Shown here one piece after another: positions 1 through 53,733 of a stretch of DNA of 53,733 nt. The stretch is from an uncultured Lachnospiraceae bacterium. Its GTDB lineage: Bacteria > Bacillota > Clostridia > Lachnospirales > Lachnospiraceae. The position numbers were made by a program, and so were the translations under genes. Below the pieces are notes generated by a model. That model was not told where the DNA came from, did not search any database, and was given only the letters and a program-made list of their open reading frames with translations. Position 1 is the first letter of the stretch. Each line of letters begins with the position of its first letter. The stretch lies in contig CANDGI010000021.1 of the NCBI GenBank assembly GCA_947384285.1, positions 1 through 53,733 of the forward strand, written 5' to 3'.

Positions 1-2
1 AG

Positions 3-42
3 AATAAGTCCATAGCCTGTTTTGATTGGCTATAAACTTATT
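3..42 (+). other. Imperfect stem-loop at window start
   Basis: Arms at 3-17 and 28-42 pair over 13 of 15 positions, with two C-A mismatches and a 10-nt loop. No T-run follows, so it is not an obvious terminator. It sits just upstream of a strong Shine-Dalgarno sequence (GAGGAGG, about 47-53) and a 17-codon ORF, so it could be a leader structure or the 3' end of an upstream unit. Its role is unknown. Confidence 0.4.
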
Positions 43-59
43 ATACGAGGAGGTTATTG

Positions 60-113
60 ATGAACCATTATAAAACACTGGCAGTATTGGTTTTTATAGT
101 TATATTGCAATAA
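60..113 (+). CDS. Possible 17-residue hydrophobic small protein
   Basis: ATG with a strong upstream GAGGAGG at about 47-53 opens a 17-residue frame: a short polar start (MNHYKT) then a hydrophobic run (LAVLVFIVILQ). It ends before the glgC promoter, so it is not the glgC leader peptide unless an upstream promoter reads through. It could be a small membrane peptide or a chance frame behind a good ribosome site. No family is recognised. Confidence 0.25.
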   Translation: MNHYKTLAVLVFIVILQ

Positions 114-117
114 TTTA

Positions 118-146
118 TTTACAAAAAAGCCATAATCCTGTACAAT
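118..146 (+). promoter_or_regulatory. Sigma-A-type promoter for glgC-glgD
   Basis: TTTACA at 118-123 and TACAAT at 141-146 are separated by 17 bp, about 75 bp upstream of the glgC ATG. No operator repeats were seen around it. Confidence 0.6.
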
Positions 147-220
147 AATAACAATTGGAACTGGGACATTTTGGATGTTCTGGAACCAAAATTAATTATC
201 AAAAGCAAAGGAGAGAGAAA

Positions 221-1426
221 ATGGGTAAAGAAATGATAGCTATGCTTCTTGCCGGTGGACAGGGGTCCCGCCTTTATGCGCTGACCCAGAAGCTGGCAAA
301 ACCTGCAGTTCCTTTCGGCGGCAAATACCGTATCATCGATTTTCCGCTGTCGAACTGTGTGAACTCTGGAATTGATACGGTAGGTATTTTGACACAGTAT
401 CAGCCGCTGGTTTTAAATGAGTATATTGGAAATGGACAGCCGTGGGATTTGGACCGTCTGTACGGCGGCGTGCATGTGCTTCCGCCTTATCAGCAGGCAT
501 CTGGCTCTGACTGGTATAAGGGAACTGCAAATGCAATATATCAGAACCTTTCATTTATTGAGCGCTATGACCCGGAATACGTGATTATCCTTTCCGGCGA
601 CCAGATCTGCAAACAGGATTACAGTGATTTTCTCCGTTTCCATAAGGAGAAGGGCGCAGAATTCTCGGTAGCGGTTATGGAAGTGCCATGGGATGAAGCC
701 TCCAGGTTCGGGCTCATGGTTGCAGATGAGAATGATAAGATTACAGAATTCCAGGAGAAGCCCAAGGAGCCTAAATCCAACCTGGCGTCCATGGGTATTT
801 ATATTTTCAATTGGGATGTTTTGAAAAAATATCTGGAAGAAGATGAAGCAGATCCTGAATCTGAAAATGATTTTGGAAATAATATCATTCCAAACCTCTT
901 AAAGGATGATAGGAAAATGTATGCATACCGGTTCAGCGGCTACTGGAAGGATGTAGGAACGATTTCTTCCTTGTGGGAAGCAAATATGGAGGTGCTTGAC
1001 CCGGAAAACAGCGGCATCAATTTATTTGACGAAAAATGGAAGATTTACAGCCGCAACAGCGGTATGACCGGACATAAGATTAATGCGGGCGCGCATGTGG
1101 AGAATTCCATGATTACAGATGGATGCAATATTTCCGGCAATATCAAGCATTCGATTCTTTTTGCAGGCGTGAAGGTAGAGGAAGGCGCAGAAGTGGAAGA
1201 TGCCGTGGTTATGGGGAATACCATTATCAAGGCAGGAGCTAAGGTAAAACACTGCATTATTGCAGAGAATGTAATTATTGGACAAAATGCCGTGGTAGGG
1301 CAGATGCCTGAGGGAGATGAAGCAGGCGTAGCAACCGTAGGGCCTGGCGTTTATATAGGCGATAACGCGCTGATCGGGCCAAATGCTATGGTCAATGACA
1401 ATGTAAAGGACGGTGATAAACGATGA
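221..1426 (+). CDS. glgC: Glucose-1-phosphate adenylyltransferase, catalytic subunit
   Basis: Makes ADP-glucose from glucose-1-phosphate and ATP, the committed step of bacterial glycogen synthesis. The N-terminal nucleotidyltransferase signature GGQGSRL is at residues 12-18, followed by [18 protein letters not shown], a GDQ metal-site segment (about 132) and WKDVGT. The C-terminal third has hexapeptide-type repeats of a left-handed beta-helix, the usual regulatory and oligomerisation domain. The start at 221 is chosen because GGAGAG lies just upstream and the sequence begins at the family-typical [13 protein letters not shown]; an upstream in-frame extension to 155 has no ribosome site. At 401 aa it has the normal length. 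It overlaps glgD by 4 bp (ATGA), implying translational coupling of the GlgC-GlgD heteromer. Confidence 0.95.
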
Positions 1427-2568
1427 TGAATACCAGCAACACCAATGCACTGGGTATTATTTTCCCCAATGCTTATGATGAACTTGTACCTGAACTGACC
1501 AGCGAGCGGCTGATGGCTTCTATCCCTTTTGCAGGCCGTTACCGCATGATTGACTTTGTACTTTCCAGTATGGCGAATTGCGGAATTGATAACATTACCG
1601 TATTAGTCCGTGAAAATTATTTTTCACTGCTTGACCATTTGGGCTCTGGCCGTGAATGGGATTTGACACGTAAGAACGGCGGATTAAATATTTTCCCGCC
1701 TTACGCCCAGAAGAATATGGGAGTTTATACTGGCAGGGTAGGTATGCTTGGCAGTATTTTAGGATTTTTAAAATCCCAGAAAGAAAAATATGTGGTAATG
1801 TCAGATACCAATATTGCATTTAATTTTGACTTTAAGGCATTGCTGGATGCCCACATTGCCAACGAAGCAGATGTTACCATCGCTTATACGAAGGAAGAGC
1901 TTCCCCAAAGCATTATGAAAGCGGAAGAATTGAATAAAGGCAATTATTATACGCTGGATTTGGATGGCAGCCGTGTCAAGAGGATACATATCAATCCTCA
2001 GGAGCCAGGCATAAAGAATTTCTCCATGAATGTTTATGTATTTGAGCGTGAGCATTTGATTAAACTGGTCAATGAAGCATTTATGGCTGGGGGCCTGTAT
2101 CTGGAACGTGATATCCTGATGCCGCAGCTGGCTGAGCTGAATGTAAATGCTTACGAATACACAGAATATGCAGCGCGCATTGGCAGCCTGAAAGAGTATT
2201 TCGATGAGAATATGCGGCTTTTGGAGAATGAGAACCTGGAAGAGCTTTTTGGCAAAAGCCCGATCTACACCAAAATCCGTGACGACAACCCCACCCGCTA
2301 TGTAAACGGTTCCTGCGCAAAGAACGTTATGGTAGCTGACGGCTGTGTCATTGAAGGTGAGATTGAAAACTGCATCCTGTTCCGCGGCGTAAAAATCGGC
2401 AAAGGCGCTAAGGTGAAAAATGCCATCCTGATGCAGGATACCGTAATCGGTGCAGATGTAAATGCAGAATACATCATCACCGATAAAAAAGTCCAGATTT
2501 CAGAAGGCAAGGAAATCAAAGGCGCCGACACCAAGCCCTTCTTCATCCGCAAAAAAGAAGTTGTTTAA
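1423..2568 (+). CDS. glgD: GlgD subunit of glucose-1-phosphate adenylyltransferase
   Basis: Paralogue of GlgC that partners it in Firmicutes and is usually regarded as regulatory. The [16 protein letters not shown] segment and the C-terminal beta-helix repeats are kept. The catalytic GGxGxRL loop is absent: the N-terminus reads [14 protein letters not shown] instead, which is what separates GlgD from GlgC. Length 381 aa is typical. The ATG overlaps the glgC stop, and a second ATG immediately follows the first, so the start could be three bases later. Nothing suggests other glycogen genes nearby; the next gene is a helicase. Confidence 0.92.
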
Positions 2569-2587
2569 TATTTACCATGAGGAGGGA

Positions 2588-2631
2588 CCCAGCCCAAAAC
2601 ATATGAACGGCCATATATGCTGAAAGCTGGG
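2588..2631 (+). other. Nested stem-loop in the helicase leader
   Basis: CCCAGC (2588-2593) pairs with GCTGGG (2626-2631), and inside it CATAT (600-604 of 2 kb) pairs with ATATG (2615-2619). The outer 3' arm abuts the GGGAGGG that would serve as ribosome site for an ATG at 2642, so the fold could affect that start. There is no T-run, so it is not a clear terminator for glgD. Confidence 0.35.
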
Positions 2632-2641
2632 AGGGATCCTG

Positions 2642-5600
2642 ATGGTTTGCCCCTTCCTTCCCCTTCCACCAAAACAAAAATCCAGGCAGGAGACACAGGA
2701 CATGAACCAACAAAAACCAGAAAAAGACACACCAAAGAAAAAGGGAACGGTTCTTTCCACCGGGTCTTCTGCCAGCAAAGCAATCGCCCCAGGCAGGAGC
2801 AGCAGTTCTGGACTGTCCCGTCTGATTCACCAATACAAAGAAAAAGAACACTTGGCATATCACCAGATGGATCTAAACGGAACCATAGACCTGGTTCCCC
2901 TGCTGTCCCTCAGCTGCAGCCAGCTCCATGTGGAATTTAAAATCGGAAGCAAAAGGAAATATGTGCTGAAAAACACCATCAGTTTTGCAAACGCCATGCG
3001 CCGGGGAGAATCTGTTTCTTATGGCAAAGAATTGGAGTTCTACCATATCCCGGAAGCATTTACCCCTCGGGGCAGGGCTCTTGCAGAATTTTTGATGATA
3101 GAAGCAGAGAACAGAAGCAGGAATAAGCAGACCTGGAATTACTACAGTAGAAATGACAATCGGTATGTCCACATCCACAGCGGAAATATGGATGATTTCT
3201 TCCAGGCCTTAGGGACAGAGGAATTTCAGGTGGAGGCAGCTGGCAGTTCCTGGCGGCCCTGGCATATTTCAGAGGAACCATACCAGCCGCTTTTAACCAT
3301 TTGGGGACATGAAGACGGAGCGGTATTAGAGCCAGAGAAAATGCTTTATACTTTTGGAGGAAAATACGGGTATTTCTGGAAGGACGGGACGATTTACCGC
3401 GTTCCTCTGGCAAAGATACAAAAGGTGCGTCCGTTCCTGGAACTGATAAGCAGTTATAGGTATGAGGAATGCTTTGTTTCCAAGGGAGAGCTGCCTGCCT
3501 TCTGCCAGGAGCTGCTGCCGGTATTAGAGCAGAATTACCGGATAAAGAGACAGGAGTTTCAGGAGAAGCAGTATCTTCCGCCGGAACCGGAATATGAAAT
3601 CTACCTGGATGCCCCGGACAAGCAGACCGTAACCTGCGAAATGTTTGTCCGTTATGAGAAAGTAAAATATAATATTTTTGACAAACCCCGTATGATAGAA
3701 AACAGAGACGAGCTTGCCGAGCTAAAGCAGAGAGAAAAAGTCCGTGTTTGGTTTCAGAATATGGATTTCCAGAAAAAGCATATGGCGCTTACCGGGGATG
3801 ATGAAAAGCTGTATGCGCTGCTGACGGAGGGCTTGGATGAGCTGGCAAAGCTTGGGGATGTTTTTGTAAGTGATGCATTAAAGTCAATTCAGGTAAATCC
3901 CCCGCCTTCCGTTTCCGTAGGCGTGTCCCTGAAGGGGGATCTGCTGGAGTTAACCTTGGAAAGCGAGGAAATGCCCTTGCCGGAACTGATAGAGATTCTT
4001 TCCTCCTATCAGCGGAAACGGAAATTTTTCCGGTTAAAGAGCGGAGATTTCCTGAGTATGGAGGAAGATGGAATCGCAGTTCTCTCAAGGATTCAGGAAG
4101 GGATTTCGGTTCCTGCCAGCCAGTGGAAGCAGGGAAGGATTTCGGTTCCTAAGTACCGGGCGCTGTACCTGGACGGGGAATTAAAAAACCAAGAACGTTT
4201 TCATACAGTGAAAAACAGAGAGTTCAAAGCGCTGGTGCGGAATATGAAAACGGTGGAGGATAACGACTTTGAGGTGCCAAAGTCCTTGGAAAAGGTATTA
4301 CGGGAGTACCAGAAACAGGGATTTTTATGGCTGAAGACCTTGCATGCCAATGGATTTGGCGGGATACTGGCAGATGATATGGGGTTGGGAAAGACATTGC
4401 AGATCATCGCGTTCCTGCTGTCCCAGCAGGAGAACATGCATGAGGCTGACAGATTTGCATTGATTGTCTGCCCGGCTTCCTTGGTCTATAACTGGAAAAG
4501 TGAAATGGAACGGTTTGCGCCTGGGCTGCACCCGGTGACAGTGACAGGAAATGTCCTGGAACGAAAGGAAATCATTGATTCCGCGGGTAAGCTGGATATC
4601 CTTATCACCTCTTATGATCTGCTGCGGCGGGATGAAGGTTTTTATGAGGAATACAGCTTTTGCCATGAGATCATTGATGAAGCACAGTATATCAAAAACC
4701 ACAATACCAGGGCGGCAAAAGCCGTAAAGAATATCCAGGCAGGATTTAAAGTGGCCTTGACCGGGACTCCAATTGAAAACAGGCTCAGTGAGCTGTGGAG
4801 CATTTTTGATTATCTGATGCCAGGATTTTTATATCCTTACAGCCGTTTCCGGGAGGAAATAGAGATTCCCGTGGTGGCGGGGCAGGACGAGGAAGCCGCA
4901 GGGCGTTTGCGGAAAATGATTCGTCCCTTTGTGCTGCGGCGGCTGAAAAAGGATGTATTGAAAGACCTGCCTGCCAAAATGGAGGAAGCAGTATTTGCCC
5001 GGATGGAGGGAGAACAGGAAAAACTGTACGCAGCCCACGTACAGCGTATGAGGCTGATGTTAGATGGACAGACAGAGGAAGAGTTTACTTCCCAGAAAAT
5101 ACAGATATTGGCAGAGCTTACAAGATTGCGCCAGCTCTGCTGCGACCCGTCGCTGGTATACAGGAATTATCAGGGAGAGTCAGCGAAAATGCTGATGTGC
5201 ATAGATCTGATAAAGAATGCATTGGACGGAGGGCACAGGGTTCTGTTATTTTCCCAGTTTACAACGATGCTGTCTATGCTGCAGGAAGCTCTGCAAAAAG
5301 AAGGCATCCCATTTTTAAGCCTTACCGGAGCCACGGGAAAAGAAAAAAGGGCAGAGCTGGTAGAAACCTTCCAGAGAGAGGAGGTTCCAGTATTCTGCAT
5401 TTCCTTAAAGGCTGGAGGAACCGGGTTAAACTTAACGGCGGCAGATATTGTCATCCACTACGATCCCTGGTGGAATGTGGCGGTGCAGAACCAGGCAACG
5501 GACCGCGCCCACAGGATTGGGCAGAAAAATCCTGTGACCGTGTATAAGCTCATTGCAAAAAATACCATTGAAGAGAAAATTTTAAAATTACAGGAAAAAA

Positions 5601-5689
5601 AGAGTGAGCTGGCAGAACACCTTCTTGGGAATGAAGGGTTTGAGGGCGTAAAGTTCACGAAAGAAGAGCTGATGGAGCTGTTGGGATAG
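2642..5689 (+). CDS. SNF2-family DEAD/DEAH-box helicase
   Basis: Swi2/Snf2-type double-stranded DNA translocase; bacterial members are linked to transcription recycling or DNA remodelling, but the exact role is unknown. The C-terminal half carries all helicase motifs: Walker A DDMGLGKT (about residue 577), DEAQ box in IIDEAQYIK, motif III LTGTPIENRLSELW, then the second RecA domain with LLFSQFTTML, SLKAGGTGLNL and the QATDRAHRIGQ motif VI. The N-terminal about 550 residues match the layout of the SNF2-associated region in clostridial homologues, but no SWIM zinc-finger cysteine cluster is visible. The start is uncertain: ATG at 2642 (GGGAGGG upstream) or ATG at 2702 (AGGAG about 10 nt upstream); the first 20 residues are Pro- and Lys-rich and may be untranslated. 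Confidence 0.9.
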   Translation: MVCPFLPLPPKQKSRQETQDMNQQKPEKDTPKKKGTVLSTGSSASKAIAPGRSSSSGLSRLIHQYKEKEHLAYHQMDLNGTIDLVPLLSLSCSQLHVEFKIGSKRKYVLKNTISFANAMRRGESVSYGKELEFYHIPEAFTPRGRALAEFLMIEAENRSRNKQTWNYYSRNDNRYVHIHSGNMDDFFQALGTEEFQVEAAGSSWRPWHISEEPYQPLLTIWGHEDGAVLEPEKMLYTFGGKYGYFWKDGTIYRVPLAKIQKVRPFLELISSYRYEECFVSKGELPAFCQELLPVLEQNYRIKRQEFQEKQYLPPEPEYEIYLDAPDKQTVTCEMFVRYEKVKYNIFDKPRMIENRDELAELKQREKVRVWFQNMDFQKKHMALTGDDEKLYALLTEGLDELAKLGDVFVSDALKSIQVNPPPSVSVGVSLKGDLLELTLESEEMPLPELIEILSSYQRKRKFFRLKSGDFLSMEEDGIAVLSRIQEGISVPASQWKQGRISVPKYRALYLDGELKNQERFHTVKNREFKALVRNMKTVEDNDFEVPKSLEKVLREYQKQGFLWLKTLHANGFGGILADDMGLGKTLQIIAFLLSQQENMHEADRFALIVCPASLVYNWKSEMERFAPGLHPVTVTGNVLERKEIIDSAGKLDILITSYDLLRRDEGFYEEYSFCHEIIDEAQYIKNHNTRAAKAVKNIQAGFKVALTGTPIENRLSELWSIFDYLMPGFLYPYSRFREEIEIPVVAGQDEEAAGRLRKMIRPFVLRRLKKDVLKDLPAKMEEAVFARMEGEQEKLYAAHVQRMRLMLDGQTEEEFTSQKIQILAELTRLRQLCCDPSLVYRNYQGESAKMLMCIDLIKNALDGGHRVLLFSQFTTMLSMLQEALQKEGIPFLSLTGATGKEKRAELVETFQREEVPVFCISLKAGGTGLNLTAADIVIHYDPWWNVAVQNQATDRAHRIGQKNPVTVYKLIAKNTIEEKILKLQEKKSELAEHLLGNEGFEGVKFTKEELMELLG

Positions 5690-5722
5690 TCCCGCGGACG
5701 CGTGGGAATTCCAATGGGTATT

Positions 5723-5761
5723 GCGCTGGCGGCTGTGGGCACGAGATGAAGCCGCCGGCGC
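5723..5761 (+). other. Strong GC-rich stem-loop after the helicase
   Basis: GCGCTGGCGGCT (5723-5734) pairs with AGCCGCCGGCGC (5750-5761) through 12 pairs including one G-T wobble, with a 15-nt loop. No T-run follows. The 3' arm belongs to the 43-bp tandem repeat that follows, so this resembles an intergenic palindromic repeat element more than a classical terminator. Confidence 0.6.
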
Positions 5762-5826
5762 AAGATGATTCCCCGGTTATGGGACGAGATGAAGCCGCCG
5801 GCGCAAGATGATTCCCCGGTTATGGG
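5741..5826. repeat. 43-bp tandem repeat, two full copies plus a partial third
   Basis: Identical 43-bp units at 5741-5783 and 5784-5826, followed by a degenerate third start (GGATGAAGCCGCCAGC, from about 5831). The repeat lies between convergent genes and its third copy runs into the 3' end of the minus-strand histidine kinase gene. Confidence 0.9.
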
Positions 5827-5845
5827 AATGGGATGAAGCCGCCAG

Positions 5846-7138
5846 CTATTGCCGCTGGTTTAAAATGACAGAAAAGGCAGCGCCGCCGCCGGGGGTATCC
5901 GTAACAAATATTTTTCCTTTATGCATATGAATGATTTCCTGGGCAATGCACAGCCCAAGCCCAAAATGAGATTTATCCTTATGGGATTTGTCACATCGGT
6001 AGAAGCGGTCAAAGACCGCTTCTTTTTCTGCGTCTGGAATACCGATGCCGTTATCTTTTACCTGAAGCAGCAGTTTATCATCGCTTGTCTGTAAGGAAAG
6101 AGAAATTTTTCCTTCCGCCGGGGTATAGCTGATGGCATTGTCCAGCAAGATGGACAATACTTGTTCTATGCGTTCTTTGTCCAGAGGACAGGGCGGAATC
6201 ATTTCATCTGGCAGGGAGATGCTTATGGAGATATTTTTCTTCCGTGCCAGCGGTTCAAATTTCTCATAGGCGGACAGCAGCAGTGTATCTAATTCCACAG
6301 GGGTTTGATGGATGGCAAAGCGGGAGCTGTCAGTGCCGGAAAGAGCCAGCATATCTTCAATCAGCCGTCCCATACGTTTCCCTTCCGTCTCAATGGTTTC
6401 GGCAAAATGCGCTGCTTCCTCCTGGGAGGCCTGCTTCATGGCTGAAAGGCAGGAAAGCATGACCGTTAGCGGGGAACGAAGCTCATGGGAGGCGGAAGCG
6501 ATAAATTCCGCTTGTTTTTGCCGGCTGATAACCAATGGCTGTATCATATGCCAGGTAAAAAACCAAAAGAAGATTCCAAGGAGAAGGATACCCAGGGTGT
6601 CTGCGCCGGCAAACAGCAGCCGCTGCAGCAGGATAGATTCAGACAGGCCGGACAGAGGATAAAGGACTGCAGCGTTCAGAACGCCTTTGTTTTTGGGAAT
6701 CAATGCGGCTGCGCCGTAATAAGCTTCTCCATGGATGTTCAGTTTAAACTCTGCATGTGTGGAAAGCACGGAGTTGACAAAAATAGATTCCTCTAAGATG
6801 CCGTAATCGGTTTTAGCTTTCTCCCGTACCAGCTTAAAATATTCCTCTTCCAGGGCAAGGGGCGTTAGATCCTCAAAAACCAGTTGGGAACCGTTGTCCC
6901 TGATATCAATTTCATAGTGGGTGTCAGCGCAGAACTGGGCAAGCCAGGTATAGGAAATGATGGTCTGGCTATCCAGATGGTTCACCAGCATATTGATATT
7001 AATCTGAAAATCTGAAAAATGCTTTTCTAGGGATTCCCGCTCGGAAACAGACAGACAGAGCAAGGACATAAAGATTAAAATCATACCGCTGATTAAGGTA
7101 CAAAAAAGAGTAAGGCGGATGTGAAGCTTTTGAATCAT
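5846..7138 (-). CDS. Sensor histidine kinase (HisKA/HATPase_c)
   Basis: Membrane sensor of an OmpR-type two-component system. TM1 is at about residues 10-32, an extracytoplasmic sensor of about 140 residues follows with no recognised fold, and TM2 is at about 180-200. The HisKA box ASHELRSPLTVML has the phospho-acceptor at His218; the ATP-binding N box is LLDNAISYTPAEG and the G boxes are KDNGIGIP and FGLGLCIAQEI. At 430 aa it is a normal sensor. Its ATG overlaps the stop of the response regulator gene by one base, so the two are translationally coupled. The position divergent from the solute-binding and permease operon suggests control of that operon (inference). Its 3' end lies in repeat-derived sequence, so the last residues may vary between strains. 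Confidence 0.93.
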   Translation of the reverse strand: MIQKLHIRLTLFCTLISGMILIFMSLLCLSVSERESLEKHFSDFQININMLVNHLDSQTIISYTWLAQFCADTHYEIDIRDNGSQLVFEDLTPLALEEEYFKLVREKAKTDYGILEESIFVNSVLSTHAEFKLNIHGEAYYGAAALIPKNKGVLNAAVLYPLSGLSESILLQRLLFAGADTLGILLLGIFFWFFTWHMIQPLVISRQKQAEFIASASHELRSPLTVMLSCLSAMKQASQEEAAHFAETIETEGKRMGRLIEDMLALSGTDSSRFAIHQTPVELDTLLLSAYEKFEPLARKKNISISISLPDEMIPPCPLDKERIEQVLSILLDNAISYTPAEGKISLSLQTSDDKLLLQVKDNGIGIPDAEKEAVFDRFYRCDKSHKDKSHFGLGLCIAQEIIHMHKGKIFVTDTPGGGAAFSVILNQRQ

Positions 7139-7836
7139 TACAAACCTCCTGTGGATGAAACGTCTGGAGCCTCCAGCTGGTAGCCGATGCCCCGGATGGT
7201 GATAAGCTTTAGGGAGCTTTTGACGCTTTTGAGCCTTCGGCGCAGGAAATAGATGTAATTGTCCAGATTGCCGTCCTCCACCTCTGCATCCGGGCCCCAG
7301 ACCCTTGCCAGCAGGGATGCCCTGGGCATGGTCTGTCCTGGATTTCTTAAGAAAAATTCCAGTAAATCTCCTTCCCGTGCAGAAAGGGAGCAGGAATGCT
7401 CCTTGCAGAAAAGCTTTTTCTGCTCTGTGTCATAAGAGATATCCCCCAATTCCAAAGGCTTGCTGCCCTCCCATTTACCGGGGCGGCGCAGGATGCAGCG
7501 TATCCGGGCAAGCAGTTCCTCAAAATCAAAGGGCTTGACCAGATAGTCGTCTGCGCCGCAGTCTAAGCCGGTGATTTTGTCGTTCAGGGCGCCAAGGGCT
7601 GTGACGAAGATAATGGGCGTGGAGATATTCTTTTCCCGGGTGATTTTTAAGACAGAAATCCCATCCAGAACCGGAAGCATCCGGTCCAGTAAAATCAGGT
7701 CGTGGGACTGCTGTTCGATAAAATGGAGCCCTTCTTCCCCGTCATGGCAGACATCTGTTTCGAAATGGCTGCGTTCTAATTGGAATCTCAGGGTTTCCGC
7801 CAGTGATTTGTCGTCTTCTATAATTAAAATTCGCAT
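7138..7836 (-). CDS. OmpR/PhoB-family response regulator
   Basis: Receiver domain (residues 1-115) with acidic pair Glu7-Asp8-Asp9, phospho-acceptor Asp51 in LILLDRMLP, and Lys101 in YLVKPFDF. The winged-helix DNA-binding domain (about 128-225) has the GxxLSAREGDLLEFFLRNPG, NYIYFLRRRL and IRGIGYQLE segments usual in this family. The gene is first in a two-gene minus-strand operon with the kinase. Regulators of this family commonly bind two 7-bp direct repeats spaced at 11 bp; exactly such repeats occur at 8214-8264, in front of the divergent solute-binding gene, making this regulator the natural candidate to bind them. Confidence 0.94.
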   Translation of the reverse strand: MRILIIEDDKSLAETLRFQLERSHFETDVCHDGEEGLHFIEQQSHDLILLDRMLPVLDGISVLKITREKNISTPIIFVTALGALNDKITGLDCGADDYLVKPFDFEELLARIRCILRRPGKWEGSKPLELGDISYDTEQKKLFCKEHSCSLSAREGDLLEFFLRNPGQTMPRASLLARVWGPDAEVEDGNLDNYIYFLRRRLKSVKSSLKLITIRGIGYQLEAPDVSSTGGL

Positions 7837-7848
7837 GGTATTCTCCTG

Positions 7849-8060
7849 TCAATATTCACTGCTCAACAAAAATTCTGCCAAATGTACAATTTTTACGCCG
7901 TCAATATTACCTGCGGCAAGCTCGTCAAGGGCCGCTATGTACTTAGGATAGTGATTACAAAGGCTTTTTCCAGCCATTCGAAATAATTATAAACCGATTC
8001 CATTGAGAGGGAGCGGCCTTCGCTTTTCAGTGTATCGAAATATTGATTGTTTGCATTAGT
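7849..8060 (-). pseudogene. Remnant of a DUF4143-type AAA ATPase gene
   Basis: Two minus-strand pieces in different frames match the C-terminal part of the family of AAA ATPases with DUF4143. The upstream piece (about 8045 down to 7960) reads YFDTLKSEGRSLSMESVYNY then FEWLEKAF, like the winged-helix region. The downstream piece, ending with TGA at 7849-7851, reads HYPKYIAALDELAAGNIDGV and ends VHLAEFLLSSEY, like the family's extreme C-terminus. The roughly 80 or more residues that normally separate these blocks are gone. I see no intact N-terminal ATPase half. The match is from memory of family motifs, so a protein search should confirm it. Confidence 0.65.
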
Positions 8061-8070
8061 CTTCTTCCTA

Positions 8071-8100
8071 AGTATAGCCAAAAAACAAGCGGATTTTCAA
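8071..8100 (-). promoter_or_regulatory. Candidate minus-strand promoter for the response regulator and kinase genes
   Basis: On the minus strand TTGAAA (8095-8100) and TATACT (8071-8076) are 18 bp apart. A transcript from here would cross the ATPase remnant before reaching the regulator ATG at 7836, giving a leader of about 230 nt. It may instead be the old promoter of the decayed gene. Confidence 0.4.
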
Positions 8101-8160
8101 TAGTTTTTTCTCTGATTTTGTAAAAACTTTGTTCTGTGTTTTGCCCAGGCAAAAGGAACG

Positions 8161-8209
8161 GTAAGGAACAGCTGCAGAATAGCTTGCGCATTCTGCAGCT
8201 GTTCCTTAC
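8161..8209. other. Perfect 20-bp palindrome with 9-nt loop
   Basis: The arm at 8161-8180 is an exact reverse complement of 8190-8209. No T-run follows on either strand, so a classical intrinsic terminator is unlikely. It sits between the divergent two-component genes and the solute-binding operon, directly upstream of the TCTCTAA repeats. It may be an mRNA element, a protein-binding site, or an insulator between divergent units. Confidence 0.8.
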
Positions 8210-8213
8210 GTTA

Positions 8214-8279
8214 TCTCTAAATAATCTCTAAAAAATTTCCGGCAATTTAGAGAAAGATTAGAGATTCCTGTGATATTCT
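8214..8279 (+). promoter_or_regulatory. Doubled OmpR-type operator and promoter of the solute-binding operon
   Basis: TCTCTAA occurs at 8214-8220 and 8225-8231, and its inverse TTAGAGA at 8247-8253 and 8258-8264. Each pair has exact 11-bp spacing (7-bp unit plus 4-bp gap), the geometry used by PhoB/OmpR-family dimers. A possible -10 (TATTCT, 8274-8279) lies 9 bp beyond the last repeat, and the -35 region is occupied by the repeats, as in activator-dependent promoters. The likely binder is the regulator at 7138-7836 (inference). Confidence 0.65.
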
Positions 8280-8328
8280 GTTTGCAGATTCCAATCAGGA
8301 GAACCGAAAGGAGGTGCAGGGAACTGTC

Positions 8329-10923
8329 GTGAAACAAAATGCACAGTTCCTAAGAAGGATGAAATATGGAAAATTAAAACGAGCAGCAGGAATCTTGTTA
8401 TCAGCGGCGGTGATTCTTGGAAGCCTTGCCGGATGCAGTGGAAAGGAAAATGAAAGCGCCGGCAATGGAAATACAGGAGCTGCAGGCGGGGAAAGCACAG
8501 AAGGGGACAGCGGGGAGCAGGGCATGGGACGTTTCCTGGAGGAAGACGTTACATTGCCGATTACGTTCAGCAATATTTATGATATGAAAAAATTGGAGGA
8601 TGGAACCATCCGAATCATAGGAAACAATGGGGATGACAATACGAAAACCGTTTGGGATTCCAAGGATTCAGGAGCAAATTGGGAAAAGGCATACGACGCC
8701 CCCGAGGAACTGCAGGACGAAGACAATGGATATATTGATTATGCAGCCCTTTCCTCTGACGGCCAGTCCGCATGGGTGTATAACCAGATTGGGGACGGCG
8801 GGATAAAGCCCATCCTGTATTTGGTGGACAAAGAGGGAAATGGGAGTGTTATCCCTTTTGAGCTCCCGGCGGCAGAGGGGGAACCGTCTGCAGCATCCTT
8901 TTCCATGAATGTGCCCGTAGATGGGGAATCTTCGGAGGGCAGTGAAACAGGCCAGGGCGGAGAATCTTCGGAGGGCAGTGAAACGGGCCAGGATGGGGAA
9001 TCTTCGGAGGGCAGTGAAACAGGCCAGGGCGGAGAACCTTCGGAGGGCAGTGAAACAGGCCAGGATGGGGAATCTTCGGAGGGCAGTGAAACGGGCCAGG
9101 GCGGAGAATCTTCGGAGGGCAGTGAAACGGGCCGGGATAGGATAAAAAATTTAATATTGGGCGTCCGGTTTCTTGGCAATGACCAGATTCTTGTTAAGGA
9201 TATGGCAGATAAAATTTTCCAGATAAGCGCCGCGGATGGAAGCGTGAAGCAGACCTATGATTTCAGTGATACAGAAGAGAGCCATCAGGTTTTTGCGGCA
9301 GGCAGCAGGATAGTGCTGGCTGCAAGCAGCGAGGTTCTGGTATATGACGCAGAGACAGGGGAACTGCAAGAGACAGAGGAGGCATTGCAGAAAAGCATTG
9401 GAGAAAGCGGATTTTTCGACGCAGTTGACACGGCAGATGGCGGAGAAAGCATTTATTATCTTACGGGCGGCGGCCTGTATCATTATAAATTCGGCGGAAG
9501 CATCATGGAACAGCTGGTTGATGGAAGCATGAATTCCCTTGGGGCGCCTGCATTTTATCCTATTGCATTGTCAATGCTGGATGAAGAAAATTTTCTGGTA
9601 GCGGCAAATGACATAAATTCTAATTCGCCAGGAGGGATGGCCTTGCTGAAATATACCTGGTCCGCAGATACCCCGGCAAAACCAGATAAGGAATTAAAGG
9701 TGTATTCTCTGTATAACAACCGGGAAATGCGCCAATCCATCAGCAGCTTCCAGAAAGAGCATACAGATGTCTATGTGAATTACCAGGTGGCTATGTCAGA
9801 GGAAAATGGAGTTACTGTTTCCGATGCGTTAAAGACATTGACGACGGAAATTATGGCTGGAAAAGGGCCGGATTTGATGATTTTGGATGGAATGCCAATC
9901 GAAACTTATATTGAGAAGGGAATTTTAAAGGATATGTCTTCTGTGTTTGCAGAGGGCGGCAGTTATTTTGAAAATATCCTTCATGCTTACCAGGACAGCC
10001 AGGGACAGCTCTGTGCAGTTCCAGCAAGATTTTTGATTCCGGCAGCCCAGGGTGGCAGCGCATATTATACGCCGGGAGAAGATTTTGACACATTTACCAG
10101 CAAGCAGGGAATCTTAGCAAAGATGATTCCGGAGGCAACGGTAGAAAAATTCTGGTATAGCTGCGGGGCGGCATGGCAGAAAGAAGATAAAACCTTGGAT
10201 GCGGCAAAAATCACGGAATTTTTCACAAAGCTTAAAAATGCTTACGGCGCGTATGACAGCAGTGCAGAGGATGATACCACAGCAGTGAGCATATCAGAGG
10301 GCGGAGTTGTAAATGAGCTTCAGAGAGTGTCGCTAAGCTGGGGAGATTTTGATTTGGCATTTGGAAGGTATAAAGTGAATGTCGGCCTATTGAGTAAACT
10401 GGACTATGGTATGCTGGATGCGGTAAACAGGAAGCTGGAAAACGGCGGTTACGGGTTGATGCCGGGACAGGCAGAAAATGTATTTGTCCCTGCCATGGTT
10501 CTTGGCATCAGCAGCAAGGCAGCCCAGCCGGAGACAGCAGAAGAGCTGGCAGCATACCTGTTCTCCCAGGAAGCCCAGAAGGTTTCTCAGTATGGCGGCT
10601 TTCCGGTGGAAAAGGAAGCATTCAAAAGCGCTATCGACGGGCATGAATACGCAGCAGCAAATACGGAAGGCCTGGTTGGCGTTGCAGGAGGCAGCGGAGT
10701 GAATATAGACGAGAGACTTGATTACAGCCTGGTTCCTACACCGGAAGAAGAAATCCAGAAGCTTACAAGCCTGGTGGAATCCCTGGCGGTTCCGGCTCTT
10801 TTGGATGATGTGATAAAGGATTCTGTCATAGAGCAGGGAGCAAAAGTCCTGAGAGAGGAAATAAGCCCGGAAGAAGCAGCAGACGCCATGATGCAGAAGG
10901 TAAATATTTATCTGGCAGAGTAA
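8329..10923 (+). CDS. Lipoprotein: beta-propeller-like domain fused to ABC solute-binding domain
   Basis: Surface lipoprotein, probably the substrate receptor of the following ABC permeases. A basic n-region, hydrophobic core and lipobox LAGC precede the lipidated Cys (residue 36). Residues about 60-470 contain repeated motifs such as TVWDSKDSGANWEKAYDAP and AADGSVKQTYDFSD that resemble beta-propeller or BNR blades. Residues about 480-850 look like a family 1 extracellular solute-binding domain (LKVYSLYNNREMRQSISSFQ; IMAGKGPDLMILDG). A 12-residue repeat (GESSEGSETGQG type) fills residues 198-269. At 864 aa it is about twice the usual binding-protein length. The start is uncertain: GTG 8329 has GGAGG 14 nt upstream; ATG 8359 has AGAAGG touching it; GTG 8314 overlaps the ribosome site and is unlikely. 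Confidence 0.8.
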   Translation: MKQNAQFLRRMKYGKLKRAAGILLSAAVILGSLAGCSGKENESAGNGNTGAAGGESTEGDSGEQGMGRFLEEDVTLPITFSNIYDMKKLEDGTIRIIGNNGDDNTKTVWDSKDSGANWEKAYDAPEELQDEDNGYIDYAALSSDGQSAWVYNQIGDGGIKPILYLVDKEGNGSVIPFELPAAEGEPSAASFSMNVPVDGESSEGSETGQGGESSEGSETGQDGESSEGSETGQGGEPSEGSETGQDGESSEGSETGQGGESSEGSETGRDRIKNLILGVRFLGNDQILVKDMADKIFQISAADGSVKQTYDFSDTEESHQVFAAGSRIVLAASSEVLVYDAETGELQETEEALQKSIGESGFFDAVDTADGGESIYYLTGGGLYHYKFGGSIMEQLVDGSMNSLGAPAFYPIALSMLDEENFLVAANDINSNSPGGMALLKYTWSADTPAKPDKELKVYSLYNNREMRQSISSFQKEHTDVYVNYQVAMSEENGVTVSDALKTLTTEIMAGKGPDLMILDGMPIETYIEKGILKDMSSVFAEGGSYFENILHAYQDSQGQLCAVPARFLIPAAQGGSAYYTPGEDFDTFTSKQGILAKMIPEATVEKFWYSCGAAWQKEDKTLDAAKITEFFTKLKNAYGAYDSSAEDDTTAVSISEGGVVNELQRVSLSWGDFDLAFGRYKVNVGLLSKLDYGMLDAVNRKLENGGYGLMPGQAENVFVPAMVLGISSKAAQPETAEELAAYLFSQEAQKVSQYGGFPVEKEAFKSAIDGHEYAAANTEGLVGVAGGSGVNIDERLDYSLVPTPEEEIQKLTSLVESLAVPALLDDVIKDSVIEQGAKVLREEISPEEAADAMMQKVNIYLAE
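8920..9135 (+). repeat. 36-bp tandem repeat, six copies, inside the solute-binding lipoprotein
   Basis: Six 36-bp units encode the 12-residue unit (D/G)GE(S/P)SEGSETGQ. Copies alternate between Asp and Gly at the first position, so there is a 72-bp higher-order period repeated three times. Near-identity of the units suggests recent expansion and likely copy-number variation. Confidence 0.95.
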
Positions 10924-10985
10924 GCGGTTGTAAAGCAGGAGATGCCATGATGCAGAAAGTAAATATCTTTCTGGCAGAGTAAGCG
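10885..10985 (+). repeat. Duplicated 3' end of the solute-binding gene
   Basis: A 42-bp segment at 10885-10926 (end of the gene including its stop) is repeated with three mismatches at 10944-10985. The offset is 59 bp, not a multiple of three. The second copy is non-coding debris between the lipoprotein and permease genes. Confidence 0.9.
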
Positions 10986-11021
10986 ATGGGAACAAATTAA
11001 TATAAAAATAAGGAACAAAAC

Positions 11022-12041
11022 ATGATGCATGGGACAGAGGGACATTTTAGGATAATAGACGGGAAGAAAAAATCAAGGAATTACAAAACCTTTAAGGACG
11101 GGAAGAAAAAGCCAAAGGACCATGGAGCCCGCAAGAACGGGAAGAAAAAGCCAAGGAACTATGGAGCCCTTAAGGACGGGAAGAAAAAGCCAAAGAGCCA
11201 TGGAGCCCGTAAGAGATGGAAAGGGTTCCTGTGGATACTGCCAAGCTTTCTGGGCGTGCTGGTCTTTTATCTCCTGCCCTATGCAGATGTTGTCCGCCGC
11301 TCCTTTCTGGGGGCGGTAGACAACCGTTTCGTGGGACTTAAGAATTATCAGGAAATCTTTCAGAATACCGCGTTTCTTTTGGCGGTGGAAAATACGGTAA
11401 AGTTTACCGCAGCTTGTATGCCAGTGTTGATTCTGATGGCGCTTGTATGCGCTGTAGCGCTGTATCAAAGCAAATATGGCGGAATCATCAAAAGCGCCTT
11501 TTTGATGCCCATGGCACTGCCGGCAGTTTCTGTGGCATTGGCATGGCGGCTGCTTTTCCATTCCCAGGGGCTTGTAAATTACTGGCTGGAAAATCTGGGA
11601 ATCACGGGAAAGGATTGGATGAATACGCCCAGCGCATTTTGGATTCTGGTCATCAGCTATATCTGGAAAAACCTGGGCTATGACATTATGCTGTGGATGG
11701 CGGGCCTTGCGGGGATTTCAGAAAATATTTATGAAGCCGCCAGGGTGGATGGGGCGGGGGAATGGAAATGTTTTTGGCATATCACCCTTCCCAGCCTGAA
11801 ACCCTCCCTTTATACCATCACAGTGCTGTCTTTTCTCAATTCCTTTAAAGTATTCCGGGAAGCCTATCTGGTTGCTGGGGATTATCCTTATGAGAGTATT
11901 TATATGATGCAGCACTTGTTTAACAATTGGTTCCGCAATTTTTCCTTTGATAAGATGGCGGCGGCAGCGGTGGCGGAAAGCGTGATATTGTTAGGACTGA
12001 TTTTGCTTTTGCAGAAAGCCTGGGACAGCGGGGTGGAATAG
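11022..12041 (+). CDS. Sugar-type ABC transporter permease (MalF/UgpA-like) with repeat-rich basic N-tail
   Basis: Inner-membrane permease of a carbohydrate-type ABC importer (CUT1). The EAA loop before the last membrane segments is present (ENIYEAARVDGAGEWKCFWH then ITLP), the contact site for the ATPase. TM segments begin at about residue 68 (FLWILPSFLGVLVFYLLPYA). The first 65 residues are unusual: four 13-residue repeats of the form (D/N)GKKKxxxxGAxK, very Lys-rich and probably cytoplasmic. The start ATG 11022 has AGGA 7 nt upstream; ATG 11025 is equally possible. It sits one base upstream of the partner permease. No ATPase gene is in the operon, so a shared MsmK-type ATPase from elsewhere may energise it (inference from family habit). 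Confidence 0.88.
   Translation: MMHGTEGHFRIIDGKKKSRNYKTFKDGKKKPKDHGARKNGKKKPRNYGALKDGKKKPKSHGARKRWKGFLWILPSFLGVLVFYLLPYADVVRRSFLGAVDNRFVGLKNYQEIFQNTAFLLAVENTVKFTAACMPVLILMALVCAVALYQSKYGGIIKSAFLMPMALPAVSVALAWRLLFHSQGLVNYWLENLGITGKDWMNTPSAFWILVISYIWKNLGYDIMLWMAGLAGISENIYEAARVDGAGEWKCFWHITLPSLKPSLYTITVLSFLNSFKVFREAYLVAGDYPYESIYMMQHLFNNWFRNFSFDKMAAAAVAESVILLGLILLLQKAWDSGVE
11058..11213 (+). repeat. 39-bp tandem repeat, four copies, in permease N-terminus
   Basis: Four 39-bp units encode the 13-residue repeat (D/N)GKKK(S/P)(R/K)xxxxxK. Units alternate between two sub-types (RNY and KDH/KSH), again giving a doubled higher-order period, as in the upstream lipoprotein repeat. Confidence 0.9.
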
Positions 12042-12042
12042 T

Positions 12043-12936
12043 ATGGAAGAAAAAGGTTTTTTGGGAAAGGAAGCACGGGGCAAACGAGCGCCTATAGGGA
12101 AAGTATTTCTTTGGGGTATTTTAACAGCGCTTGCAGTGCTGGTGCTGTACCCGGTATTTTTCCTGGTCTCCGGCTCTTTTATGGGAAAAGATGAGCTTAG
12201 GGATTATCTGGGCGCGGTGGTTTTGGGAAGCCAGGGATATGCAGATTTTCCATTGCTGCCTGTCTACCCTACCCTGTGCCATTATATAGAGATTTTTCTG
12301 GATTCCCCGGAATTTTTCGTGATGTTTTGGAATTCTGTTAAGATAACCTTCGGCGTGCTGGCTGGCCAGCTGGTGGTGGGGACAATGGCGGCCTGGGGGT
12401 TTGCAAAATATGAATTTCCATGGAAAAAGGGATTTTTCCTGGTTTATATGATATTGATGCTTCTGCCCTTCCAGGTGCTGATGCTTTCAGATTATCTTGT
12501 GCTGGACCGGCTGGCGCTGACAGACCATCTTCTTGGTATTATTCTGCCAGGAATTTTCTCTACCTTTCCGGTGTTTATTATTTATCGGTTTTTCAGGGAA
12601 ATCCCGGACAGCCTGATTGAGTCGGCCAGGCTGGACGGAGCCAGGGAATGGCAGTTGTTTTGGTATCTTGCAATGCCCATAGGCTCCTCGGGAATTATCG
12701 CTGCCATGGTACTTGAATTTTTGGAATATTGGAGCCTGATTGAACAGCCGCTGACTTTTCTGAAAGAAAAAAGGCTGTTCCCATTATCCATTTTTCTGCC
12801 GGATATTACATCGGCCAATCAGTCCGGCATGGCATTTGCGGCATCAGTCGTCACCTTTCTCCCAGCCCTTTTGGTATTTCTGGGAGGGCAGGATTACCTG
12901 GAACAAGGGATTATGGCAGGAGCGGTGAAGGAATAG
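12043..12936 (+). CDS. Sugar-type ABC transporter permease (MalG/UgpE-like)
   Basis: Second permease of the CUT1-type importer. After a short basic N-tail, TM1 is at about residues 22-45 (VFLWGILTALAVLVLYPVFFL), with further membrane spans to residue 290. The EAA loop is clear: IPDSLIESARLDGAREWQLFW near residue 188, followed by the MP.GSSG turn. At 297 aa it has normal length. It begins one base after the upstream permease stop, so the two are coupled. The 74-nt gap to the HlyD-like gene holds a ribosome site but no terminator, so transcription probably continues. Confidence 0.9.
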   Translation: MEEKGFLGKEARGKRAPIGKVFLWGILTALAVLVLYPVFFLVSGSFMGKDELRDYLGAVVLGSQGYADFPLLPVYPTLCHYIEIFLDSPEFFVMFWNSVKITFGVLAGQLVVGTMAAWGFAKYEFPWKKGFFLVYMILMLLPFQVLMLSDYLVLDRLALTDHLLGIILPGIFSTFPVFIIYRFFREIPDSLIESARLDGAREWQLFWYLAMPIGSSGIIAAMVLEFLEYWSLIEQPLTFLKEKRLFPLSIFLPDITSANQSGMAFAASVVTFLPALLVFLGGQDYLEQGIMAGAVKE

Positions 12937-13010
12937 AGGATGGTGGAATCAGGGAATAAGGAGCTGCGCACAAGTTATTTTGGCATAGTTCTAAGGAAAG
13001 GAACAGACAA

Positions 13011-14972
13011 ATGGTTAGGAAAAAAATATTTGCTGTGTTTGGAGGTTTCCTGGCAGTCATGCTGGTGTTTACCGTTCTGTCAAGGGCAGTAAGCGGAGCG
13101 TCCATGGCTAAGGTGGAAACCGTAAGGATAAAAACAGGAACCATTGACCATAAGGTGACAGGAAGCGGCAAGGTGGAAGCCGGGAGAGAGGTTGCCGTAT
13201 ATACGGAGAGCGGCCAGAGGGTCAAGGAAATCTGTGTGAAGGAAGGGCAGACGGTGGAGGAGGGGGAGCTGCTGTTTACCATTGACATGGAAGAATTGGA
13301 AGAGCAGATTCTGGCGGCCCAGCAGGAAATGGAGAAGGCCAGGCTGCAGAACCAGGATGCCCAAAACGCCAAAGACCTGGAGCAGAGGAACCGGGCAGCC
13401 GCCCAAAACCGGGCGGCGGATGACTATCACCAGGCAGTGTCTGATGGGGATTCATCGGTGGCGCAAGCCAAGGCGGCTTGGGATAGCGCTGAGCAGGCTT
13501 TGCAGGAATTTCTGCAGACTAAGCCTAATATTGTTGGAAGCATAAGCGGCGGGGAAGTAAGGGGAGTTTCTACAGGCAGTGAATTTTCCTTATGCACGGC
13601 CGACGCTATGGCTCCAGCGGCTTCCTTGGACAGCCTTGCGAATGGAGGCTTTTGCTTTTATGGAAATTCCGCTATAGGAAAAGCCGGGAAAAGTCCAGAA
13701 GCGGGACAGCCGGGGAAAGATGAAAACAGCCAAAGCCCAGGAGAAAATAAATCAGGAGCAGACAAGGAAGATGGTTCAGGAGAAAATGAAGCCGGAAAAG
13801 AGAGCGGTTCAGGGGAAAATGAAGCCAAAAAAGAGAGCGGTTCAGGGAAAAGTGAAGCCAAAAAAGAGGGCGGTTCAGGGGAAAATGAAGCCGGAAAAGA
13901 GGGTGGTTCAGGGAAAAGTGAACCCGGAAAAGAGAGCGGTTCAGGAGAAAATGGGGCTGGCAAAAAGGGCGGTTCTGGAGAAAATGAACCGGGAGCTGGA
14001 ACAGAGGACAGTTCAGGAGAAGACCATCTGGGAACAGAGGACGGTTCAGGAGAAAACCAGCTGGGAGCAGAGGACGGTTCAGGAGAAAACCAGCCGGGAG
14101 CAGAGGGTAACCAGGGCGCAGAAGAGGGAGACAGCCAAAACCCGGAAGCGGATATGGCAGCCTGGGAAGCACAGAAAGCTCAGTTAGAGCAGGCAGCCGC
14201 AGAAGCAAAGGCGGCTTATGAGGCGGCGCTTGCTTCCAGGGCTGATAATGTAAAAGCAGCAGCCAGGGCTTTGGAGGATGCATCTGTGCCCGCAGCCGCA
14301 GACAGCACAACGAAACAGAATGAAATAACCAGAAAGCAGCAGGAATTGGCTTTGCAGAAGCTGCAGGCATTGAAGGAGGCAGAAGGAAAGATTTTGGCGC
14401 CGGTCCGGGGCGTTGTGACACAGATTGCAGTCACTACCGGGGATTTTACCACGGAGGGAACAGCCATGCGGCTTTCAGACACTTCCCAGGGAAGCAGGCT
14501 GGTGGCTTCTGTGGGCAAAGACAATGAAAAATATATCAGCAGAGGAAGCCGGGTTAATATTTCTGTTTTCGGGAGCAAAGATAAAATCAGCGATTATACC
14601 GTTACGGATGTTGCGGAGAATGAAGAGGACCCGGAGCTTTTGGATGTTGTGGTTGATTTGCCGGAAGGCGTACTGGAGGCAGGCGCCAGGGCAGAGATTG
14701 AACTGGTACAGAAATCACAAAATTATGGTTCGGTGATTCCAATACAGGCGCTTCGCGAGGAACAAAATGGGTATTATGTGCTGGTGCTGGAGGAAGAGCA
14801 GGGCGTCATGGGCAAAGAGCAGGTGGCAAGGCGGTTTGAGGTGAAAATCCAGGATAAAAACAGTACCTATGCAGCCTTGGAGGATGGGCTGTTAACTGGG
14901 GAGCAGGAGATTATCAGCAGTTCCAGCAGAACCATAAGCGATGGCAGCAGGGTCAGAAAGAAGGAAGAATGA
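13011..14972 (+). CDS. HlyD/RND-type membrane adaptor with a large low-complexity insert
   Basis: Membrane-fusion-like adaptor of an export system. The N-terminal signal anchor is at about residues 5-28. The first half of a lipoyl-like hairpin follows (GSGKVEAGREVAVYTE then VKEICVKEGQTVEEGELLF, about 52-92), then a coiled-coil arm. The returning half is at about 460-490 (GKILAPVRGVVTQIAVTTGD), followed by beta-barrel and membrane-proximal regions. Residues about 254-367 are a Gly/Ser/Glu/Lys repeat of 11-residue units (GSGENEAGKES type) inserted into the coiled-coil arm; normal adaptors of this class are 350-450 aa against 653 here. The ATG has AGGAAAGG 8 nt upstream. Its presence with import-type permeases is odd: it may serve the membrane protein encoded next rather than the importer. 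Confidence 0.8.
   Translation: MVRKKIFAVFGGFLAVMLVFTVLSRAVSGASMAKVETVRIKTGTIDHKVTGSGKVEAGREVAVYTESGQRVKEICVKEGQTVEEGELLFTIDMEELEEQILAAQQEMEKARLQNQDAQNAKDLEQRNRAAAQNRAADDYHQAVSDGDSSVAQAKAAWDSAEQALQEFLQTKPNIVGSISGGEVRGVSTGSEFSLCTADAMAPAASLDSLANGGFCFYGNSAIGKAGKSPEAGQPGKDENSQSPGENKSGADKEDGSGENEAGKESGSGENEAKKESGSGKSEAKKEGGSGENEAGKEGGSGKSEPGKESGSGENGAGKKGGSGENEPGAGTEDSSGEDHLGTEDGSGENQLGAEDGSGENQPGAEGNQGAEEGDSQNPEADMAAWEAQKAQLEQAAAEAKAAYEAALASRADNVKAAARALEDASVPAAADSTTKQNEITRKQQELALQKLQALKEAEGKILAPVRGVVTQIAVTTGDFTTEGTAMRLSDTSQGSRLVASVGKDNEKYISRGSRVNISVFGSKDKISDYTVTDVAENEEDPELLDVVVDLPEGVLEAGARAEIELVQKSQNYGSVIPIQALREEQNGYYVLVLEEEQGVMGKEQVARRFEVKIQDKNSTYAALEDGLLTGEQEIISSSSRTISDGSRVRKKEE
13770..14110 (+). 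repeat. 33-bp-period repeat array in the HlyD-like gene
   Basis: About ten imperfect units of around 33 bp encode GSG(E/K)(N/S)E(A/P)(G/K)KE(S/G)-type 11-mers, degrading toward the 3' side into GAEDGSGENQP-type units. Boundaries are approximate because the outer copies are divergent. Confidence 0.85.
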
Positions 14973-16123
14973 AACAATATGGAAAATATTCTGCGGTAAT
15001 AGGAATTGCCGTGCTGGGCATTATTTTTTCCTGCCTGTCCGCATCCGCCTGGGGAAGGATGGCTCAGGCAAAGGATAAAGTGATGCTGTATCTGGAAAAA
15101 CCCATTTCCCTGGAGGAGGCATTCGCTGTATCAAAGCAGAACCGGGAAGCAGCAGAGGAATATCGGCAGGGGCAGGAAGAGAAAGCGCCTGCCTTTCAAT
15201 TCTGTATTTGGGGGCAAAGGGATGCCTTATTGTCCAATGAGAATTTGTCCCGGAGCACCAAGGCGGATGCGGTCTTCCTTTGCGGCAGCCCAGAACTTTT
15301 ATTTGAGGACTGCAGGATGCTGGTAAGGGAAGATGGCACGGGATGCCTGATCGATGAGAAAGCGGCCTGGGAGCTTTTTGGGGATATCCAGGTTGTTGGC
15401 AAGGAAGTCTCCTGTGAAGGAAGGAGCTATACCATAAGAAATGTGGTGCCGGGAACGGAAGGGCTCATTGCATTCCAGGCAGGAAAAGGGCTGGCGGAAA
15501 CAAGCGGTGGATTGGAAGGGGAAAAATCCAGCGGTTCCATAGACAGCGTGATGCAGAGAATTACCATAAAGAAACCAGAGGGATATTCCGTTAAAGATTT
15601 GGAATCTGCATGGAACAACAGGTATGGGCTTTTTGCGGATGTTTTGGATACAGAACTGCTCCGGGGAATGGGAGGATTTTGTATGCTGTTGTTTCCGGTA
15701 AGCTTATGGCTGGTTTTTGGAATTTATCTGTATCGGCAGTGTACCCTCTGGGATTTTTCATTATTGGCATCCAGCCCTTTGACAGGAGACAGCCGCTGGA
15801 AATCATTTCTGCAAAAAGCAGCGGCAGCGGGACTTTTATTGGTTTTGGCGGTGATGCTTGTGTTTTTCTTAAAAGGGTTTGTGAAGATTCCAGAGGGCTA
15901 TATCCCTGCCCGATGGTCAGAGTTTTCTTTTTGGGCCAGGCTGTGGGAGACAAAGACGGAAGCGTTGGAACTGCTGATGCAGATGCCAAAGTCGAAGCTG
16001 GACGCTGGCTGGATGGAGGATTTTTTCAGGGCAGCGGCATATGGGCTTTTGGCAGAAGTGTTTCTGGGTATTGCTGGGCTTTTTCTAATAAAAAATGTAG
16101 ACTTTACCAGGGAATTGCTTTAA
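14969..16123 (+). CDS. Membrane protein with MacB-like periplasmic region
   Basis: An N-terminal TM (residues about 7-28, ending ASAWG) is followed by a roughly 215-residue extracytoplasmic domain. Three C-terminal TM segments follow, at about 232-255, 285-307 and 358-378. This is the layout of MacB/FtsX-type permeases, and phrases such as VVGKEVSCEGRSYTIRNVVPG resemble their core domain, but I cannot place it firmly. ATGA overlap with the HlyD-like gene indicates the two work together, as MacA and MacB do. No MacB-type ATPase gene is present. It could equally be a novel integral partner of the adaptor. Confidence 0.6.
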   Translation: MKQYGKYSAVIGIAVLGIIFSCLSASAWGRMAQAKDKVMLYLEKPISLEEAFAVSKQNREAAEEYRQGQEEKAPAFQFCIWGQRDALLSNENLSRSTKADAVFLCGSPELLFEDCRMLVREDGTGCLIDEKAAWELFGDIQVVGKEVSCEGRSYTIRNVVPGTEGLIAFQAGKGLAETSGGLEGEKSSGSIDSVMQRITIKKPEGYSVKDLESAWNNRYGLFADVLDTELLRGMGGFCMLLFPVSLWLVFGIYLYRQCTLWDFSLLASSPLTGDSRWKSFLQKAAAAGLLLVLAVMLVFFLKGFVKIPEGYIPARWSEFSFWARLWETKTEALELLMQMPKSKLDAGWMEDFFRAAAYGLLAEVFLGIAGLFLIKNVDFTRELL

Positions 16124-16152
16124 AATAGAAAGAAAAACAGGAGGTTTAGGCC

Positions 16153-16506
16153 ATGGAATGTTTATTCGTAGAATATCCCAAATGCTCCACCTGCAAAAAG
16201 GCCAGACAGTGGCTGGAAGAGCATCAGGCAGCATTTAAAGATCGGAATATCAAGGAACAGAATCCCACCAGAGACGAGTTAAAGGAATGGCATGAAAAAA
16301 GCGGATTGGATATTAAACGTTTTTTCAATACCAGCGGAGTGCTTTACAAAGAAATGAAATTGAAAGACCGTCTGCCGGAAATGTCCCTGGAAGAAAAATA
16401 TGATTTGCTTTCCACCGATGGAATGCTGGTAAAGCGTCCGGTGCTGGTGACAGAAAAAGGCATCACAACAGGGTTTAAGCCCCAGGAGTGGGAGAAATTG
16501 ATATAG
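16153..16506 (+). CDS. ArsC/Spx-family thioredoxin-fold protein
   Basis: Small cytoplasmic protein of the arsenate reductase/Spx family. The N-terminal redox motif is PKCSTCKKA (CxxC at about residues 11-14), with the family-typical RDIKEQNPTRDEL-like region and the C-terminal MLVKRPVLVTEKG segment. Length 117 aa is normal. The CxxC is more Spx- or YffB-like than the single-Cys pattern of enteric ArsC, so arsenate reduction is not assured. GGAGG upstream supports the ATG. It ends one base before the acylphosphatase gene, in what looks like an operon running to the two-component system at 20.3 kb. Confidence 0.85.
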   Translation: MECLFVEYPKCSTCKKARQWLEEHQAAFKDRNIKEQNPTRDELKEWHEKSGLDIKRFFNTSGVLYKEMKLKDRLPEMSLEEKYDLLSTDGMLVKRPVLVTEKGITTGFKPQEWEKLI

Positions 16507-16507
16507 G

Positions 16508-16846
16508 ATGAAAAATAAACTGGGAAATTTTCTGCGTTTTGGACGAAAGGATGAGGAAGCGGCAGGGAAAATGGGAATCATAAGGGAGCATTTTATATTT
16601 ACCGGAAGGGTGCAGGGCGTAGGGTTCCGGTTCCGCGCAGGGAATTTGGCCAAGCATTACGGGGTAACCGGATGGATACGGAATAATTATGATGGATCTG
16701 TGGAGGCTCAGATGCAGGGGAGGGAAGAAGAATTGGACAAAATTATCCAGTCCCTGCAGCAGGACAGCTATATCCGCATTGACTGGATGACACGGGACCG
16801 GATGGAGATAGAGCCTGGAGAGAAAAGATTTTCTGTAAGGTATTAA
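16508..16846 (+). CDS. acyP: Acylphosphatase
   Basis: Hydrolyses carboxyl-phosphate bonds in small acyl phosphates. The signature GRVQGVGFRFRA holds the catalytic Arg, and GWIRNNYDGSVEAQMQG holds the catalytic Asn, both in the usual order. From ATG 16508 the protein is 112 aa with a basic N-tail; from the internal ATG 16571 it would be 91 aa, the standard family length, with GAGGAAG 12 nt upstream. Either start is possible. Next to a polyphosphate phosphotransferase gene it may belong to phosphate-energy metabolism, but such linkage is weak evidence. Confidence 0.9.
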   Translation: MKNKLGNFLRFGRKDEEAAGKMGIIREHFIFTGRVQGVGFRFRAGNLAKHYGVTGWIRNNYDGSVEAQMQGREEELDKIIQSLQQDSYIRIDWMTRDRMEIEPGEKRFSVRY

Positions 16847-16893
16847 ACAGCAGGAAGGTAAGGAACTTGTGTGAAATAAAAGGAGGAGAAGGT

Positions 16894-18360
16894 ATGTTAA
16901 AAAATTGGAACAAACCAGAACAGCCAGGGGAAGAAGAACTGGAAGAGCGCCTGCAGGCGGCAAGGGCAAAGCTTGCTGTGCAGCAGATGCAGATTAAGGA
17001 GCATAAGCTGCCGGTGTTTGTATTGTTTGAAGGCTGGGGAACTGCAGGAAAGGGAAGCGTCCTAGGGAAGATCATTAAGGAAATCGACCCAAGGTTTTTT
17101 AAGGTTGCCACCATGGATACTCCTACCGAAGAGGAAAAGAGGAAACCCTTCCTCTACCGCTATTTTGTAAAGATTCCAGAAGCTGGAAAATTCTGTTTCC
17201 TGGATTCAGGCTGGATGGAGGAGGTAACCCGCAGCTGCCTTCATGGGGAAATGAAAGAGAAGCAGTATAAGGAACGGATTGGCAGCGTGAAGCGTTTTGA
17301 ACGGCAGCTGACAGATAACGGTTACCTTGTGATGAAGTTCTTTTTCCATATCAGCCAGGAAGAGCAGAAAAAACGCCTGAAGGGCCTTCAGAAAAATGAA
17401 ACCACAAGCTGGCGGGTCAGCGAAAATGACAGCTGGCAGAATAAACATTACGACAAATGCCGAAAGGTTTATGACCAGTATCTGAACGACACCAACGTTT
17501 CCACCTCCCCATGGTATATTGTGGATGCAAAAAATAAAAAATGGGCGCAATTGCAGGTGCTGGAAACCTTAGTCAGCGGAATTGAGACTGCGCTGAAAAA
17601 CAGCGCCATGGCTGTGCCTTTGCTGCAGAATGTATTTCCGATGGAAAAGGTGCCTAAGCTGTCCGATATTTCTTTGGACAAATCCCTGACGGACGAGGAA
17701 TACAAGCGCCAGTTGAAGGAGCTGCAGGAAAAGCTTGGAATGCTCCACAATGAGCTGTATTTAAAGAAAATTCCGGTGGTGATTGCCTACGAGGGATGGG
17801 ATGCAGCAGGAAAGGGCGGAAACATCAAGCGGATTACCGGGGCTCTGGATCCCAGGGGATATGAGGTGCATCCCATTGCAAGCCCGGAGCCTCACGAGAA
17901 GGCAAGGCATTACCTGTGGCGGTTCTGGAACCGTCTGCCAAAGACCGGCCATGTGGCAATTTTTGACCGCACCTGGTATGGAAGGGTGATGGTGGAGCGT
18001 CTGGAAGGCTTTTGCAATGAAAATGACTGGCAGCGCGCTTATAATGAAATCAATGAATTTGAAAAAGAATTGTCCGACTGGGGCGCAGTCATTATCAAAT
18101 TCTGGGTGCAGATTGATAAGGATGTGCAGCTGGCACGGTTTACGGACCGCCAGAATACGCCGGAAAAGCAGTGGAAGATTACGGAAGAAGACTGGCGCAA
18201 CCGTGACAAATGGGATTTGTATGAAAATGCAGTAAATGAGATGATGAAAAAGACCAGCACCGCCTACGCGCCTTGGCATGTATTGGAGTCAAATGATAAA
18301 AAATATGCCAGGATTAAGGCGTTGAAGATTGTAATTGAAGAGATTGAGAAGGTACTGTAA
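16894..18360 (+). CDS. Two-domain PPK2-type polyphosphate:AMP/ADP phosphotransferase
   Basis: Transfers phosphate from polyphosphate to nucleotides (PPK2 superfamily; two-domain members include polyphosphate:AMP phosphotransferase). Two homologous halves are visible. The C-terminal half has an intact Walker A (EGWDAAGKGGNIKR, near residue 300) and Walker B (FDRTWYGRVMVERLEGF). The N-terminal half has EGWGTAGKGS but a degenerate second motif (LDSGWMEEV), as expected for the non-catalytic half of such proteins. Length is 488 aa from ATG 16894, chosen because AGGAGG lies 7 nt upstream; a TTG at 16867 has none. Its genomic link with a VTC-type polyphosphate polymerase two genes downstream of its operon supports a polyphosphate role. 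Confidence 0.9.
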   Translation: MLKNWNKPEQPGEEELEERLQAARAKLAVQQMQIKEHKLPVFVLFEGWGTAGKGSVLGKIIKEIDPRFFKVATMDTPTEEEKRKPFLYRYFVKIPEAGKFCFLDSGWMEEVTRSCLHGEMKEKQYKERIGSVKRFERQLTDNGYLVMKFFFHISQEEQKKRLKGLQKNETTSWRVSENDSWQNKHYDKCRKVYDQYLNDTNVSTSPWYIVDAKNKKWAQLQVLETLVSGIETALKNSAMAVPLLQNVFPMEKVPKLSDISLDKSLTDEEYKRQLKELQEKLGMLHNELYLKKIPVVIAYEGWDAAGKGGNIKRITGALDPRGYEVHPIASPEPHEKARHYLWRFWNRLPKTGHVAIFDRTWYGRVMVERLEGFCNENDWQRAYNEINEFEKELSDWGAVIIKFWVQIDKDVQLARFTDRQNTPEKQWKITEEDWRNRDKWDLYENAVNEMMKKTSTAYAPWHVLESNDKKYARIKALKIVIEEIEKVL

Positions 18361-18397
18361 GAAAGAATAGCGTCAGGCTTATCTAGAGGAGAGTAAA

Positions 18398-19072
18398 ATG
18401 CGGTTATTGCTGGCGGAGGATGAAAAAGCATTATCAAAAGCACTGGTGGCAATTTTGGAGCGGAGCAACTATTCCGTGGATGCGGTCTATGATGGACAGA
18501 GTGCATTGGATTATCTGGAGATGGATAATTATGACGCTGTCATTTTAGACATTATGATGCCCAAAGTGGATGGCCTTACCGTTTTAAAGAAGGTGAGAGA
18601 ACGAGGAAGCCTGATTCCGGTTTTAATTCTGACAGCAAAGTCCCAGGTGGATGATAAGGTGGAGGGGCTGGATGCCGGGGCAAATGACTATCTGGCGAAG
18701 CCCTTTCATTCCAAGGAACTTTTAGCCAGAATCCGGGCGATCACCCGAACACAGACAGCGCAGGGGAATTCTAAATTGACAAAGGGAAATATTACATTGG
18801 ATCGGGCAACCTTTGAACTTTCTACGTCTATGGGAAGTTTCCGCCTGGCAAATAAAGAATTTCAAATGCTGGAGCTTATGATGAGCAATCCCAATCAGTT
18901 GATTTCTTCCGAACGGTTTTTGGAAAAAATATGGGGATACGATACGGAAGCGGAAATAAATGTGGTCTGGGTATATGTCTCTTATTTGAGAAAAAAATTA
19001 TCTGCGCTCCATGCAAACGTTCAGATCAAAGCAGCCAGAAATGCGGGGTATTCCTTGGAGGAACTGACATGA
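18398..19072 (+). CDS. OmpR-family response regulator
   Basis: Receiver with acidic cluster Glu7-Asp8-Glu9, phospho-acceptor Asp51 (VILDIMMPKVDG) and Lys101 (YLAKPFHSKEL). The winged-helix effector at about 125-220 has LANKEFQMLELMMSNPNQLI, VWVYVSYLRKKL and ARNAGYSLEE. AGAGGAG precedes the ATG. It starts 37 nt after the PPK2 gene and overlaps the downstream kinase gene by 4 bp (ATGA). The regulator is likely to act on the polyphosphate polymerase promoter just downstream, where an 11-bp-period repeat occurs (inference). Confidence 0.94.
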   Translation: MRLLLAEDEKALSKALVAILERSNYSVDAVYDGQSALDYLEMDNYDAVILDIMMPKVDGLTVLKKVRERGSLIPVLILTAKSQVDDKVEGLDAGANDYLAKPFHSKELLARIRAITRTQTAQGNSKLTKGNITLDRATFELSTSMGSFRLANKEFQMLELMMSNPNQLISSERFLEKIWGYDTEAEINVVWVYVSYLRKKLSALHANVQIKAARNAGYSLEELT

Positions 19073-20292
19073 TAAAAAAACTGCGTATCAAATTGATTGC
19101 AGCCTCTATGGTTTCCCTGCTCGTTGTATTGTTGGTGATTGAAGGGATTGTGGGCATTTTAAATTACAGGAAAATGGTGTGGGACGCGGATCGGATTCTC
19201 GAAGTTTTGGAGGAAAATTCAGGAAGATTCCCTCATGAATTTCCAATTGATAAGAAAGATGGCAGACGGTTTATGTCTCCGGAAATCCCATATGAATCCC
19301 GATATTTTTCTGTCCTGTTGAATGAGCAGGGGAATGTCATTTTTACGGATACCCAGAAAACGGTTACGGTTGATTTCACAGATGCCGGAGAATATGCCCT
19401 GGAGGTCTGGGAAAAACAATCCGGGAGAGGTTTCCTGCATGAGTATCGGTATCTATGCTGTCCCTATGGAGGGGAAACCAGGATTATTTTTTTGGACTGC
19501 AGGCGGCAGCTGGATACATTTCGGAATTTTCTGCTTACGGCTGTGAGTGTTTCTGCAGTTGGGCTTTTGTCGGTTTTTGCTTTGCTGATTTACCTGTCCT
19601 CCCGTATTGTAAAGCCGTTTTCAGATAATTACGAAAAGCAGAAGCGGTTCATCACAGATGCCGGGCATGAATTAAAAACGCCTTTGACAATCATAGATGC
19701 AGACACAGAGGTTTTGGAAATGGACTTTGGCGAGAACGAATGGCTGAAAGATATTCAGGGCCAGACGAAAAGGCTGGCAGATTTGACCGATGCCTTGGTG
19801 ATGCTTTCGCGGATGGAGGAAGGGCAGAAGAAAGAAATGGAAATAGAGTTTCCATTGTCTGATGTAGTGGAGGAGGTATTCCATACCTTCCAGGCTCCGG
19901 CAAAAATACAGGAAAAGACTTTGACTGGCATTATTACGCCAATGCTCTCTATGAAAGGGGATGAAAAGGCAATCCGAAGCCTGATGACAATTCTTCTGGA
20001 TAACGCTATGAAATACTCAGATGAAAAAGGCAGGGTTACAGTGGCTTTGGAAAGGCAGAGGAGCCGCATCCGCCTGTCTGTCTTTAATACTACAGAACAT
20101 ATTTCAAGAGAACAGACCGCCCATCTGTTTGACCGCTTTTATCGCACCGATGATTCCAGGAATTCGGCGGCAGGGGGATATGGCCTGGGGCTTTCTATTG
20201 CGGCCGCTGCCGCAGCTTCCCATAGAGGGAAGATAATTGCAGAAACAGAAGATGAAAAATCCTTGCAGATTACAGTGTTTTTTCCATTATAA
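19069..20292 (+). CDS. Sensor histidine kinase
   Basis: TM1 is at about residues 9-32, a short extracytoplasmic sensor of about 120 residues follows, and TM2 is at about 155-178. The HisKA box DAGHELKTPLTIIDAD has His200; the N box is LLDNAMKYSDEKG; the G box is GGYGLGLSIAAAAAASHRGKI. Length 407 aa is normal. The start overlaps the regulator stop and has GGAGG 7 nt upstream; a longer frame reaching back into the regulator is an overlap artefact. Signal unknown. A convincing intrinsic terminator follows, ending the operon that began near 16.15 kb. Confidence 0.93.
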   Translation: MIKKLRIKLIAASMVSLLVVLLVIEGIVGILNYRKMVWDADRILEVLEENSGRFPHEFPIDKKDGRRFMSPEIPYESRYFSVLLNEQGNVIFTDTQKTVTVDFTDAGEYALEVWEKQSGRGFLHEYRYLCCPYGGETRIIFLDCRRQLDTFRNFLLTAVSVSAVGLLSVFALLIYLSSRIVKPFSDNYEKQKRFITDAGHELKTPLTIIDADTEVLEMDFGENEWLKDIQGQTKRLADLTDALVMLSRMEEGQKKEMEIEFPLSDVVEEVFHTFQAPAKIQEKTLTGIITPMLSMKGDEKAIRSLMTILLDNAMKYSDEKGRVTVALERQRSRIRLSVFNTTEHISREQTAHLFDRFYRTDDSRNSAAGGYGLGLSIAAAAAASHRGKIIAETEDEKSLQITVFFPL

Positions 20293-20307
20293 AGCATCAT
20301 AAAACAC

Positions 20308-20347
20308 AACCCGTGCAAACGTAATGTTTGATACGGGTTTTCTTTTT
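20308..20347 (+). terminator. Intrinsic terminator after the second two-component operon
   Basis: AACCCGT (20308-20314) pairs with ACGGGTT (20333-20339), extended inward by GCAAAC/GTTTG-type pairing, followed by a T-rich tail (TTTTCTTTTT). It closes the operon containing the PPK2, regulator and kinase genes. Confidence 0.8.
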
Positions 20348-20365
20348 GAATAATAAAATTGTTTT

Positions 20366-20394
20366 AAGTTAAATTAAGGTTAGGGCATTATAGT
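20366..20394 (+). promoter_or_regulatory. Candidate regulated promoter of the polyphosphate polymerase operon
   Basis: AAGTTAA (20366-20372) and AGGTTAG (20377-20383) repeat with 11-bp spacing. A TATAGT -10 lies at 20389-20394. The -35 position is covered by the repeats, the arrangement expected for activation by an OmpR-type regulator such as the one encoded immediately upstream. The repeat match is imperfect, so this is tentative. Confidence 0.4.
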
Positions 20395-20443
20395 ATTCCT
20401 ATCAAAAATAGAAGCTTTGATGCAATAGGACAGGAGGCAGGAC

Positions 20444-21166
20444 ATGGCAGATCAAATGACTTTTAAGCGTTACGAATTAAAATATCTGCTTACACGGCAG
20501 GAAAAGGAAGAAATCATGAAGGCTATGGAACCTTACATGAAACTGGATTTCTATGGCAGAACCACGATACGGAATATTTATTTTGATACAGGTACGTTCC
20601 GGCTGATCCGGCATTCTCTGGAGAAACCCGTATATAAAGAAAAACTTCGGGTACGCAGTTATAAGCCTGTACATACGACGGATCCGGTTTTCGTGGAAAT
20701 CAAGAAGAAATACAAGTCTGTGGTCTATAAACGAAGGCTGAAGCTGCAGGAACAGGAAGTCATGGAGAGCTTTCAAAAAGGAAAGCCCCTTCCTGACGAT
20801 TCCCAGATAGGAGCAGAAATCCAGTATTTCCGTGACTATTATAAAGACCTTAGGCCGGCGGTATTTCTGTCCTATGAGAGGGAAGCCTGGTATCTTTTGG
20901 ACGGCGGTGATTTCCGTGTGACTTTTGATGAAAATATCCTTTACCGGAGGGAGGATTTTTCCCTTGGAAGTGAAATTTACGGTATTCCGCTTATAGGGGA
21001 TCATCAGACTTTAATGGAGATTAAAACTTCCGGGGGGATTCCTCTGTGGATGGGGCGGGCGCTTACAAGGAATCATCTTTATAAAACGTCATTTTCAAAA
21101 TACGGTTCTGCTTACAGGTGCATGATGGACAAACAGAAACAGGCAGGAGGATATAAATATGCTTGA
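20444..21166 (+). CDS. VTC-domain polyphosphate polymerase
   Basis: Homologue of the catalytic VTC domain, a tunnel-shaped beta-barrel that in yeast Vtc4 makes polyphosphate from ATP. Characteristic basic strands are present: FKRYELKYLL at the N-terminus, IRNIYFDT, EKLRVRSYKP, VFVEIKKKYKSVVYKRR, the acidic MEIKTSGGIPLW strand and the final KTSFSKYGSAY. Length 240 aa is typical of stand-alone bacterial versions. GGAGG precedes the ATG. It overlaps the next gene, DUF4956, by 8 bp; this pairing is common for bacterial VTC proteins and suggests a membrane-bound synthase-translocase unit (inference). Bacterial members are largely uncharacterised, so activity is inferred from the fold. Confidence 0.85.
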   Translation: MADQMTFKRYELKYLLTRQEKEEIMKAMEPYMKLDFYGRTTIRNIYFDTGTFRLIRHSLEKPVYKEKLRVRSYKPVHTTDPVFVEIKKKYKSVVYKRRLKLQEQEVMESFQKGKPLPDDSQIGAEIQYFRDYYKDLRPAVFLSYEREAWYLLDGGDFRVTFDENILYRREDFSLGSEIYGIPLIGDHQTLMEIKTSGGIPLWMGRALTRNHLYKTSFSKYGSAYRCMMDKQKQAGGYKYA

Positions 21167-21854
21167 TACAATTTTCAGAGGGATTTTCGATGCGGATATG
21201 GCAGCGGTGATTCCAGTTTCAGATTTTTTATTATGCGTAGGCTGTGCCCTTTTGATTGGGCTGATTCTGGCAGGCGCATACATATGTGGGGCAAAATATA
21301 CCAGAAGTTTTGTCGCGACCCTCGCCTTGCTTCCGGCAGTTGTCTGCGTTGTGATCATGATGGTGAATGGAAACGTTGGAACCGGCGTGGCAGTGGCGGG
21401 CGCCTTCAGCCTGGTTCGGTTTCGTTCTGTACCCGGTTCTGCCAAGGAGATAGGCGCCATTTTTTTAGCCATGTGTTCCGGCCTTGTGGCAGGGATGGGT
21501 TATCTGGCTTATGCCCTTTTATCCGCATTGATCCTGGGCGGAATCATGCTGGCGTATACTCGCATGGGGTTTGGAGCCCGAAAGAATGCCGCACGTTACA
21601 AAACACTTCACATTACCATACCGGAAGATTTGGATTACAGCGGCGTCTTTGATAAAATCCTGGGGGAATACGCATCAGAATATGAAGTGGTGCAGGTTAA
21701 GACTACCAATATGGGAAGCCTGTTTAAGCTGACATATCACTTGACGTTAAAGGACTTGGAAAAAGAGAAGGAATTGATCGATGCACTCCGCTGCCGTAAC
21801 GGCAACCTGGAGATTGCCATGAGCAGGCAGGAAACTATGATAGGAGAGTTGTAG
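21159..21854 (+). CDS. DUF4956 membrane protein
   Basis: Integral membrane protein with about four helices in residues 20-130 (LLCVGCALLIGLILAGAYIC; FVATLALLPAVVCVVIMMV; GAIFLAMCSGLVAGMGYLAYA and the adjoining LLSALILGGIMLAY), then a soluble C-terminal domain of about 90 residues. The conserved-looking VAGAFSLVRFRSVPGSAKEIG loop between helices is the family hallmark and resembles MgtC-type proteins. Function unknown; adjacency to VTC-type polymerases is the main clue, compatible with moving polyphosphate across the membrane or anchoring the polymerase. Its start lies inside the polymerase gene, so the two are translationally coupled. Confidence 0.82.
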   Translation: MLDTIFRGIFDADMAAVIPVSDFLLCVGCALLIGLILAGAYICGAKYTRSFVATLALLPAVVCVVIMMVNGNVGTGVAVAGAFSLVRFRSVPGSAKEIGAIFLAMCSGLVAGMGYLAYALLSALILGGIMLAYTRMGFGARKNAARYKTLHITIPEDLDYSGVFDKILGEYASEYEVVQVKTTNMGSLFKLTYHLTLKDLEKEKELIDALRCRNGNLEIAMSRQETMIGEL

Positions 21855-21867
21855 GAGGTGAAGATTT

Positions 21868-23877
21868 ATGCGGAAAAAAAGGATTATGGGTTTATTTCTC
21901 ATTGGAACAATGCTGTTTGGCGGATGCGGTACACAGGAAAATCAGGGCACGCAGGAAAATCAGGACAAACAGGCAAATGAAAGGGTGCAGGAAGATATAC
22001 AGCCTTCATCGTCCGTGGACAGCAGCATGGTCGAAATAGATACTTCCGATATGTTCTCGGGCCGGGATAAGGAAGTGGGATATGATGAAACGGAAAGTGT
22101 ATCCGTCCAGCTTTCGGATGATGGTTCTGTCTGTGAATCAGATGCAGTGCTTATGGAAGGGAATGCCATTACCATTACCGATGAGGGAACCTATGTACTA
22201 TCTGGAACGCTGACAGATGGAATGGTGGTGGTAGCGGCAGAAGATACCGATAAGGTGCAGCTGGTGCTGAATAACGTAAGCATTTCAAATTCTAAATCCG
22301 CAGCCCTGTATATTTTGTCCGCAGGCAAGGTTTTTGCCACGACGGCAGCCGGTTCGGAAAACACAATGGAAAATGGAGGAACCTATACGGCAATAGACGA
22401 AAATAATATTGACGCCGCTGTTTTCTCAAAATCTGACCTGACCTTTAACGGAGAAGGAAAACTTACCGTTACAGCGAAAGCAGGGCATGGAATTGTATCC
22501 AAAGATGATCTGGTATTTACTTGCGGAACCTATGAGATCACAAGCGCAGATCATGGAATTGCCGGGAAAGACAGTGTCCGTATTGCCAATGGTTCCTATC
22601 AGATTGTTGCCGGAAAAGACGGTATCCATGCAGAAAATGCAGAGGATGCCGAGCTGGGGTTTATATATGCTGCGGACGGAACCTTTGAGATCATATCAAA
22701 GCAGGATGGGATCAGTGCGGGAAGCTGGCTGCAGATAGAGGATGGCGACTATGCAGTCACCACAGGAGAGGGAAGCGCTGCCGCAGAGAACCAGAATATG
22801 CAGGAACCTATGCCGGCAGACGGGGAAACTAAGGCGGCATCGGAAGAAGATTCGGCCAGCATAAAAGGGATAAAAGCAGGCACGCAGATGATATTAAAAG
22901 CAGGAACCTATACCTTGGATACAGAAGATGACGCACTGCATTCTAATGGAACGATTACGGTTCGCGGGGGCACTTATACATTGTCTTCTGGAGATGATGG
23001 GATTCATGCAGATGCCAGTGTGCTTATTTCTGGCGGCAGCCTGGATATTGTAAAAAGCTATGAAGGAATGGAAGGTTTGGGAATTGACATTACCGGGGGA
23101 GAGATTTCCATTCTTTCTTCCGATGATGGAATCAATGCGGCTGGGGGAAATGACAGCAGCGGATTTGAAGAGCCTGGGCCGGGAGGCGATCAGTTTGCTG
23201 TTACAGAGGGGGCTTATATCTGCATTGCCGGCGGCGTTCTGCATATCAACGCTTCTGGAGATGGAATTGATTCCAATGGTGATCTTACCGTTTCTGGAGG
23301 AGAAACATATCTGGCGGGGCCTGTGAGCGATGGAAATGGTTCGCTGGATTATAACGGAACGGCAGTGATTACGGGAGGGATTTTCGCGGCGTCAGGTTCT
23401 TTTGGCATGGCGCAGAACTTTGGCGGTTCATCTGCCCAGGGGGTAATGATGGTTCATTTAGAGAATAAACAGGAAGCAGGCACGCAGATTTCGCTTGCGG
23501 ACAGCGCCGGAACGGAACTTCTGTCCTGGACGGCAGAAAAGGAATATTCTTCTGTAATTGTAAGCTGCCCGGAAATCAAGGAGGGAGAAACGTATGCTTT
23601 GACAGCAGGAACAACCGAAGAAAGCATTGCGATGGACAGTCTGGTTTATGGGAACAGCTCCCAGATGGGCGGTGGGCCTGGAGGAGAAGGTGGAATGGAA
23701 AATGACAGAATAAAGGATGGCAGGATGAAAGATGACAGAATGAAAGATGACGAAATGAAAGATGGCAGAATGAAAGATGACGGAATAAAAGATGACGGAA
23801 TGAAAGATGACGGAGTGAAAGGCAGCAGCCTATTTTTTCTGCCAGTCCTTTGGCAGTCAGCAGCCCCAGCCCGGTAG
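21868..23877 (+). CDS. Carbohydrate-binding-like (DUF4353) lipoprotein with variable C-terminus
   Basis: Exported lipoprotein: signal peptide with lipobox FGGC (Cys20). The body consists of repeated parallel-beta strands with motifs such as GxYxIxxxDxGIxGKDxVxI and SGDDGIHADAS (about residues 130-530), the pattern of the carbohydrate-binding domain family DUF4353. Such lipoproteins are frequently third in VTC-DUF4956 operons, where they may act at the cell surface. Residues about 613-652 are eight 5-residue repeats (MKDDx/MKDGx), after which the frame ends in an unrelated hydrophobic tail (SSLFFLPVLWQSAAPAR). The ribosome site is AGGAGGTGA. The repeat-plus-tail end looks recently altered; the last about 60 residues should not be taken as conserved. 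Confidence 0.8.
   Translation: MRKKRIMGLFLIGTMLFGGCGTQENQGTQENQDKQANERVQEDIQPSSSVDSSMVEIDTSDMFSGRDKEVGYDETESVSVQLSDDGSVCESDAVLMEGNAITITDEGTYVLSGTLTDGMVVVAAEDTDKVQLVLNNVSISNSKSAALYILSAGKVFATTAAGSENTMENGGTYTAIDENNIDAAVFSKSDLTFNGEGKLTVTAKAGHGIVSKDDLVFTCGTYEITSADHGIAGKDSVRIANGSYQIVAGKDGIHAENAEDAELGFIYAADGTFEIISKQDGISAGSWLQIEDGDYAVTTGEGSAAAENQNMQEPMPADGETKAASEEDSASIKGIKAGTQMILKAGTYTLDTEDDALHSNGTITVRGGTYTLSSGDDGIHADASVLISGGSLDIVKSYEGMEGLGIDITGGEISILSSDDGINAAGGNDSSGFEEPGPGGDQFAVTEGAYICIAGGVLHINASGDGIDSNGDLTVSGGETYLAGPVSDGNGSLDYNGTAVITGGIFAASGSFGMAQNFGGSSAQGVMMVHLENKQEAGTQISLADSAGTELLSWTAEKEYSSVIVSCPEIKEGETYALTAGTTEESIAMDSLVYGNSSQMGGGPGGEGGMENDRIKDGRMKDDRMKDDEMKDGRMKDDGIKDDGMKDDGVKGSSLFFLPVLWQSAAPAR
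23703..23822 (+). repeat. 15-bp repeats at the 3' end of the DUF4353-like gene
   Basis: About eight 15-bp units encode (R/M/I/V)KD(D/G)x pentapeptides, mostly differing at single bases. The array ends abruptly at GTGAAAGGC, where the reading frame enters unrelated sequence. This looks like slippage-prone repeat expansion near a gene end. Confidence 0.9.
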
Positions 23878-23889
23878 AAGCTAAAGGGT

Positions 23890-24021
23890 GTGGCAGTAAC
23901 GAAGTTATCTACGCTGGCTGTTTTGGGTGCAGTTATCCCGTTTTTCATTAAATCAGATATACAGTATGTAATATCTCTGCTGCCGGATAAATACCAATTG
24001 AAAATAAAAAATCAGGTATAA
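23890..24021 (+). CDS. Possible 43-residue membrane peptide following the DUF4353-like gene
   Basis: A GTG-initiated frame, in the same frame as the upstream lipoprotein gene and separated from its TAG by only four codons. It encodes a basic start (VAVTK), one hydrophobic segment (LSTLAVLGAVIPFFI) and a polar tail ending LKIKNQV. It could be an in-frame 3' remnant of the lipoprotein gene cut off by the stop, or an independent small protein. The ribosome site is poor (AAAGG). Confidence 0.25.
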   Translation: MAVTKLSTLAVLGAVIPFFIKSDIQYVISLLPDKYQLKIKNQV

Positions 24022-24078
24022 AATGCCTTCGTTTACAGATAATAGTACCATAATCGCTTATAAATGGAGGATGTTATT

Positions 24079-24624
24079 ATGAAGGCAACAGGAATTGTTC
24101 GAAGAATAGATGATTTGGGAAGGGTAGTCGTGCCGAAGGAAATTCGGCGTACATTGAGAATACGGGAAGGGGATCCGCTGGAAATTTTTACAGACCGGGA
24201 GGGTGAAATTATTCTGAAAAAGTATTCCCCTATCGGCGAATTGGGGCAGTTTGCAGGTTTGTATGCGGAGAGCCTTGCGCAAACCAGCGGCTGTTTGGTG
24301 TGCATTACGGACAAAGATCATGTAATTGCAGCAGCCGGAGCAGGAAAAAAGGATTTTGACGGAAAGCCTATCAGCAAGCAGCTGGAAAATGTGATTACAG
24401 ACCGGGAGACCTTTTATGCCCAGAAGGATGAGAAAGGATTTGTGAAAATTACACTGGATGATGCAGGCGATTTTCAATCCCAGGTGGTATCCACGATTAT
24501 TTCAGAGGGGGATGCCATTGGCTCTGTGGTAATGTATAACAAAGAAGAAACTGGAATGGGAGAGACAGAAAGCAAGCTGGCAAAGGTAGCAGCGGGATTT
24601 CTCGGAAAGCAGATGGAGCAGTAA
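24079..24624 (+). CDS. spoVT: Stage V sporulation regulator SpoVT
   Basis: AbrB-type transcription factor of the forespore. The N-terminal swapped-hairpin domain is diagnostic (KATGIVRRIDDLGRVVVPKE and IRRTLRIREGDPLEIF), and the C-terminal about 120 residues form the GAF-like domain typical of SpoVT. Length 181 aa fits. The start at 24079 has GGAGG 8 nt upstream; the upstream in-frame ATG is too close to that site. It indicates a spore-forming organism. It is monocistronic, convergent with the polysaccharide deacetylase gene; no clear promoter or terminator could be assigned by eye. Confidence 0.93.
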   Translation: MKATGIVRRIDDLGRVVVPKEIRRTLRIREGDPLEIFTDREGEIILKKYSPIGELGQFAGLYAESLAQTSGCLVCITDKDHVIAAAGAGKKDFDGKPISKQLENVITDRETFYAQKDEKGFVKITLDDAGDFQSQVVSTIISEGDAIGSVVMYNKEETGMGETESKLAKVAAGFLGKQMEQ

Positions 24625-24739
24625 GTTTTATCTGCTTTCCAGGAAATCTTTTTCTCTGCCTGCGGATTGCTAGTATAATTAAAGTGAATCATACAAGGAA
24701 GGCTGTTGGTACCCTGCAGGATTTGGATTTGCCAAAGAA

Positions 24740-25750
24740 TCATTTGGATTGCCGGTACTGTACCGGTTCTGAGTTTTGGTCCAAAGAACGGAATTCATAT
24801 CCAGCATCTGAAAGCTTCTGCAAGACGGTGGGGAGGGCTGTCAATGTGGCATTCTTCCCAGGGCCGTCATGCATAAGGATGACAGGATTGTCAATGTATC
24901 CAACATTGGAACAGACATTGTCAATGATATTTTCAGTTGTGGTAAGGTTGCTTCCATCTCCTGAGCTTACGTTCCAATCATAATGGGTAAATCCCCGACG
25001 TTCCATTTCTTTGATGATATTGTTTACGATATAGGAGGAACCATTGTTGCTTCCCCCAGGAAAACGGAAGAGACAGGGGGAATAGCCGCCGGTTTCCTCG
25101 TATACCCAATCATATAATTTCTCGTAATCTTCTAAAAAAGCATTCACAGAACGATAAATCTGGTTGTAGTTGTGACTATAAGAATGAAGTGCCAGTGTGT
25201 GTCCCCGCTCTACAATTTCTGATAAATATTCTTCGTATTCCTCATTATTTGCAGCCACCACAAAAAAGGTTGCATGGGCATTGTATTCATCCAATATATC
25301 TAATACTTTTGGGGTTAGGGAAGAAGGCCCGTCGTCAAAGGTCAGATAGACGTATTTCTGTCCAGACTGAACTGGCAGATCATCCTTATCTGCATATAGG
25401 TTAGGGTAAGGGTCATCTTCTGATTTATTTGTAGAGGACCAGTCATCCTCACTGGAATCTTCCCAAGAATCTTCCGTGGAATCTTCATTTCCAAAATCCT
25501 GTATCTGCTCAGATAATTCAGAAATGTAATCTTTTTGTCCTTCGATGTATTTTTCTTTTTCTTCCAGTTGGGCAGCGCTGTCCGCTAACTCTTCATTTAG
25601 CCCAGAGTTGTTTTCCTGTAACTGAGAAGCTTCTATTTCCAGTTTTTGATAACGTCCATTTAAGTCCTGATATTGGAATCCCAGGACCCCACAGACGCAA
25701 AGGGAAATGATAACGCAAACCAGTACAGGAATCCATCGCTTCTTTTTCAT
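24740..25750 (-). CDS. Membrane-anchored polysaccharide deacetylase (NodB domain)
   Basis: Extracytoplasmic deacetylase of carbohydrate esterase family 4, likely acting on peptidoglycan or another amino-sugar polymer. An N-terminal anchor at residues 5-24 is followed by a coiled coil (about 28-90) and an acidic Ser-rich linker (about 90-115). The NodB domain follows: TFDDGPSS (Asp139-Asp140), metal-binding HSYSH (His189, His193), RFPGGSN, and LMHDGPG near the end. All catalytic motifs are intact. ATG 25750 is preferred because AGGAG lies 9 nt upstream; ATG 25756 is 3 nt from it. Length 336 aa. It has its own promoter with an 11-bp-period direct repeat upstream. Confidence 0.9.
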   Translation of the reverse strand: MKKKRWIPVLVCVIISLCVCGVLGFQYQDLNGRYQKLEIEASQLQENNSGLNEELADSAAQLEEKEKYIEGQKDYISELSEQIQDFGNEDSTEDSWEDSSEDDWSSTNKSEDDPYPNLYADKDDLPVQSGQKYVYLTFDDGPSSLTPKVLDILDEYNAHATFFVVAANNEEYEEYLSEIVERGHTLALHSYSHNYNQIYRSVNAFLEDYEKLYDWVYEETGGYSPCLFRFPGGSNNGSSYIVNNIIKEMERRGFTHYDWNVSSGDGSNLTTTENIIDNVCSNVGYIDNPVILMHDGPGKNATLTALPTVLQKLSDAGYEFRSLDQNSEPVQYRQSK

Positions 25751-25787
25751 AATCATTTTCTCCTTTCGTAACTTTTTTCCAAATATC

Positions 25788-25838
25788 AGTATAGCGAAAG
25801 GAAAGAGTTTCAACAAGAGGTTAAGAAAAATTTAAGAA
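25788..25838 (-). promoter_or_regulatory. Promoter and OmpR-type repeat of the deacetylase gene
   Basis: On the minus strand TTGTTG (25811-25816) and TATACT (25788-25793) are 17 bp apart. Just upstream, TTAAGAA on the plus strand occurs exactly at 25821-25827 and 25832-25838 (11-bp spacing), that is TTCTTAA-N4-TTCTTAA reading toward the gene. The spacing suggests control by an OmpR/PhoB-type regulator; which one is unknown. Confidence 0.6.
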
Positions 25839-25882
25839 AAGGCAGCTGGCAGCCTGTGCTAGGCTAGCCCCATTGCTTATCC

Positions 25883-26590
25883 CTATCGTATTTCACCCCA
25901 GTATTTTGTTAACTCCTGCATAAAAGCATTTATTCTTAATCTGCTTAGGAATAATGGTTCTCCTTTTACGATGGCGCATTTATCCTTGATTGCTTCTACA
26001 TGTTCCAGATTAATTAAATATCCATTATTGCCCCGGGAAAAGTGCATATTACTTAAAAGATTTTCCGCATTTTTTAGTGTTCCAGTTGATAAGTAAATTC
26101 CATCTTTCGTATGGTATACCAGATTATGACCTTGACTTTCTATGTAATAAATATTAGATACATCTTCACGTTTGACGCCGCCTTTTACAGAAATCACGAT
26201 ATATTTCCGATTCATTTTCTGTAATCTAGAAATGGCGCGTCTCAATTTTTGGTTGAATGCAAAGTAGGACACTGGCTTTAATATATAATCTAAAGCACCT
26301 ACCTCATATCCTCGGATTGCATACTGGGATATGTTTGTAATAAACATAATTACTACATTAGGGTCAGTTTTGCGGATTTCTTCTGCTGCAGTCATTCCAT
26401 CTACAAATTTCATCTGTATATCCATTAAAATAATATCATACTGCGCTTTATAATTAGTAGCAATGTCCCTGCCATCCTGGTATACCTTAATGTAGAATTC
26501 TTCTTTTTCTTCCTTTTGATAGGTGTCTAAATGCTGCAATAATTTAGAAGCATACTGCGCATCATCTTCTACAATAGCTATTTTTATCAT
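25883..26590 (-). CDS. LytTR-family response regulator (paralogue 1)
   Basis: AgrA/LytR-type transcription factor. Receiver with acidic Glu8-Asp9-Asp10, phospho-acceptor Asp57 in IILMDIQM and the Lys of ILKPVSYF. The LytTR DNA-binding domain (about 135-235) has the typical YIESQGHNLVYHT and FSRGNNGYLINLEHVE segments. It is strongly similar across its length to the regulator at 34362-35075, so the two arose by duplication. ATG 26590 is chosen because the protein then begins MIKIAIVEDD like its paralogue; upstream ATG and TTG codons lack better ribosome sites. It has no kinase gene of its own, lies divergent from the carrier-protein operon and has a strong promoter. Confidence 0.92.
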   Translation of the reverse strand: MIKIAIVEDDAQYASKLLQHLDTYQKEEKEEFYIKVYQDGRDIATNYKAQYDIILMDIQMKFVDGMTAAEEIRKTDPNVVIMFITNISQYAIRGYEVGALDYILKPVSYFAFNQKLRRAISRLQKMNRKYIVISVKGGVKREDVSNIYYIESQGHNLVYHTKDGIYLSTGTLKNAENLLSNMHFSRGNNGYLINLEHVEAIKDKCAIVKGEPLFLSRLRINAFMQELTKYWGEIR

Positions 26591-26681
26591 ATTACTTCTC
26601 ATTTCGCTTTCACTGGAGAAACCTTCCAACTATCTTGGCTGGCTTTTCCAAAATCAATTGAGTGTTTTTACAATTAAATAA

Positions 26682-26710
26682 ATTATAACAAACCCGATTT
26701 GTCTATGCAA
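26682..26710 (-). promoter_or_regulatory. Promoter of the LytTR regulator 1 gene
   Basis: On the minus strand TTGCAT (26705-26710) and TATAAT (26682-26687) are 17 bp apart, with a TG one base before the -10. It is close to consensus and needs no activator, unlike the divergent operon promoter. The 303-bp gap between the two genes is otherwise AT-rich and also holds the LytTR box. Confidence 0.7.
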
Positions 26711-26789
26711 GAAGAAGTAAATTAAAAATTGTGTAATATTTACAAAAAAGCAATTATAAAGATGTCGAATTTGTATATAAGAAAATCAA

Positions 26790-26853
26790 TTTACGAAGAA
26801 AATAGTACAACTTACGTAAAAAAAGGGCATTAAGATACACAAAATGGTAAAAT
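26790..26853 (+). promoter_or_regulatory. LytTR-type box and promoter of the carrier-protein operon
   Basis: Direct repeats TTTACGAAGAA (from 26790) and CTTACGTAAAA (from 26811) are exactly 21 bp apart, two helical turns, the spacing used by AgrA/ComE-type LytTR regulators. An AGTACA lies between them at 26804-26809. An extended -10 (TGGTAAAAT, hexamer 26848-26853) lies 36 bp after the second TTACG; no good -35 is present, so activation is expected. A closely similar 33-bp element occurs before the GH3 gene (36464-36496). Confidence 0.7.
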
Positions 26854-26893
26854 TTTGTAAAAAATTAATGATTTAATGAGAGAGGAGAAACAT

Positions 26894-27142
26894 ATGAGGG
26901 AAAACTTAAGTTTAGACAACATTAAGGAATTAATTGGAGAAGTTATGGAGGATTCTAAAATTGCAGAGCGGATGAGTGATGATGCAGATTTATTTCTTGA
27001 TGTAGGAATGGATTCGCTTACTATGATTAATTTTGTTTTGAGGGTGGAAGAAGAGTTTGATATAGAAATTGATTTTGATGATTTTGATATGGGAAAGCTT
27101 TGTTCATTAAAGGATTTTTTTGAATATCTATGCAATTTATAA
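26894..27142 (+). CDS. Acyl/peptidyl carrier protein of the novel cluster
   Basis: Discrete carrier protein of 82 aa. Ser41 in DVGMDSLTMINFVLRVEEEF is the phosphopantetheine attachment site, and the acidic helix II/III region (VEEEFDIEIDFDDFDM) is typical. It begins at ATG 26894 with AGGAG 8 nt upstream. It differs from the housekeeping fatty-acid carrier, which would sit among fab genes; here it leads an operon with an ATP-grasp ligase and a radical SAM enzyme. That suggests a substrate is loaded and modified while tethered. No phosphopantetheinyl transferase gene is in the window, so the cell's general one must serve. Confidence 0.9.
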   Translation: MRENLSLDNIKELIGEVMEDSKIAERMSDDADLFLDVGMDSLTMINFVLRVEEEFDIEIDFDDFDMGKLCSLKDFFEYLCNL

Positions 27143-27163
27143 GAAAAAGGATGATGATATGGA

Positions 27164-28528
27164 ATGGATAAGCAGGATAAAGCAATGAAAATTATCAGTG
27201 GAACGTTTGATTGCGAGGAATATTGGAGAGGGGAGGATTTAGCAAAACTGCCTTTTGTAAAAGATAATCAGGCTAAGTCTGTCGTAACGGCAATGGATGA
27301 GTTATTGTTTGTATTTGCAGACAGAGTCAGAGGACAGGATATAGTAATTACATATTACCAGATGGATAAAGAACATGTTGGTTATTTGAATGATATTGGC
27401 TTTTGCTTTAGACCAAGGGGGATGATGCACCGGATGGAAGCCTTGGAATCCAAGGAGGGAAAAAATATCTCCCGGTTATTGCTGGAAAGTCCATTGCTTT
27501 TTGATATAAAGCGTGAAAATAGTGCAGAAATGGAGTATTGTCCATTTGCTATTGAAGATAATACCTGGGCGGTATGTGAAAAGTTTGGACTGGATTTTCA
27601 TGGACCGGATTTTCATGTTGTCAGAAAGGTCAATTCGAAGGCATATTCTGCATACATAAATCAGGAGTTAAATCTTTTCCATGATTTTTCAATAGTCAGA
27701 AGTTCGAAGGAACTTCAGGCAAAAGGAGGTGAATATTTGGAAACCTCGGCTTTCCTGATAAAAGACATCTATGGCGTATCTGGAAAAGGGAACCTTCTAG
27801 TTTCATCACCTAAAATTTTGGGTAATATCGTGAGATATCTCAGCCAACAAGAAAGAAAAGGGAAAAGGGTAGAGTTCATTGTTGAACCGTTTCTTGAGAA
27901 GGAGCAAGATTTTTCCTGCCAGTTTTATATTGATTTGCATGGAAATACAGAGATTTTATCAGTTCAGGAGATACGTAATAAAAATTTTGCATACGAAGGT
28001 ACCTATGCTGCCAAGGAAAAGCTGCTGGAGCTTTTGGAGCAGAAAGGATATTTTGAAATTATCCGAAAGACAGCAAAAAAGTTATATGATGATGGATATT
28101 TCGGACATGTTTGTATTGATTCTATGGTATTGAGGAACGGGAAAATTATTCCGGTTGTTGAAATTAATGCGAGACGTTCTATGAGCTTGATGAAATACAG
28201 GGTGGACCAATATTTAGCCAGGTATAGGCTGAATTGCAGTTTTACATATTATTCTCTTTCTTTTCATCATAATGTTGAATTCGGGAAGATATTAGAGAAA
28301 ATGCAAAAGAGCGAACTTCTATATAAACCAGGTAAGGAAGGGGGCATTCTTCCATTAAGTGCAAATTCATTGATGATTAATCAGAAAATCCAACAGAAAG
28401 AAATGGGAGAGAAGTATGTGAAAGGACGGTTTTATGTTGCTGTCGTTTATCAAAATGATAAGCAGCATAAGGAACTAAAGAAGGAATTTACTGAATTTTT
28501 GAAGAAAAATTTATTTTGTATCATATGA
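27164..28528 (+). CDS. ATP-grasp ligase
   Basis: Carboxylate-amine/thiol ligase fold: activates a carboxylate as acyl phosphate and joins it to a nucleophile. Visible parts are the adenine/phosphate-loop region with Lys200 and the glycine-rich IKDIYGVSGKGNLLV (about 199-213), the FIVEPFLE hinge (Glu241), and the metal-binding end VVEINARRSM (Glu333, Asn335). The N-terminal about 130 residues are a substrate domain without a recognised family. Length 454 aa. It is 21 nt after the carrier gene, so charging of the carrier, as ATP-grasp enzymes do in thiotemplated pathways such as closthioamide, is one hypothesis; ligation of an amino acid to a released product is another. Its ribosome site is weak (AAGG 13 nt upstream). 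Confidence 0.8.
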   Translation: MDKQDKAMKIISGTFDCEEYWRGEDLAKLPFVKDNQAKSVVTAMDELLFVFADRVRGQDIVITYYQMDKEHVGYLNDIGFCFRPRGMMHRMEALESKEGKNISRLLLESPLLFDIKRENSAEMEYCPFAIEDNTWAVCEKFGLDFHGPDFHVVRKVNSKAYSAYINQELNLFHDFSIVRSSKELQAKGGEYLETSAFLIKDIYGVSGKGNLLVSSPKILGNIVRYLSQQERKGKRVEFIVEPFLEKEQDFSCQFYIDLHGNTEILSVQEIRNKNFAYEGTYAAKEKLLELLEQKGYFEIIRKTAKKLYDDGYFGHVCIDSMVLRNGKIIPVVEINARRSMSLMKYRVDQYLARYRLNCSFTYYSLSFHHNVEFGKILEKMQKSELLYKPGKEGGILPLSANSLMINQKIQQKEMGEKYVKGRFYVAVVYQNDKQHKELKKEFTEFLKKNLFCII

Positions 28529-28541
28529 GGAGGGGAATGAT

Positions 28542-29708
28542 ATGCAGCCAAAATCTAAGATAGAAATGGATGAAAAGGCTTTGGGCATTTTAAAAAATAC
28601 AATGAGGAGTATTGCAATACCAAAAAGAGAGAGGAAAAAAGATCCCGGATATGCCACAGAACAGCCAGAATGGATTGGATTAAAATTGACAAACAAATGC
28701 AATATGAGATGTAAACATTGTTATGAATGGAATGAAGATGGGTTTCATCATGGGATGGACAAAGAAGAGCAGAATATGGAATTGGACTTTGAATTGCTGA
28801 AAAAGGTGATTGATGAAACAAAAGAATATAAATCCAGGTTGTATCTTTGGGGTGGGGAGCCATTGTGCTATTCTGGATTTGATAAGCTGGCGGATATATT
28901 AGAAAAGGATAAACGGGAAGTTACCATTTGCACAAACGGTTTGTTAATTGAAAAAAAGTTAGACAGTATTCTGAAACTGTCGGACGCCCTGGAATTGTTA
29001 ATTCCAATAGAAGGGTTTGAGAAAGAGCATGATGAAATCAGAGGAAAAGGCAGTTTTCGAAAAACGATGCAAACGATAGAATTTTTAAAAGATTTAAAGT
29101 CGAAGGGGAGTTTCAATGGTAAAATATCTGTGCATACGGTCATTAATAATCAAATGATTGGGAAGCTTTATTCTTTCTTGGAGTTTTTGGAAGAAGAAGG
29201 CATTGATTTTGTAATGTTATGTTACCCGTGGTATATTTCGGATGAAACATCGAAGGAAATGGACAGCTATTTTGCAAAGCATTTTAGCTGGCTTGATGAT
29301 GGCGTCAAGGAAAAGAGCTGGCATTCATTCAAATATAAGATTGATACACAATATATTCCGGCTCTCATTGAAGATATTAAAAATATAAACAGCCGGGTAT
29401 GGAAGATTCGGGTCCGTTATCAGCCAGGGCTTGAGTTTGATGAAATTGAAAATTTTGTTTTAGGAAGTTCCAGTTATAAAATAAAGCAGGAGCATTGTCT
29501 GGCGCTTTCCAATCGTATGGATGTTATTCCAAACGGCAATGTTTCTGCCTGCAAATTTTTCAATGAAATATGCGTAAAAAATCTTAAGGAAGCAAGTGTG
29601 GCGGAAATTTGGCATTCAGAACCATATAGAAGAATACGTGAAACAATTTACCATAATAGTATGCCGATTTGCTCAAAATGCAGCGCCTTATCTTTAAATG
29701 GAGGTTAA
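28542..29708 (+). CDS. Radical SAM enzyme with SPASM-like C-terminus
   Basis: The radical SAM cluster motif CNMRCKHC (Cys53, Cys57, Cys60) binds the [4Fe-4S] cluster and SAM; GGEP at 104-107 is the usual SAM-amine contact. The C-terminal region has five further cysteines (about 319, 337, 344, 377 and 380), with the spacing of a SPASM or twitch auxiliary-cluster domain, as in peptide- and small-molecule-modifying enzymes. Length 388 aa. GGAGGGG precedes the ATG. There is no recognisable precursor-peptide gene beside it and no RRE-like N-terminal domain, so a carrier-bound or free small-molecule substrate is as likely as a ribosomal peptide. Reaction type cannot be deduced. Confidence 0.85.
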   Translation: MQPKSKIEMDEKALGILKNTMRSIAIPKRERKKDPGYATEQPEWIGLKLTNKCNMRCKHCYEWNEDGFHHGMDKEEQNMELDFELLKKVIDETKEYKSRLYLWGGEPLCYSGFDKLADILEKDKREVTICTNGLLIEKKLDSILKLSDALELLIPIEGFEKEHDEIRGKGSFRKTMQTIEFLKDLKSKGSFNGKISVHTVINNQMIGKLYSFLEFLEEEGIDFVMLCYPWYISDETSKEMDSYFAKHFSWLDDGVKEKSWHSFKYKIDTQYIPALIEDIKNINSRVWKIRVRYQPGLEFDEIENFVLGSSSYKIKQEHCLALSNRMDVIPNGNVSACKFFNEICVKNLKEASVAEIWHSEPYRRIRETIYHNSMPICSKCSALSLNGG

Positions 29709-29765
29709 CATAGTGCGGTATCTCATGGCGAAGTAATAAGAATATAGAAGTGTGAAGGGAGAAAA

Positions 29766-30770
29766 ATGGCAAAATTAACGTATGCAGATTATTATTTACC
29801 CAATCATAGAGTGTCTGTGTGGGAATACCTGAATTCACAAGACATAAGCATTCCTAAAATATATACGTCAAAAGAAGAATACAGTAAGGCGTATGTAAAA
29901 CGGACAAAATTGGAATTCTTTTATGAGGAAAAGGAACATGATTTAATAGAAATATTCACAGACATGCTGAACAGGTTATTTGAAATAAAAAAGATTAATC
30001 CAACAGAGATAAGATATGTATTTTATACAAAATCTTATCGCTCTTATTATTCATATAATGGAGATAGAGAATACCATGGAAGGGACATGGGTGGAGGCAG
30101 TGTGAACATCCCTTACTATTTGACGGGAAAATTTGGATTAGAAGAAGCCTGTGTAATTGTTAATGATGGAAAATGCGCCTCTGTTCTTCAGGCATTGGAG
30201 CTTTCAGCTATGTGCTGTGACAAAAAGGGCGGATATGCGCTGATCCTCACCCCATCCTTTTCAAAATCAAATAACAGATACAGGGATACTACCTTGTTTG
30301 GGGATGGCGTGGGTATTATGCTAGTTGGAGATGATAGAAACAGCGGATATGAGATTATTGATTCCATGCTTAAGACAGATGGTATGTTAAGCCGGCAATT
30401 ATATGATAACTATGTTAGGGAATGTCAGGGATATAGGGAAAAGAATAAAAAACCGCTATCGGTGATGAAGTTTGAAGATATATTTGAACGTGAAGTTTTA
30501 AAACGCCATGGGCTTACAAACGATGTGGTCAAAGGGGTGATTACACTGAATATAAAAGTACTGATTGATAGATACAGCAAATTATATCCTGGCAGAGTTT
30601 ATCAAGAAAATGTGCCATATGGGGGACATATCAGCGATGTTGATATTATCAGAAATTTTAAAGATTTCACTTCAAAGGCTGCGGTTGGAAATGGGGAACA
30701 TATACTGTTGATTTCCTGCGGAGCAGATACTACCGGAATGGAATATGGAGGGGTTCTTTTAAAAGGATAA
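29766..30770 (+). CDS. KAS III-like (FabH-related) condensing or acyl-transfer enzyme
   Basis: Thiolase-fold protein resembling 3-oxoacyl-ACP synthase III. The nucleophile appears as Cys137 in NDGKCASVLQALELS, and GDGVGIMLVGDD matches the conserved DGAGA-type turn. By hand alignment the catalytic His of FabH (PHQAN) falls on VITLNIK, with no His, and the Asn of GNTSAAS falls on YGGHISDVD, where it is Gly or His. A normal decarboxylative condensation is therefore doubtful; acyl transfer using the Cys alone, as in other KAS III-like transferases, is possible. Length 334 aa is typical. It presumably works with the cluster's carrier protein. GGGAG precedes the ATG. Confidence 0.78.
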   Translation: MAKLTYADYYLPNHRVSVWEYLNSQDISIPKIYTSKEEYSKAYVKRTKLEFFYEEKEHDLIEIFTDMLNRLFEIKKINPTEIRYVFYTKSYRSYYSYNGDREYHGRDMGGGSVNIPYYLTGKFGLEEACVIVNDGKCASVLQALELSAMCCDKKGGYALILTPSFSKSNNRYRDTTLFGDGVGIMLVGDDRNSGYEIIDSMLKTDGMLSRQLYDNYVRECQGYREKNKKPLSVMKFEDIFEREVLKRHGLTNDVVKGVITLNIKVLIDRYSKLYPGRVYQENVPYGGHISDVDIIRNFKDFTSKAAVGNGEHILLISCGADTTGMEYGGVLLKG

Positions 30771-30802
30771 AAAGAGTAAGAATCAGAAGGGAGGAATCAA
30801 AG

Positions 30803-31912
30803 ATGAGGGAACGAACAGTAACGATATTATGTTCAGGAATGGGGTTAGGAGTCTATGTACCGTCCCTGCTATTGAAATATCAGCTGCAGCAAAGAGGAAT
30901 AAAAACAGAAGTTTTTGTAATAGAAAAATATTTTACCAAGGATAAACTAGCAAAACTTGAAGAAAACAGGAAGGCTTATCATAATAATTTTAAAGTTGCA
31001 GTTATGGGGCATAAGATGGCAAAGGGAGATATTACATCCAACTTAGAATGGAGAAACATAGAGCAGTTGCTGCAGAATTGGGCAGAAGGTGGAAAAAGGG
31101 ATTTTATCATGATGTCGGGGCAGTGGAGTAAAATTCTGGAAAACTATTTAGAAAAAAGCGGTGTAACAAATGTGAGAATAGATGCAGTTCATCTAGACAG
31201 CGGTATTGCTCCATCCTGGAAAAAGTTTGAAAATGATAAATCGTATTTTCATGAGGTTTGGATTTTTGATAATAATGTAAAAGATTTGTCTTGTGCCATT
31301 TGGGTTAATGATGGGAAAGTGATTCCATTTGAGGAACGGGAGAATAGAGTTTTTTTGCATGGCGGAGGCTGGGGAATGGGAACATACCGGGACAAAATCA
31401 ATGAACTTAATCAGAAAAAGATATACCTGGATATTGCGGCTTATGAGGAAGATGAAATTTCGGATAATAAGAGAGTGGGCAACCATTACTATCTTATGGA
31501 TCCAGCATGGGCGCCGTGGAGGGAAGAGAATGATAAGAAGCTAGAGTTTCCGCCGATGTTCGAAGTTTTAGAGACTGGAGAAAGAATTCCTTTATATGCA
31601 AAAGGCCATCCGGCAATTTTTGAAAAATTTGCACAGTGCAAAGGAATTATCAGTAAGCCGGGTGGAGGAACTTTATTGGATTCCCTGTCAGCGGCTACAC
31701 CGGTTGTTTTCCTTGAGCCGGTTGCAAAGCATGAGGAGATGAACGCTTTATTTTGGGAAGAATTGGGTTTTGGCATATCCTTCAAAAAATGGAAAGATTC
31801 GGGGTATTCCATGGAGCTTCTAAAGCAGCTGCATTTAAATCTGGTGGAAAAGAGAAAGCAAACCCCAGACTATTTAGATTTATTTGTTGGAAATTACCAA
31901 CGCCAGATGTAA
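30803..31912 (+). CDS. GT-B-fold glycosyltransferase (UGT/MurG-like)
   Basis: The N-terminus has the Rossmann-like opening TVTILCSGMGLGVYVPSLLL, and the C-terminal donor-binding region has KPGGGTLLDSLSAATPVVFL then EPVAKHEEMNA (about residues 289-320). These match the donor-sugar signature of UDP-glycosyltransferases and MurG. Length 369 aa is that of a small-molecule or lipid glycosyltransferase. Donor and acceptor are unknown. It is embedded between the KAS III-like and APH-like genes, 26-32 nt from each, which points to glycosylation of the cluster product. A membrane-bound GH3 glycosidase downstream shares the operon's regulatory box, suggesting the sugar may be temporary. Confidence 0.75.
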   Translation: MRERTVTILCSGMGLGVYVPSLLLKYQLQQRGIKTEVFVIEKYFTKDKLAKLEENRKAYHNNFKVAVMGHKMAKGDITSNLEWRNIEQLLQNWAEGGKRDFIMMSGQWSKILENYLEKSGVTNVRIDAVHLDSGIAPSWKKFENDKSYFHEVWIFDNNVKDLSCAIWVNDGKVIPFEERENRVFLHGGGWGMGTYRDKINELNQKKIYLDIAAYEEDEISDNKRVGNHYYLMDPAWAPWREENDKKLEFPPMFEVLETGERIPLYAKGHPAIFEKFAQCKGIISKPGGGTLLDSLSAATPVVFLEPVAKHEEMNALFWEELGFGISFKKWKDSGYSMELLKQLHLNLVEKRKQTPDYLDLFVGNYQRQM

Positions 31913-31938
31913 CAGGAAGGTAAGATGGAAAGGGAAAA

Positions 31939-32949
31939 ATGAAAAGCAGGACAAAAAATTTGCTATCTCATGAGGAGATTCAAGGACTCGTTAAAGTGAA
32001 TTTTGGGGAGGAGTATGAGCATAAGATTGGAGAAATTAAGGAATTAAAGGGAGGAATGTTTAATGCAATCTATTTGATTCAAAGAGTGGATGAGAAAAAT
32101 GGAATTGTATTGAAAGTAGGGGTGGCGCCAGGAAGGGATTTACTTACGTATGAGCAGGATATTATGCCCACGGAGGTGGCGTGTTATCAGTTAATAAAAG
32201 AAAAGACGTCAATTCCGATACCGGAAATTTTGAAATATGATTTCAGCAAAAAATATATAGAAAGCAATTACTTTTTTATGGAGGAGCTGAAAGGGGTTCC
32301 ATTGTCCAAGGCGTCCAAATTGATGAGTAAGCAAAGTTTGGACAAAATCAAAGACAAATTGGCGGAATACCTTGTTCAATTACATAAAATTGAGGGAAAC
32401 TACTTTGGCTATTTTACAGATGATAAAAAACATCAATATGATACCTGGAAGAATGCTTTTTTGAGCATGTTTGGCCAATTGCTGGAAGATTGTAAATTCC
32501 ATAAGGTAAATATTCCATATGAAAGAATAGAACAAGCTTTGAACGATAATATCCAATTTTTGGAGGAGATTAGGAAACCTTCCTTGGTGATGTTTGACTG
32601 CCATGAGGGGAATGTGTTTGTCAATAAGAGAAACGGAGAATATGAAATTCAAGGGATTATTGATTTTGAGCGGGCGTTTTGGGGAGATCCGGCCGCTGAT
32701 TTCCCAGCGGCATTTATTATGAGTGACGACATACGGAAAGAAGAAGTTTTTCTTGCTTCTTATTTAGAAAAAAGCGATAAAAAAAAGGAGTATACAAGGG
32801 ATGATGAAAAAAGGTTCCAAATGTACCGGATGTATATTTTAACTGTTATGGCTGGGGAAACCTTCCGATATGGATTTCTGTATGCCAAGCTGCAGAGAGA
32901 GTGGGCCAAAAGTGAAATTTTAAAGTGTTTGGAAATGCTTGAAGAATGA
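31939..32949 (+). CDS. APH-family phosphotransferase
   Basis: Aminoglycoside phosphotransferase/choline kinase-like fold. The ATP-lobe Lys lies in IVLKVGVAPG (about residue 59). The catalytic loop is VMFDCHEGNVFVN (Asp220 base, His222, Asn225), and the metal-binding Asp242 is in GIIDFERAFWGDPAADFP. All expected catalytic residues are there. Length 336 aa is normal. It may phosphorylate the cluster product for self-protection, as antibiotic kinases do, or perform a biosynthetic step; the sequence cannot separate these. It is 13 nt from the exporter gene. Confidence 0.85.
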   Translation: MKSRTKNLLSHEEIQGLVKVNFGEEYEHKIGEIKELKGGMFNAIYLIQRVDEKNGIVLKVGVAPGRDLLTYEQDIMPTEVACYQLIKEKTSIPIPEILKYDFSKKYIESNYFFMEELKGVPLSKASKLMSKQSLDKIKDKLAEYLVQLHKIEGNYFGYFTDDKKHQYDTWKNAFLSMFGQLLEDCKFHKVNIPYERIEQALNDNIQFLEEIRKPSLVMFDCHEGNVFVNKRNGEYEIQGIIDFERAFWGDPAADFPAAFIMSDDIRKEEVFLASYLEKSDKKKEYTRDDEKRFQMYRMYILTVMAGETFRYGFLYAKLQREWAKSEILKCLEMLEE

Positions 32950-32962
32950 GGGATGAAAAGGC

Positions 32963-34303
32963 GTGGAAAATGCAAATCAGAGATTATTGGGGGAAACACC
33001 CATCAGAAAGCTAATATGGAAAATGGCAATTCCTTCCATAATGGGAGTAATGGCTTATAATTTGTATAATATTGTAGATACTTTTTTTATTTCAAAGGGA
33101 GTGGGGGCAAATGCGGTTGGAGGGGTGTCCGTATCATTTCCGTTATTTATTTTTTTGTCTGCGGTTTCTTCGACCTTAGGCAGCGGCGCAGCCTCAGTTA
33201 TTTCCAGAGCCTTGGGACAAAAGGATTATGAAAAGGCAAATAGGGCGGCAGCAAATACGTTTGGGCTATTTTATCTGCTGGCAATTTTGGTTACGGTCTT
33301 TGGTTTAATTTATTTGGATCAGCTATTATATATGATGGGAGTGACAGATGCTTTAATGCCTTATGCGAAAAGATACACGAGAATCATTTTGATAGGGGCA
33401 GTGACAAGTACTGGATTCTCAAATTTGATTCGTGCAGAAGGAAGCAGCAAATATGCCATGTATATTTGGATTATTCCAGTGAGTGTAAATGTCATATTAG
33501 ATCCGATTTTTATTTTCGGACTGCACATGGGCGTGATCGGAGCGGCAGCGGCAACGGTGGTTTCCCAATGCGTTTCTATGGGAATGTTTTTATATTATTT
33601 TTTTATATCTGGAAAAAGCGTATTGAGGATAAGGCCAAGGCACTTTATACCAGATAAAAAGTTGCTGTGCGAGATATTTTTTATAGGACTTCCTTCTTTT
33701 TTGCAGATGGCAGGACATGCCGTTTCTATTATAATTGTCAATCAGTTTTTGAAAAAGTATGGTGGAGACTTATCAATTAACACATATGGTGTGGTAAGTA
33801 AAATTAATACTTTTTTTTCAATCCCTGTTACAGGATTTGTGCAGGGGCTTTCGCCCATTATAGGATATAATAAAGGGGCAGATAAAATTGAAAGAGTCAG
33901 AGAGTCTATCAAGTACTCGTTTTGCATCACTGGCATATATAGTTTTTGGGGATATATTGTGATTATGGCTCTGGCGCCGGAATTGATGTATATTTTTACA
34001 GATGATAATGATATGATTGCTATGGGAACCCATGTTTTAAAAATTGTCAATTTAGGAATCTTATGCAGCGGCTGGCAGTCTGTTCAGTCTGCATATTTCC
34101 AAGCGGTTGGGGAAAAAAAGGCATCTTTGCTGGTAGTGCTGTGCAATCAAATTTTTTGTTTGATACCGATTCTGCTAATTATGTCTGAGGCATATGGATT
34201 GGATGGGGTTTGGTATGCTTTTCCAATTTCAACAACCATTGCTGTAATAATTTCCACTATTGTTCTGATCAAGATTCTAAAAAAAGAGGGAAAGAGAATC
34301 TGA
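32963..34303 (+). CDS. MATE-family multidrug/product exporter
   Basis: Integral membrane antiporter with 12 predicted helices in two homologous halves. MATE features include LIWKMAIPSIMGVMAYNLYN then IVDTFFI at the start, GSGAASVISRALGQKDYEKA in the first half, and VQGLSPIIGYNKGADKIERV in the second. Length 446 aa is standard. The start is GTG 32963; the protein begins MENANQRLLGETPIRKL as in clostridial homologues. As the only transporter gene in the cluster, it is the likely exporter of the product. The following regulator starts 58 nt later with no terminator between. Confidence 0.92.
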   Translation: MENANQRLLGETPIRKLIWKMAIPSIMGVMAYNLYNIVDTFFISKGVGANAVGGVSVSFPLFIFLSAVSSTLGSGAASVISRALGQKDYEKANRAAANTFGLFYLLAILVTVFGLIYLDQLLYMMGVTDALMPYAKRYTRIILIGAVTSTGFSNLIRAEGSSKYAMYIWIIPVSVNVILDPIFIFGLHMGVIGAAAATVVSQCVSMGMFLYYFFISGKSVLRIRPRHFIPDKKLLCEIFFIGLPSFLQMAGHAVSIIIVNQFLKKYGGDLSINTYGVVSKINTFFSIPVTGFVQGLSPIIGYNKGADKIERVRESIKYSFCITGIYSFWGYIVIMALAPELMYIFTDDNDMIAMGTHVLKIVNLGILCSGWQSVQSAYFQAVGEKKASLLVVLCNQIFCLIPILLIMSEAYGLDGVWYAFPISTTIAVIISTIVLIKILKKEGKRI

Positions 34304-34361
34304 TATGGAAAAGGTGCTGATAAAATCATATGTGTTACCAAGAAAAGGATGGTGGGCGAAA

Positions 34362-35075
34362 ATGATTCGAATAGCTATTGTAGAGGATGAAGAAATATAT
34401 GTGAAGGAATTGATGGAATATCTGGAAAAATATCAGAAAGATTATCAGGAAGAATTTGAGATTATCATTTACAGGGACGGAGATGGAATCACCGCTGGTT
34501 ATAAAGCGCAATTCGATATTATTTTAATGGATATCCAAATGGAGTTTATAGATGGCATGACGGCTGCAAAGGAAATACGGGAAATAGATTCTAAAGTGGT
34601 TATCATTTTCATTACAAATATTTCTCAGTATGCGGTTAAGGGTTACGAGGTAGGGGCGTTGGATTATATTTTAAAACCAGTCTCTTATTTTATATTTAGC
34701 CGGAAATTAATGAGGGCAATTGCCAAGGTGCAAAAGCAGGAAAGGAAAGATATTGTTATTCAGACCAAAAAGGGTGTGGTACGTTTAGACATTTCAGATA
34801 TAGAATACATAGAAAGCTTTGATCATAATTTGGTTTTTCATACGGGTGGAAAGGATTATATTTCAAATATGACGATGAAATTTATTGAGAAGGAGTTAGA
34901 GAACTTCTCCTTTTCCCGTGGAAACCATTGCTATTTGATTAATCTTGAGCATGTAGATGGAGTAGAGGATAAATGTGCCGTCATAAAAGGGAAGCGGCTT
35001 CAAATCAGCCGTCCCCGGAGAAATGGATTTATGAAAGATTTGACAAGATACTGGGGGGAGGAGAGACGAGAATGA
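34362..35075 (+). CDS. LytTR-family response regulator (paralogue 2)
   Basis: Same architecture as the regulator at 25883-26590: receiver with Asp57 in IILMDIQMEFIDGMTAA, then LytTR domain with YIESFDHNLVFHT and FSRGNHCYLINLEHVD. Most of the length aligns without gaps, including the Cys-containing KCAVIKG near the end. ATG 34362 gives MIRIAIVEDEE, matching its paralogue; an upstream in-frame ATG (34305) would add 19 unrelated residues. It overlaps the kinase gene by 4 bp. As part of the biosynthetic transcript, it would form a positive feedback loop if it binds the shared box (inference). Confidence 0.92.
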   Translation: MIRIAIVEDEEIYVKELMEYLEKYQKDYQEEFEIIIYRDGDGITAGYKAQFDIILMDIQMEFIDGMTAAKEIREIDSKVVIIFITNISQYAVKGYEVGALDYILKPVSYFIFSRKLMRAIAKVQKQERKDIVIQTKKGVVRLDISDIEYIESFDHNLVFHTGGKDYISNMTMKFIEKELENFSFSRGNHCYLINLEHVDGVEDKCAVIKGKRLQISRPRRNGFMKDLTRYWGEERRE

Positions 35076-36382
35076 AGGATATGTATGGGGTTTTGCCGGA
35101 TATACCTAGGTTTTATACTGCGTTGGCGGAATGGCTGGCGTGTATGCTTTGTATTTTGAAGATGAAAAGAAGAATTAATGGTTGGAAGCTGGTGGCAACG
35201 GCAGCGTGCGTATTGATTGTGCAGTCATCCTTTTTGATTTTGACGGATAATAAAGAAGGGCTTTTGTGGATCTTGTGTATGGCAATAGCAGTAGGGATCA
35301 TGTATCTCTTCATTTTTAGCAGCTGTAAAATGGGGGCGAAGGATGCGGGATATTGCTGTGTACGCGCTTTTGTCCTAGCAGAGTTTATGGCGTCGTTAGA
35401 ATGGGAGGTGGAATGTTTTTTTTATTATGATATGAAATGGAGCTATGCTTGGAACAGTGTGTTGTGGTTAGCGGTTACTTATACCGGAGTTTTCCTGGTT
35501 TGCTGTTTGATAGAGCGAAAACTGTTGAATCAGGAGAAGGATTTTGATATTGAAAATAGAGAGCTTATTTCCTGCGTCATTATAGGAGCGGCGGTATTTT
35601 TAATGAGTAATCTAGGGTACACATCATTAAAAACACCGTTTACAGTTACACTGTATCCAGAAATATTTATCCTTCGGACAATGATTGACCTTGGCGGCAT
35701 TGCGATCTTGTATGCCTATCACCTGCAGAGGATCAATTTGCGTATACGTTATGAATATGAAAGTATGCAGAATATCTTACATCATCAGTATATTCAGTAT
35801 GAACGGTCTCAGGAGGCCATAGATCTTATTAATTATAAATATCATGATTTAAAGCACTATATCCTTATGCTTAAGTTGGAAGAAAATGAACAGAAGAGGG
35901 ATGATTGCCTCAAACAGTTGGAAGAAGAGTTAAAGGGCTATGGAATGCAGTACAAAACCGGGAATCAGGTGTTGGATACACTGCTTACTTCTAAAAATTT
36001 ATATTGCACAAAAAGACAGATTGTTATGACCTGCGTTGTGGATGGATCATTATTTGATTTCATGGATGACATGGATATATGTTCTATATTTGGCAACGCG
36101 CTGGATAATGCCATAGAATGTGAGGAAAAAATACAAGCAGGGAAAAGATTAATTGAAGTGACTGCTTTTTCACAGAGAAAATTCCTGATTATCCGATTTG
36201 AGAATTATTATGAAGGGGAACTGGAATTTCAAAGGGGGCTCCCAATTACGACGAAAAAGGAAACGCAATTCCATGGATACGGTTTGAAAAGCCTTTGTTA
36301 TACCGTTCGGAAGTATGGCGGGGAGGTGGATATCTCCACACAGGAAAACTGGTTCAGCCTAAAAATATTAATTCCAATGTAG
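35072..36382 (+). CDS. AgrC-like GHKL sensor histidine kinase
   Basis: Peptide-sensor-type kinase: six hydrophobic segments in residues about 15-215, then a coiled coil and a GHKL kinase core. The phospho-acceptor motif is KYHDLKHYILM (His258), the N box NALDNAIECEEK, and the G box GYGLKSLCYTVRKYGGEVDI. This layout is shared with AgrC, ComD and related receptors of secreted peptides. Length 436 aa is typical. The ATG overlaps the regulator stop and has GGAGGAG upstream; a longer frame reaching into the regulator gene is an overlap. I find no AgrB- or AgrD-type gene nearby, so the signal may be the cluster product itself or come from elsewhere. Confidence 0.9.
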   Translation: MKDMYGVLPDIPRFYTALAEWLACMLCILKMKRRINGWKLVATAACVLIVQSSFLILTDNKEGLLWILCMAIAVGIMYLFIFSSCKMGAKDAGYCCVRAFVLAEFMASLEWEVECFFYYDMKWSYAWNSVLWLAVTYTGVFLVCCLIERKLLNQEKDFDIENRELISCVIIGAAVFLMSNLGYTSLKTPFTVTLYPEIFILRTMIDLGGIAILYAYHLQRINLRIRYEYESMQNILHHQYIQYERSQEAIDLINYKYHDLKHYILMLKLEENEQKRDDCLKQLEEELKGYGMQYKTGNQVLDTLLTSKNLYCTKRQIVMTCVVDGSLFDFMDDMDICSIFGNALDNAIECEEKIQAGKRLIEVTAFSQRKFLIIRFENYYEGELEFQRGLPITTKKETQFHGYGLKSLCYTVRKYGGEVDISTQENWFSLKILIPM

Positions 36383-36463
36383 CAGAATAGATATGGTATA
36401 AGCTAGGCAAATTACACAAAAAGAGATGATGAAAATTATATATATAGTACAAATAGACTACAA

Positions 36464-36526
36464 ATCATGCAGAAAAAAGTACAGGTTACGGAAAAATCTG
36501 CACAATGGAACGGATACTGATATACT
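36464..36526 (+). promoter_or_regulatory. LytTR-type box and promoter of the GH3 gene
   Basis: The 33-bp element at 36464-36496 matches the box before the carrier-protein operon at 25 of 33 positions, including AGTACA-N2-TTACG-N1-AAAAA. Its two half-sites are again 21 bp apart (TCATG at 36465 and TTACG at 36486). The -10 TATACT (36521-36526) lies 35 bp past the second TTACG, against 36 bp at the other promoter. A consensus -35 is absent. Confidence 0.68.
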
Positions 36527-36569
36527 TTAAAAAGTTCCCGGGAAACAAAAGAAAAGAGGAGGAAAAAAG

Positions 36570-39500
36570 ATGGTTGATTTTTTAGCGAACTTATTGGGAC
36601 CTATTTTTACGAGTTATGGGGTCAGTGAGGCGGATTTGATGTCTTATCTTACACAGCTTATCGGGTACGTGTATGTTCTTCTTGGGGCATTGGCTGTGAT
36701 GGTTATTGTGCTAATCGCTGCAATGAAGGTAAAAAAGGGATTCAAACACATTGTCCGCTGGCAGGCTGTCCTGGCTTTTGTAGCAGTTGTTGCAATAGTG
36801 GTAAATATCATTTGTTATGGCCCAATGTATGGAAATGTTTCAGGGTATTTGAATGCAGCAGATGTAACGTTAAGTGAGGATACGATAGCAAAGAGCAGGG
36901 ACATGGTTCAGCGTATTGGAGAAGAAGGCATGGTTTTGGCAAAGAATGAAAACCTTCTGCCTTTGGCTTCCGATGTGAAGAAGCTTAATGTATTTGGATG
37001 GGGTTCTACTATTCCATTTTTCGGCGGTACGGGTTCGGGAGCTTCAGATGCTTCAACAGCAGTAGGGATTCTTCAGTCTTTACAGAATGCAGGATACGAA
37101 ACAAACCAGGCGTTGACAGATATGTATGTAGAGTATTGTGCAGAACGTCCGTTGTTGTCCATGGGATCACAGGATTGGACGCTTCCAGAACCTACTGTGG
37201 ATTCTTATACAGATGAGATTATGAATGAGGCAAAGGAGTTTTCGGATACTGCGGTAATTGTAATTGGACGTCCCGGCGGTGAGGGCGCAGACCTTCCAGT
37301 TGACATGAATGCTGTTATTAAAGGTACATATAATCCGGCAGAAGAGATTTCGGCAGCGCCGGCCAATTATAATTCTATGAATGCTTCCTATACTAATAAT
37401 GGGGACTATGATGATTTTGAAAAGGGAGAAACCTATCTTGAACTTTCTAAAACAGAAGAAGATATGGTTGAGAAAGTTTGTTCCGAATTTGACAATGTCA
37501 TTGTTGTCATCAATGCAAGCAATGCAATGGAATTGGGATGGGTAGACGAATATAAGCAGATAGGCGCTGTCATTCTGGCACCTCCAGGAGGCGCCTGCGG
37601 ATTTACGGCGTTAGGCGAAATTATCAATGGTTCGGTAAATCCATCAGGAAAGACGGCTGATACTTTTGTGAAAGACTTATTGAAAACACCTTACATTCAT
37701 AATATTGGAAACAATGCCTATACCAATGTGGATGATTTAAAGAAGCAGATTGCAGAAGCGGATTCTTCTGCTGAGGGAAATATTGCTTTTGCAAATTATG
37801 TAGAAGGAATTTATGTTGGATATAAATTCTATGAGACAGCAGCCGAAGAAGGATTGATCAAGTATGACGAGTATGTACAGTACCCATTTGGCTATGGATT
37901 AAGTTATACAACTTTTGAAAAGAAAATTAAGAACTTTAAAGATAATGGGGATTCTGTTTCTTTCGATGTGACAGTGGAAAATACTGGGGATGTAGCCGGT
38001 AAAGATACGGTTGAGATCTATTATACTCCGCCTTACGATAATGGCGGGATTGAAAAAGCTTCGGCTAATCTGGTTCAGTTTGAAAAAACAGAAGAATTGG
38101 AACCAGGGGCGTCACAGGTAGTTTCTTTTGAAATTAATAAGGAAGACATGGCTGCTTATGATTCAGAAGGGGTAAAAATACAAGGCGGCGGCTATATCTT
38201 AGAAGCTGGGGAATATGTGATATCGGTGCGTTCAGATTCCCATACAGTGATTGAGGAAGAGAAGTTTACCGTAAAAGATGATATTGACTATAGTAAAGAA
38301 GGGCGTTCCAGTGATCAGGAAGTTGCTGCCAATCAGTTCCAGGATTACTCCCGGGGAGACTTTGTGCAGTTGTCCAGGGCAGATGGCTTTGCCAACTATG
38401 AGGAAGCATGCGGGGAATTAAAAGAAGAACAATATGTAATGTCTGACACCACCCGGGCAGAGATAGAAGAGGATGCATTTGGAATTTATGATGGAACCTT
38501 GTATAACGATGACGCAGACGAGATGCCAGTGATGGGGGCTGATAATGGCCTGGTGCTCTATGATATGGTAGGACTGGACTATGATGATGCAAAATGGGAG
38601 GAACTGCTGGATCAGATGAGTTTTGAGGACATGTCAACGTTAATTAATCTAGGCGGGTTTCAGACGACGGAAGTGAAATCAGTTGGAAAAGTCGCAACGA
38701 AAGACTGTGACGGACCGGCAGGATTAAGCCACTTTATTACAGGCGCAGTGGGTACAGCGTACTCCTCGGAAGTACTGATGGCGCAAACTTGGAATAAAAA
38801 GCTTATGTATGAGGTCGGCCAGGCGATGGGGCAGGAATATGCAGAGGTAAGCAATTACGGCTGGTATGGCCCGGCAATGAACACCCACCGCTCTGCATTT
38901 ACAGGACGGAATTTTGAATATTATTCAGAAGACGGCGTCCTTGCAGGCTACCTAACTGCAAACAAAATTAATGGCGCAGCGGAGCATGGCGTATATGCAT
39001 ATATCAAGCACTTTGCATTAAACGACCAGGAAATAAACCGATGCTCGTTCCTTATGACTTTCGCTTCTGAGCAGGCCATCAGGGAAATATATTTAAAGCC
39101 CTTTGAACTTGCAGTGAAGGGATTTGAAGGAAAAGCGATGGCAGTAATGTCTTCCTTCAACTTTATTGGTACAGAGCCAAGCTGCGGCAATGAACATTTG
39201 CTGAATGATGTTTTGCGCGGTGAATGGGGATTTGTAGGAATGGTTGAGTCAGATTACGATGGTTCTTATGGTTATATGATTACCGATCATTGTATCAGGA
39301 GTGGGAATGATTTGATGCTGGGATTTAATTCTGCTGAGTCTAATGTCCTGTCAGACAAAAGCGCTACGGCTATCAAAGCTATGCGCCAGGCAAGCAAGAA
39401 TATCCTTTATACGATTGCAAACAGTGGAAATTATGCAGGAGATAAAGATCCTGCAGGCATTATGACGAATATGACAAAAGTCTTTATCATAGTTGATGTA

Positions 39501-39584
39501 AGTACAGTTTTGTTTATTCTTGTAGTGGAAGCAGTTTTGATTTTGCGCTATTTGAAAAAGAAAAAGGCTGTTTCTGCGGAATAG
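36570..39584 (+). CDS. Membrane-anchored GH3 beta-glycosidase with inverted domain order
   Basis: Large glycoside hydrolase family 3 enzyme. Two N-terminal TM helices (about 33-52 and 65-87) flank a basic cytoplasmic loop (KVKKGFKHIVR), and a C-terminal TM (about 970-990) ends in RYLKKKK. By the positive-inside rule the roughly 880-residue catalytic part is extracellular. Domain order is unusual: the alpha/beta sandwich comes first (about 100-430), then a fibronectin III-like part (about 450-570), then the TIM barrel with the nucleophile loop VESDYDG (Asp895). Such order-swapped GH3 enzymes are known among ruminal and gut bacteria. The sugar substrate is unknown. AGAGGAGG precedes the ATG. 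Its promoter carries the LytTR box, tying it to the biosynthetic cluster. Confidence 0.88.
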   Translation: MVDFLANLLGPIFTSYGVSEADLMSYLTQLIGYVYVLLGALAVMVIVLIAAMKVKKGFKHIVRWQAVLAFVAVVAIVVNIICYGPMYGNVSGYLNAADVTLSEDTIAKSRDMVQRIGEEGMVLAKNENLLPLASDVKKLNVFGWGSTIPFFGGTGSGASDASTAVGILQSLQNAGYETNQALTDMYVEYCAERPLLSMGSQDWTLPEPTVDSYTDEIMNEAKEFSDTAVIVIGRPGGEGADLPVDMNAVIKGTYNPAEEISAAPANYNSMNASYTNNGDYDDFEKGETYLELSKTEEDMVEKVCSEFDNVIVVINASNAMELGWVDEYKQIGAVILAPPGGACGFTALGEIINGSVNPSGKTADTFVKDLLKTPYIHNIGNNAYTNVDDLKKQIAEADSSAEGNIAFANYVEGIYVGYKFYETAAEEGLIKYDEYVQYPFGYGLSYTTFEKKIKNFKDNGDSVSFDVTVENTGDVAGKDTVEIYYTPPYDNGGIEKASANLVQFEKTEELEPGASQVVSFEINKEDMAAYDSEGVKIQGGGYILEAGEYVISVRSDSHTVIEEEKFTVKDDIDYSKEGRSSDQEVAANQFQDYSRGDFVQLSRADGFANYEEACGELKEEQYVMSDTTRAEIEEDAFGIYDGTLYNDDADEMPVMGADNGLVLYDMVGLDYDDAKWEELLDQMSFEDMSTLINLGGFQTTEVKSVGKVATKDCDGPAGLSHFITGAVGTAYSSEVLMAQTWNKKLMYEVGQAMGQEYAEVSNYGWYGPAMNTHRSAFTGRNFEYYSEDGVLAGYLTANKINGAAEHGVYAYIKHFALNDQEINRCSFLMTFASEQAIREIYLKPFELAVKGFEGKAMAVMSSFNFIGTEPSCGNEHLLNDVLRGEWGFVGMVESDYDGSYGYMITDHCIRSGNDLMLGFNSAESNVLSDKSATAIKAMRQASKNILYTIANSGNYAGDKDPAGIMTNMTKVFIIVDVSTVLFILVVEAVLILRYLKKKKAVSAE

Positions 39585-39635
39585 TGGATATCGCTTTATT
39601 GAAAGAGGATCAAGGCTTTTGTGTGAAAAGGGGAA

Positions 39636-39680
39636 GTTGTGGCGGCGGATGATCTGACAGCCGCCACAACATCCCATTTT
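39636..39680 (+). terminator. Stem-loop terminator-like element after GH3 gene 1
   Basis: A perfect 11-bp stem (39636-39646 with 39660-39670; GTTGTGGCGGC and its complement) has a 13-nt loop and is followed by ATCCCATTTTT. It lies between the two GH3 genes and overlaps a spurious upstream GTG start (39639) for the second gene, arguing for the later start. Confidence 0.65.
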
Positions 39681-39710
39681 TCAGTATTTTATAAAAAGAA
39701 GGTGAGAAGC

Positions 39711-42128
39711 TTGGATGTTAAAAATATTGTTCAAAAAATGAATCTGGAAGAAAAATGTTATCTGCTCTCTGGCAAGGATTTTTGGCAGACTCGTTCCGTA
39801 GGACGAGTGGGAATCTCGAGTGTGACCCTTGCCGACGGGCCTCACGGAGTCAGGAAACAGGAGGGGGCAAGCGACCAATTGGGATTAAACGGCAGTGTGC
39901 CAGCTACGTGTTTTCCAACAGCAGCAACAATTGCCAATAGCTGGGATCCAGAACTTGGGGAAAAAATTGGATCTTACCTTGGGACAGAAGCCGCATCGCA
40001 GGATGTTTGTGTCTTGCTGGGCCCAGGGCTCAATATTAAAAGAAGTCCGCTTTGCGGACGTAATTTTGAATATTTCAGTGAGGATCCATATTTGGCAGGA
40101 AAAATGGCGGCAGGATATGTAAAGGGCATCCAATCCAAAGGAGTGGGGGCATGCCCGAAACATTTTGCTGTGAACTCACAGGAATTTCGCCGGATGGCAA
40201 GTGATTCCATCTTGGATGAAAGGACTCTCCGGGAAATTTATCTGGCCGGTTTTGAGATTGCAGTCAAAGAGTCAAAGCCTAGGTCAATCATGTCATCTTA
40301 TAATCGAGTGAACGGCGTTTATGCCAATGAAAATGAACATCTTCTTCAGAAGATTCTCAGGGATGAATGGGGGTTTGACGGTTTTGTGGTATCAGACTGG
40401 GGAGCTTCCAATGATCATACGGCAGGGGTAGCTGCTGGTTCCCACTTAGAGATGCCCACCACAGGAGGCGATTCCGATGAAGAATTGCTTAGGGCGGTAA
40501 AGAGTGGAAAACTGGATGAGAGGCTATTAGATCAACGGGTGGAGGAACTTCTGAGTGCAATCCTGCCTTTGCGTGAAGCGGTAGATAAGGCCAAGGGAAA
40601 GAAGTTTGATATTGAGAAGCATCATGCCATGGCCAGGGAAGCAGCGGAACAAAGTATTGTCCTTCTGAAGAATGAAAATCGTATTCTTCCTCTTGAGGAA
40701 GGAAAAAAGGTGGCGGTTATCGGTGATTTTGCGAAAACACCCCGATATCAGGGAGCGGGTTCCTCTGTTGTGAATCCCACAAAGCTGGATTCTACGATGG
40801 ATGTGATAGGAAATTTCCCCATAGAATTCTTTGGATTTGCAACAGGGTACCGACGGACAGGAGAGGCAGATGCTGCGCTTGTGAAGGAAGCGTCAGAGCT
40901 TGCATCAAAGGCAGATGTTGTGCTTTTATATATAGGGTTAGATGAAATATCAGAGTCTGAGGGGTTAGACCGTTCGCATATGAGAATTCCAGACAATCAG
41001 ATAAAATTGCTTGAAAAAGTAGCGTCAGTAAACCAGCATGTAGTTGCAGTGCTTTCCGGCGGCTCCTCAATAGAAATGCCTTGGATTAATAAATGTGAAG
41101 CCGTTGTACATGGATATCTAAGCGGACAGGCCGGTGCAGCAGCTATGCTGAATGTCATTGTTGGAAAGGTGAATCCATCTGGGAAGCTGAATGAGACATA
41201 TCCGCTAAAATATGAGGATATTCCATCTGCCCCGTATTTTCCCGCTAAGGAACGCAGTGCAGAGTATAGGGAAGGATTGTATGTGGGCTATCGGTATTTT
41301 GAAACGGTAGGGAAACCGGTATTGTTTCCCTTTGGATTTGGTCTAAGCTACACAACATTTCGGTACAGTAATCTGAAGTTAAGTGAAGAAAAGGCAGTTT
41401 TTGATCTTACAAATACTGGGAACAGGGATGGCGCAGAAGCAGCGCAGCTTTATATTAGTGCAAAATGCGATGGAGTATACCGTCCAAAGAAGGAACTGAA
41501 AGGTTTTTGTAAAATATTTTTAAATGCAGGTGAAACGAAGACGGTGGAGATTCCCCTAGGGAGGGATGCATTCCGCTATTTTAACGTGAAGACAAACCAG
41601 TTTGAAATTGAAAGTGGAAAATATGAAATCTTAATCGGAGCCAGTGCAGCAGATATCCGGCTGTCCGGGACGGTAGATGTGGTTGGGACAAATGCGCCGC
41701 TTCCTTACGATATGGGACAGCTTGAGGATTATGTATCTGGAGATATCACCCATATATCAGACAAAGAGTTTGAAACATTATTAGGGCATAAAATACCGAA
41801 TGGACATTGGAGCGGAAAGCTGGACCGGAATGATGCAATCTGCCAGATGTATTATGCGAAAAGCGCTCCGGCAAGGCTGGTATACAAGATTATGACAAAG
41901 ATACTGAATAAGAGCATGGCAAAGGGGAAACCGGATTTGAATATCATGTTTATCTATAACATGCCTTTCAGGGCTATCGGGAAGATGGCAGGGGGTATGT
42001 GCAGCCAGGAGATGGTGGATGGGATTATGAGGATTGTAAACGGCCATTTCTTTGGCGGCCTGGGACAGGTAATTGGCGGCTTTTTCCGCCAGCGTAAGGT
42101 CATGAAAAAGGCGAGTAAAATGAAGTAA
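39711..42128 (+). CDS. GH3 beta-glycosidase, cytoplasmic
   Basis: Family 3 glycoside hydrolase in the usual domain order. The TIM barrel comes first (VTLADGPHGVR; GRNFEYFSEDPYLAG; PKHFAVNSQEFRR) with nucleophile Asp229 in GFVVSDWGA. The sandwich domain follows (EQSIVLLKNENRILPL; GSGSSVV-type loop), then fibronectin III (FGFGLSYTTFRY). There is no signal peptide, so it should act inside the cell. About 110 extra C-terminal residues form a helical, Met-rich tail (FIYNMPFRAIGKMAGGMCS). The start TTG 39711 is preferred: AAGGTGAG lies 6-7 nt upstream, and the earlier GTG 39639 lies in a stem-loop. It may process oligosaccharides or glycosides taken up by the cell. Confidence 0.85.
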   Translation: MDVKNIVQKMNLEEKCYLLSGKDFWQTRSVGRVGISSVTLADGPHGVRKQEGASDQLGLNGSVPATCFPTAATIANSWDPELGEKIGSYLGTEAASQDVCVLLGPGLNIKRSPLCGRNFEYFSEDPYLAGKMAAGYVKGIQSKGVGACPKHFAVNSQEFRRMASDSILDERTLREIYLAGFEIAVKESKPRSIMSSYNRVNGVYANENEHLLQKILRDEWGFDGFVVSDWGASNDHTAGVAAGSHLEMPTTGGDSDEELLRAVKSGKLDERLLDQRVEELLSAILPLREAVDKAKGKKFDIEKHHAMAREAAEQSIVLLKNENRILPLEEGKKVAVIGDFAKTPRYQGAGSSVVNPTKLDSTMDVIGNFPIEFFGFATGYRRTGEADAALVKEASELASKADVVLLYIGLDEISESEGLDRSHMRIPDNQIKLLEKVASVNQHVVAVLSGGSSIEMPWINKCEAVVHGYLSGQAGAAAMLNVIVGKVNPSGKLNETYPLKYEDIPSAPYFPAKERSAEYREGLYVGYRYFETVGKPVLFPFGFGLSYTTFRYSNLKLSEEKAVFDLTNTGNRDGAEAAQLYISAKCDGVYRPKKELKGFCKIFLNAGETKTVEIPLGRDAFRYFNVKTNQFEIESGKYEILIGASAADIRLSGTVDVVGTNAPLPYDMGQLEDYVSGDITHISDKEFETLLGHKIPNGHWSGKLDRNDAICQMYYAKSAPARLVYKIMTKILNKSMAKGKPDLNIMFIYNMPFRAIGKMAGGMCSQEMVDGIMRIVNGHFFGGLGQVIGGFFRQRKVMKKASKMK

Positions 42129-42151
42129 GAGTGCAGTTGGAGGTGAAGTTC

Positions 42152-42730
42152 ATGAAAGAAAATGCATTTGCAAAATGGTGGTCAGGATTTTCAGGGAAGC
42201 ATCCTGGAGCGGCCAAGTGGATTCGGGAAGGAGGCCTATTTTTCCTGTTCAGCAATCTGGTAACAGTATGGCAATATATCCTAATCCAGTTCCTGCCAGG
42301 CGCTTTTTCGGCTTATAAAAATGTGGAATGGATGTGGCCAGGCATCCAGATGGAATTATTTGGAGCATCTTTTACATTCAATGTTCTTGGATACAGTGTG
42401 GCGGATGGGGGGCTTGCGTATTTCATCGGATATCTGATTGCAACCTTTACGGCCCAATGCATCAATTTCCCATTGCAGAGAAATATCACTTTCCGAAGCC
42501 ATGGGAAGATTCCGCCACAGATTGTTGGGTATTTTTTTGGCTGGATAGGAGTAACACTGGTGGTAAACTCCATCAACAGCATTTGGGTAGGAGTAGCTGG
42601 AACGCTGGGTGTACCAGATTTTATTTACAACATTATTACAACAGTCCTTACTGGCGGAGTGTCTATGGTCATCTTCTTTGTGGTCAATAAGATTATCTTC
42701 CCGGAGGGAGAGAAAAGTATTGGAACATAA
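42152..42730 (+). CDS. GtrA-like membrane protein
   Basis: Protein of 192 aa with about four hydrophobic segments (GGLFFLFSNLVTVWQYILIQF; ADGGLAYFIGYLIATFTAQC; IVGYFFGWIGVTLVVNSIN; NIITTVLTGGVSMVIFFVVN). The NFPLQRNITFRS sequence after the second segment matches the (F/N)xxxRxxxFR hallmark of the GtrA family, linked to flipping lipid-linked sugars or to cell-surface polysaccharide synthesis. ATG 42152 has GGAGG 8 nt upstream; an earlier GTG is not needed. It is 23 nt after the GH3 gene, so co-transcribed. A large palindrome follows as a shared terminator with the convergent etfA gene. Confidence 0.75.
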   Translation: MKENAFAKWWSGFSGKHPGAAKWIREGGLFFLFSNLVTVWQYILIQFLPGAFSAYKNVEWMWPGIQMELFGASFTFNVLGYSVADGGLAYFIGYLIATFTAQCINFPLQRNITFRSHGKIPPQIVGYFFGWIGVTLVVNSINSIWVGVAGTLGVPDFIYNIITTVLTGGVSMVIFFVVNKIIFPEGEKSIGT

Positions 42731-42733
42731 AAA

Positions 42734-42830
42734 AAGCTGCCGGAAAATACAGGATTTTTGCAATCTATAGAATGAGTTTTTCTCAAACGGTATCTATAGA
42801 TTGTACAAAAAGGGTATTTCCTGGCAGCTT
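42734..42830. terminator. Long imperfect palindrome between convergent genes
   Basis: Outer arms AAGCTGCC (42734-42741) and GGCAGCTT (42823-42830) and inner arms CAATCTATAGA (42761-42771) and TCTATAGATTG (42793-42803) form a roughly 38-bp imperfect stem with a 21-nt loop. A-runs and T-runs flank it on both sides, so it can terminate transcription both ways. Its size also allows a decayed MITE-like element. Confidence 0.6.
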
Positions 42831-42883
42831 CTTTCGTATCATGACAAAGAAATTAAATTTGGCAAAGAGTAAAATAGTAAAGT

Positions 42884-43888
42884 TTATGCTTTCGCTTTTT
42901 TGATTGCATCCGTAAGGACGGGCAATACCTCAAATAAATCCCCTACAATCCCGTAATCGGCAACGCCGAAAATAGGAGCATCCGGGTCTTTGTTAATGGC
43001 AATGATATGGTCGGAGCTGCTCATGCCTGCAAGATGCTGGATAGCGCCAGAGATTCCGCAGGCAATGTAAAGCTTTGGCCCGACGGTTTTTCCGGTCTGG
43101 CCTACCTGGTGTGCATGGGGAATCCAGCCGGAGTCCACAGCCGCACGGGATGCGCCCACGGTTCCTCCCAGGGCTTCTGCCAATGCACGGATGGGCGCAA
43201 ATCCTTCCGGCCCTTTTACGCCGCGTCCGCCGGAAACGATAATCTGTGCGCCTTCCAAATCAACGGATTCTGCATCCATTTCACGGATAAGCTCTATAAT
43301 CTGGGTGCGGATATCCTCAGCTGGGACAGAAATCTTCTCCCAGATAACTTTTGCATCTTTTTCGGCAGGTTCTGCCATCTTAAATACGCCTGGGCGAACC
43401 GTGCCCATCTGGGGCCGGTGCTCTGGGCACATGATGGTTGCCATCAGGTTGCCGCCGAATGCCGGGCGGGTCCAGGCTACATTTCCGGTCTCCGCATCAA
43501 TGTCAAGGGCTGTGCAGTCTGCGGTCAGGCCTGTGTGGAGCCGGCAGGCAATTCTTGGCCCTAAGTCGCGGCCATTGTTGGTTGCGCCAATCAGCATGCT
43601 GGTGGGGCCGTATTTTTCCACGAGCTTTGTAATGGCAATGGTATAGGCATCTGTAGAATAATCTTTGTATTCTTCCCCATCTACTGCGATGACGGTATCT
43701 GCGCCATAACGGGAAGCGGCTTCAATGGATGCATTCACGTTACAGCCGATGACAACAGCCGCCAGTTCGCCGCCCTGCTTTTTTGCCATAGCTTTGCCGG
43801 GATTTAAAAGCTCAAGGCCGACTTTTTTCGGTGAGCCGTCCTCTTTTGTTTCGATAAATACCCAAAGGTCTTTGGTTTTGACTTCCAT
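42884..43888 (-). CDS. etfA: Electron transfer flavoprotein alpha subunit (EtfA)
   Basis: FAD-binding subunit of an electron transfer flavoprotein. The C-terminal FAD domain has [46 protein letters not shown] and [20 protein letters not shown], all as expected. Length 334 aa; no N-terminal ferredoxin domain. GGAGG precedes the ATG. It follows etfB by 13 nt and is last in the five-gene minus-strand operon. With EtfB it would carry electrons to or from an acyl-CoA dehydrogenase; being in addition to FixAB from the same operon it may serve a different flavoenzyme or a bifurcating step (inference). Confidence 0.93.
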
Positions 43889-43901
43889 GGTAAATCCTCC
43901 T

Positions 43902-44705
43902 TCATATTAAGCCATTGTCGCTCATTAGGGTAAACAGCTTCATAGTGCTTGCGGAAGCGGTATCTTCCTGTATTACTATGCCGCCGCTTTTCCTTGGCGG
44001 GACAAAGGTGGCTTTTACTTTTGTGGGGGAGCCTTTTAGACCGGCATGCTCCAGGTTGATTTCTGTTAAGTCTACAGCGGTGATATCAGGAATTTCGGCA
44101 CGGTTCGCAGCCATTTTCCGCTTTAAAGTGGGATATCTTGGATCCCAGGAAGGCTTGGTGTAGGTGACCAGGCAGGGCATGGAGGCAGTGATCACCTGCA
44201 CGCCTTCTTCCACTTCTTTTTTCACAATGACTTTGCCGTTTTCCACAGAGGCTTCCAGGCCGTATGTAATCTGGGGAAGCCCTAGGTGTTCCGCAATCTC
44301 AGGCCCAACCTGCGCCGTGTCCCCGTCAATTGCCTGTTTTCCGCAGAAAATCAGGTCAAAACTGCCTTCAAGGGTTTCCACATGGCGGATGGCCTGGGAA
44401 AGGATGTAGCTGGTTGCCAAGGTATCTGAGCCGCCGAAAGCCCGGTCGGTAAGGAGATATGCTTTGTCCGCAGCAATGGCAAGGCATTCCTTCAGGGCAT
44501 TTTTGGCTTGTGCCGGCCCCATGGAAAGAACCACGATTTTTGTATCGGGATTATTGTCCTTGATGCGCGCAGCGGCTTCCAGCGCGTAACCGTCAAAGGG
44601 ATTGACGATGGAGGGAACGCCTTCGCGTATCAGAGTATTTTTTACCGGATCAATTTTAATCTCGGTAGTATCAGGAACTTGTTTGATGCATACAAGTATG
44701 TTCAT
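43902..44705 (-). CDS. etfB: Electron transfer flavoprotein beta subunit (EtfB)
   Basis: Partner of EtfA. The N-terminal motif NILVCIKQVPDTTEIKIDP is followed by VNPFDGYALEAAARIKD and the nucleotide-site segment CGKQAIDGDTAQVGPEIAEHLGLPQ. The DGDTAQVGP loop (AMP/FAD site) and the final basic KVKATFVPPRKSGG are intact. Length 267 aa is normal. Compared with the FixA-like protein encoded in the same operon it is clearly a different EtfB lineage, closer in motif style to those associated with butyryl-CoA-type dehydrogenases. GGAGG precedes the ATG. It lies 2 nt after the CoA ligase gene. Confidence 0.93.
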   Translation of the reverse strand: MNILVCIKQVPDTTEIKIDPVKNTLIREGVPSIVNPFDGYALEAAARIKDNNPDTKIVVLSMGPAQAKNALKECLAIAADKAYLLTDRAFGGSDTLATSYILSQAIRHVETLEGSFDLIFCGKQAIDGDTAQVGPEIAEHLGLPQITYGLEASVENGKVIVKKEVEEGVQVITASMPCLVTYTKPSWDPRYPTLKRKMAANRAEIPDITAVDLTEINLEHAGLKGSPTKVKATFVPPRKSGGIVIQEDTASASTMKLFTLMSDNGLI

Positions 44706-44707
44706 TG

Positions 44708-46267
44708 TTATTCCTCCTGGTTTAGAAGATTCTTTTTGATTTTCCCAGTTGCAGTGCGAGGAAATTCTTTGACAAATGCAAGCTGGGTGGGAACTTTAAA
44801 GTAAGCGAGGTGTTCTTCGCAGTAGCGGATAATGGCTTCTTCGCTAAGGGTTTCCCCCTCTTTTAACTGGATAAAAGCCTTGACGGCCTGGCCCCGGATG
44901 GAATCTGGCACGCCGATGACCGCGGCATCTGCAATCATAGGATGGGAGGTCAGCGCGCATTCCACTTCCGTACAGCTGATATTTTCTCCCGCCCGTTTGA
45001 TGATGTGGCCGCAGCGTCCCAGGAAAAAGAGCCAGCCTTCTTCATCCAGATACCCCCAGTCGCCGGAGTGCAGCCAGCCTTCTTTATCAAGCAGGCGTTT
45101 TGTAGCCTCCTCATCCTGGTAATAGCCCTGTACCAGAGAGCGGCCGGGTACGCCATGCACGCAGATTTCCCCTTCGGTTCCGGCCGGGAGGGTATTGCCC
45201 ATCTCGTCTACAATTTTGATTTCATAAGAAAGGGCAGGCCTTCCTACCGAGGGCCAATGCTGGCTGCCCCAGGGCGGAACGCAGGTCACCGCAGAAACCG
45301 TTTCCGTCATGCCGTAGGAGTTTAAAAGCCTTACCTGGAACCGCTCTTCAAAAGCTTCTTTTTCCTCCTGGCTTAGCCCCATGGAGAAATAAACCTGCTT
45401 CAGGCAGTGGTTCTTTTCCCAGGGCTGCACCGGCTGCATCAGCAGGGTGCGGTTCATGATGGACATGGTATCGGTAAAATCTGCTTTGTGCTCATAAATC
45501 TGCCGCCAGAACCGTCTGGCGCTGTAGTGCTCCACCATAATCAATGTGCTGCCGGTACAGATGACCGGAGCCGCTGCCATTTCCTGGAAATCCATGTGGT
45601 AACAAGGCATGGCAGTTAGAAAACGATCCCCGGTGCGCATGCAGATTTGTTCCGCGTGGAGCAGTCCGCCGTATACTACATTGCAGTGTGTGTATATAAC
45701 GCCTTTGGGGTGGCGGGTGGTGCCGGAAGTAAACAGGATGACCGCGGCATCTTCGGAGCATACTGCGGTCTGATCCTTTAAAATGACTGCCTGGCTTTTC
45801 ATGGCAGGTTCCAGGGATATGACTCTTGGATCCTCGGATTCCCCGCCTGCCAGTATCAGGGTCTGCAGCTGGAATTCTTCAAAATGTTCCAAATAGATTC
45901 CGATGGAGCATGGTTCCGCAATCAAATGGGAAATCCTGCATTTTTCGATAATGTAGCTGCATTCCCTGGCTTGGAAATGCTCGTTGATAGGAACAGAGAT
46001 TGCGCCGATTTGGGCAATTGCCAGCCAACAGGCCAGATATTCCGGACGGTTGTGCAGATGCATTGCCACAAACCCACCTTTTTGGATGCCCAGGCTTAAA
46101 AACAGGTTGGCCGCCTGCTTCACCCTTTGGTCAAATTCCTGGTAGGTGTAACAGCTTACCTTATCCTCTACAGAAATATATTTCAAAAAAAGGTTTTTCC
46201 CATAAATTTTTACCGTTTCGTCCCATTGGCTTTTTAAGGTACGGTTTCCCACAATATCTGCTATCAT
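44708..46267 (-). CDS. caiC: CaiC-like acyl-CoA ligase
   Basis: AMP-forming acyl-CoA synthetase that would activate a carboxylic acid to its CoA thioester. The P-loop ILFTSGTTRHPKG is at about 177-189, the GYxE-type motif appears as NSYGMTET, the hinge Asp is in GWLHSGDWGYLDEEG, and the C-terminal catalytic Lys is in TATGKIKKN. Wording such as YSARRFWRQIYEHKAD and LLNSYGMTETVSAV closely follows the E. coli carnitine/crotonobetaine ligase CaiC, more than generic long-chain ligases (comparison from memory). Length 519 aa. It sits between fixB and etfB in the operon. Substrate may be carnitine, gamma-butyrobetaine or another acid. Confidence 0.82.
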   Translation of the reverse strand: MIADIVGNRTLKSQWDETVKIYGKNLFLKYISVEDKVSCYTYQEFDQRVKQAANLFLSLGIQKGGFVAMHLHNRPEYLACWLAIAQIGAISVPINEHFQARECSYIIEKCRISHLIAEPCSIGIYLEHFEEFQLQTLILAGGESEDPRVISLEPAMKSQAVILKDQTAVCSEDAAVILFTSGTTRHPKGVIYTHCNVVYGGLLHAEQICMRTGDRFLTAMPCYHMDFQEMAAAPVICTGSTLIMVEHYSARRFWRQIYEHKADFTDTMSIMNRTLLMQPVQPWEKNHCLKQVYFSMGLSQEEKEAFEERFQVRLLNSYGMTETVSAVTCVPPWGSQHWPSVGRPALSYEIKIVDEMGNTLPAGTEGEICVHGVPGRSLVQGYYQDEEATKRLLDKEGWLHSGDWGYLDEEGWLFFLGRCGHIIKRAGENISCTEVECALTSHPMIADAAVIGVPDSIRGQAVKAFIQLKEGETLSEEAIIRYCEEHLAYFKVPTQLAFVKEFPRTATGKIKKNLLNQEE

Positions 46268-46297
46268 AACGGCGCTCCTTTATCATTCCTGTTTGGC

Positions 46298-47224
46298 CTA
46301 TGAAAGTTTCTCGATTAATGACGGTACAATTTTATACATGTCGCCCACCAGCCCGAAATCAGCATTTTTAAAAATCGGCGCTGCCTTATCTTTATTGATG
46401 GCAACAATGACTTTTGATTTGTTGATGCCGCCGATATGCTGTACCTGGCCGGACACGCCCAGTACTACAATCAGCTCTGGCTTCACCTGTACGCCGGTAA
46501 TTCCCATATAACATGCCTTGGGCATCCATTTATTATTCTCTGCAACCGGACGGGAGCAGCCAACTTCTGCATCCAATACCTTTGCAAGGTTTCTGCACAT
46601 TTCCAGATCTTCCTCTGCAGCCAGGCCCCGGCCTACGTCTATGATGCGCTTTGCAGCAACCAGGTTTACCGCTCCTTCTTTTTTCTCATTGCGGGAAATC
46701 CGGCGGATTGGCTGGGAAGGCTCCCCTGCAATTGGAAGAACCTCTGCGTTCCCGGAGGTTTCTGCTGGCGCTTCAAAAATTCCAGCGGAAATTGTGATAA
46801 CCCCGTAAGGAGCTGTAAAGCTTTCTTTGCGCTGGGCAGTTCCGCCGTATACCACCCGGTGGCAGAACAGAGCATCATTTTCTACGGATAAATCGTTTAC
46901 GCTGCCAAGTACGGCAGTGTCCAGGTAAACAGAAAGCTTCCCGGCAAGACAGCGCCCCCGGATGCTGTTGTTGACCATTACCATAGCCTTTTGCTGCTCC
47001 TTTACCAAGGCAGCGATTGGAGCTGCATAGTCTTCTGGCGCTCCTTCTTCCGAAACCGGGCAGAAGATAATCTTGTCAGCGCCGCAGGATATATGTTCCT
47101 TTGCGGCAGCTTCATCACCGAATACAACGGCAGTCACAGAATCTGCCAGTTTTTTTGCCCCTGCGCAGAATTCCGGCAGGACGGCATAGTTGTCACTTAC
47201 AATAAAAATAGACTGAATTGCCAT
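46298..47224 (-). CDS. fixB: FixB-like electron transfer flavoprotein alpha subunit
   Basis: EtfA-type FAD protein of the FixB/CaiAB-associated lineage. CSRPVAENNKWMP, ITGVQVKPELIVVLGVSGQV and INKDKAAPIFKNADFGLVGD follow E. coli FixB closely, unlike the ordinary EtfA encoded downstream. In E. coli, FixAB feed electrons to the crotonobetainyl-CoA reductase CaiA; a CaiA-like gene is present here at 52.5 kb. Length 308 aa. ATG 47224 is chosen because GGAGG lies 9 nt upstream; a TTG at 47230 is only 3 nt from it. Confidence 0.88.
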   Translation of the reverse strand: MAIQSIFIVSDNYAVLPEFCAGAKKLADSVTAVVFGDEAAAKEHISCGADKIIFCPVSEEGAPEDYAAPIAALVKEQQKAMVMVNNSIRGRCLAGKLSVYLDTAVLGSVNDLSVENDALFCHRVVYGGTAQRKESFTAPYGVITISAGIFEAPAETSGNAEVLPIAGEPSQPIRRISRNEKKEGAVNLVAAKRIIDVGRGLAAEEDLEMCRNLAKVLDAEVGCSRPVAENNKWMPKACYMGITGVQVKPELIVVLGVSGQVQHIGGINKSKVIVAINKDKAAPIFKNADFGLVGDMYKIVPSLIEKLS

Positions 47225-47240
47225 AATCAATATCCTCCTT

Positions 47241-48005
47241 TTAAAATCCTTCTTTTCTCAAGAATGCAGCCAAGGCGTTTACCGCTTCTTCGTTGTCGCC
47301 TTCTATGGTCTCCTGGCGGCGTTCCTGCTGCTGCGGGGCAAGCTGCTCTGCTATGCTGGCAGAAGGTGCGAGTTCTTCATCAATGGAGAGCAGGTTTACG
47401 GGTTTCTTGCCTGCTTTCATGATTTCACGCATGCTTGGGACAGAGGGCACGTTGATTTCTGAGGAAACAGACAGTACGGCAGGAAGGGGAACTTCCAGAA
47501 CTTCCACTTCTTCTTCCAGCGTCCGCTCTACTTCCAGGGTATGCTCGGAAGCTGCTTTGATGCCGGTGACATTGTTGACAACCGGAAGGTTCAAAAGCGT
47601 ACCAACCTGGATGCCTGTTTCCTGGAGATAGAGGTCGCTGGAGCCTGCGCCGCATAATACAACGTCATAAGAGCCGATAGCTTTTAATGCAGCGGCAATT
47701 GCTTTTGCTGTCTGTAAGGAATCAGAAAAGCTATGTGCATCATCAATCACAAGGTTCAGCTCATCTGCTCCACGGGATAAAACGTCCTTGCGGATTTTGG
47801 AATTTTCCAGAAAGCTGCTGGAGCCGATGGAAAGCGCTGCCATGCTTCCGCCGCTTTCCGCTGCCAGTACCTTGCCGCTTTCTAATGCGTTTAAATCATA
47901 CTGGCTGATTTTTAGTGATGCTTCTGCCGTATTAAGGGTCCGGTCTGGCAGAATTGTAATTTCTTCTTCGTTTGGAACAATTTTGCAACACGCAATGATT
48001 TTCAT
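47241..48005 (-). CDS. fixA: FixA-like electron transfer flavoprotein beta subunit
   Basis: EtfB-type partner of FixB. KIIACCKIVPNEEEITI at the N-terminus, KISQYDLNALESG, RKDVLSRGADEL, LCGAGSSDLYLQETGIQVGTL and the C-terminal ERRQETIEGDNEEAV match E. coli FixA along the protein. Length 254 aa is normal. First gene of the minus-strand operon, with GGAAG before the ATG and a near-consensus promoter about 100 nt upstream. Expected to pass electrons (from NADH or ferredoxin via other enzymes) to the CaiA-like reductase. Confidence 0.9.
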   Translation of the reverse strand: MKIIACCKIVPNEEEITILPDRTLNTAEASLKISQYDLNALESGKVLAAESGGSMAALSIGSSSFLENSKIRKDVLSRGADELNLVIDDAHSFSDSLQTAKAIAAALKAIGSYDVVLCGAGSSDLYLQETGIQVGTLLNLPVVNNVTGIKAASEHTLEVERTLEEEVEVLEVPLPAVLSVSSEINVPSVPSMREIMKAGKKPVNLLSIDEELAPSASIAEQLAPQQQERRQETIEGDNEEAVNALAAFLRKEGF

Positions 48006-48058
48006 ACCTGTTCTTCCTTTCCTGTATCATATTTTTTCTCATGGCGAGAGGGTTGTGC

Positions 48059-48091
48059 TATACTTTTTCAAAACTTTCACGAAAAAGTATA
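48059..48091 (-). other. Perfect 11-bp palindrome at the 5' end of the fix operon mRNA
   Basis: TATACTTTTTC (48059-48069) and GAAAAAGTATA (48081-48091) pair perfectly around an 11-nt loop. It lies just downstream of the fixA promoter -10 (48103-48108), so it would form a hairpin at the very start of the transcript, or be an operator covering the start site. Confidence 0.65.
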
Positions 48092-48102
48092 TTGATGCCT
48101 TT

Positions 48103-48131
48103 ATCATAATCAATGAAAATGCTTTTGTCAA
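48103..48131 (-). promoter_or_regulatory. Promoter of the fixA-fixB-caiC-etfB-etfA operon
   Basis: On the minus strand TTGACA (48126-48131) and TATGAT (48103-48108) are 17 bp apart, a near-consensus sigma-A promoter. The 383-bp gap between divergent operons holds this promoter, the palindrome at 48059-48091, AT-rich sequence and the plus-strand promoter; no gene is visible in it. Confidence 0.75.
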
Positions 48132-48273
48132 TGTCGAATTTTTAACAAACACAAAATTTTTTTGATTTGTCACAGATAAAACAGCAGTTTGCGAAAAATA
48201 TATAATAAGTAGAAAAATTTACTTTGTATAATTTTAACAAAATTTCAGGTGAAATATTGTTTGATTTTGTGAT

Positions 48274-48303
48274 TTGACTTAGGAAACCAGAACGTGTTAT
48301 ACT
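48274..48303 (+). promoter_or_regulatory. Promoter of the CoA-transferase operon
   Basis: TTGACT (48274-48279) and TATACT (48298-48303) are 18 bp apart, with an extended TG at 48295-48296. Start of transcription would be about 75-80 nt before the first gene's ATG. Confidence 0.7.
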
Positions 48304-48388
48304 CCCTACAAACAGGAGGGAATAGGATTTATTTTTTTTGACTGTTAATTTTCACGTAAAAGTAAAATTTCAGAAGGGAGACGAAACT

Positions 48389-49573
48389 ATGAGACCGCTT
48401 TGTTCATTGAAAGTGCTGGACCTTACGGATGGCAACCCGTATGCCGGCAGCATGTTTGCTGATTATGGCGCCCAGGTGGTTAAAATTGAGAATCCTTACG
48501 GCGGAGACAGCATCCGCAGGCGCGGTGCAGCGGACGGAGAAGAAGGAATTTACCAGGCCTTCTACAGCCGGGGAAAAAAGAGTATGACATTGGATATCCA
48601 AAAAAAGGCCGGGCAGGATGTGTTAAAACGCCTGGTTCCTCATTTTGATATGCTGGTTGTCAACAAATCCCAGGAACAGATGGAAGCGCTTGGATTGGGC
48701 TATGAGTCCTTAAAGGCCGAAAACCCAAAGCTGATTTATGGTGTGCTTACCCCTTATGGAGAATCCGGCCCATGGAAGGATATGCCCGATTATGATTTGC
48801 TGGTGAATTCCAGATCCGGCCTGCAGGAGAAAACAGGTTTCCCGGAGCGGCCTACCAAATTCGGCTTTCCGCTGGCCTATATTTACAGCAGCTGGCATTT
48901 AAGCGCAGGCATGCTGGCAGCTTACCTGAAGGCCCAGGAAACCGGAGAAGGCATGAAGGTGTCTGTCAGCGTATGGCATACCATGATGTCTTTGGATGAT
49001 ACCTTTGTGGAAGGGCTTCTGGGAATGAACACATTGCCCAAGCGGATTGGAAATGGATTTCCCACCACGAATCCTACCGATACCTTCCGGTGCAAGGACG
49101 GCTGGTTCTCTTTGAGCATTGGAAGCGACGCCCAGTGGATTAGCTTTGCCAAATGCGCTGGGAAGGATGTGTGGGCCGAGGATCCCCGTTATGCTCATGA
49201 CCCGGCGCGCTCCATGGAGAATTATTTCGGTGATTTAGACCAGCAGCTTCGGGATTATTTTGCCGCCATCACAATTGAGGAGGCGGATATGATATGCCGG
49301 GAAGCCATGGTGCCAGGAGGCCCCTGCAATACCTTCCAGGAGCTGGTGAAGGATGCCCAAGTGGCAGACCGGAATATGCTTATCCATATCAATGACCCAA
49401 AGATTGGGGATACCCTGCAGATTGGCAAGGCTGCCAAATTTACCGGGGACACCCAGGAAGATAATGTGATTGCCCCGGCGCCAGCTTTGGGAGCGGATAC
49501 AGAAGCCTGCCTGAAAGAACTTGGCATCTCCCAGGAAAAAATGGAGCATATGAAAGCGGAAGGAATTATCTAA
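48389..49573 (+). CDS. Class III CoA-transferase-like protein lacking the catalytic Asp
   Basis: CaiB/formyl-CoA transferase family by overall sequence: LKVLDLTDGNPYAGSMFADY then GAQVVKIENP, LGLGYESLKAENPKLIYGVL, AAYLKAQETGEGMKVSVSV and PGGPCNTFQELVKDAQV. In this family an Asp (about residue 169 in formyl-CoA transferase) forms the acyl anhydride. By counting back from the TG(K/E)G motif, the second transferase here has Asp173 in NCDTLTG, but this protein has Tyr164 in FPLAYIYSSWH, with no Asp nearby. It may be the non-catalytic partner of a heteromeric transferase, or use another chemistry. Length 394 aa from ATG 48389 (GGGAG 8 nt upstream). Confidence 0.82.
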   Translation: MRPLCSLKVLDLTDGNPYAGSMFADYGAQVVKIENPYGGDSIRRRGAADGEEGIYQAFYSRGKKSMTLDIQKKAGQDVLKRLVPHFDMLVVNKSQEQMEALGLGYESLKAENPKLIYGVLTPYGESGPWKDMPDYDLLVNSRSGLQEKTGFPERPTKFGFPLAYIYSSWHLSAGMLAAYLKAQETGEGMKVSVSVWHTMMSLDDTFVEGLLGMNTLPKRIGNGFPTTNPTDTFRCKDGWFSLSIGSDAQWISFAKCAGKDVWAEDPRYAHDPARSMENYFGDLDQQLRDYFAAITIEEADMICREAMVPGGPCNTFQELVKDAQVADRNMLIHINDPKIGDTLQIGKAAKFTGDTQEDNVIAPAPALGADTEACLKELGISQEKMEHMKAEGII

Positions 49574-49671
49574 GCGAAGTATTGCAGCCTTCAAATTCTG
49601 CATATGGAACCAGCATAACCTGGAGGATTTGCAATTACTGAATTATTTTAACCGGGAAAGGAGATAAGAAA

Positions 49672-50877
49672 ATGGCCAAATGGGAATCAAAGGGTGTGTT
49701 TAAAGGGATGAAGGTACTGGATTTCACCATCGCCCTGGCTGGTGTGTATACAGCCTGGCAGTTTGCAGACCTGGGCGCGGAAGTATGGAAGGTGGAGCGT
49801 TACAATGCCGGCGACCAGGCCAGGACATGGGATCCCTTCGTCAATGGGATGAGCACCTTATACTGTGCATACAACAAAAACAAACAGAGCATAGAGCTGG
49901 ATCTTTCCTCCCAGGAGGGGAAAGAAGTGATTTACCGGATGGTAAAGGAAGCAGACGTAGTTTTGGAAAATTTCAAGAGCGGTTCCATTGACCGCCTGGG
50001 CCTGGGGTATGAAAGGCTCAAAGAAATCAATCCAAAGATTGTATTTATGTCTTTGAGCGGGTTTGGCGCAAGCGGCCCTCTGATGAAATATCCATGCTAT
50101 GATGCGATTGCAGCAGCCAGAGGCGGATTTGCAGCCAGCAACGGGGAGCCGGAGGGCGCGCCTATGAAGGCTGGAAATGCAAATTGTGACACGCTGACGG
50201 GGATTTATGGGTTTAATGCGGTGTTGATGGCGTTGATCGAAGCGCGCAGAACAGGAAAAGGATGCAGGATTGATGTGGGCATGTCGGATGTGGTTATGAT
50301 TTCCTGCGCGGAAACGCTGATGGATTATGGAACGTACGGACAGGCGCAGTCAAGGTTCGGCAATCATGACAGGTTCGTTGCACCTTACGGCATTTTCGAA
50401 GCACGGGACGGCTGGGTATCCATTATCGCGGACAGCCAGGAGCGGTGGCAAAGCTTAAAAGAGGTTTTGGGGCTCCCGGACGATCCGCGGTTTGCAGATA
50501 ATGCAGGGCGGATTGCCAACAGGGATGCGCTGGCAGAGCAGATAGAGGCTGTAACCATTACCATGTTCCGGCAGGAGATAGAGAAAAAGCTTCTGGCGGC
50601 AGGGGTTCCAGCTTCTGAGGTGCTTCCCTTTATCGAAGCCTATACGTCAGACCATGCAAACCAGACGGATGCCGTTTCCTTTGCATGGCAGGATAAGATT
50701 GGAAACATCCGCTTTTACAATAATCCCATCCGTTTCAATGATGAAATCTGCCCGATACACAGAGGATCTCCGCTGCTTGGGCAGGATACCAGGAATATCC
50801 TTTCGGCAGTTGGATATTCCGAGTGCGAAATCCAGAAACTGATAGATGATGAAGTAGCAGGCGAGCATATGTTTTAG
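49672..50877 (+). CDS. Class III CoA-transferase (CaiB/BaiF family)
   Basis: Transfers CoA between carboxylic acids, the CaiB role in carnitine-type pathways. Family motifs are intact: MKVLDFTIALAGVYTAWQFA then DLGAEVWKVE, LDLSSQEGKEVIYRMVKEAD, LGLGYERLKEINPKIVFMSL, catalytic Asp173 in NANCDTLTGIYG, and GVPASEVLPF. Length 401 aa. AAAGGAG precedes the ATG. It follows the Asp-lacking paralogue after 98 nt, with no terminator seen, and may form a heteromer with it. Its 3' end is duplicated in the intergenic DNA that follows. Confidence 0.9.
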   Translation: MAKWESKGVFKGMKVLDFTIALAGVYTAWQFADLGAEVWKVERYNAGDQARTWDPFVNGMSTLYCAYNKNKQSIELDLSSQEGKEVIYRMVKEADVVLENFKSGSIDRLGLGYERLKEINPKIVFMSLSGFGASGPLMKYPCYDAIAAARGGFAASNGEPEGAPMKAGNANCDTLTGIYGFNAVLMALIEARRTGKGCRIDVGMSDVVMISCAETLMDYGTYGQAQSRFGNHDRFVAPYGIFEARDGWVSIIADSQERWQSLKEVLGLPDDPRFADNAGRIANRDALAEQIEAVTITMFRQEIEKKLLAAGVPASEVLPFIEAYTSDHANQTDAVSFAWQDKIGNIRFYNNPIRFNDEICPIHRGSPLLGQDTRNILSAVGYSECEIQKLIDDEVAGEHMF

Positions 50878-50948
50878 CCAGGCGGATATTCCAAGTGCGA
50901 AATCCAGAAGCGGATGGATGAAATGAAGCAGCAGGCATATGTTTTAGC
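50812..50948 (+). repeat. Duplicated 3' end of the CoA-transferase gene
   Basis: The last about 68 bp of the gene (50812-50879, GGATATTCC to GTTTTAGC) recur with changes at 50884-50948, offset 72 bp. The second copy stays in the same frame past the TAG and still reads GYSKCEIQKRMDEMKQQAYV, so a lost stop would have extended the protein by a near-copy of its own tail. Confidence 0.9.
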
Positions 50949-50968
50949 AGAACAGCAGGAGGACAGCC

Positions 50969-51589
50969 ATGCAGGTGCAGCAGTTTGTGTTAGGGATGTT
51001 TGAGACCAATTGTTATATTGTAACAGGCCAGGAGACGGGGAAATGCGTTCTGGTTGACCCGGCGGATGATGCCAAAACACTGATAAATTATATGGAAGAA
51101 AAGAAACTGGAGCCGGAGGCTGTGCTTTTAACCCATGGCCATTATGACCATTTCCTAGCGGTGCCAGGTTTGCAGGAACGGCGGCCAGACCTTCCTGTGT
51201 ACTGCCATCCTCTGGACTGCCCCAAGGAGCTTGAGGAGCATGATATGGGAATGGTATTTCCCACAGTGACAGCCTTTGCAAATGTCAGGGCACTTGAGGA
51301 AGGCCAGGAATTAAAGCTTGCAGGCATAAAGTTCCAGGTAATCCACACGCCGGGGCACACGCCGGGGTCTGTGACGTTCCTGGCGGAAAACTCCATGTTC
51401 ACAGGAGATACTTTATTCTGCGGCAGCATCGGGCGGACGGATTTTGCAGGTGGAAGCATGAAGCAAATGCGCTCGTCCCTAAGGCGGCTGGCCTTTATGC
51501 CGGGGGACTGGCTGGTTTACCCAGGGCATGAAGAACTTACAAAGCTGGAAATAGAACGGAAAACGAATCCCTATTTGGGAAATATATAA
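50969..51589 (+). CDS. Metallo-beta-lactamase-fold hydrolase (glyoxalase II-like)
   Basis: Di-metal hydrolase. The metal-binding motif THGHYDH is at about residues 55-61 (His56, His58, Asp60, His61), followed by HTPGHTPGS (third His set), GDTLFCGSIGRTDF (bridging Asp) and YPGHEELT (last His). Length 206 aa matches small thioester-hydrolase members. In this operon it may hydrolyse an acyl-CoA thioester or a glyoxalase-like adduct; the family is too broad to specify. GGAGG precedes the ATG. It lies 91 nt after the transferase gene and 17 nt before the hydratase gene. Confidence 0.88.
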   Translation: MQVQQFVLGMFETNCYIVTGQETGKCVLVDPADDAKTLINYMEEKKLEPEAVLLTHGHYDHFLAVPGLQERRPDLPVYCHPLDCPKELEEHDMGMVFPTVTAFANVRALEEGQELKLAGIKFQVIHTPGHTPGSVTFLAENSMFTGDTLFCGSIGRTDFAGGSMKQMRSSLRRLAFMPGDWLVYPGHEELTKLEIERKTNPYLGNI

Positions 51590-51606
51590 AAACCAGGAGG
51601 TAAATG

Positions 51607-52380
51607 ATGGAAAACAAAAAAGTGCTTACAGAGTTAAAAGACGGCGTGTTGATTGTGACGATTAACCGGAATGAGCGGAGAAATGCCATTGACCCGGAGA
51701 CGTCTGCCATGATGGAGGAAGTTCTCAACAATGCAGAAAAAGACCCGGAAGTGGGATGCATCATTATCACCGGGGCGGGGGAGAAGAGCTTCTGCGCCGG
51801 CGAGGATTTAAGCGCCTATGACGAAAACGGCGGATGCCAGACCATTATGGAGCATGGGTTCGCAGGGATTACCGAGCGTGTCAGCGCAAAGCCCATTATA
51901 TGTGCGGCAAATGGAACAGCGGTAGCGGGAGGATTGGAGATTGCAGTGTCCTGTGATTTGATTGTTGCCGCAGAACATGCCCGTTTCGGCCTTTCCGAGG
52001 TAAAGGTGGGACTGCTTGCAACCAGCGGCGGATTAATCCGTCTGCCCAAATTGATTCCACAGAAAATCGCAGCGGAAATGTGCTTGACTGGAAAACTGAT
52101 TTCTGCACAGCGGGCATACGAGGTGGGCCTGGTAAATTATGTGGTTCCGGCAGACCAGGTGATGGACAAAGCTATGGAGCTTGCACAGACTATTGCAAAA
52201 AATGCGCCTATTTCCCTTCGCCTTACAAAAGAAATTTTCCATATTGCACCGCAGGTATCCCAGGAGGATGCACAGCGTTTCTGCAACCGCTGCTGGGATT
52301 ATATTGAGAAAACAGAGGATGCAACGGAAGGCCCAAGGGCATTCTTAGAAAAACGCCAGCCCAATTGGCAGGGAAAATAG
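51607..52380 (+). CDS. caiD: Enoyl-CoA hydratase/isomerase, CaiD-like
   Basis: Crotonase-fold enzyme that adds or removes water across an enoyl-CoA double bond; CaiD does so on carnitinyl/crotonobetainyl-CoA. Features: NRNERRNAIDPETSAMM, oxyanion loop IITGAGEKSFCAGEDLSAY, ANGTAVAGGLEIAVSCDLIV (first Glu), FGLSEVKVGLLATSGGLIRL (second Glu) and the C-terminal TEGPRAFLEKRQPNWQGK, which echoes E. coli CaiD. Length 258 aa. ATG 51607 sits 6 nt after GGAGG; ATG 51604 would be 3 nt away. Activity on carnitine itself is plausible but unproven. Confidence 0.85.
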   Translation: MENKKVLTELKDGVLIVTINRNERRNAIDPETSAMMEEVLNNAEKDPEVGCIIITGAGEKSFCAGEDLSAYDENGGCQTIMEHGFAGITERVSAKPIICAANGTAVAGGLEIAVSCDLIVAAEHARFGLSEVKVGLLATSGGLIRLPKLIPQKIAAEMCLTGKLISAQRAYEVGLVNYVVPADQVMDKAMELAQTIAKNAPISLRLTKEIFHIAPQVSQEDAQRFCNRCWDYIEKTEDATEGPRAFLEKRQPNWQGK

Positions 52381-52381
52381 T

Positions 52382-52471
52382 AAAAAGCAAAAGCTGAACC
52401 AGTGCAGCAGGAGATGTACTGCCAGCAAAAAGCAAAAGCTGGGCTGGTGCAGCAGGAGATGTGCTGCCAGC
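52382..52471 (+). repeat. 45-bp hairpin-forming tandem repeat, two copies
   Basis: Units at 52382-52426 and 52427-52471 share AAAAAGCAAAAGCTG and GTGCAGCAGGAGATG. Each can fold through GCAGCA and TGCTGC around GGAGATG. They occupy the 139-nt gap before the acyl-CoA reductase gene and could modulate mRNA stability between the two genes. Confidence 0.85.
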
Positions 52472-52519
52472 AAAGGATGGCAGGCAAGGTTTATAAAAAT
52501 AATAAAGGAGGAATTATTC

Positions 52520-53656
52520 ATGGATTTTAGGATGACAGAGGAACAGGAATTGATGGTACAGGCAATTGAGGAGGCTTTGACACGGGAAAATCTGGAAAGC
52601 TATTTCCAGGATTGCGACAAGAACCATGAGCACCCAGAGAAATTTTGGGATATTTTGAAGGAATTAGGATGCTTTAGCATGTTCCTGCCAGAGGAAGCAG
52701 GCGGCGACGGGGAAGGCGCCATCACAATGTTTTTGGTGATGGAAGCTCTTGGAAGATGCGGCGCTCCCGTTTATCTGTTCTGGGATCATGTAAAAGCGGA
52801 CGCTCTTTTGGAAAATGGAACCAAGGAGCAGATTGATAAGTTTATGCCGCTGTTTTTTGAAGGCCATCCGGCATATGCCCAAGGATTTTCAGAGCCAACC
52901 GCAGGCACGGATCTTTCCAGCGGTACGATTTTAACTACATATACCAGGAAGAACGGAAAAGTGTATATCAATGGCCACAAGCATTTTATTTCCGGTGCCC
53001 AGGGAAGCGATTACTGCCTGACCTTGGCAAAGAACAGCGAGAACCCAGAGCAGCTTACCTTATGGTTTGTGCCTACCAATGTTCCAGAGTGCAAGAAAGA
53101 GCCCATGGAGACCATGGGGCTTCATATGGAAAATGTAAACGATATCTGGTTTGACAATGTGGAAATCGAAGAGACGGATATGTTCAGTACCGAAGGAAAC
53201 GGCCTTCTAGCTACCTCCAAGGGCTTTGACTATGAGCGTCTTATTGATGCGTTCAATGCATACGGCCAGGCTTTGTGCGCATTTGAGGATGCCTGCCGTT
53301 ATGCCAACCAGCGTATCGCATTTGGCAAGGAAATCGGAAAGCTCCAATTAATTCAGAACCATATTATGGAGATGGCTATGAGAATTTATTCTATGCGTGA
53401 TATGCTTTTGCATTTTGCATGGAATAAGGATAACGGCATGTTAAAGCGCGAAGAAGCTTCCATCGCAAAGCAGTACTGCTCAGAAGCAGCCAACGAAGTG
53501 GCTGACCATGCAATGCAGGTAATGGCAGGAATCGGATTCTGTGGAAGCCGTGTCAGCCGCATTTACCGTGATTTGAGAATCACACGTATTTCCGGCGGCA
53601 CTGGAGAAATCCAGACCGTAATCGCAAGCAAACAGATTTTAAGAAAGTATAAGTAG
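52520..53656 (+). CDS. caiA: CaiA-like acyl-CoA dehydrogenase/reductase
   Basis: Flavoprotein of the acyl-CoA dehydrogenase fold, expected to reduce an enoyl-CoA (crotonobetainyl-CoA in E. coli). MDFRMTEEQELMVQAIEEAL at the start and ENLESYFQDCDKN resemble CaiA. FSEPTAGTDLSSG, DYERLIDAFNAYGQALCAFE, RYANQRIAFGKEIGKLQLIQ and ITRISGGTGEIQTVIA follow the family. The Glu that acts as base in fatty-acid dehydrogenases (the YEGT motif) is Gly here (SGGTGEIQ), as I recall it is in CaiA, consistent with a reductive role. Length 378 aa. AGGAGG precedes the ATG. It needs an ETF; FixAB from the divergent operon is the natural partner. Confidence 0.88.
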   Translation: MDFRMTEEQELMVQAIEEALTRENLESYFQDCDKNHEHPEKFWDILKELGCFSMFLPEEAGGDGEGAITMFLVMEALGRCGAPVYLFWDHVKADALLENGTKEQIDKFMPLFFEGHPAYAQGFSEPTAGTDLSSGTILTTYTRKNGKVYINGHKHFISGAQGSDYCLTLAKNSENPEQLTLWFVPTNVPECKKEPMETMGLHMENVNDIWFDNVEIEETDMFSTEGNGLLATSKGFDYERLIDAFNAYGQALCAFEDACRYANQRIAFGKEIGKLQLIQNHIMEMAMRIYSMRDMLLHFAWNKDNGMLKREEASIAKQYCSEAANEVADHAMQVMAGIGFCGSRVSRIYRDLRITRISGGTGEIQTVIASKQILRKYK

Positions 53657-53692
53657 GAGAAAGACAGACGCGGAGCGTAAAGGAGACCAGCT

Positions 53693-53710
53693 ATGAAAAG
53701 TCAAGCCTAA
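53693..53710 (+). other. Five-codon ORF with a good ribosome site at window end
   Basis: AGGAG at 53681-53685 precedes ATG-AAA-AGT-CAA-GCC-TAA. It may be a leader peptide, the start of a gene broken by mutation, or a chance frame before the next gene outside the window. Confidence 0.2.
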
Positions 53711-53733
53711 ATTAGCAAAAAATTTCTTTTTCG

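Follow-up and report, generated by a model that had tools for sequence, protein, structure and literature searches.

The operon and its regulators

The window analysed here, a 53,733-nucleotide stretch from an uncultured Lachnospiraceae bacterium, contains a co-directional run of seven ORFs on the forward strand (26894-34303), separated in order by gaps of 21, 13, 57, 32, 26 and 13 nt. The tight packing claimed in the original prediction (gaps of 13-57 nt) is thus borne out, with each ORF at its predicted place and strand, and so is the A/T-richness that it reported: the GC content is 0.369 between 26630 and 36382 versus 0.471 in the remaining window (outside about 24741-36570). The block together with its flanks (24731-39683) is 92.6% identical to the corresponding region of Lachnospiraceae bacterium 3-1, and its conservation there in the same gene order indicates an arrangement beyond chance.

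Upstream of the operon and divergent from it lies a LytTR response regulator (25883..26629, minus strand; Pfam Response_reg and LytTR). A second one (34305..35075, plus strand; Pfam), starting at 34305 or, likelier, at 34362, follows the seventh gene, and the DNA of the upstream regulator is 67% identical to the copy of this second regulator in locus L035; judged from sequence, the two are paralogues. The second regulator is followed by a GHKL-type sensor histidine kinase (35072..36382, plus strand; HATPase_c_5, 98.9 bits), whose frame is open from 34973 and whose best start, at 35072, is accompanied by GGAGG. This regulator and the kinase are probably two further members of the operon. The A/T-rich intergenic region between the upstream regulator and the first gene (26630..26893, plus strand) is the probable site of the promoter and regulator binding. 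It contains a direct-orientation motif pair, TTTACGAAG (26790-26798) and CTTACGTAA (26811-26819), which is unchanged in L035 and whose spacing we take to be LytTR-type; the pair was spotted by eye, and an automated repeat search did not return it as a family.

Predicted functions of the operon proteins

The first gene (26894..27142, plus strand) encodes an 82-aa acyl/peptidyl carrier protein (ACP; PP-binding, 42.3 bits when scanned from 26876). We prefer the start at 26894, preceded by GAGAGGAGA, over the longer ATG start at 26876. Ser41, within a GMDSL motif, corresponds to the phosphopantetheine serine of a free-standing carrier, and the genome itself has a match to the PPTase family; among NCBIfam models the protein also shows weak DltC matches. 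The second gene (27164..28528, plus strand) encodes a 454-aa ATP-grasp ligase, the predicted charger of the ACP. Its Pfam ATP-grasp matches are weak and below the cut-off, and in a single-sequence search of the PDB its only match was a pyruvate carboxylase domain, while its profile recovers the ATP-grasp peptide ligase 8ynd (E 8e-9). The motifs of the fold are K200, GVSGKGN (204-210), D319 and EINAR (333-337), and K200, GVSG (204-207), D319, E333-I334-N335 and R337 are invariant across a 24-member alignment. A loading role is predicted because in the Chamaesiphon locus L057, where the ATP-grasp gene is absent, an AMP-binding enzyme adjoins the ACP in its place, and because parallels are offered by CtaD of closthioamide and BtrI of butirosin biosynthesis, as these are described (PMC6772006, PMC7857480).

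The third gene (28542..29708, plus strand) encodes a 388-aa radical SAM protein (Radical_SAM 78 bits, SPASM 48 bits) with the cluster motif C53-C57-C60. Eleven cysteines are present in all; those invariant after the motif in 27 sequences are C319, C337, C377 and C380, and the nearly invariant C130 belongs to the N-terminal radical SAM portion. With only four invariant C-terminal cysteines, the protein falls short of a full SPASM domain, which would have two auxiliary clusters, though the Pfam SPASM match is over the cut-off; across the twitch domain its profile hits BtrN (4m7s/4m7t) with 42-44 bits. Hence the radical SAM assignment and its intact motif stand, but the supposed SPASM domain is, from its cysteine pattern, a half-size twitch domain of the BtrN type. 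The bond-forming chemistry originally envisaged gives way to oxidation as the better guess, since the domain is of the twitch type and BtrN is its match among solved structures.

The fourth gene (29766..30770, plus strand) encodes a 334-aa protein with a KAS III fold, FabH-like both by profile and by fold (model of moderate confidence, pLDDT 76). FabH outscores CerJ and ChlB3, and one FabH is the only match of the single sequence in the PDB. Condensing KAS III enzymes of the FabH type have a Cys-His-Asn catalytic triad. In the nine-member family of the window protein C137, H288 and D293 are invariant; the triad cysteine is thus kept, but the position of the FabH His is occupied by L261 (L or Q in the family) and that of the Asn by H288. 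In the alignments H288 falls on CerJ residue 295 and D293 on residue 300; the sequence matches to CerJ and ChlB3, taken alone, are weak (E 0.0044 to 1.8). As far as these enzymes are described, the catalytic Asp of CerJ is numbered D301 and that of ChlB3 lies at His+5 (PMC9573744); D293 is at H+5 as in ChlB3, but one off for CerJ by the same coordinates. Because of the alignment of H288 with CerJ 295, the Asp at H+5 and the replacement of the FabH His by L or Q, the protein looks like a carrier-dependent acyltransferase of the CerJ/ChlB3 type with a putative Cys-His-Asp triad rather than a condensing enzyme; the predicted KAS III fold is retained, with a different activity suggested by its residues. 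A relative of this protein in another genome (G148, contig C9, locus L003) belongs to a different cluster in which the core genes are absent and whose neighbours, judged by eye, resemble ETF, acyl-CoA dehydrogenase and AMP-ligase.

The product of the fifth gene (30803..31912, plus strand) has no Pfam match at E 0.1. It displays the motifs HGGGWGMGTY and KPGGGT, its AF2 model (pLDDT 91.7) adopts a GT-B fold, and all 50 Foldseek matches listed are glycosyltransferases, including CalG3, MGD1 and MurG (probability 1.00, TM-scores about 0.4-0.6). Its best NCBIfam matches, far under the cut-off, are diglucosyl-diacylglycerol synthases, and in a profile search of the PDB it matches 9wde best; the family alignment comprises 36 members. 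The sixth gene (31939..32949, plus strand) encodes a 336-aa APH-type kinase (63.3 bits) with D220, N225 and D242, which we take from the fold to be the catalytic residues. Another APH match, in genome G062, does not have the core genes around it. The seventh gene (32963..34303, plus strand), with a GTG start, encodes a 446-aa MATE-family transporter (MatE 156.9 bits; TIGR00797 above cut-off). The residues expected in the carrier serine, the radical SAM CxxxCxxC site, the ATP-grasp metal motif and the APH catalytic loop were all located.

A four-gene core across six phyla

We assembled 46 loci containing members of the glycosyltransferase (GT) family (with two duplicate pairs, L033 = L049 and L041 = L089), 38 of which encode the core radical SAM protein. 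Six of the other eight (L043, L046, L050, L060, L069 and L075) have a distant ATP-grasp protein of 170-188 bits and appear BtrK-type in the gene maps; the remaining two, set aside from the 38, are a 3.6-kb fragment (L053) and a weak match (L080). A core-type ATP-grasp protein (at least 220 bits) is linked to the radical SAM protein in 34 of the 46 loci, each of which also has the ACP (34/34). The four radical SAM loci without a 220-bit ATP-grasp protein are L057, L067 (174 bits), L078 and the 3.0-kb fragment L068, in which the ACP is also missing. Starting instead from the radical SAM protein, we recovered five other genomes (G148, G184, G781, G819 and G1019), two of which (G148 and G1019) are shared with the GT-family set; ACP, ATP-grasp and GT were encoded in the same stretch in all five. 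Genome G401, chosen by its ATP-grasp protein and excluded from this count, has the ACP/ATP-grasp genes and the radical SAM gene at two contig ends. Tree distances of the three core enzymes correlate with r of 0.79-0.86, none of 999 permutations being as high (a figure that still includes shared host ancestry), in keeping with co-evolution of the core enzymes.

The core of ACP, ATP-grasp, GT-B and radical SAM genes occurs in six phyla, its carriers including Lachnospiraceae, Clostridium, Paenibacillus, actinomycetes and several metagenome bins, and an ACP with the equivalent of Ser41 adjoins the ATP-grasp gene in many of these loci. The core is nevertheless rare: the radical SAM protein is present in three of 392 genomes of the order, the source genome included. 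Common plasmid cargo can be dismissed, as the KAS protein has no plasmid match and the GT occurs in just 2 of 72,556 plasmid records, both of them large Streptomyces plasmids, and so can a phage-borne cluster, the GT having no match in the phage collection. The presence of the same core in rare and very distantly related bacteria looks like a real pathway family.

The remaining genes are more variable. Among the 38 core loci a KAS homologue is found in eight, an APH homologue in six and a MATE homologue in one; on these sequence counts the three are accessory to the core. The seven-gene set proposed as a unit therefore survives in part: its homologues were checked for joint conservation, and the four core genes stay together while the KAS, APH and MATE genes come and go. 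All five actinomycete loci of the GT-family set have an APH homologue; they also have a condensation domain after the GT, as does the Streptomyces locus L091. BtrH-like proteins occur in other relatives, as weak matches (33-45 bits) in seven loci, with the link of family F12 to BtrH at 50% probability. No acyl-transfer candidate was found in the stretch examined around the GT in eight of the 38 core loci. A Gfo/Idh protein is encoded in 27 of the 38; the window has none.

A proposed pathway and its alternatives

On the strength of the gene identities, intact motifs, core linkage and co-evolution read from these sequences, we propose, with a probability of about 60%, that the operon belongs to a widespread and apparently undescribed family of NRPS-independent thiotemplated pathways, whose product would be a small, glycosylated and acylated molecule. 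The ACP, ATP-grasp and GT-B genes support the thiotemplated pathway with a glycosylation step that had been predicted, and, as also predicted, no NRPS, PKS or precursor-peptide gene was recognised in the operon. We infer the substrates, the product and the order of the second to fourth steps in the following scheme. A PPTase would arm Ser41 of the ACP, and the ATP-grasp enzyme would then charge the carrier with an amino or hydroxy acid at the expense of ATP. In the third step a nucleotide-sugar would serve the GT-B enzyme as sugar donor, and the twitch radical SAM protein may perform a BtrN-like two-electron oxidation, its likeliest target being the sugar or cyclitol moiety. The Gfo/Idh oxidoreductase of the relatives could re-reduce the resulting ketone, thereby inverting a centre, in line with the idea of epimerisation by a radical SAM enzyme paired with a reductase, for which the literature on HygY and SpcY yielded nothing usable. 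Fourth, the KAS III-fold enzyme would take the acyl group of the carrier on Cys137 and hand it on to the glycoside, at a hydroxyl or an amine. The APH kinase could phosphorylate the product or an intermediate, for self-protection or tailoring, with export by the MATE transporter, and the operon would be switched on by the LytTR/GHKL system.

That the KAS III-fold protein instead catalyzes true condensation, building a short fatty-acid or polyketide-like chain on the ACP for subsequent glycosylation and phosphorylation, might be read from its best sequence and fold matches, which are FabH condensing enzymes, and from the invariant Cys137. We consider this unlikely and reject it on the triad residues: where FabH has its His the family has L or Q, and where FabH has its Asn the protein has His288, followed at +5 by an Asp as described for ChlB3 (PMC9573744). 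Besides, most of the loci beyond the eight with a KAS gene retain the rest of the core. Another reading invokes a Dlt-like decoration of a cell-surface glycolipid or polymer, with the ACP and ATP-grasp enzyme activating an amino acid, the GT elongating a lipid-linked sugar and MATE serving as a flippase. The DltC matches of the ACP, the diglucosyl-diacylglycerol synthase, 9wde and MGD1/MurG affinities of the GT, and the membership of MATE in the MOP superfamily, which contains flippases, would all fit such a system. It is improbable, however, given that the operon yielded no recognisable lipid-linked sugar enzyme, MBOAT or membrane acyltransferase, that in the relatives the acyl-transfer candidates are soluble and the exporters of the ABC or MFS type, and that the rare and scattered distribution is unlike that of a general surface-polymer pathway.

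RiPP clusters often contain ATP-grasp ligases and radical SAM proteins that bear a C-terminal Fe-S domain, and peptide maturases are among the sub-threshold NCBIfam matches, which raises the question of an overlooked small precursor. This is highly improbable: within the operon the seven genes lie at most 57 nt apart, too close for a precursor to fit between them; the 25 NCBIfam models listed for the radical SAM protein all score below cut-off; the C-terminal domain is a twitch rather than a full SPASM; and a Ser41-bearing ACP adjoins the ATP-grasp gene in many loci. We thus reject the RiPP reading and retain the thiotemplated one.

The four-gene core appears to define a pathway family rather than a single novel gene set, with an apparently undescribed product; no described cluster with this core was found in the literature on such clusters and on ATP-grasp/carrier systems, as far as the accounts consulted extend (MIBiG was not compared). 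More tentatively, at somewhat less than even odds, it may represent an undescribed pathway class, neither NRPS, PKS nor RiPP, in which a fixed ACP/ATP-grasp/GT-B/twitch-radical-SAM core found in at least six phyla supplies a constant radical-modified glycosyl unit, with swappable modules for charging (ATP-grasp or AMP-ligase) and acyl transfer (KAS-fold acyltransferase, condensation domain or BtrH-like protein). If true, such interchangeable modules would open the logic to direct tests in vitro, and natural-product chemists would gain a small defined genetic core whose product is as yet undescribed. The APH kinase and the exporter suggest that this product is bioactive. Routine annotation may miss the gene set, since the RefSeq record of the Streptomyces sp. 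BB1-1-1 plasmid lists both the GT and the ATP-grasp protein as "hypothetical protein" and no Pfam family matches the GT of the window.

Comparison with known systems

The best overall reading is a butirosin-like thiotemplated pathway. The butirosin pathway likewise includes a glycosyltransferase, and its BtrN is a twitch radical SAM protein like that of the operon. It uses an acylated carrier, BtrI, as described (PMC7857480), and the discrete ACP beside an ATP-grasp enzyme recalls BtrI and BtrJ, the latter described as ATP-grasp-type (PMC4431377). Some relatives are still more butirosin-like in having BtrK-like decarboxylases, BtrH_N proteins and PreATP-grasp/PGM1_C ligases. In contrast, the window operon has the KAS-fold protein in lieu of BtrK (a PLP decarboxylase) and BtrH (an acyltransferase), and its ATP-grasp protein has no PreATP-grasp or PGM1_C match in Pfam. 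The hallmark of butirosin and other 2-deoxystreptamine clusters is a BtrC-type 2-deoxy-scyllo-inosose synthase of the DHQ_synthase fold. A Pfam scan of ten operon and regulator proteins found none, and the single PF01761 (DHQ_synthase) match in the genome (83% complete), on a different contig, is presumably AroB. With inosose synthase, BtrK and BtrH not found in the operon, we reject a 2-deoxystreptamine aminoglycoside or butirosin cluster proper.

Closthioamide, the model first suggested, remains apt in its thiotemplated chemistry with discrete carriers and ATP-grasp, CtaD being predicted to load the carrier CtaE (PMC6772006), but butirosin shares more parts. The adenine nucleotide alpha-hydrolase (thioamide enzyme) was not recognised by Pfam among the operon proteins, and GT, radical SAM, APH and KAS-like proteins play no part in the closthioamide pathway as outlined (PMC6772006). 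CerJ and ChlB3 share with the operon protein the KAS III fold and a His at the FabH Asn position, and ChlB3 the Asp at His+5; they differ in their very low similarity (E 0.0044 for ChlB3; 13-15% identity among the structure matches listed) and in serving polyketide tailoring. The Pbo cluster of Pseudomonas syringae also has a radical SAM gene adjoining an ATP-grasp gene, but in the available description the former resembles lysine 2,3-aminomutase and the latter an L-amino acid ligase, and that description contains no GT or KAS-like gene. Among uncharacterised actinomycete clusters, the plasmid locus of Streptomyces sp. BB1-1-1 differs from the window in its extra Gfo/Idh protein, free-standing condensation domain and MFS exporter and in having no KAS or MATE match, and resembles it in encoding the radical SAM protein, ACP, ATP-grasp enzyme, APH kinase and GT in one run.

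Organization and conservation of the operon

The original prediction of seven closely spaced genes on the forward strand (26894..34303), encoding a carrier protein (ACP), ATP-grasp, radical SAM, KAS III-like, GT-B glycosyltransferase (GT), APH kinase and MATE proteins, was borne out in its positions, its gaps of 13-57 nt and its named motifs; the ACP gene starts at 26894, and the A/T-richness is seen in a G+C of 0.369 against 0.471 in the remaining window. Two more co-directional genes lie beyond the MATE gene, namely a LytTR response regulator (34305-35075; 1 nt after it, or 58 nt with the likelier start at 34362) and then a GHKL kinase. A second, paralogous LytTR regulator lies upstream on the opposite strand (25883-26629), and this bracketing of the seven genes by paralogs in opposite directions suggests that a regulator was duplicated locally or that a single promoter region receives two inputs. 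Before the ACP gene, at 26790-26819, TTTACGAAG and CTTACGTAA stand as direct repeats separated by 12 nt, a putative LytTR-type binding site by the spacing usual for such sites; the pair is absent from the repeat-finder output and is unchanged in Lachnospiraceae bacterium 3-1. In that organism the block and its flanks align over 14,969 bases at 92.6% identity, and hence the block is not an assembly accident.

The ACP, radical SAM, APH, MATE, LytTR and GHKL proteins gave clear Pfam matches, the ATP-grasp and KAS-like proteins scored under the curated cut-offs, and the GT had no Pfam match. Of the NCBIfam models listed, the general MATE one was alone in reaching its cut-off; the radical SAM protein scored at most 91.7 bits where 380 are required (among the best 25 of 78 matches).

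Searches seeded with the radical SAM protein (1e-50) were positive in 3/392 genomes of the order and 4/398 of the phylum, own genome included in both, and in all five other genomes the ACP, ATP-grasp and GT genes occurred in the same stretch. The ATP-grasp family was found in 12 of 341 class genomes and the rare KAS-like protein in 2 of 295 order genomes, again including the own one; in G401, a genome picked by its ATP-grasp, the ACP and ATP-grasp genes lie at one contig end and the radical SAM gene at a second contig end. Probing the genome_contigs collection with GT alignment A2 recovered 46 loci (L numbers below), with some missed because the probe relies on two short peptide patterns; L083, L087 and L088 are outside this set and came from other searches only. 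With profile thresholds of at least 480 bits for the core radical SAM protein and at least 220 bits for the core ATP-grasp, the former was present in 38/46 loci and both together in 34/46, all 34 of which also have an ACP. The 38 radical SAM loci further contain Gfo/Idh (27), ABC-2 permease homologs (17), KAS (8), APH (6) and a MATE homolog (1). Among the GT-probe loci the full set with KAS, APH and MATE recurs only in Lachnospiraceae bacterium 3-1, and L068, a fragment of 3.0 kb from Clostridiales, also has the radical SAM-KAS-GT part. Over 34 loci the GT, radical SAM and ATP-grasp trees have pairwise distances that correlate with one another at 0.79-0.86 (0/999 permutations as high), a control that leaves co-inheritance and host ancestry unseparated.

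By record titles, loci with all four core genes (ACP, ATP-grasp, GT and radical SAM) occur in Bacillota, Actinomycetota, Bacteroidota, Chlorobiota, Fibrobacterota and Candidatus Margulisbacteria; lineages were looked up for two families, the remaining phyla follow the usual placement of the named organisms, and single assignments could be wrong as several loci are metagenome bins. In the Chamaesiphon and Lysobacter loci, which carry GT, radical SAM and ACP, no ATP-grasp was detected.

Predicted biochemistry of the pathway

Beyond C53-C57-C60, an alignment of 27 radical SAM proteins has invariant cysteines at C319, C337, C377 and C380, and a nearly invariant C130. In searches against solved structures SkfB and a further radical SAM protein rank highest overall, and the C-terminal part matches the butirosin protein BtrN (42-44 bits). 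BtrN, according to PMC9012708, is a twitch enzyme catalyzing the two-electron oxidation of 2-deoxy-scyllo-inosamine, with four cysteine ligands to its auxiliary cluster; because of this match, oxidation is our leading guess for the predicted chemistry. A divergent second radical SAM paralog (160-199 bits) lies near the core one in L039, L040, L041, L044, L045, L049, L055, L056, L058, L073 and L077. For the GT model (pLDDT 91.7), CalG3, MGD1, MurG and other GT-B enzymes are matched with probability 1.00 and TM-scores of only about 0.4-0.6, and the C-terminal part of the GT, with the KPGGGT motif, weakly matches the diglucosyl-diacylglycerol synthase group.

The KAS-like protein is a KAS III by fold and profile (model pLDDT 76). 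Compared with Aquifex FabH, its family has L or Q at the catalytic PHQAN histidine and H288 at the catalytic GN asparagine, and D293 is invariant. In two profile searches (each match weak, E 0.055 and 1.8), taking the equally long stretch on both sides as gap-free, H288 falls on residue 295 of the acyltransferase CerJ and D293 on CerJ 300, one short of the D301 named in PMC9573744. That paper describes CerJ as transferring malonyl onto a sugar hydroxyl, reports its H295N mutant inactive, and gives Cys113-His296-Asp301 as the catalytic residues of ChlB3. A KAS-like relative with 30% identity occurs in Cellulosilyticum ruminicola (G148; L003, 9744-10709) in a cluster lacking the core.

Counting weak ones, 30 of the 38 radical SAM loci encode a candidate for acyl transfer and eight have none. 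KAS accounts for 8 of these 30 and a condensation domain for 7, of which those of L055 and L057 sit inside an NRPS. BtrH-like matches occur in 7/38 loci, all with scores of 33-45 bits, of which some may be part of a neighboring BtrK-type cluster, and family F12 in 8/38 (40-509 bits), its relatedness to BtrH having a probability of only 50%. BtrH is an ACP:aminoglycoside acyltransferase according to PMC10318531. BtrH-like proteins of L083 and L087 scored 302 and 335 bits, both being themselves members of the BtrH-like profile used; with Pfam BtrH_N, L087 is over the cut-off and L083 under it. All five actinomycete loci of the GT-probe set have a condensation domain after the GT (by Pfam in L065, whose domain the other four match at 203-455 bits), as does L091. 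The Chamaesiphon locus encodes an AMP-binding enzyme (296 bits) between its radical SAM and ACP genes, and after the GT a C-A-PCP-TE synthetase. These swapped modules are the best evidence for the predicted loading and transfer roles.

APH homologs are present in 5/5 actinomycete loci of the GT-probe set (103-129 bits), and both loci on Streptomyces plasmids have one as well (103 bits in either case); at 1e-10 a single genome among 75 others of the order matched the window kinase, with no core around it. From this distribution the kinase is probably a member of the pathway in two or more distant lineages, where it may serve in self-resistance or in tailoring.

Relationship to known systems

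A second cluster type (L046, L069, L075, L043, L050, L060; in Ruminiclostridium, Cohnella and Gorillibacterium) shares the GT and has no radical SAM match. By its maps, with Pfam on representatives only, it encodes a BtrK-like decarboxylase, BtrH_N-type, PreATP-grasp/PGM1_C ligase, NTP_transf_5 and AMP-ligase-like proteins. In Paenibacillus (L048, L052, L054, L059) the window-type core and a BtrK/BtrJ-type set lie in one stretch, and thus both pathways may contribute to a single product. The actinomycete version in L091, a linear plasmid of 451,593 bp from Streptomyces sp. BB1-1-1, has genes for dTDP-sugars and for another ACP close by.

Full-text searches, which leave most subscription journals outside, returned no description of the four-gene core among the matches listed, nor is it described in the available parts of the papers cited above or of PMC11405602, PMC2922099, PMC8473136, PMC4431377 and PMC8303946. 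The operon is a real and conserved pathway, predicted to form a thiotemplated glycoside, and is apparently uncharacterized. It resembles butirosin biosynthesis in its logic, but tests of membership place it outside the butirosin clusters.
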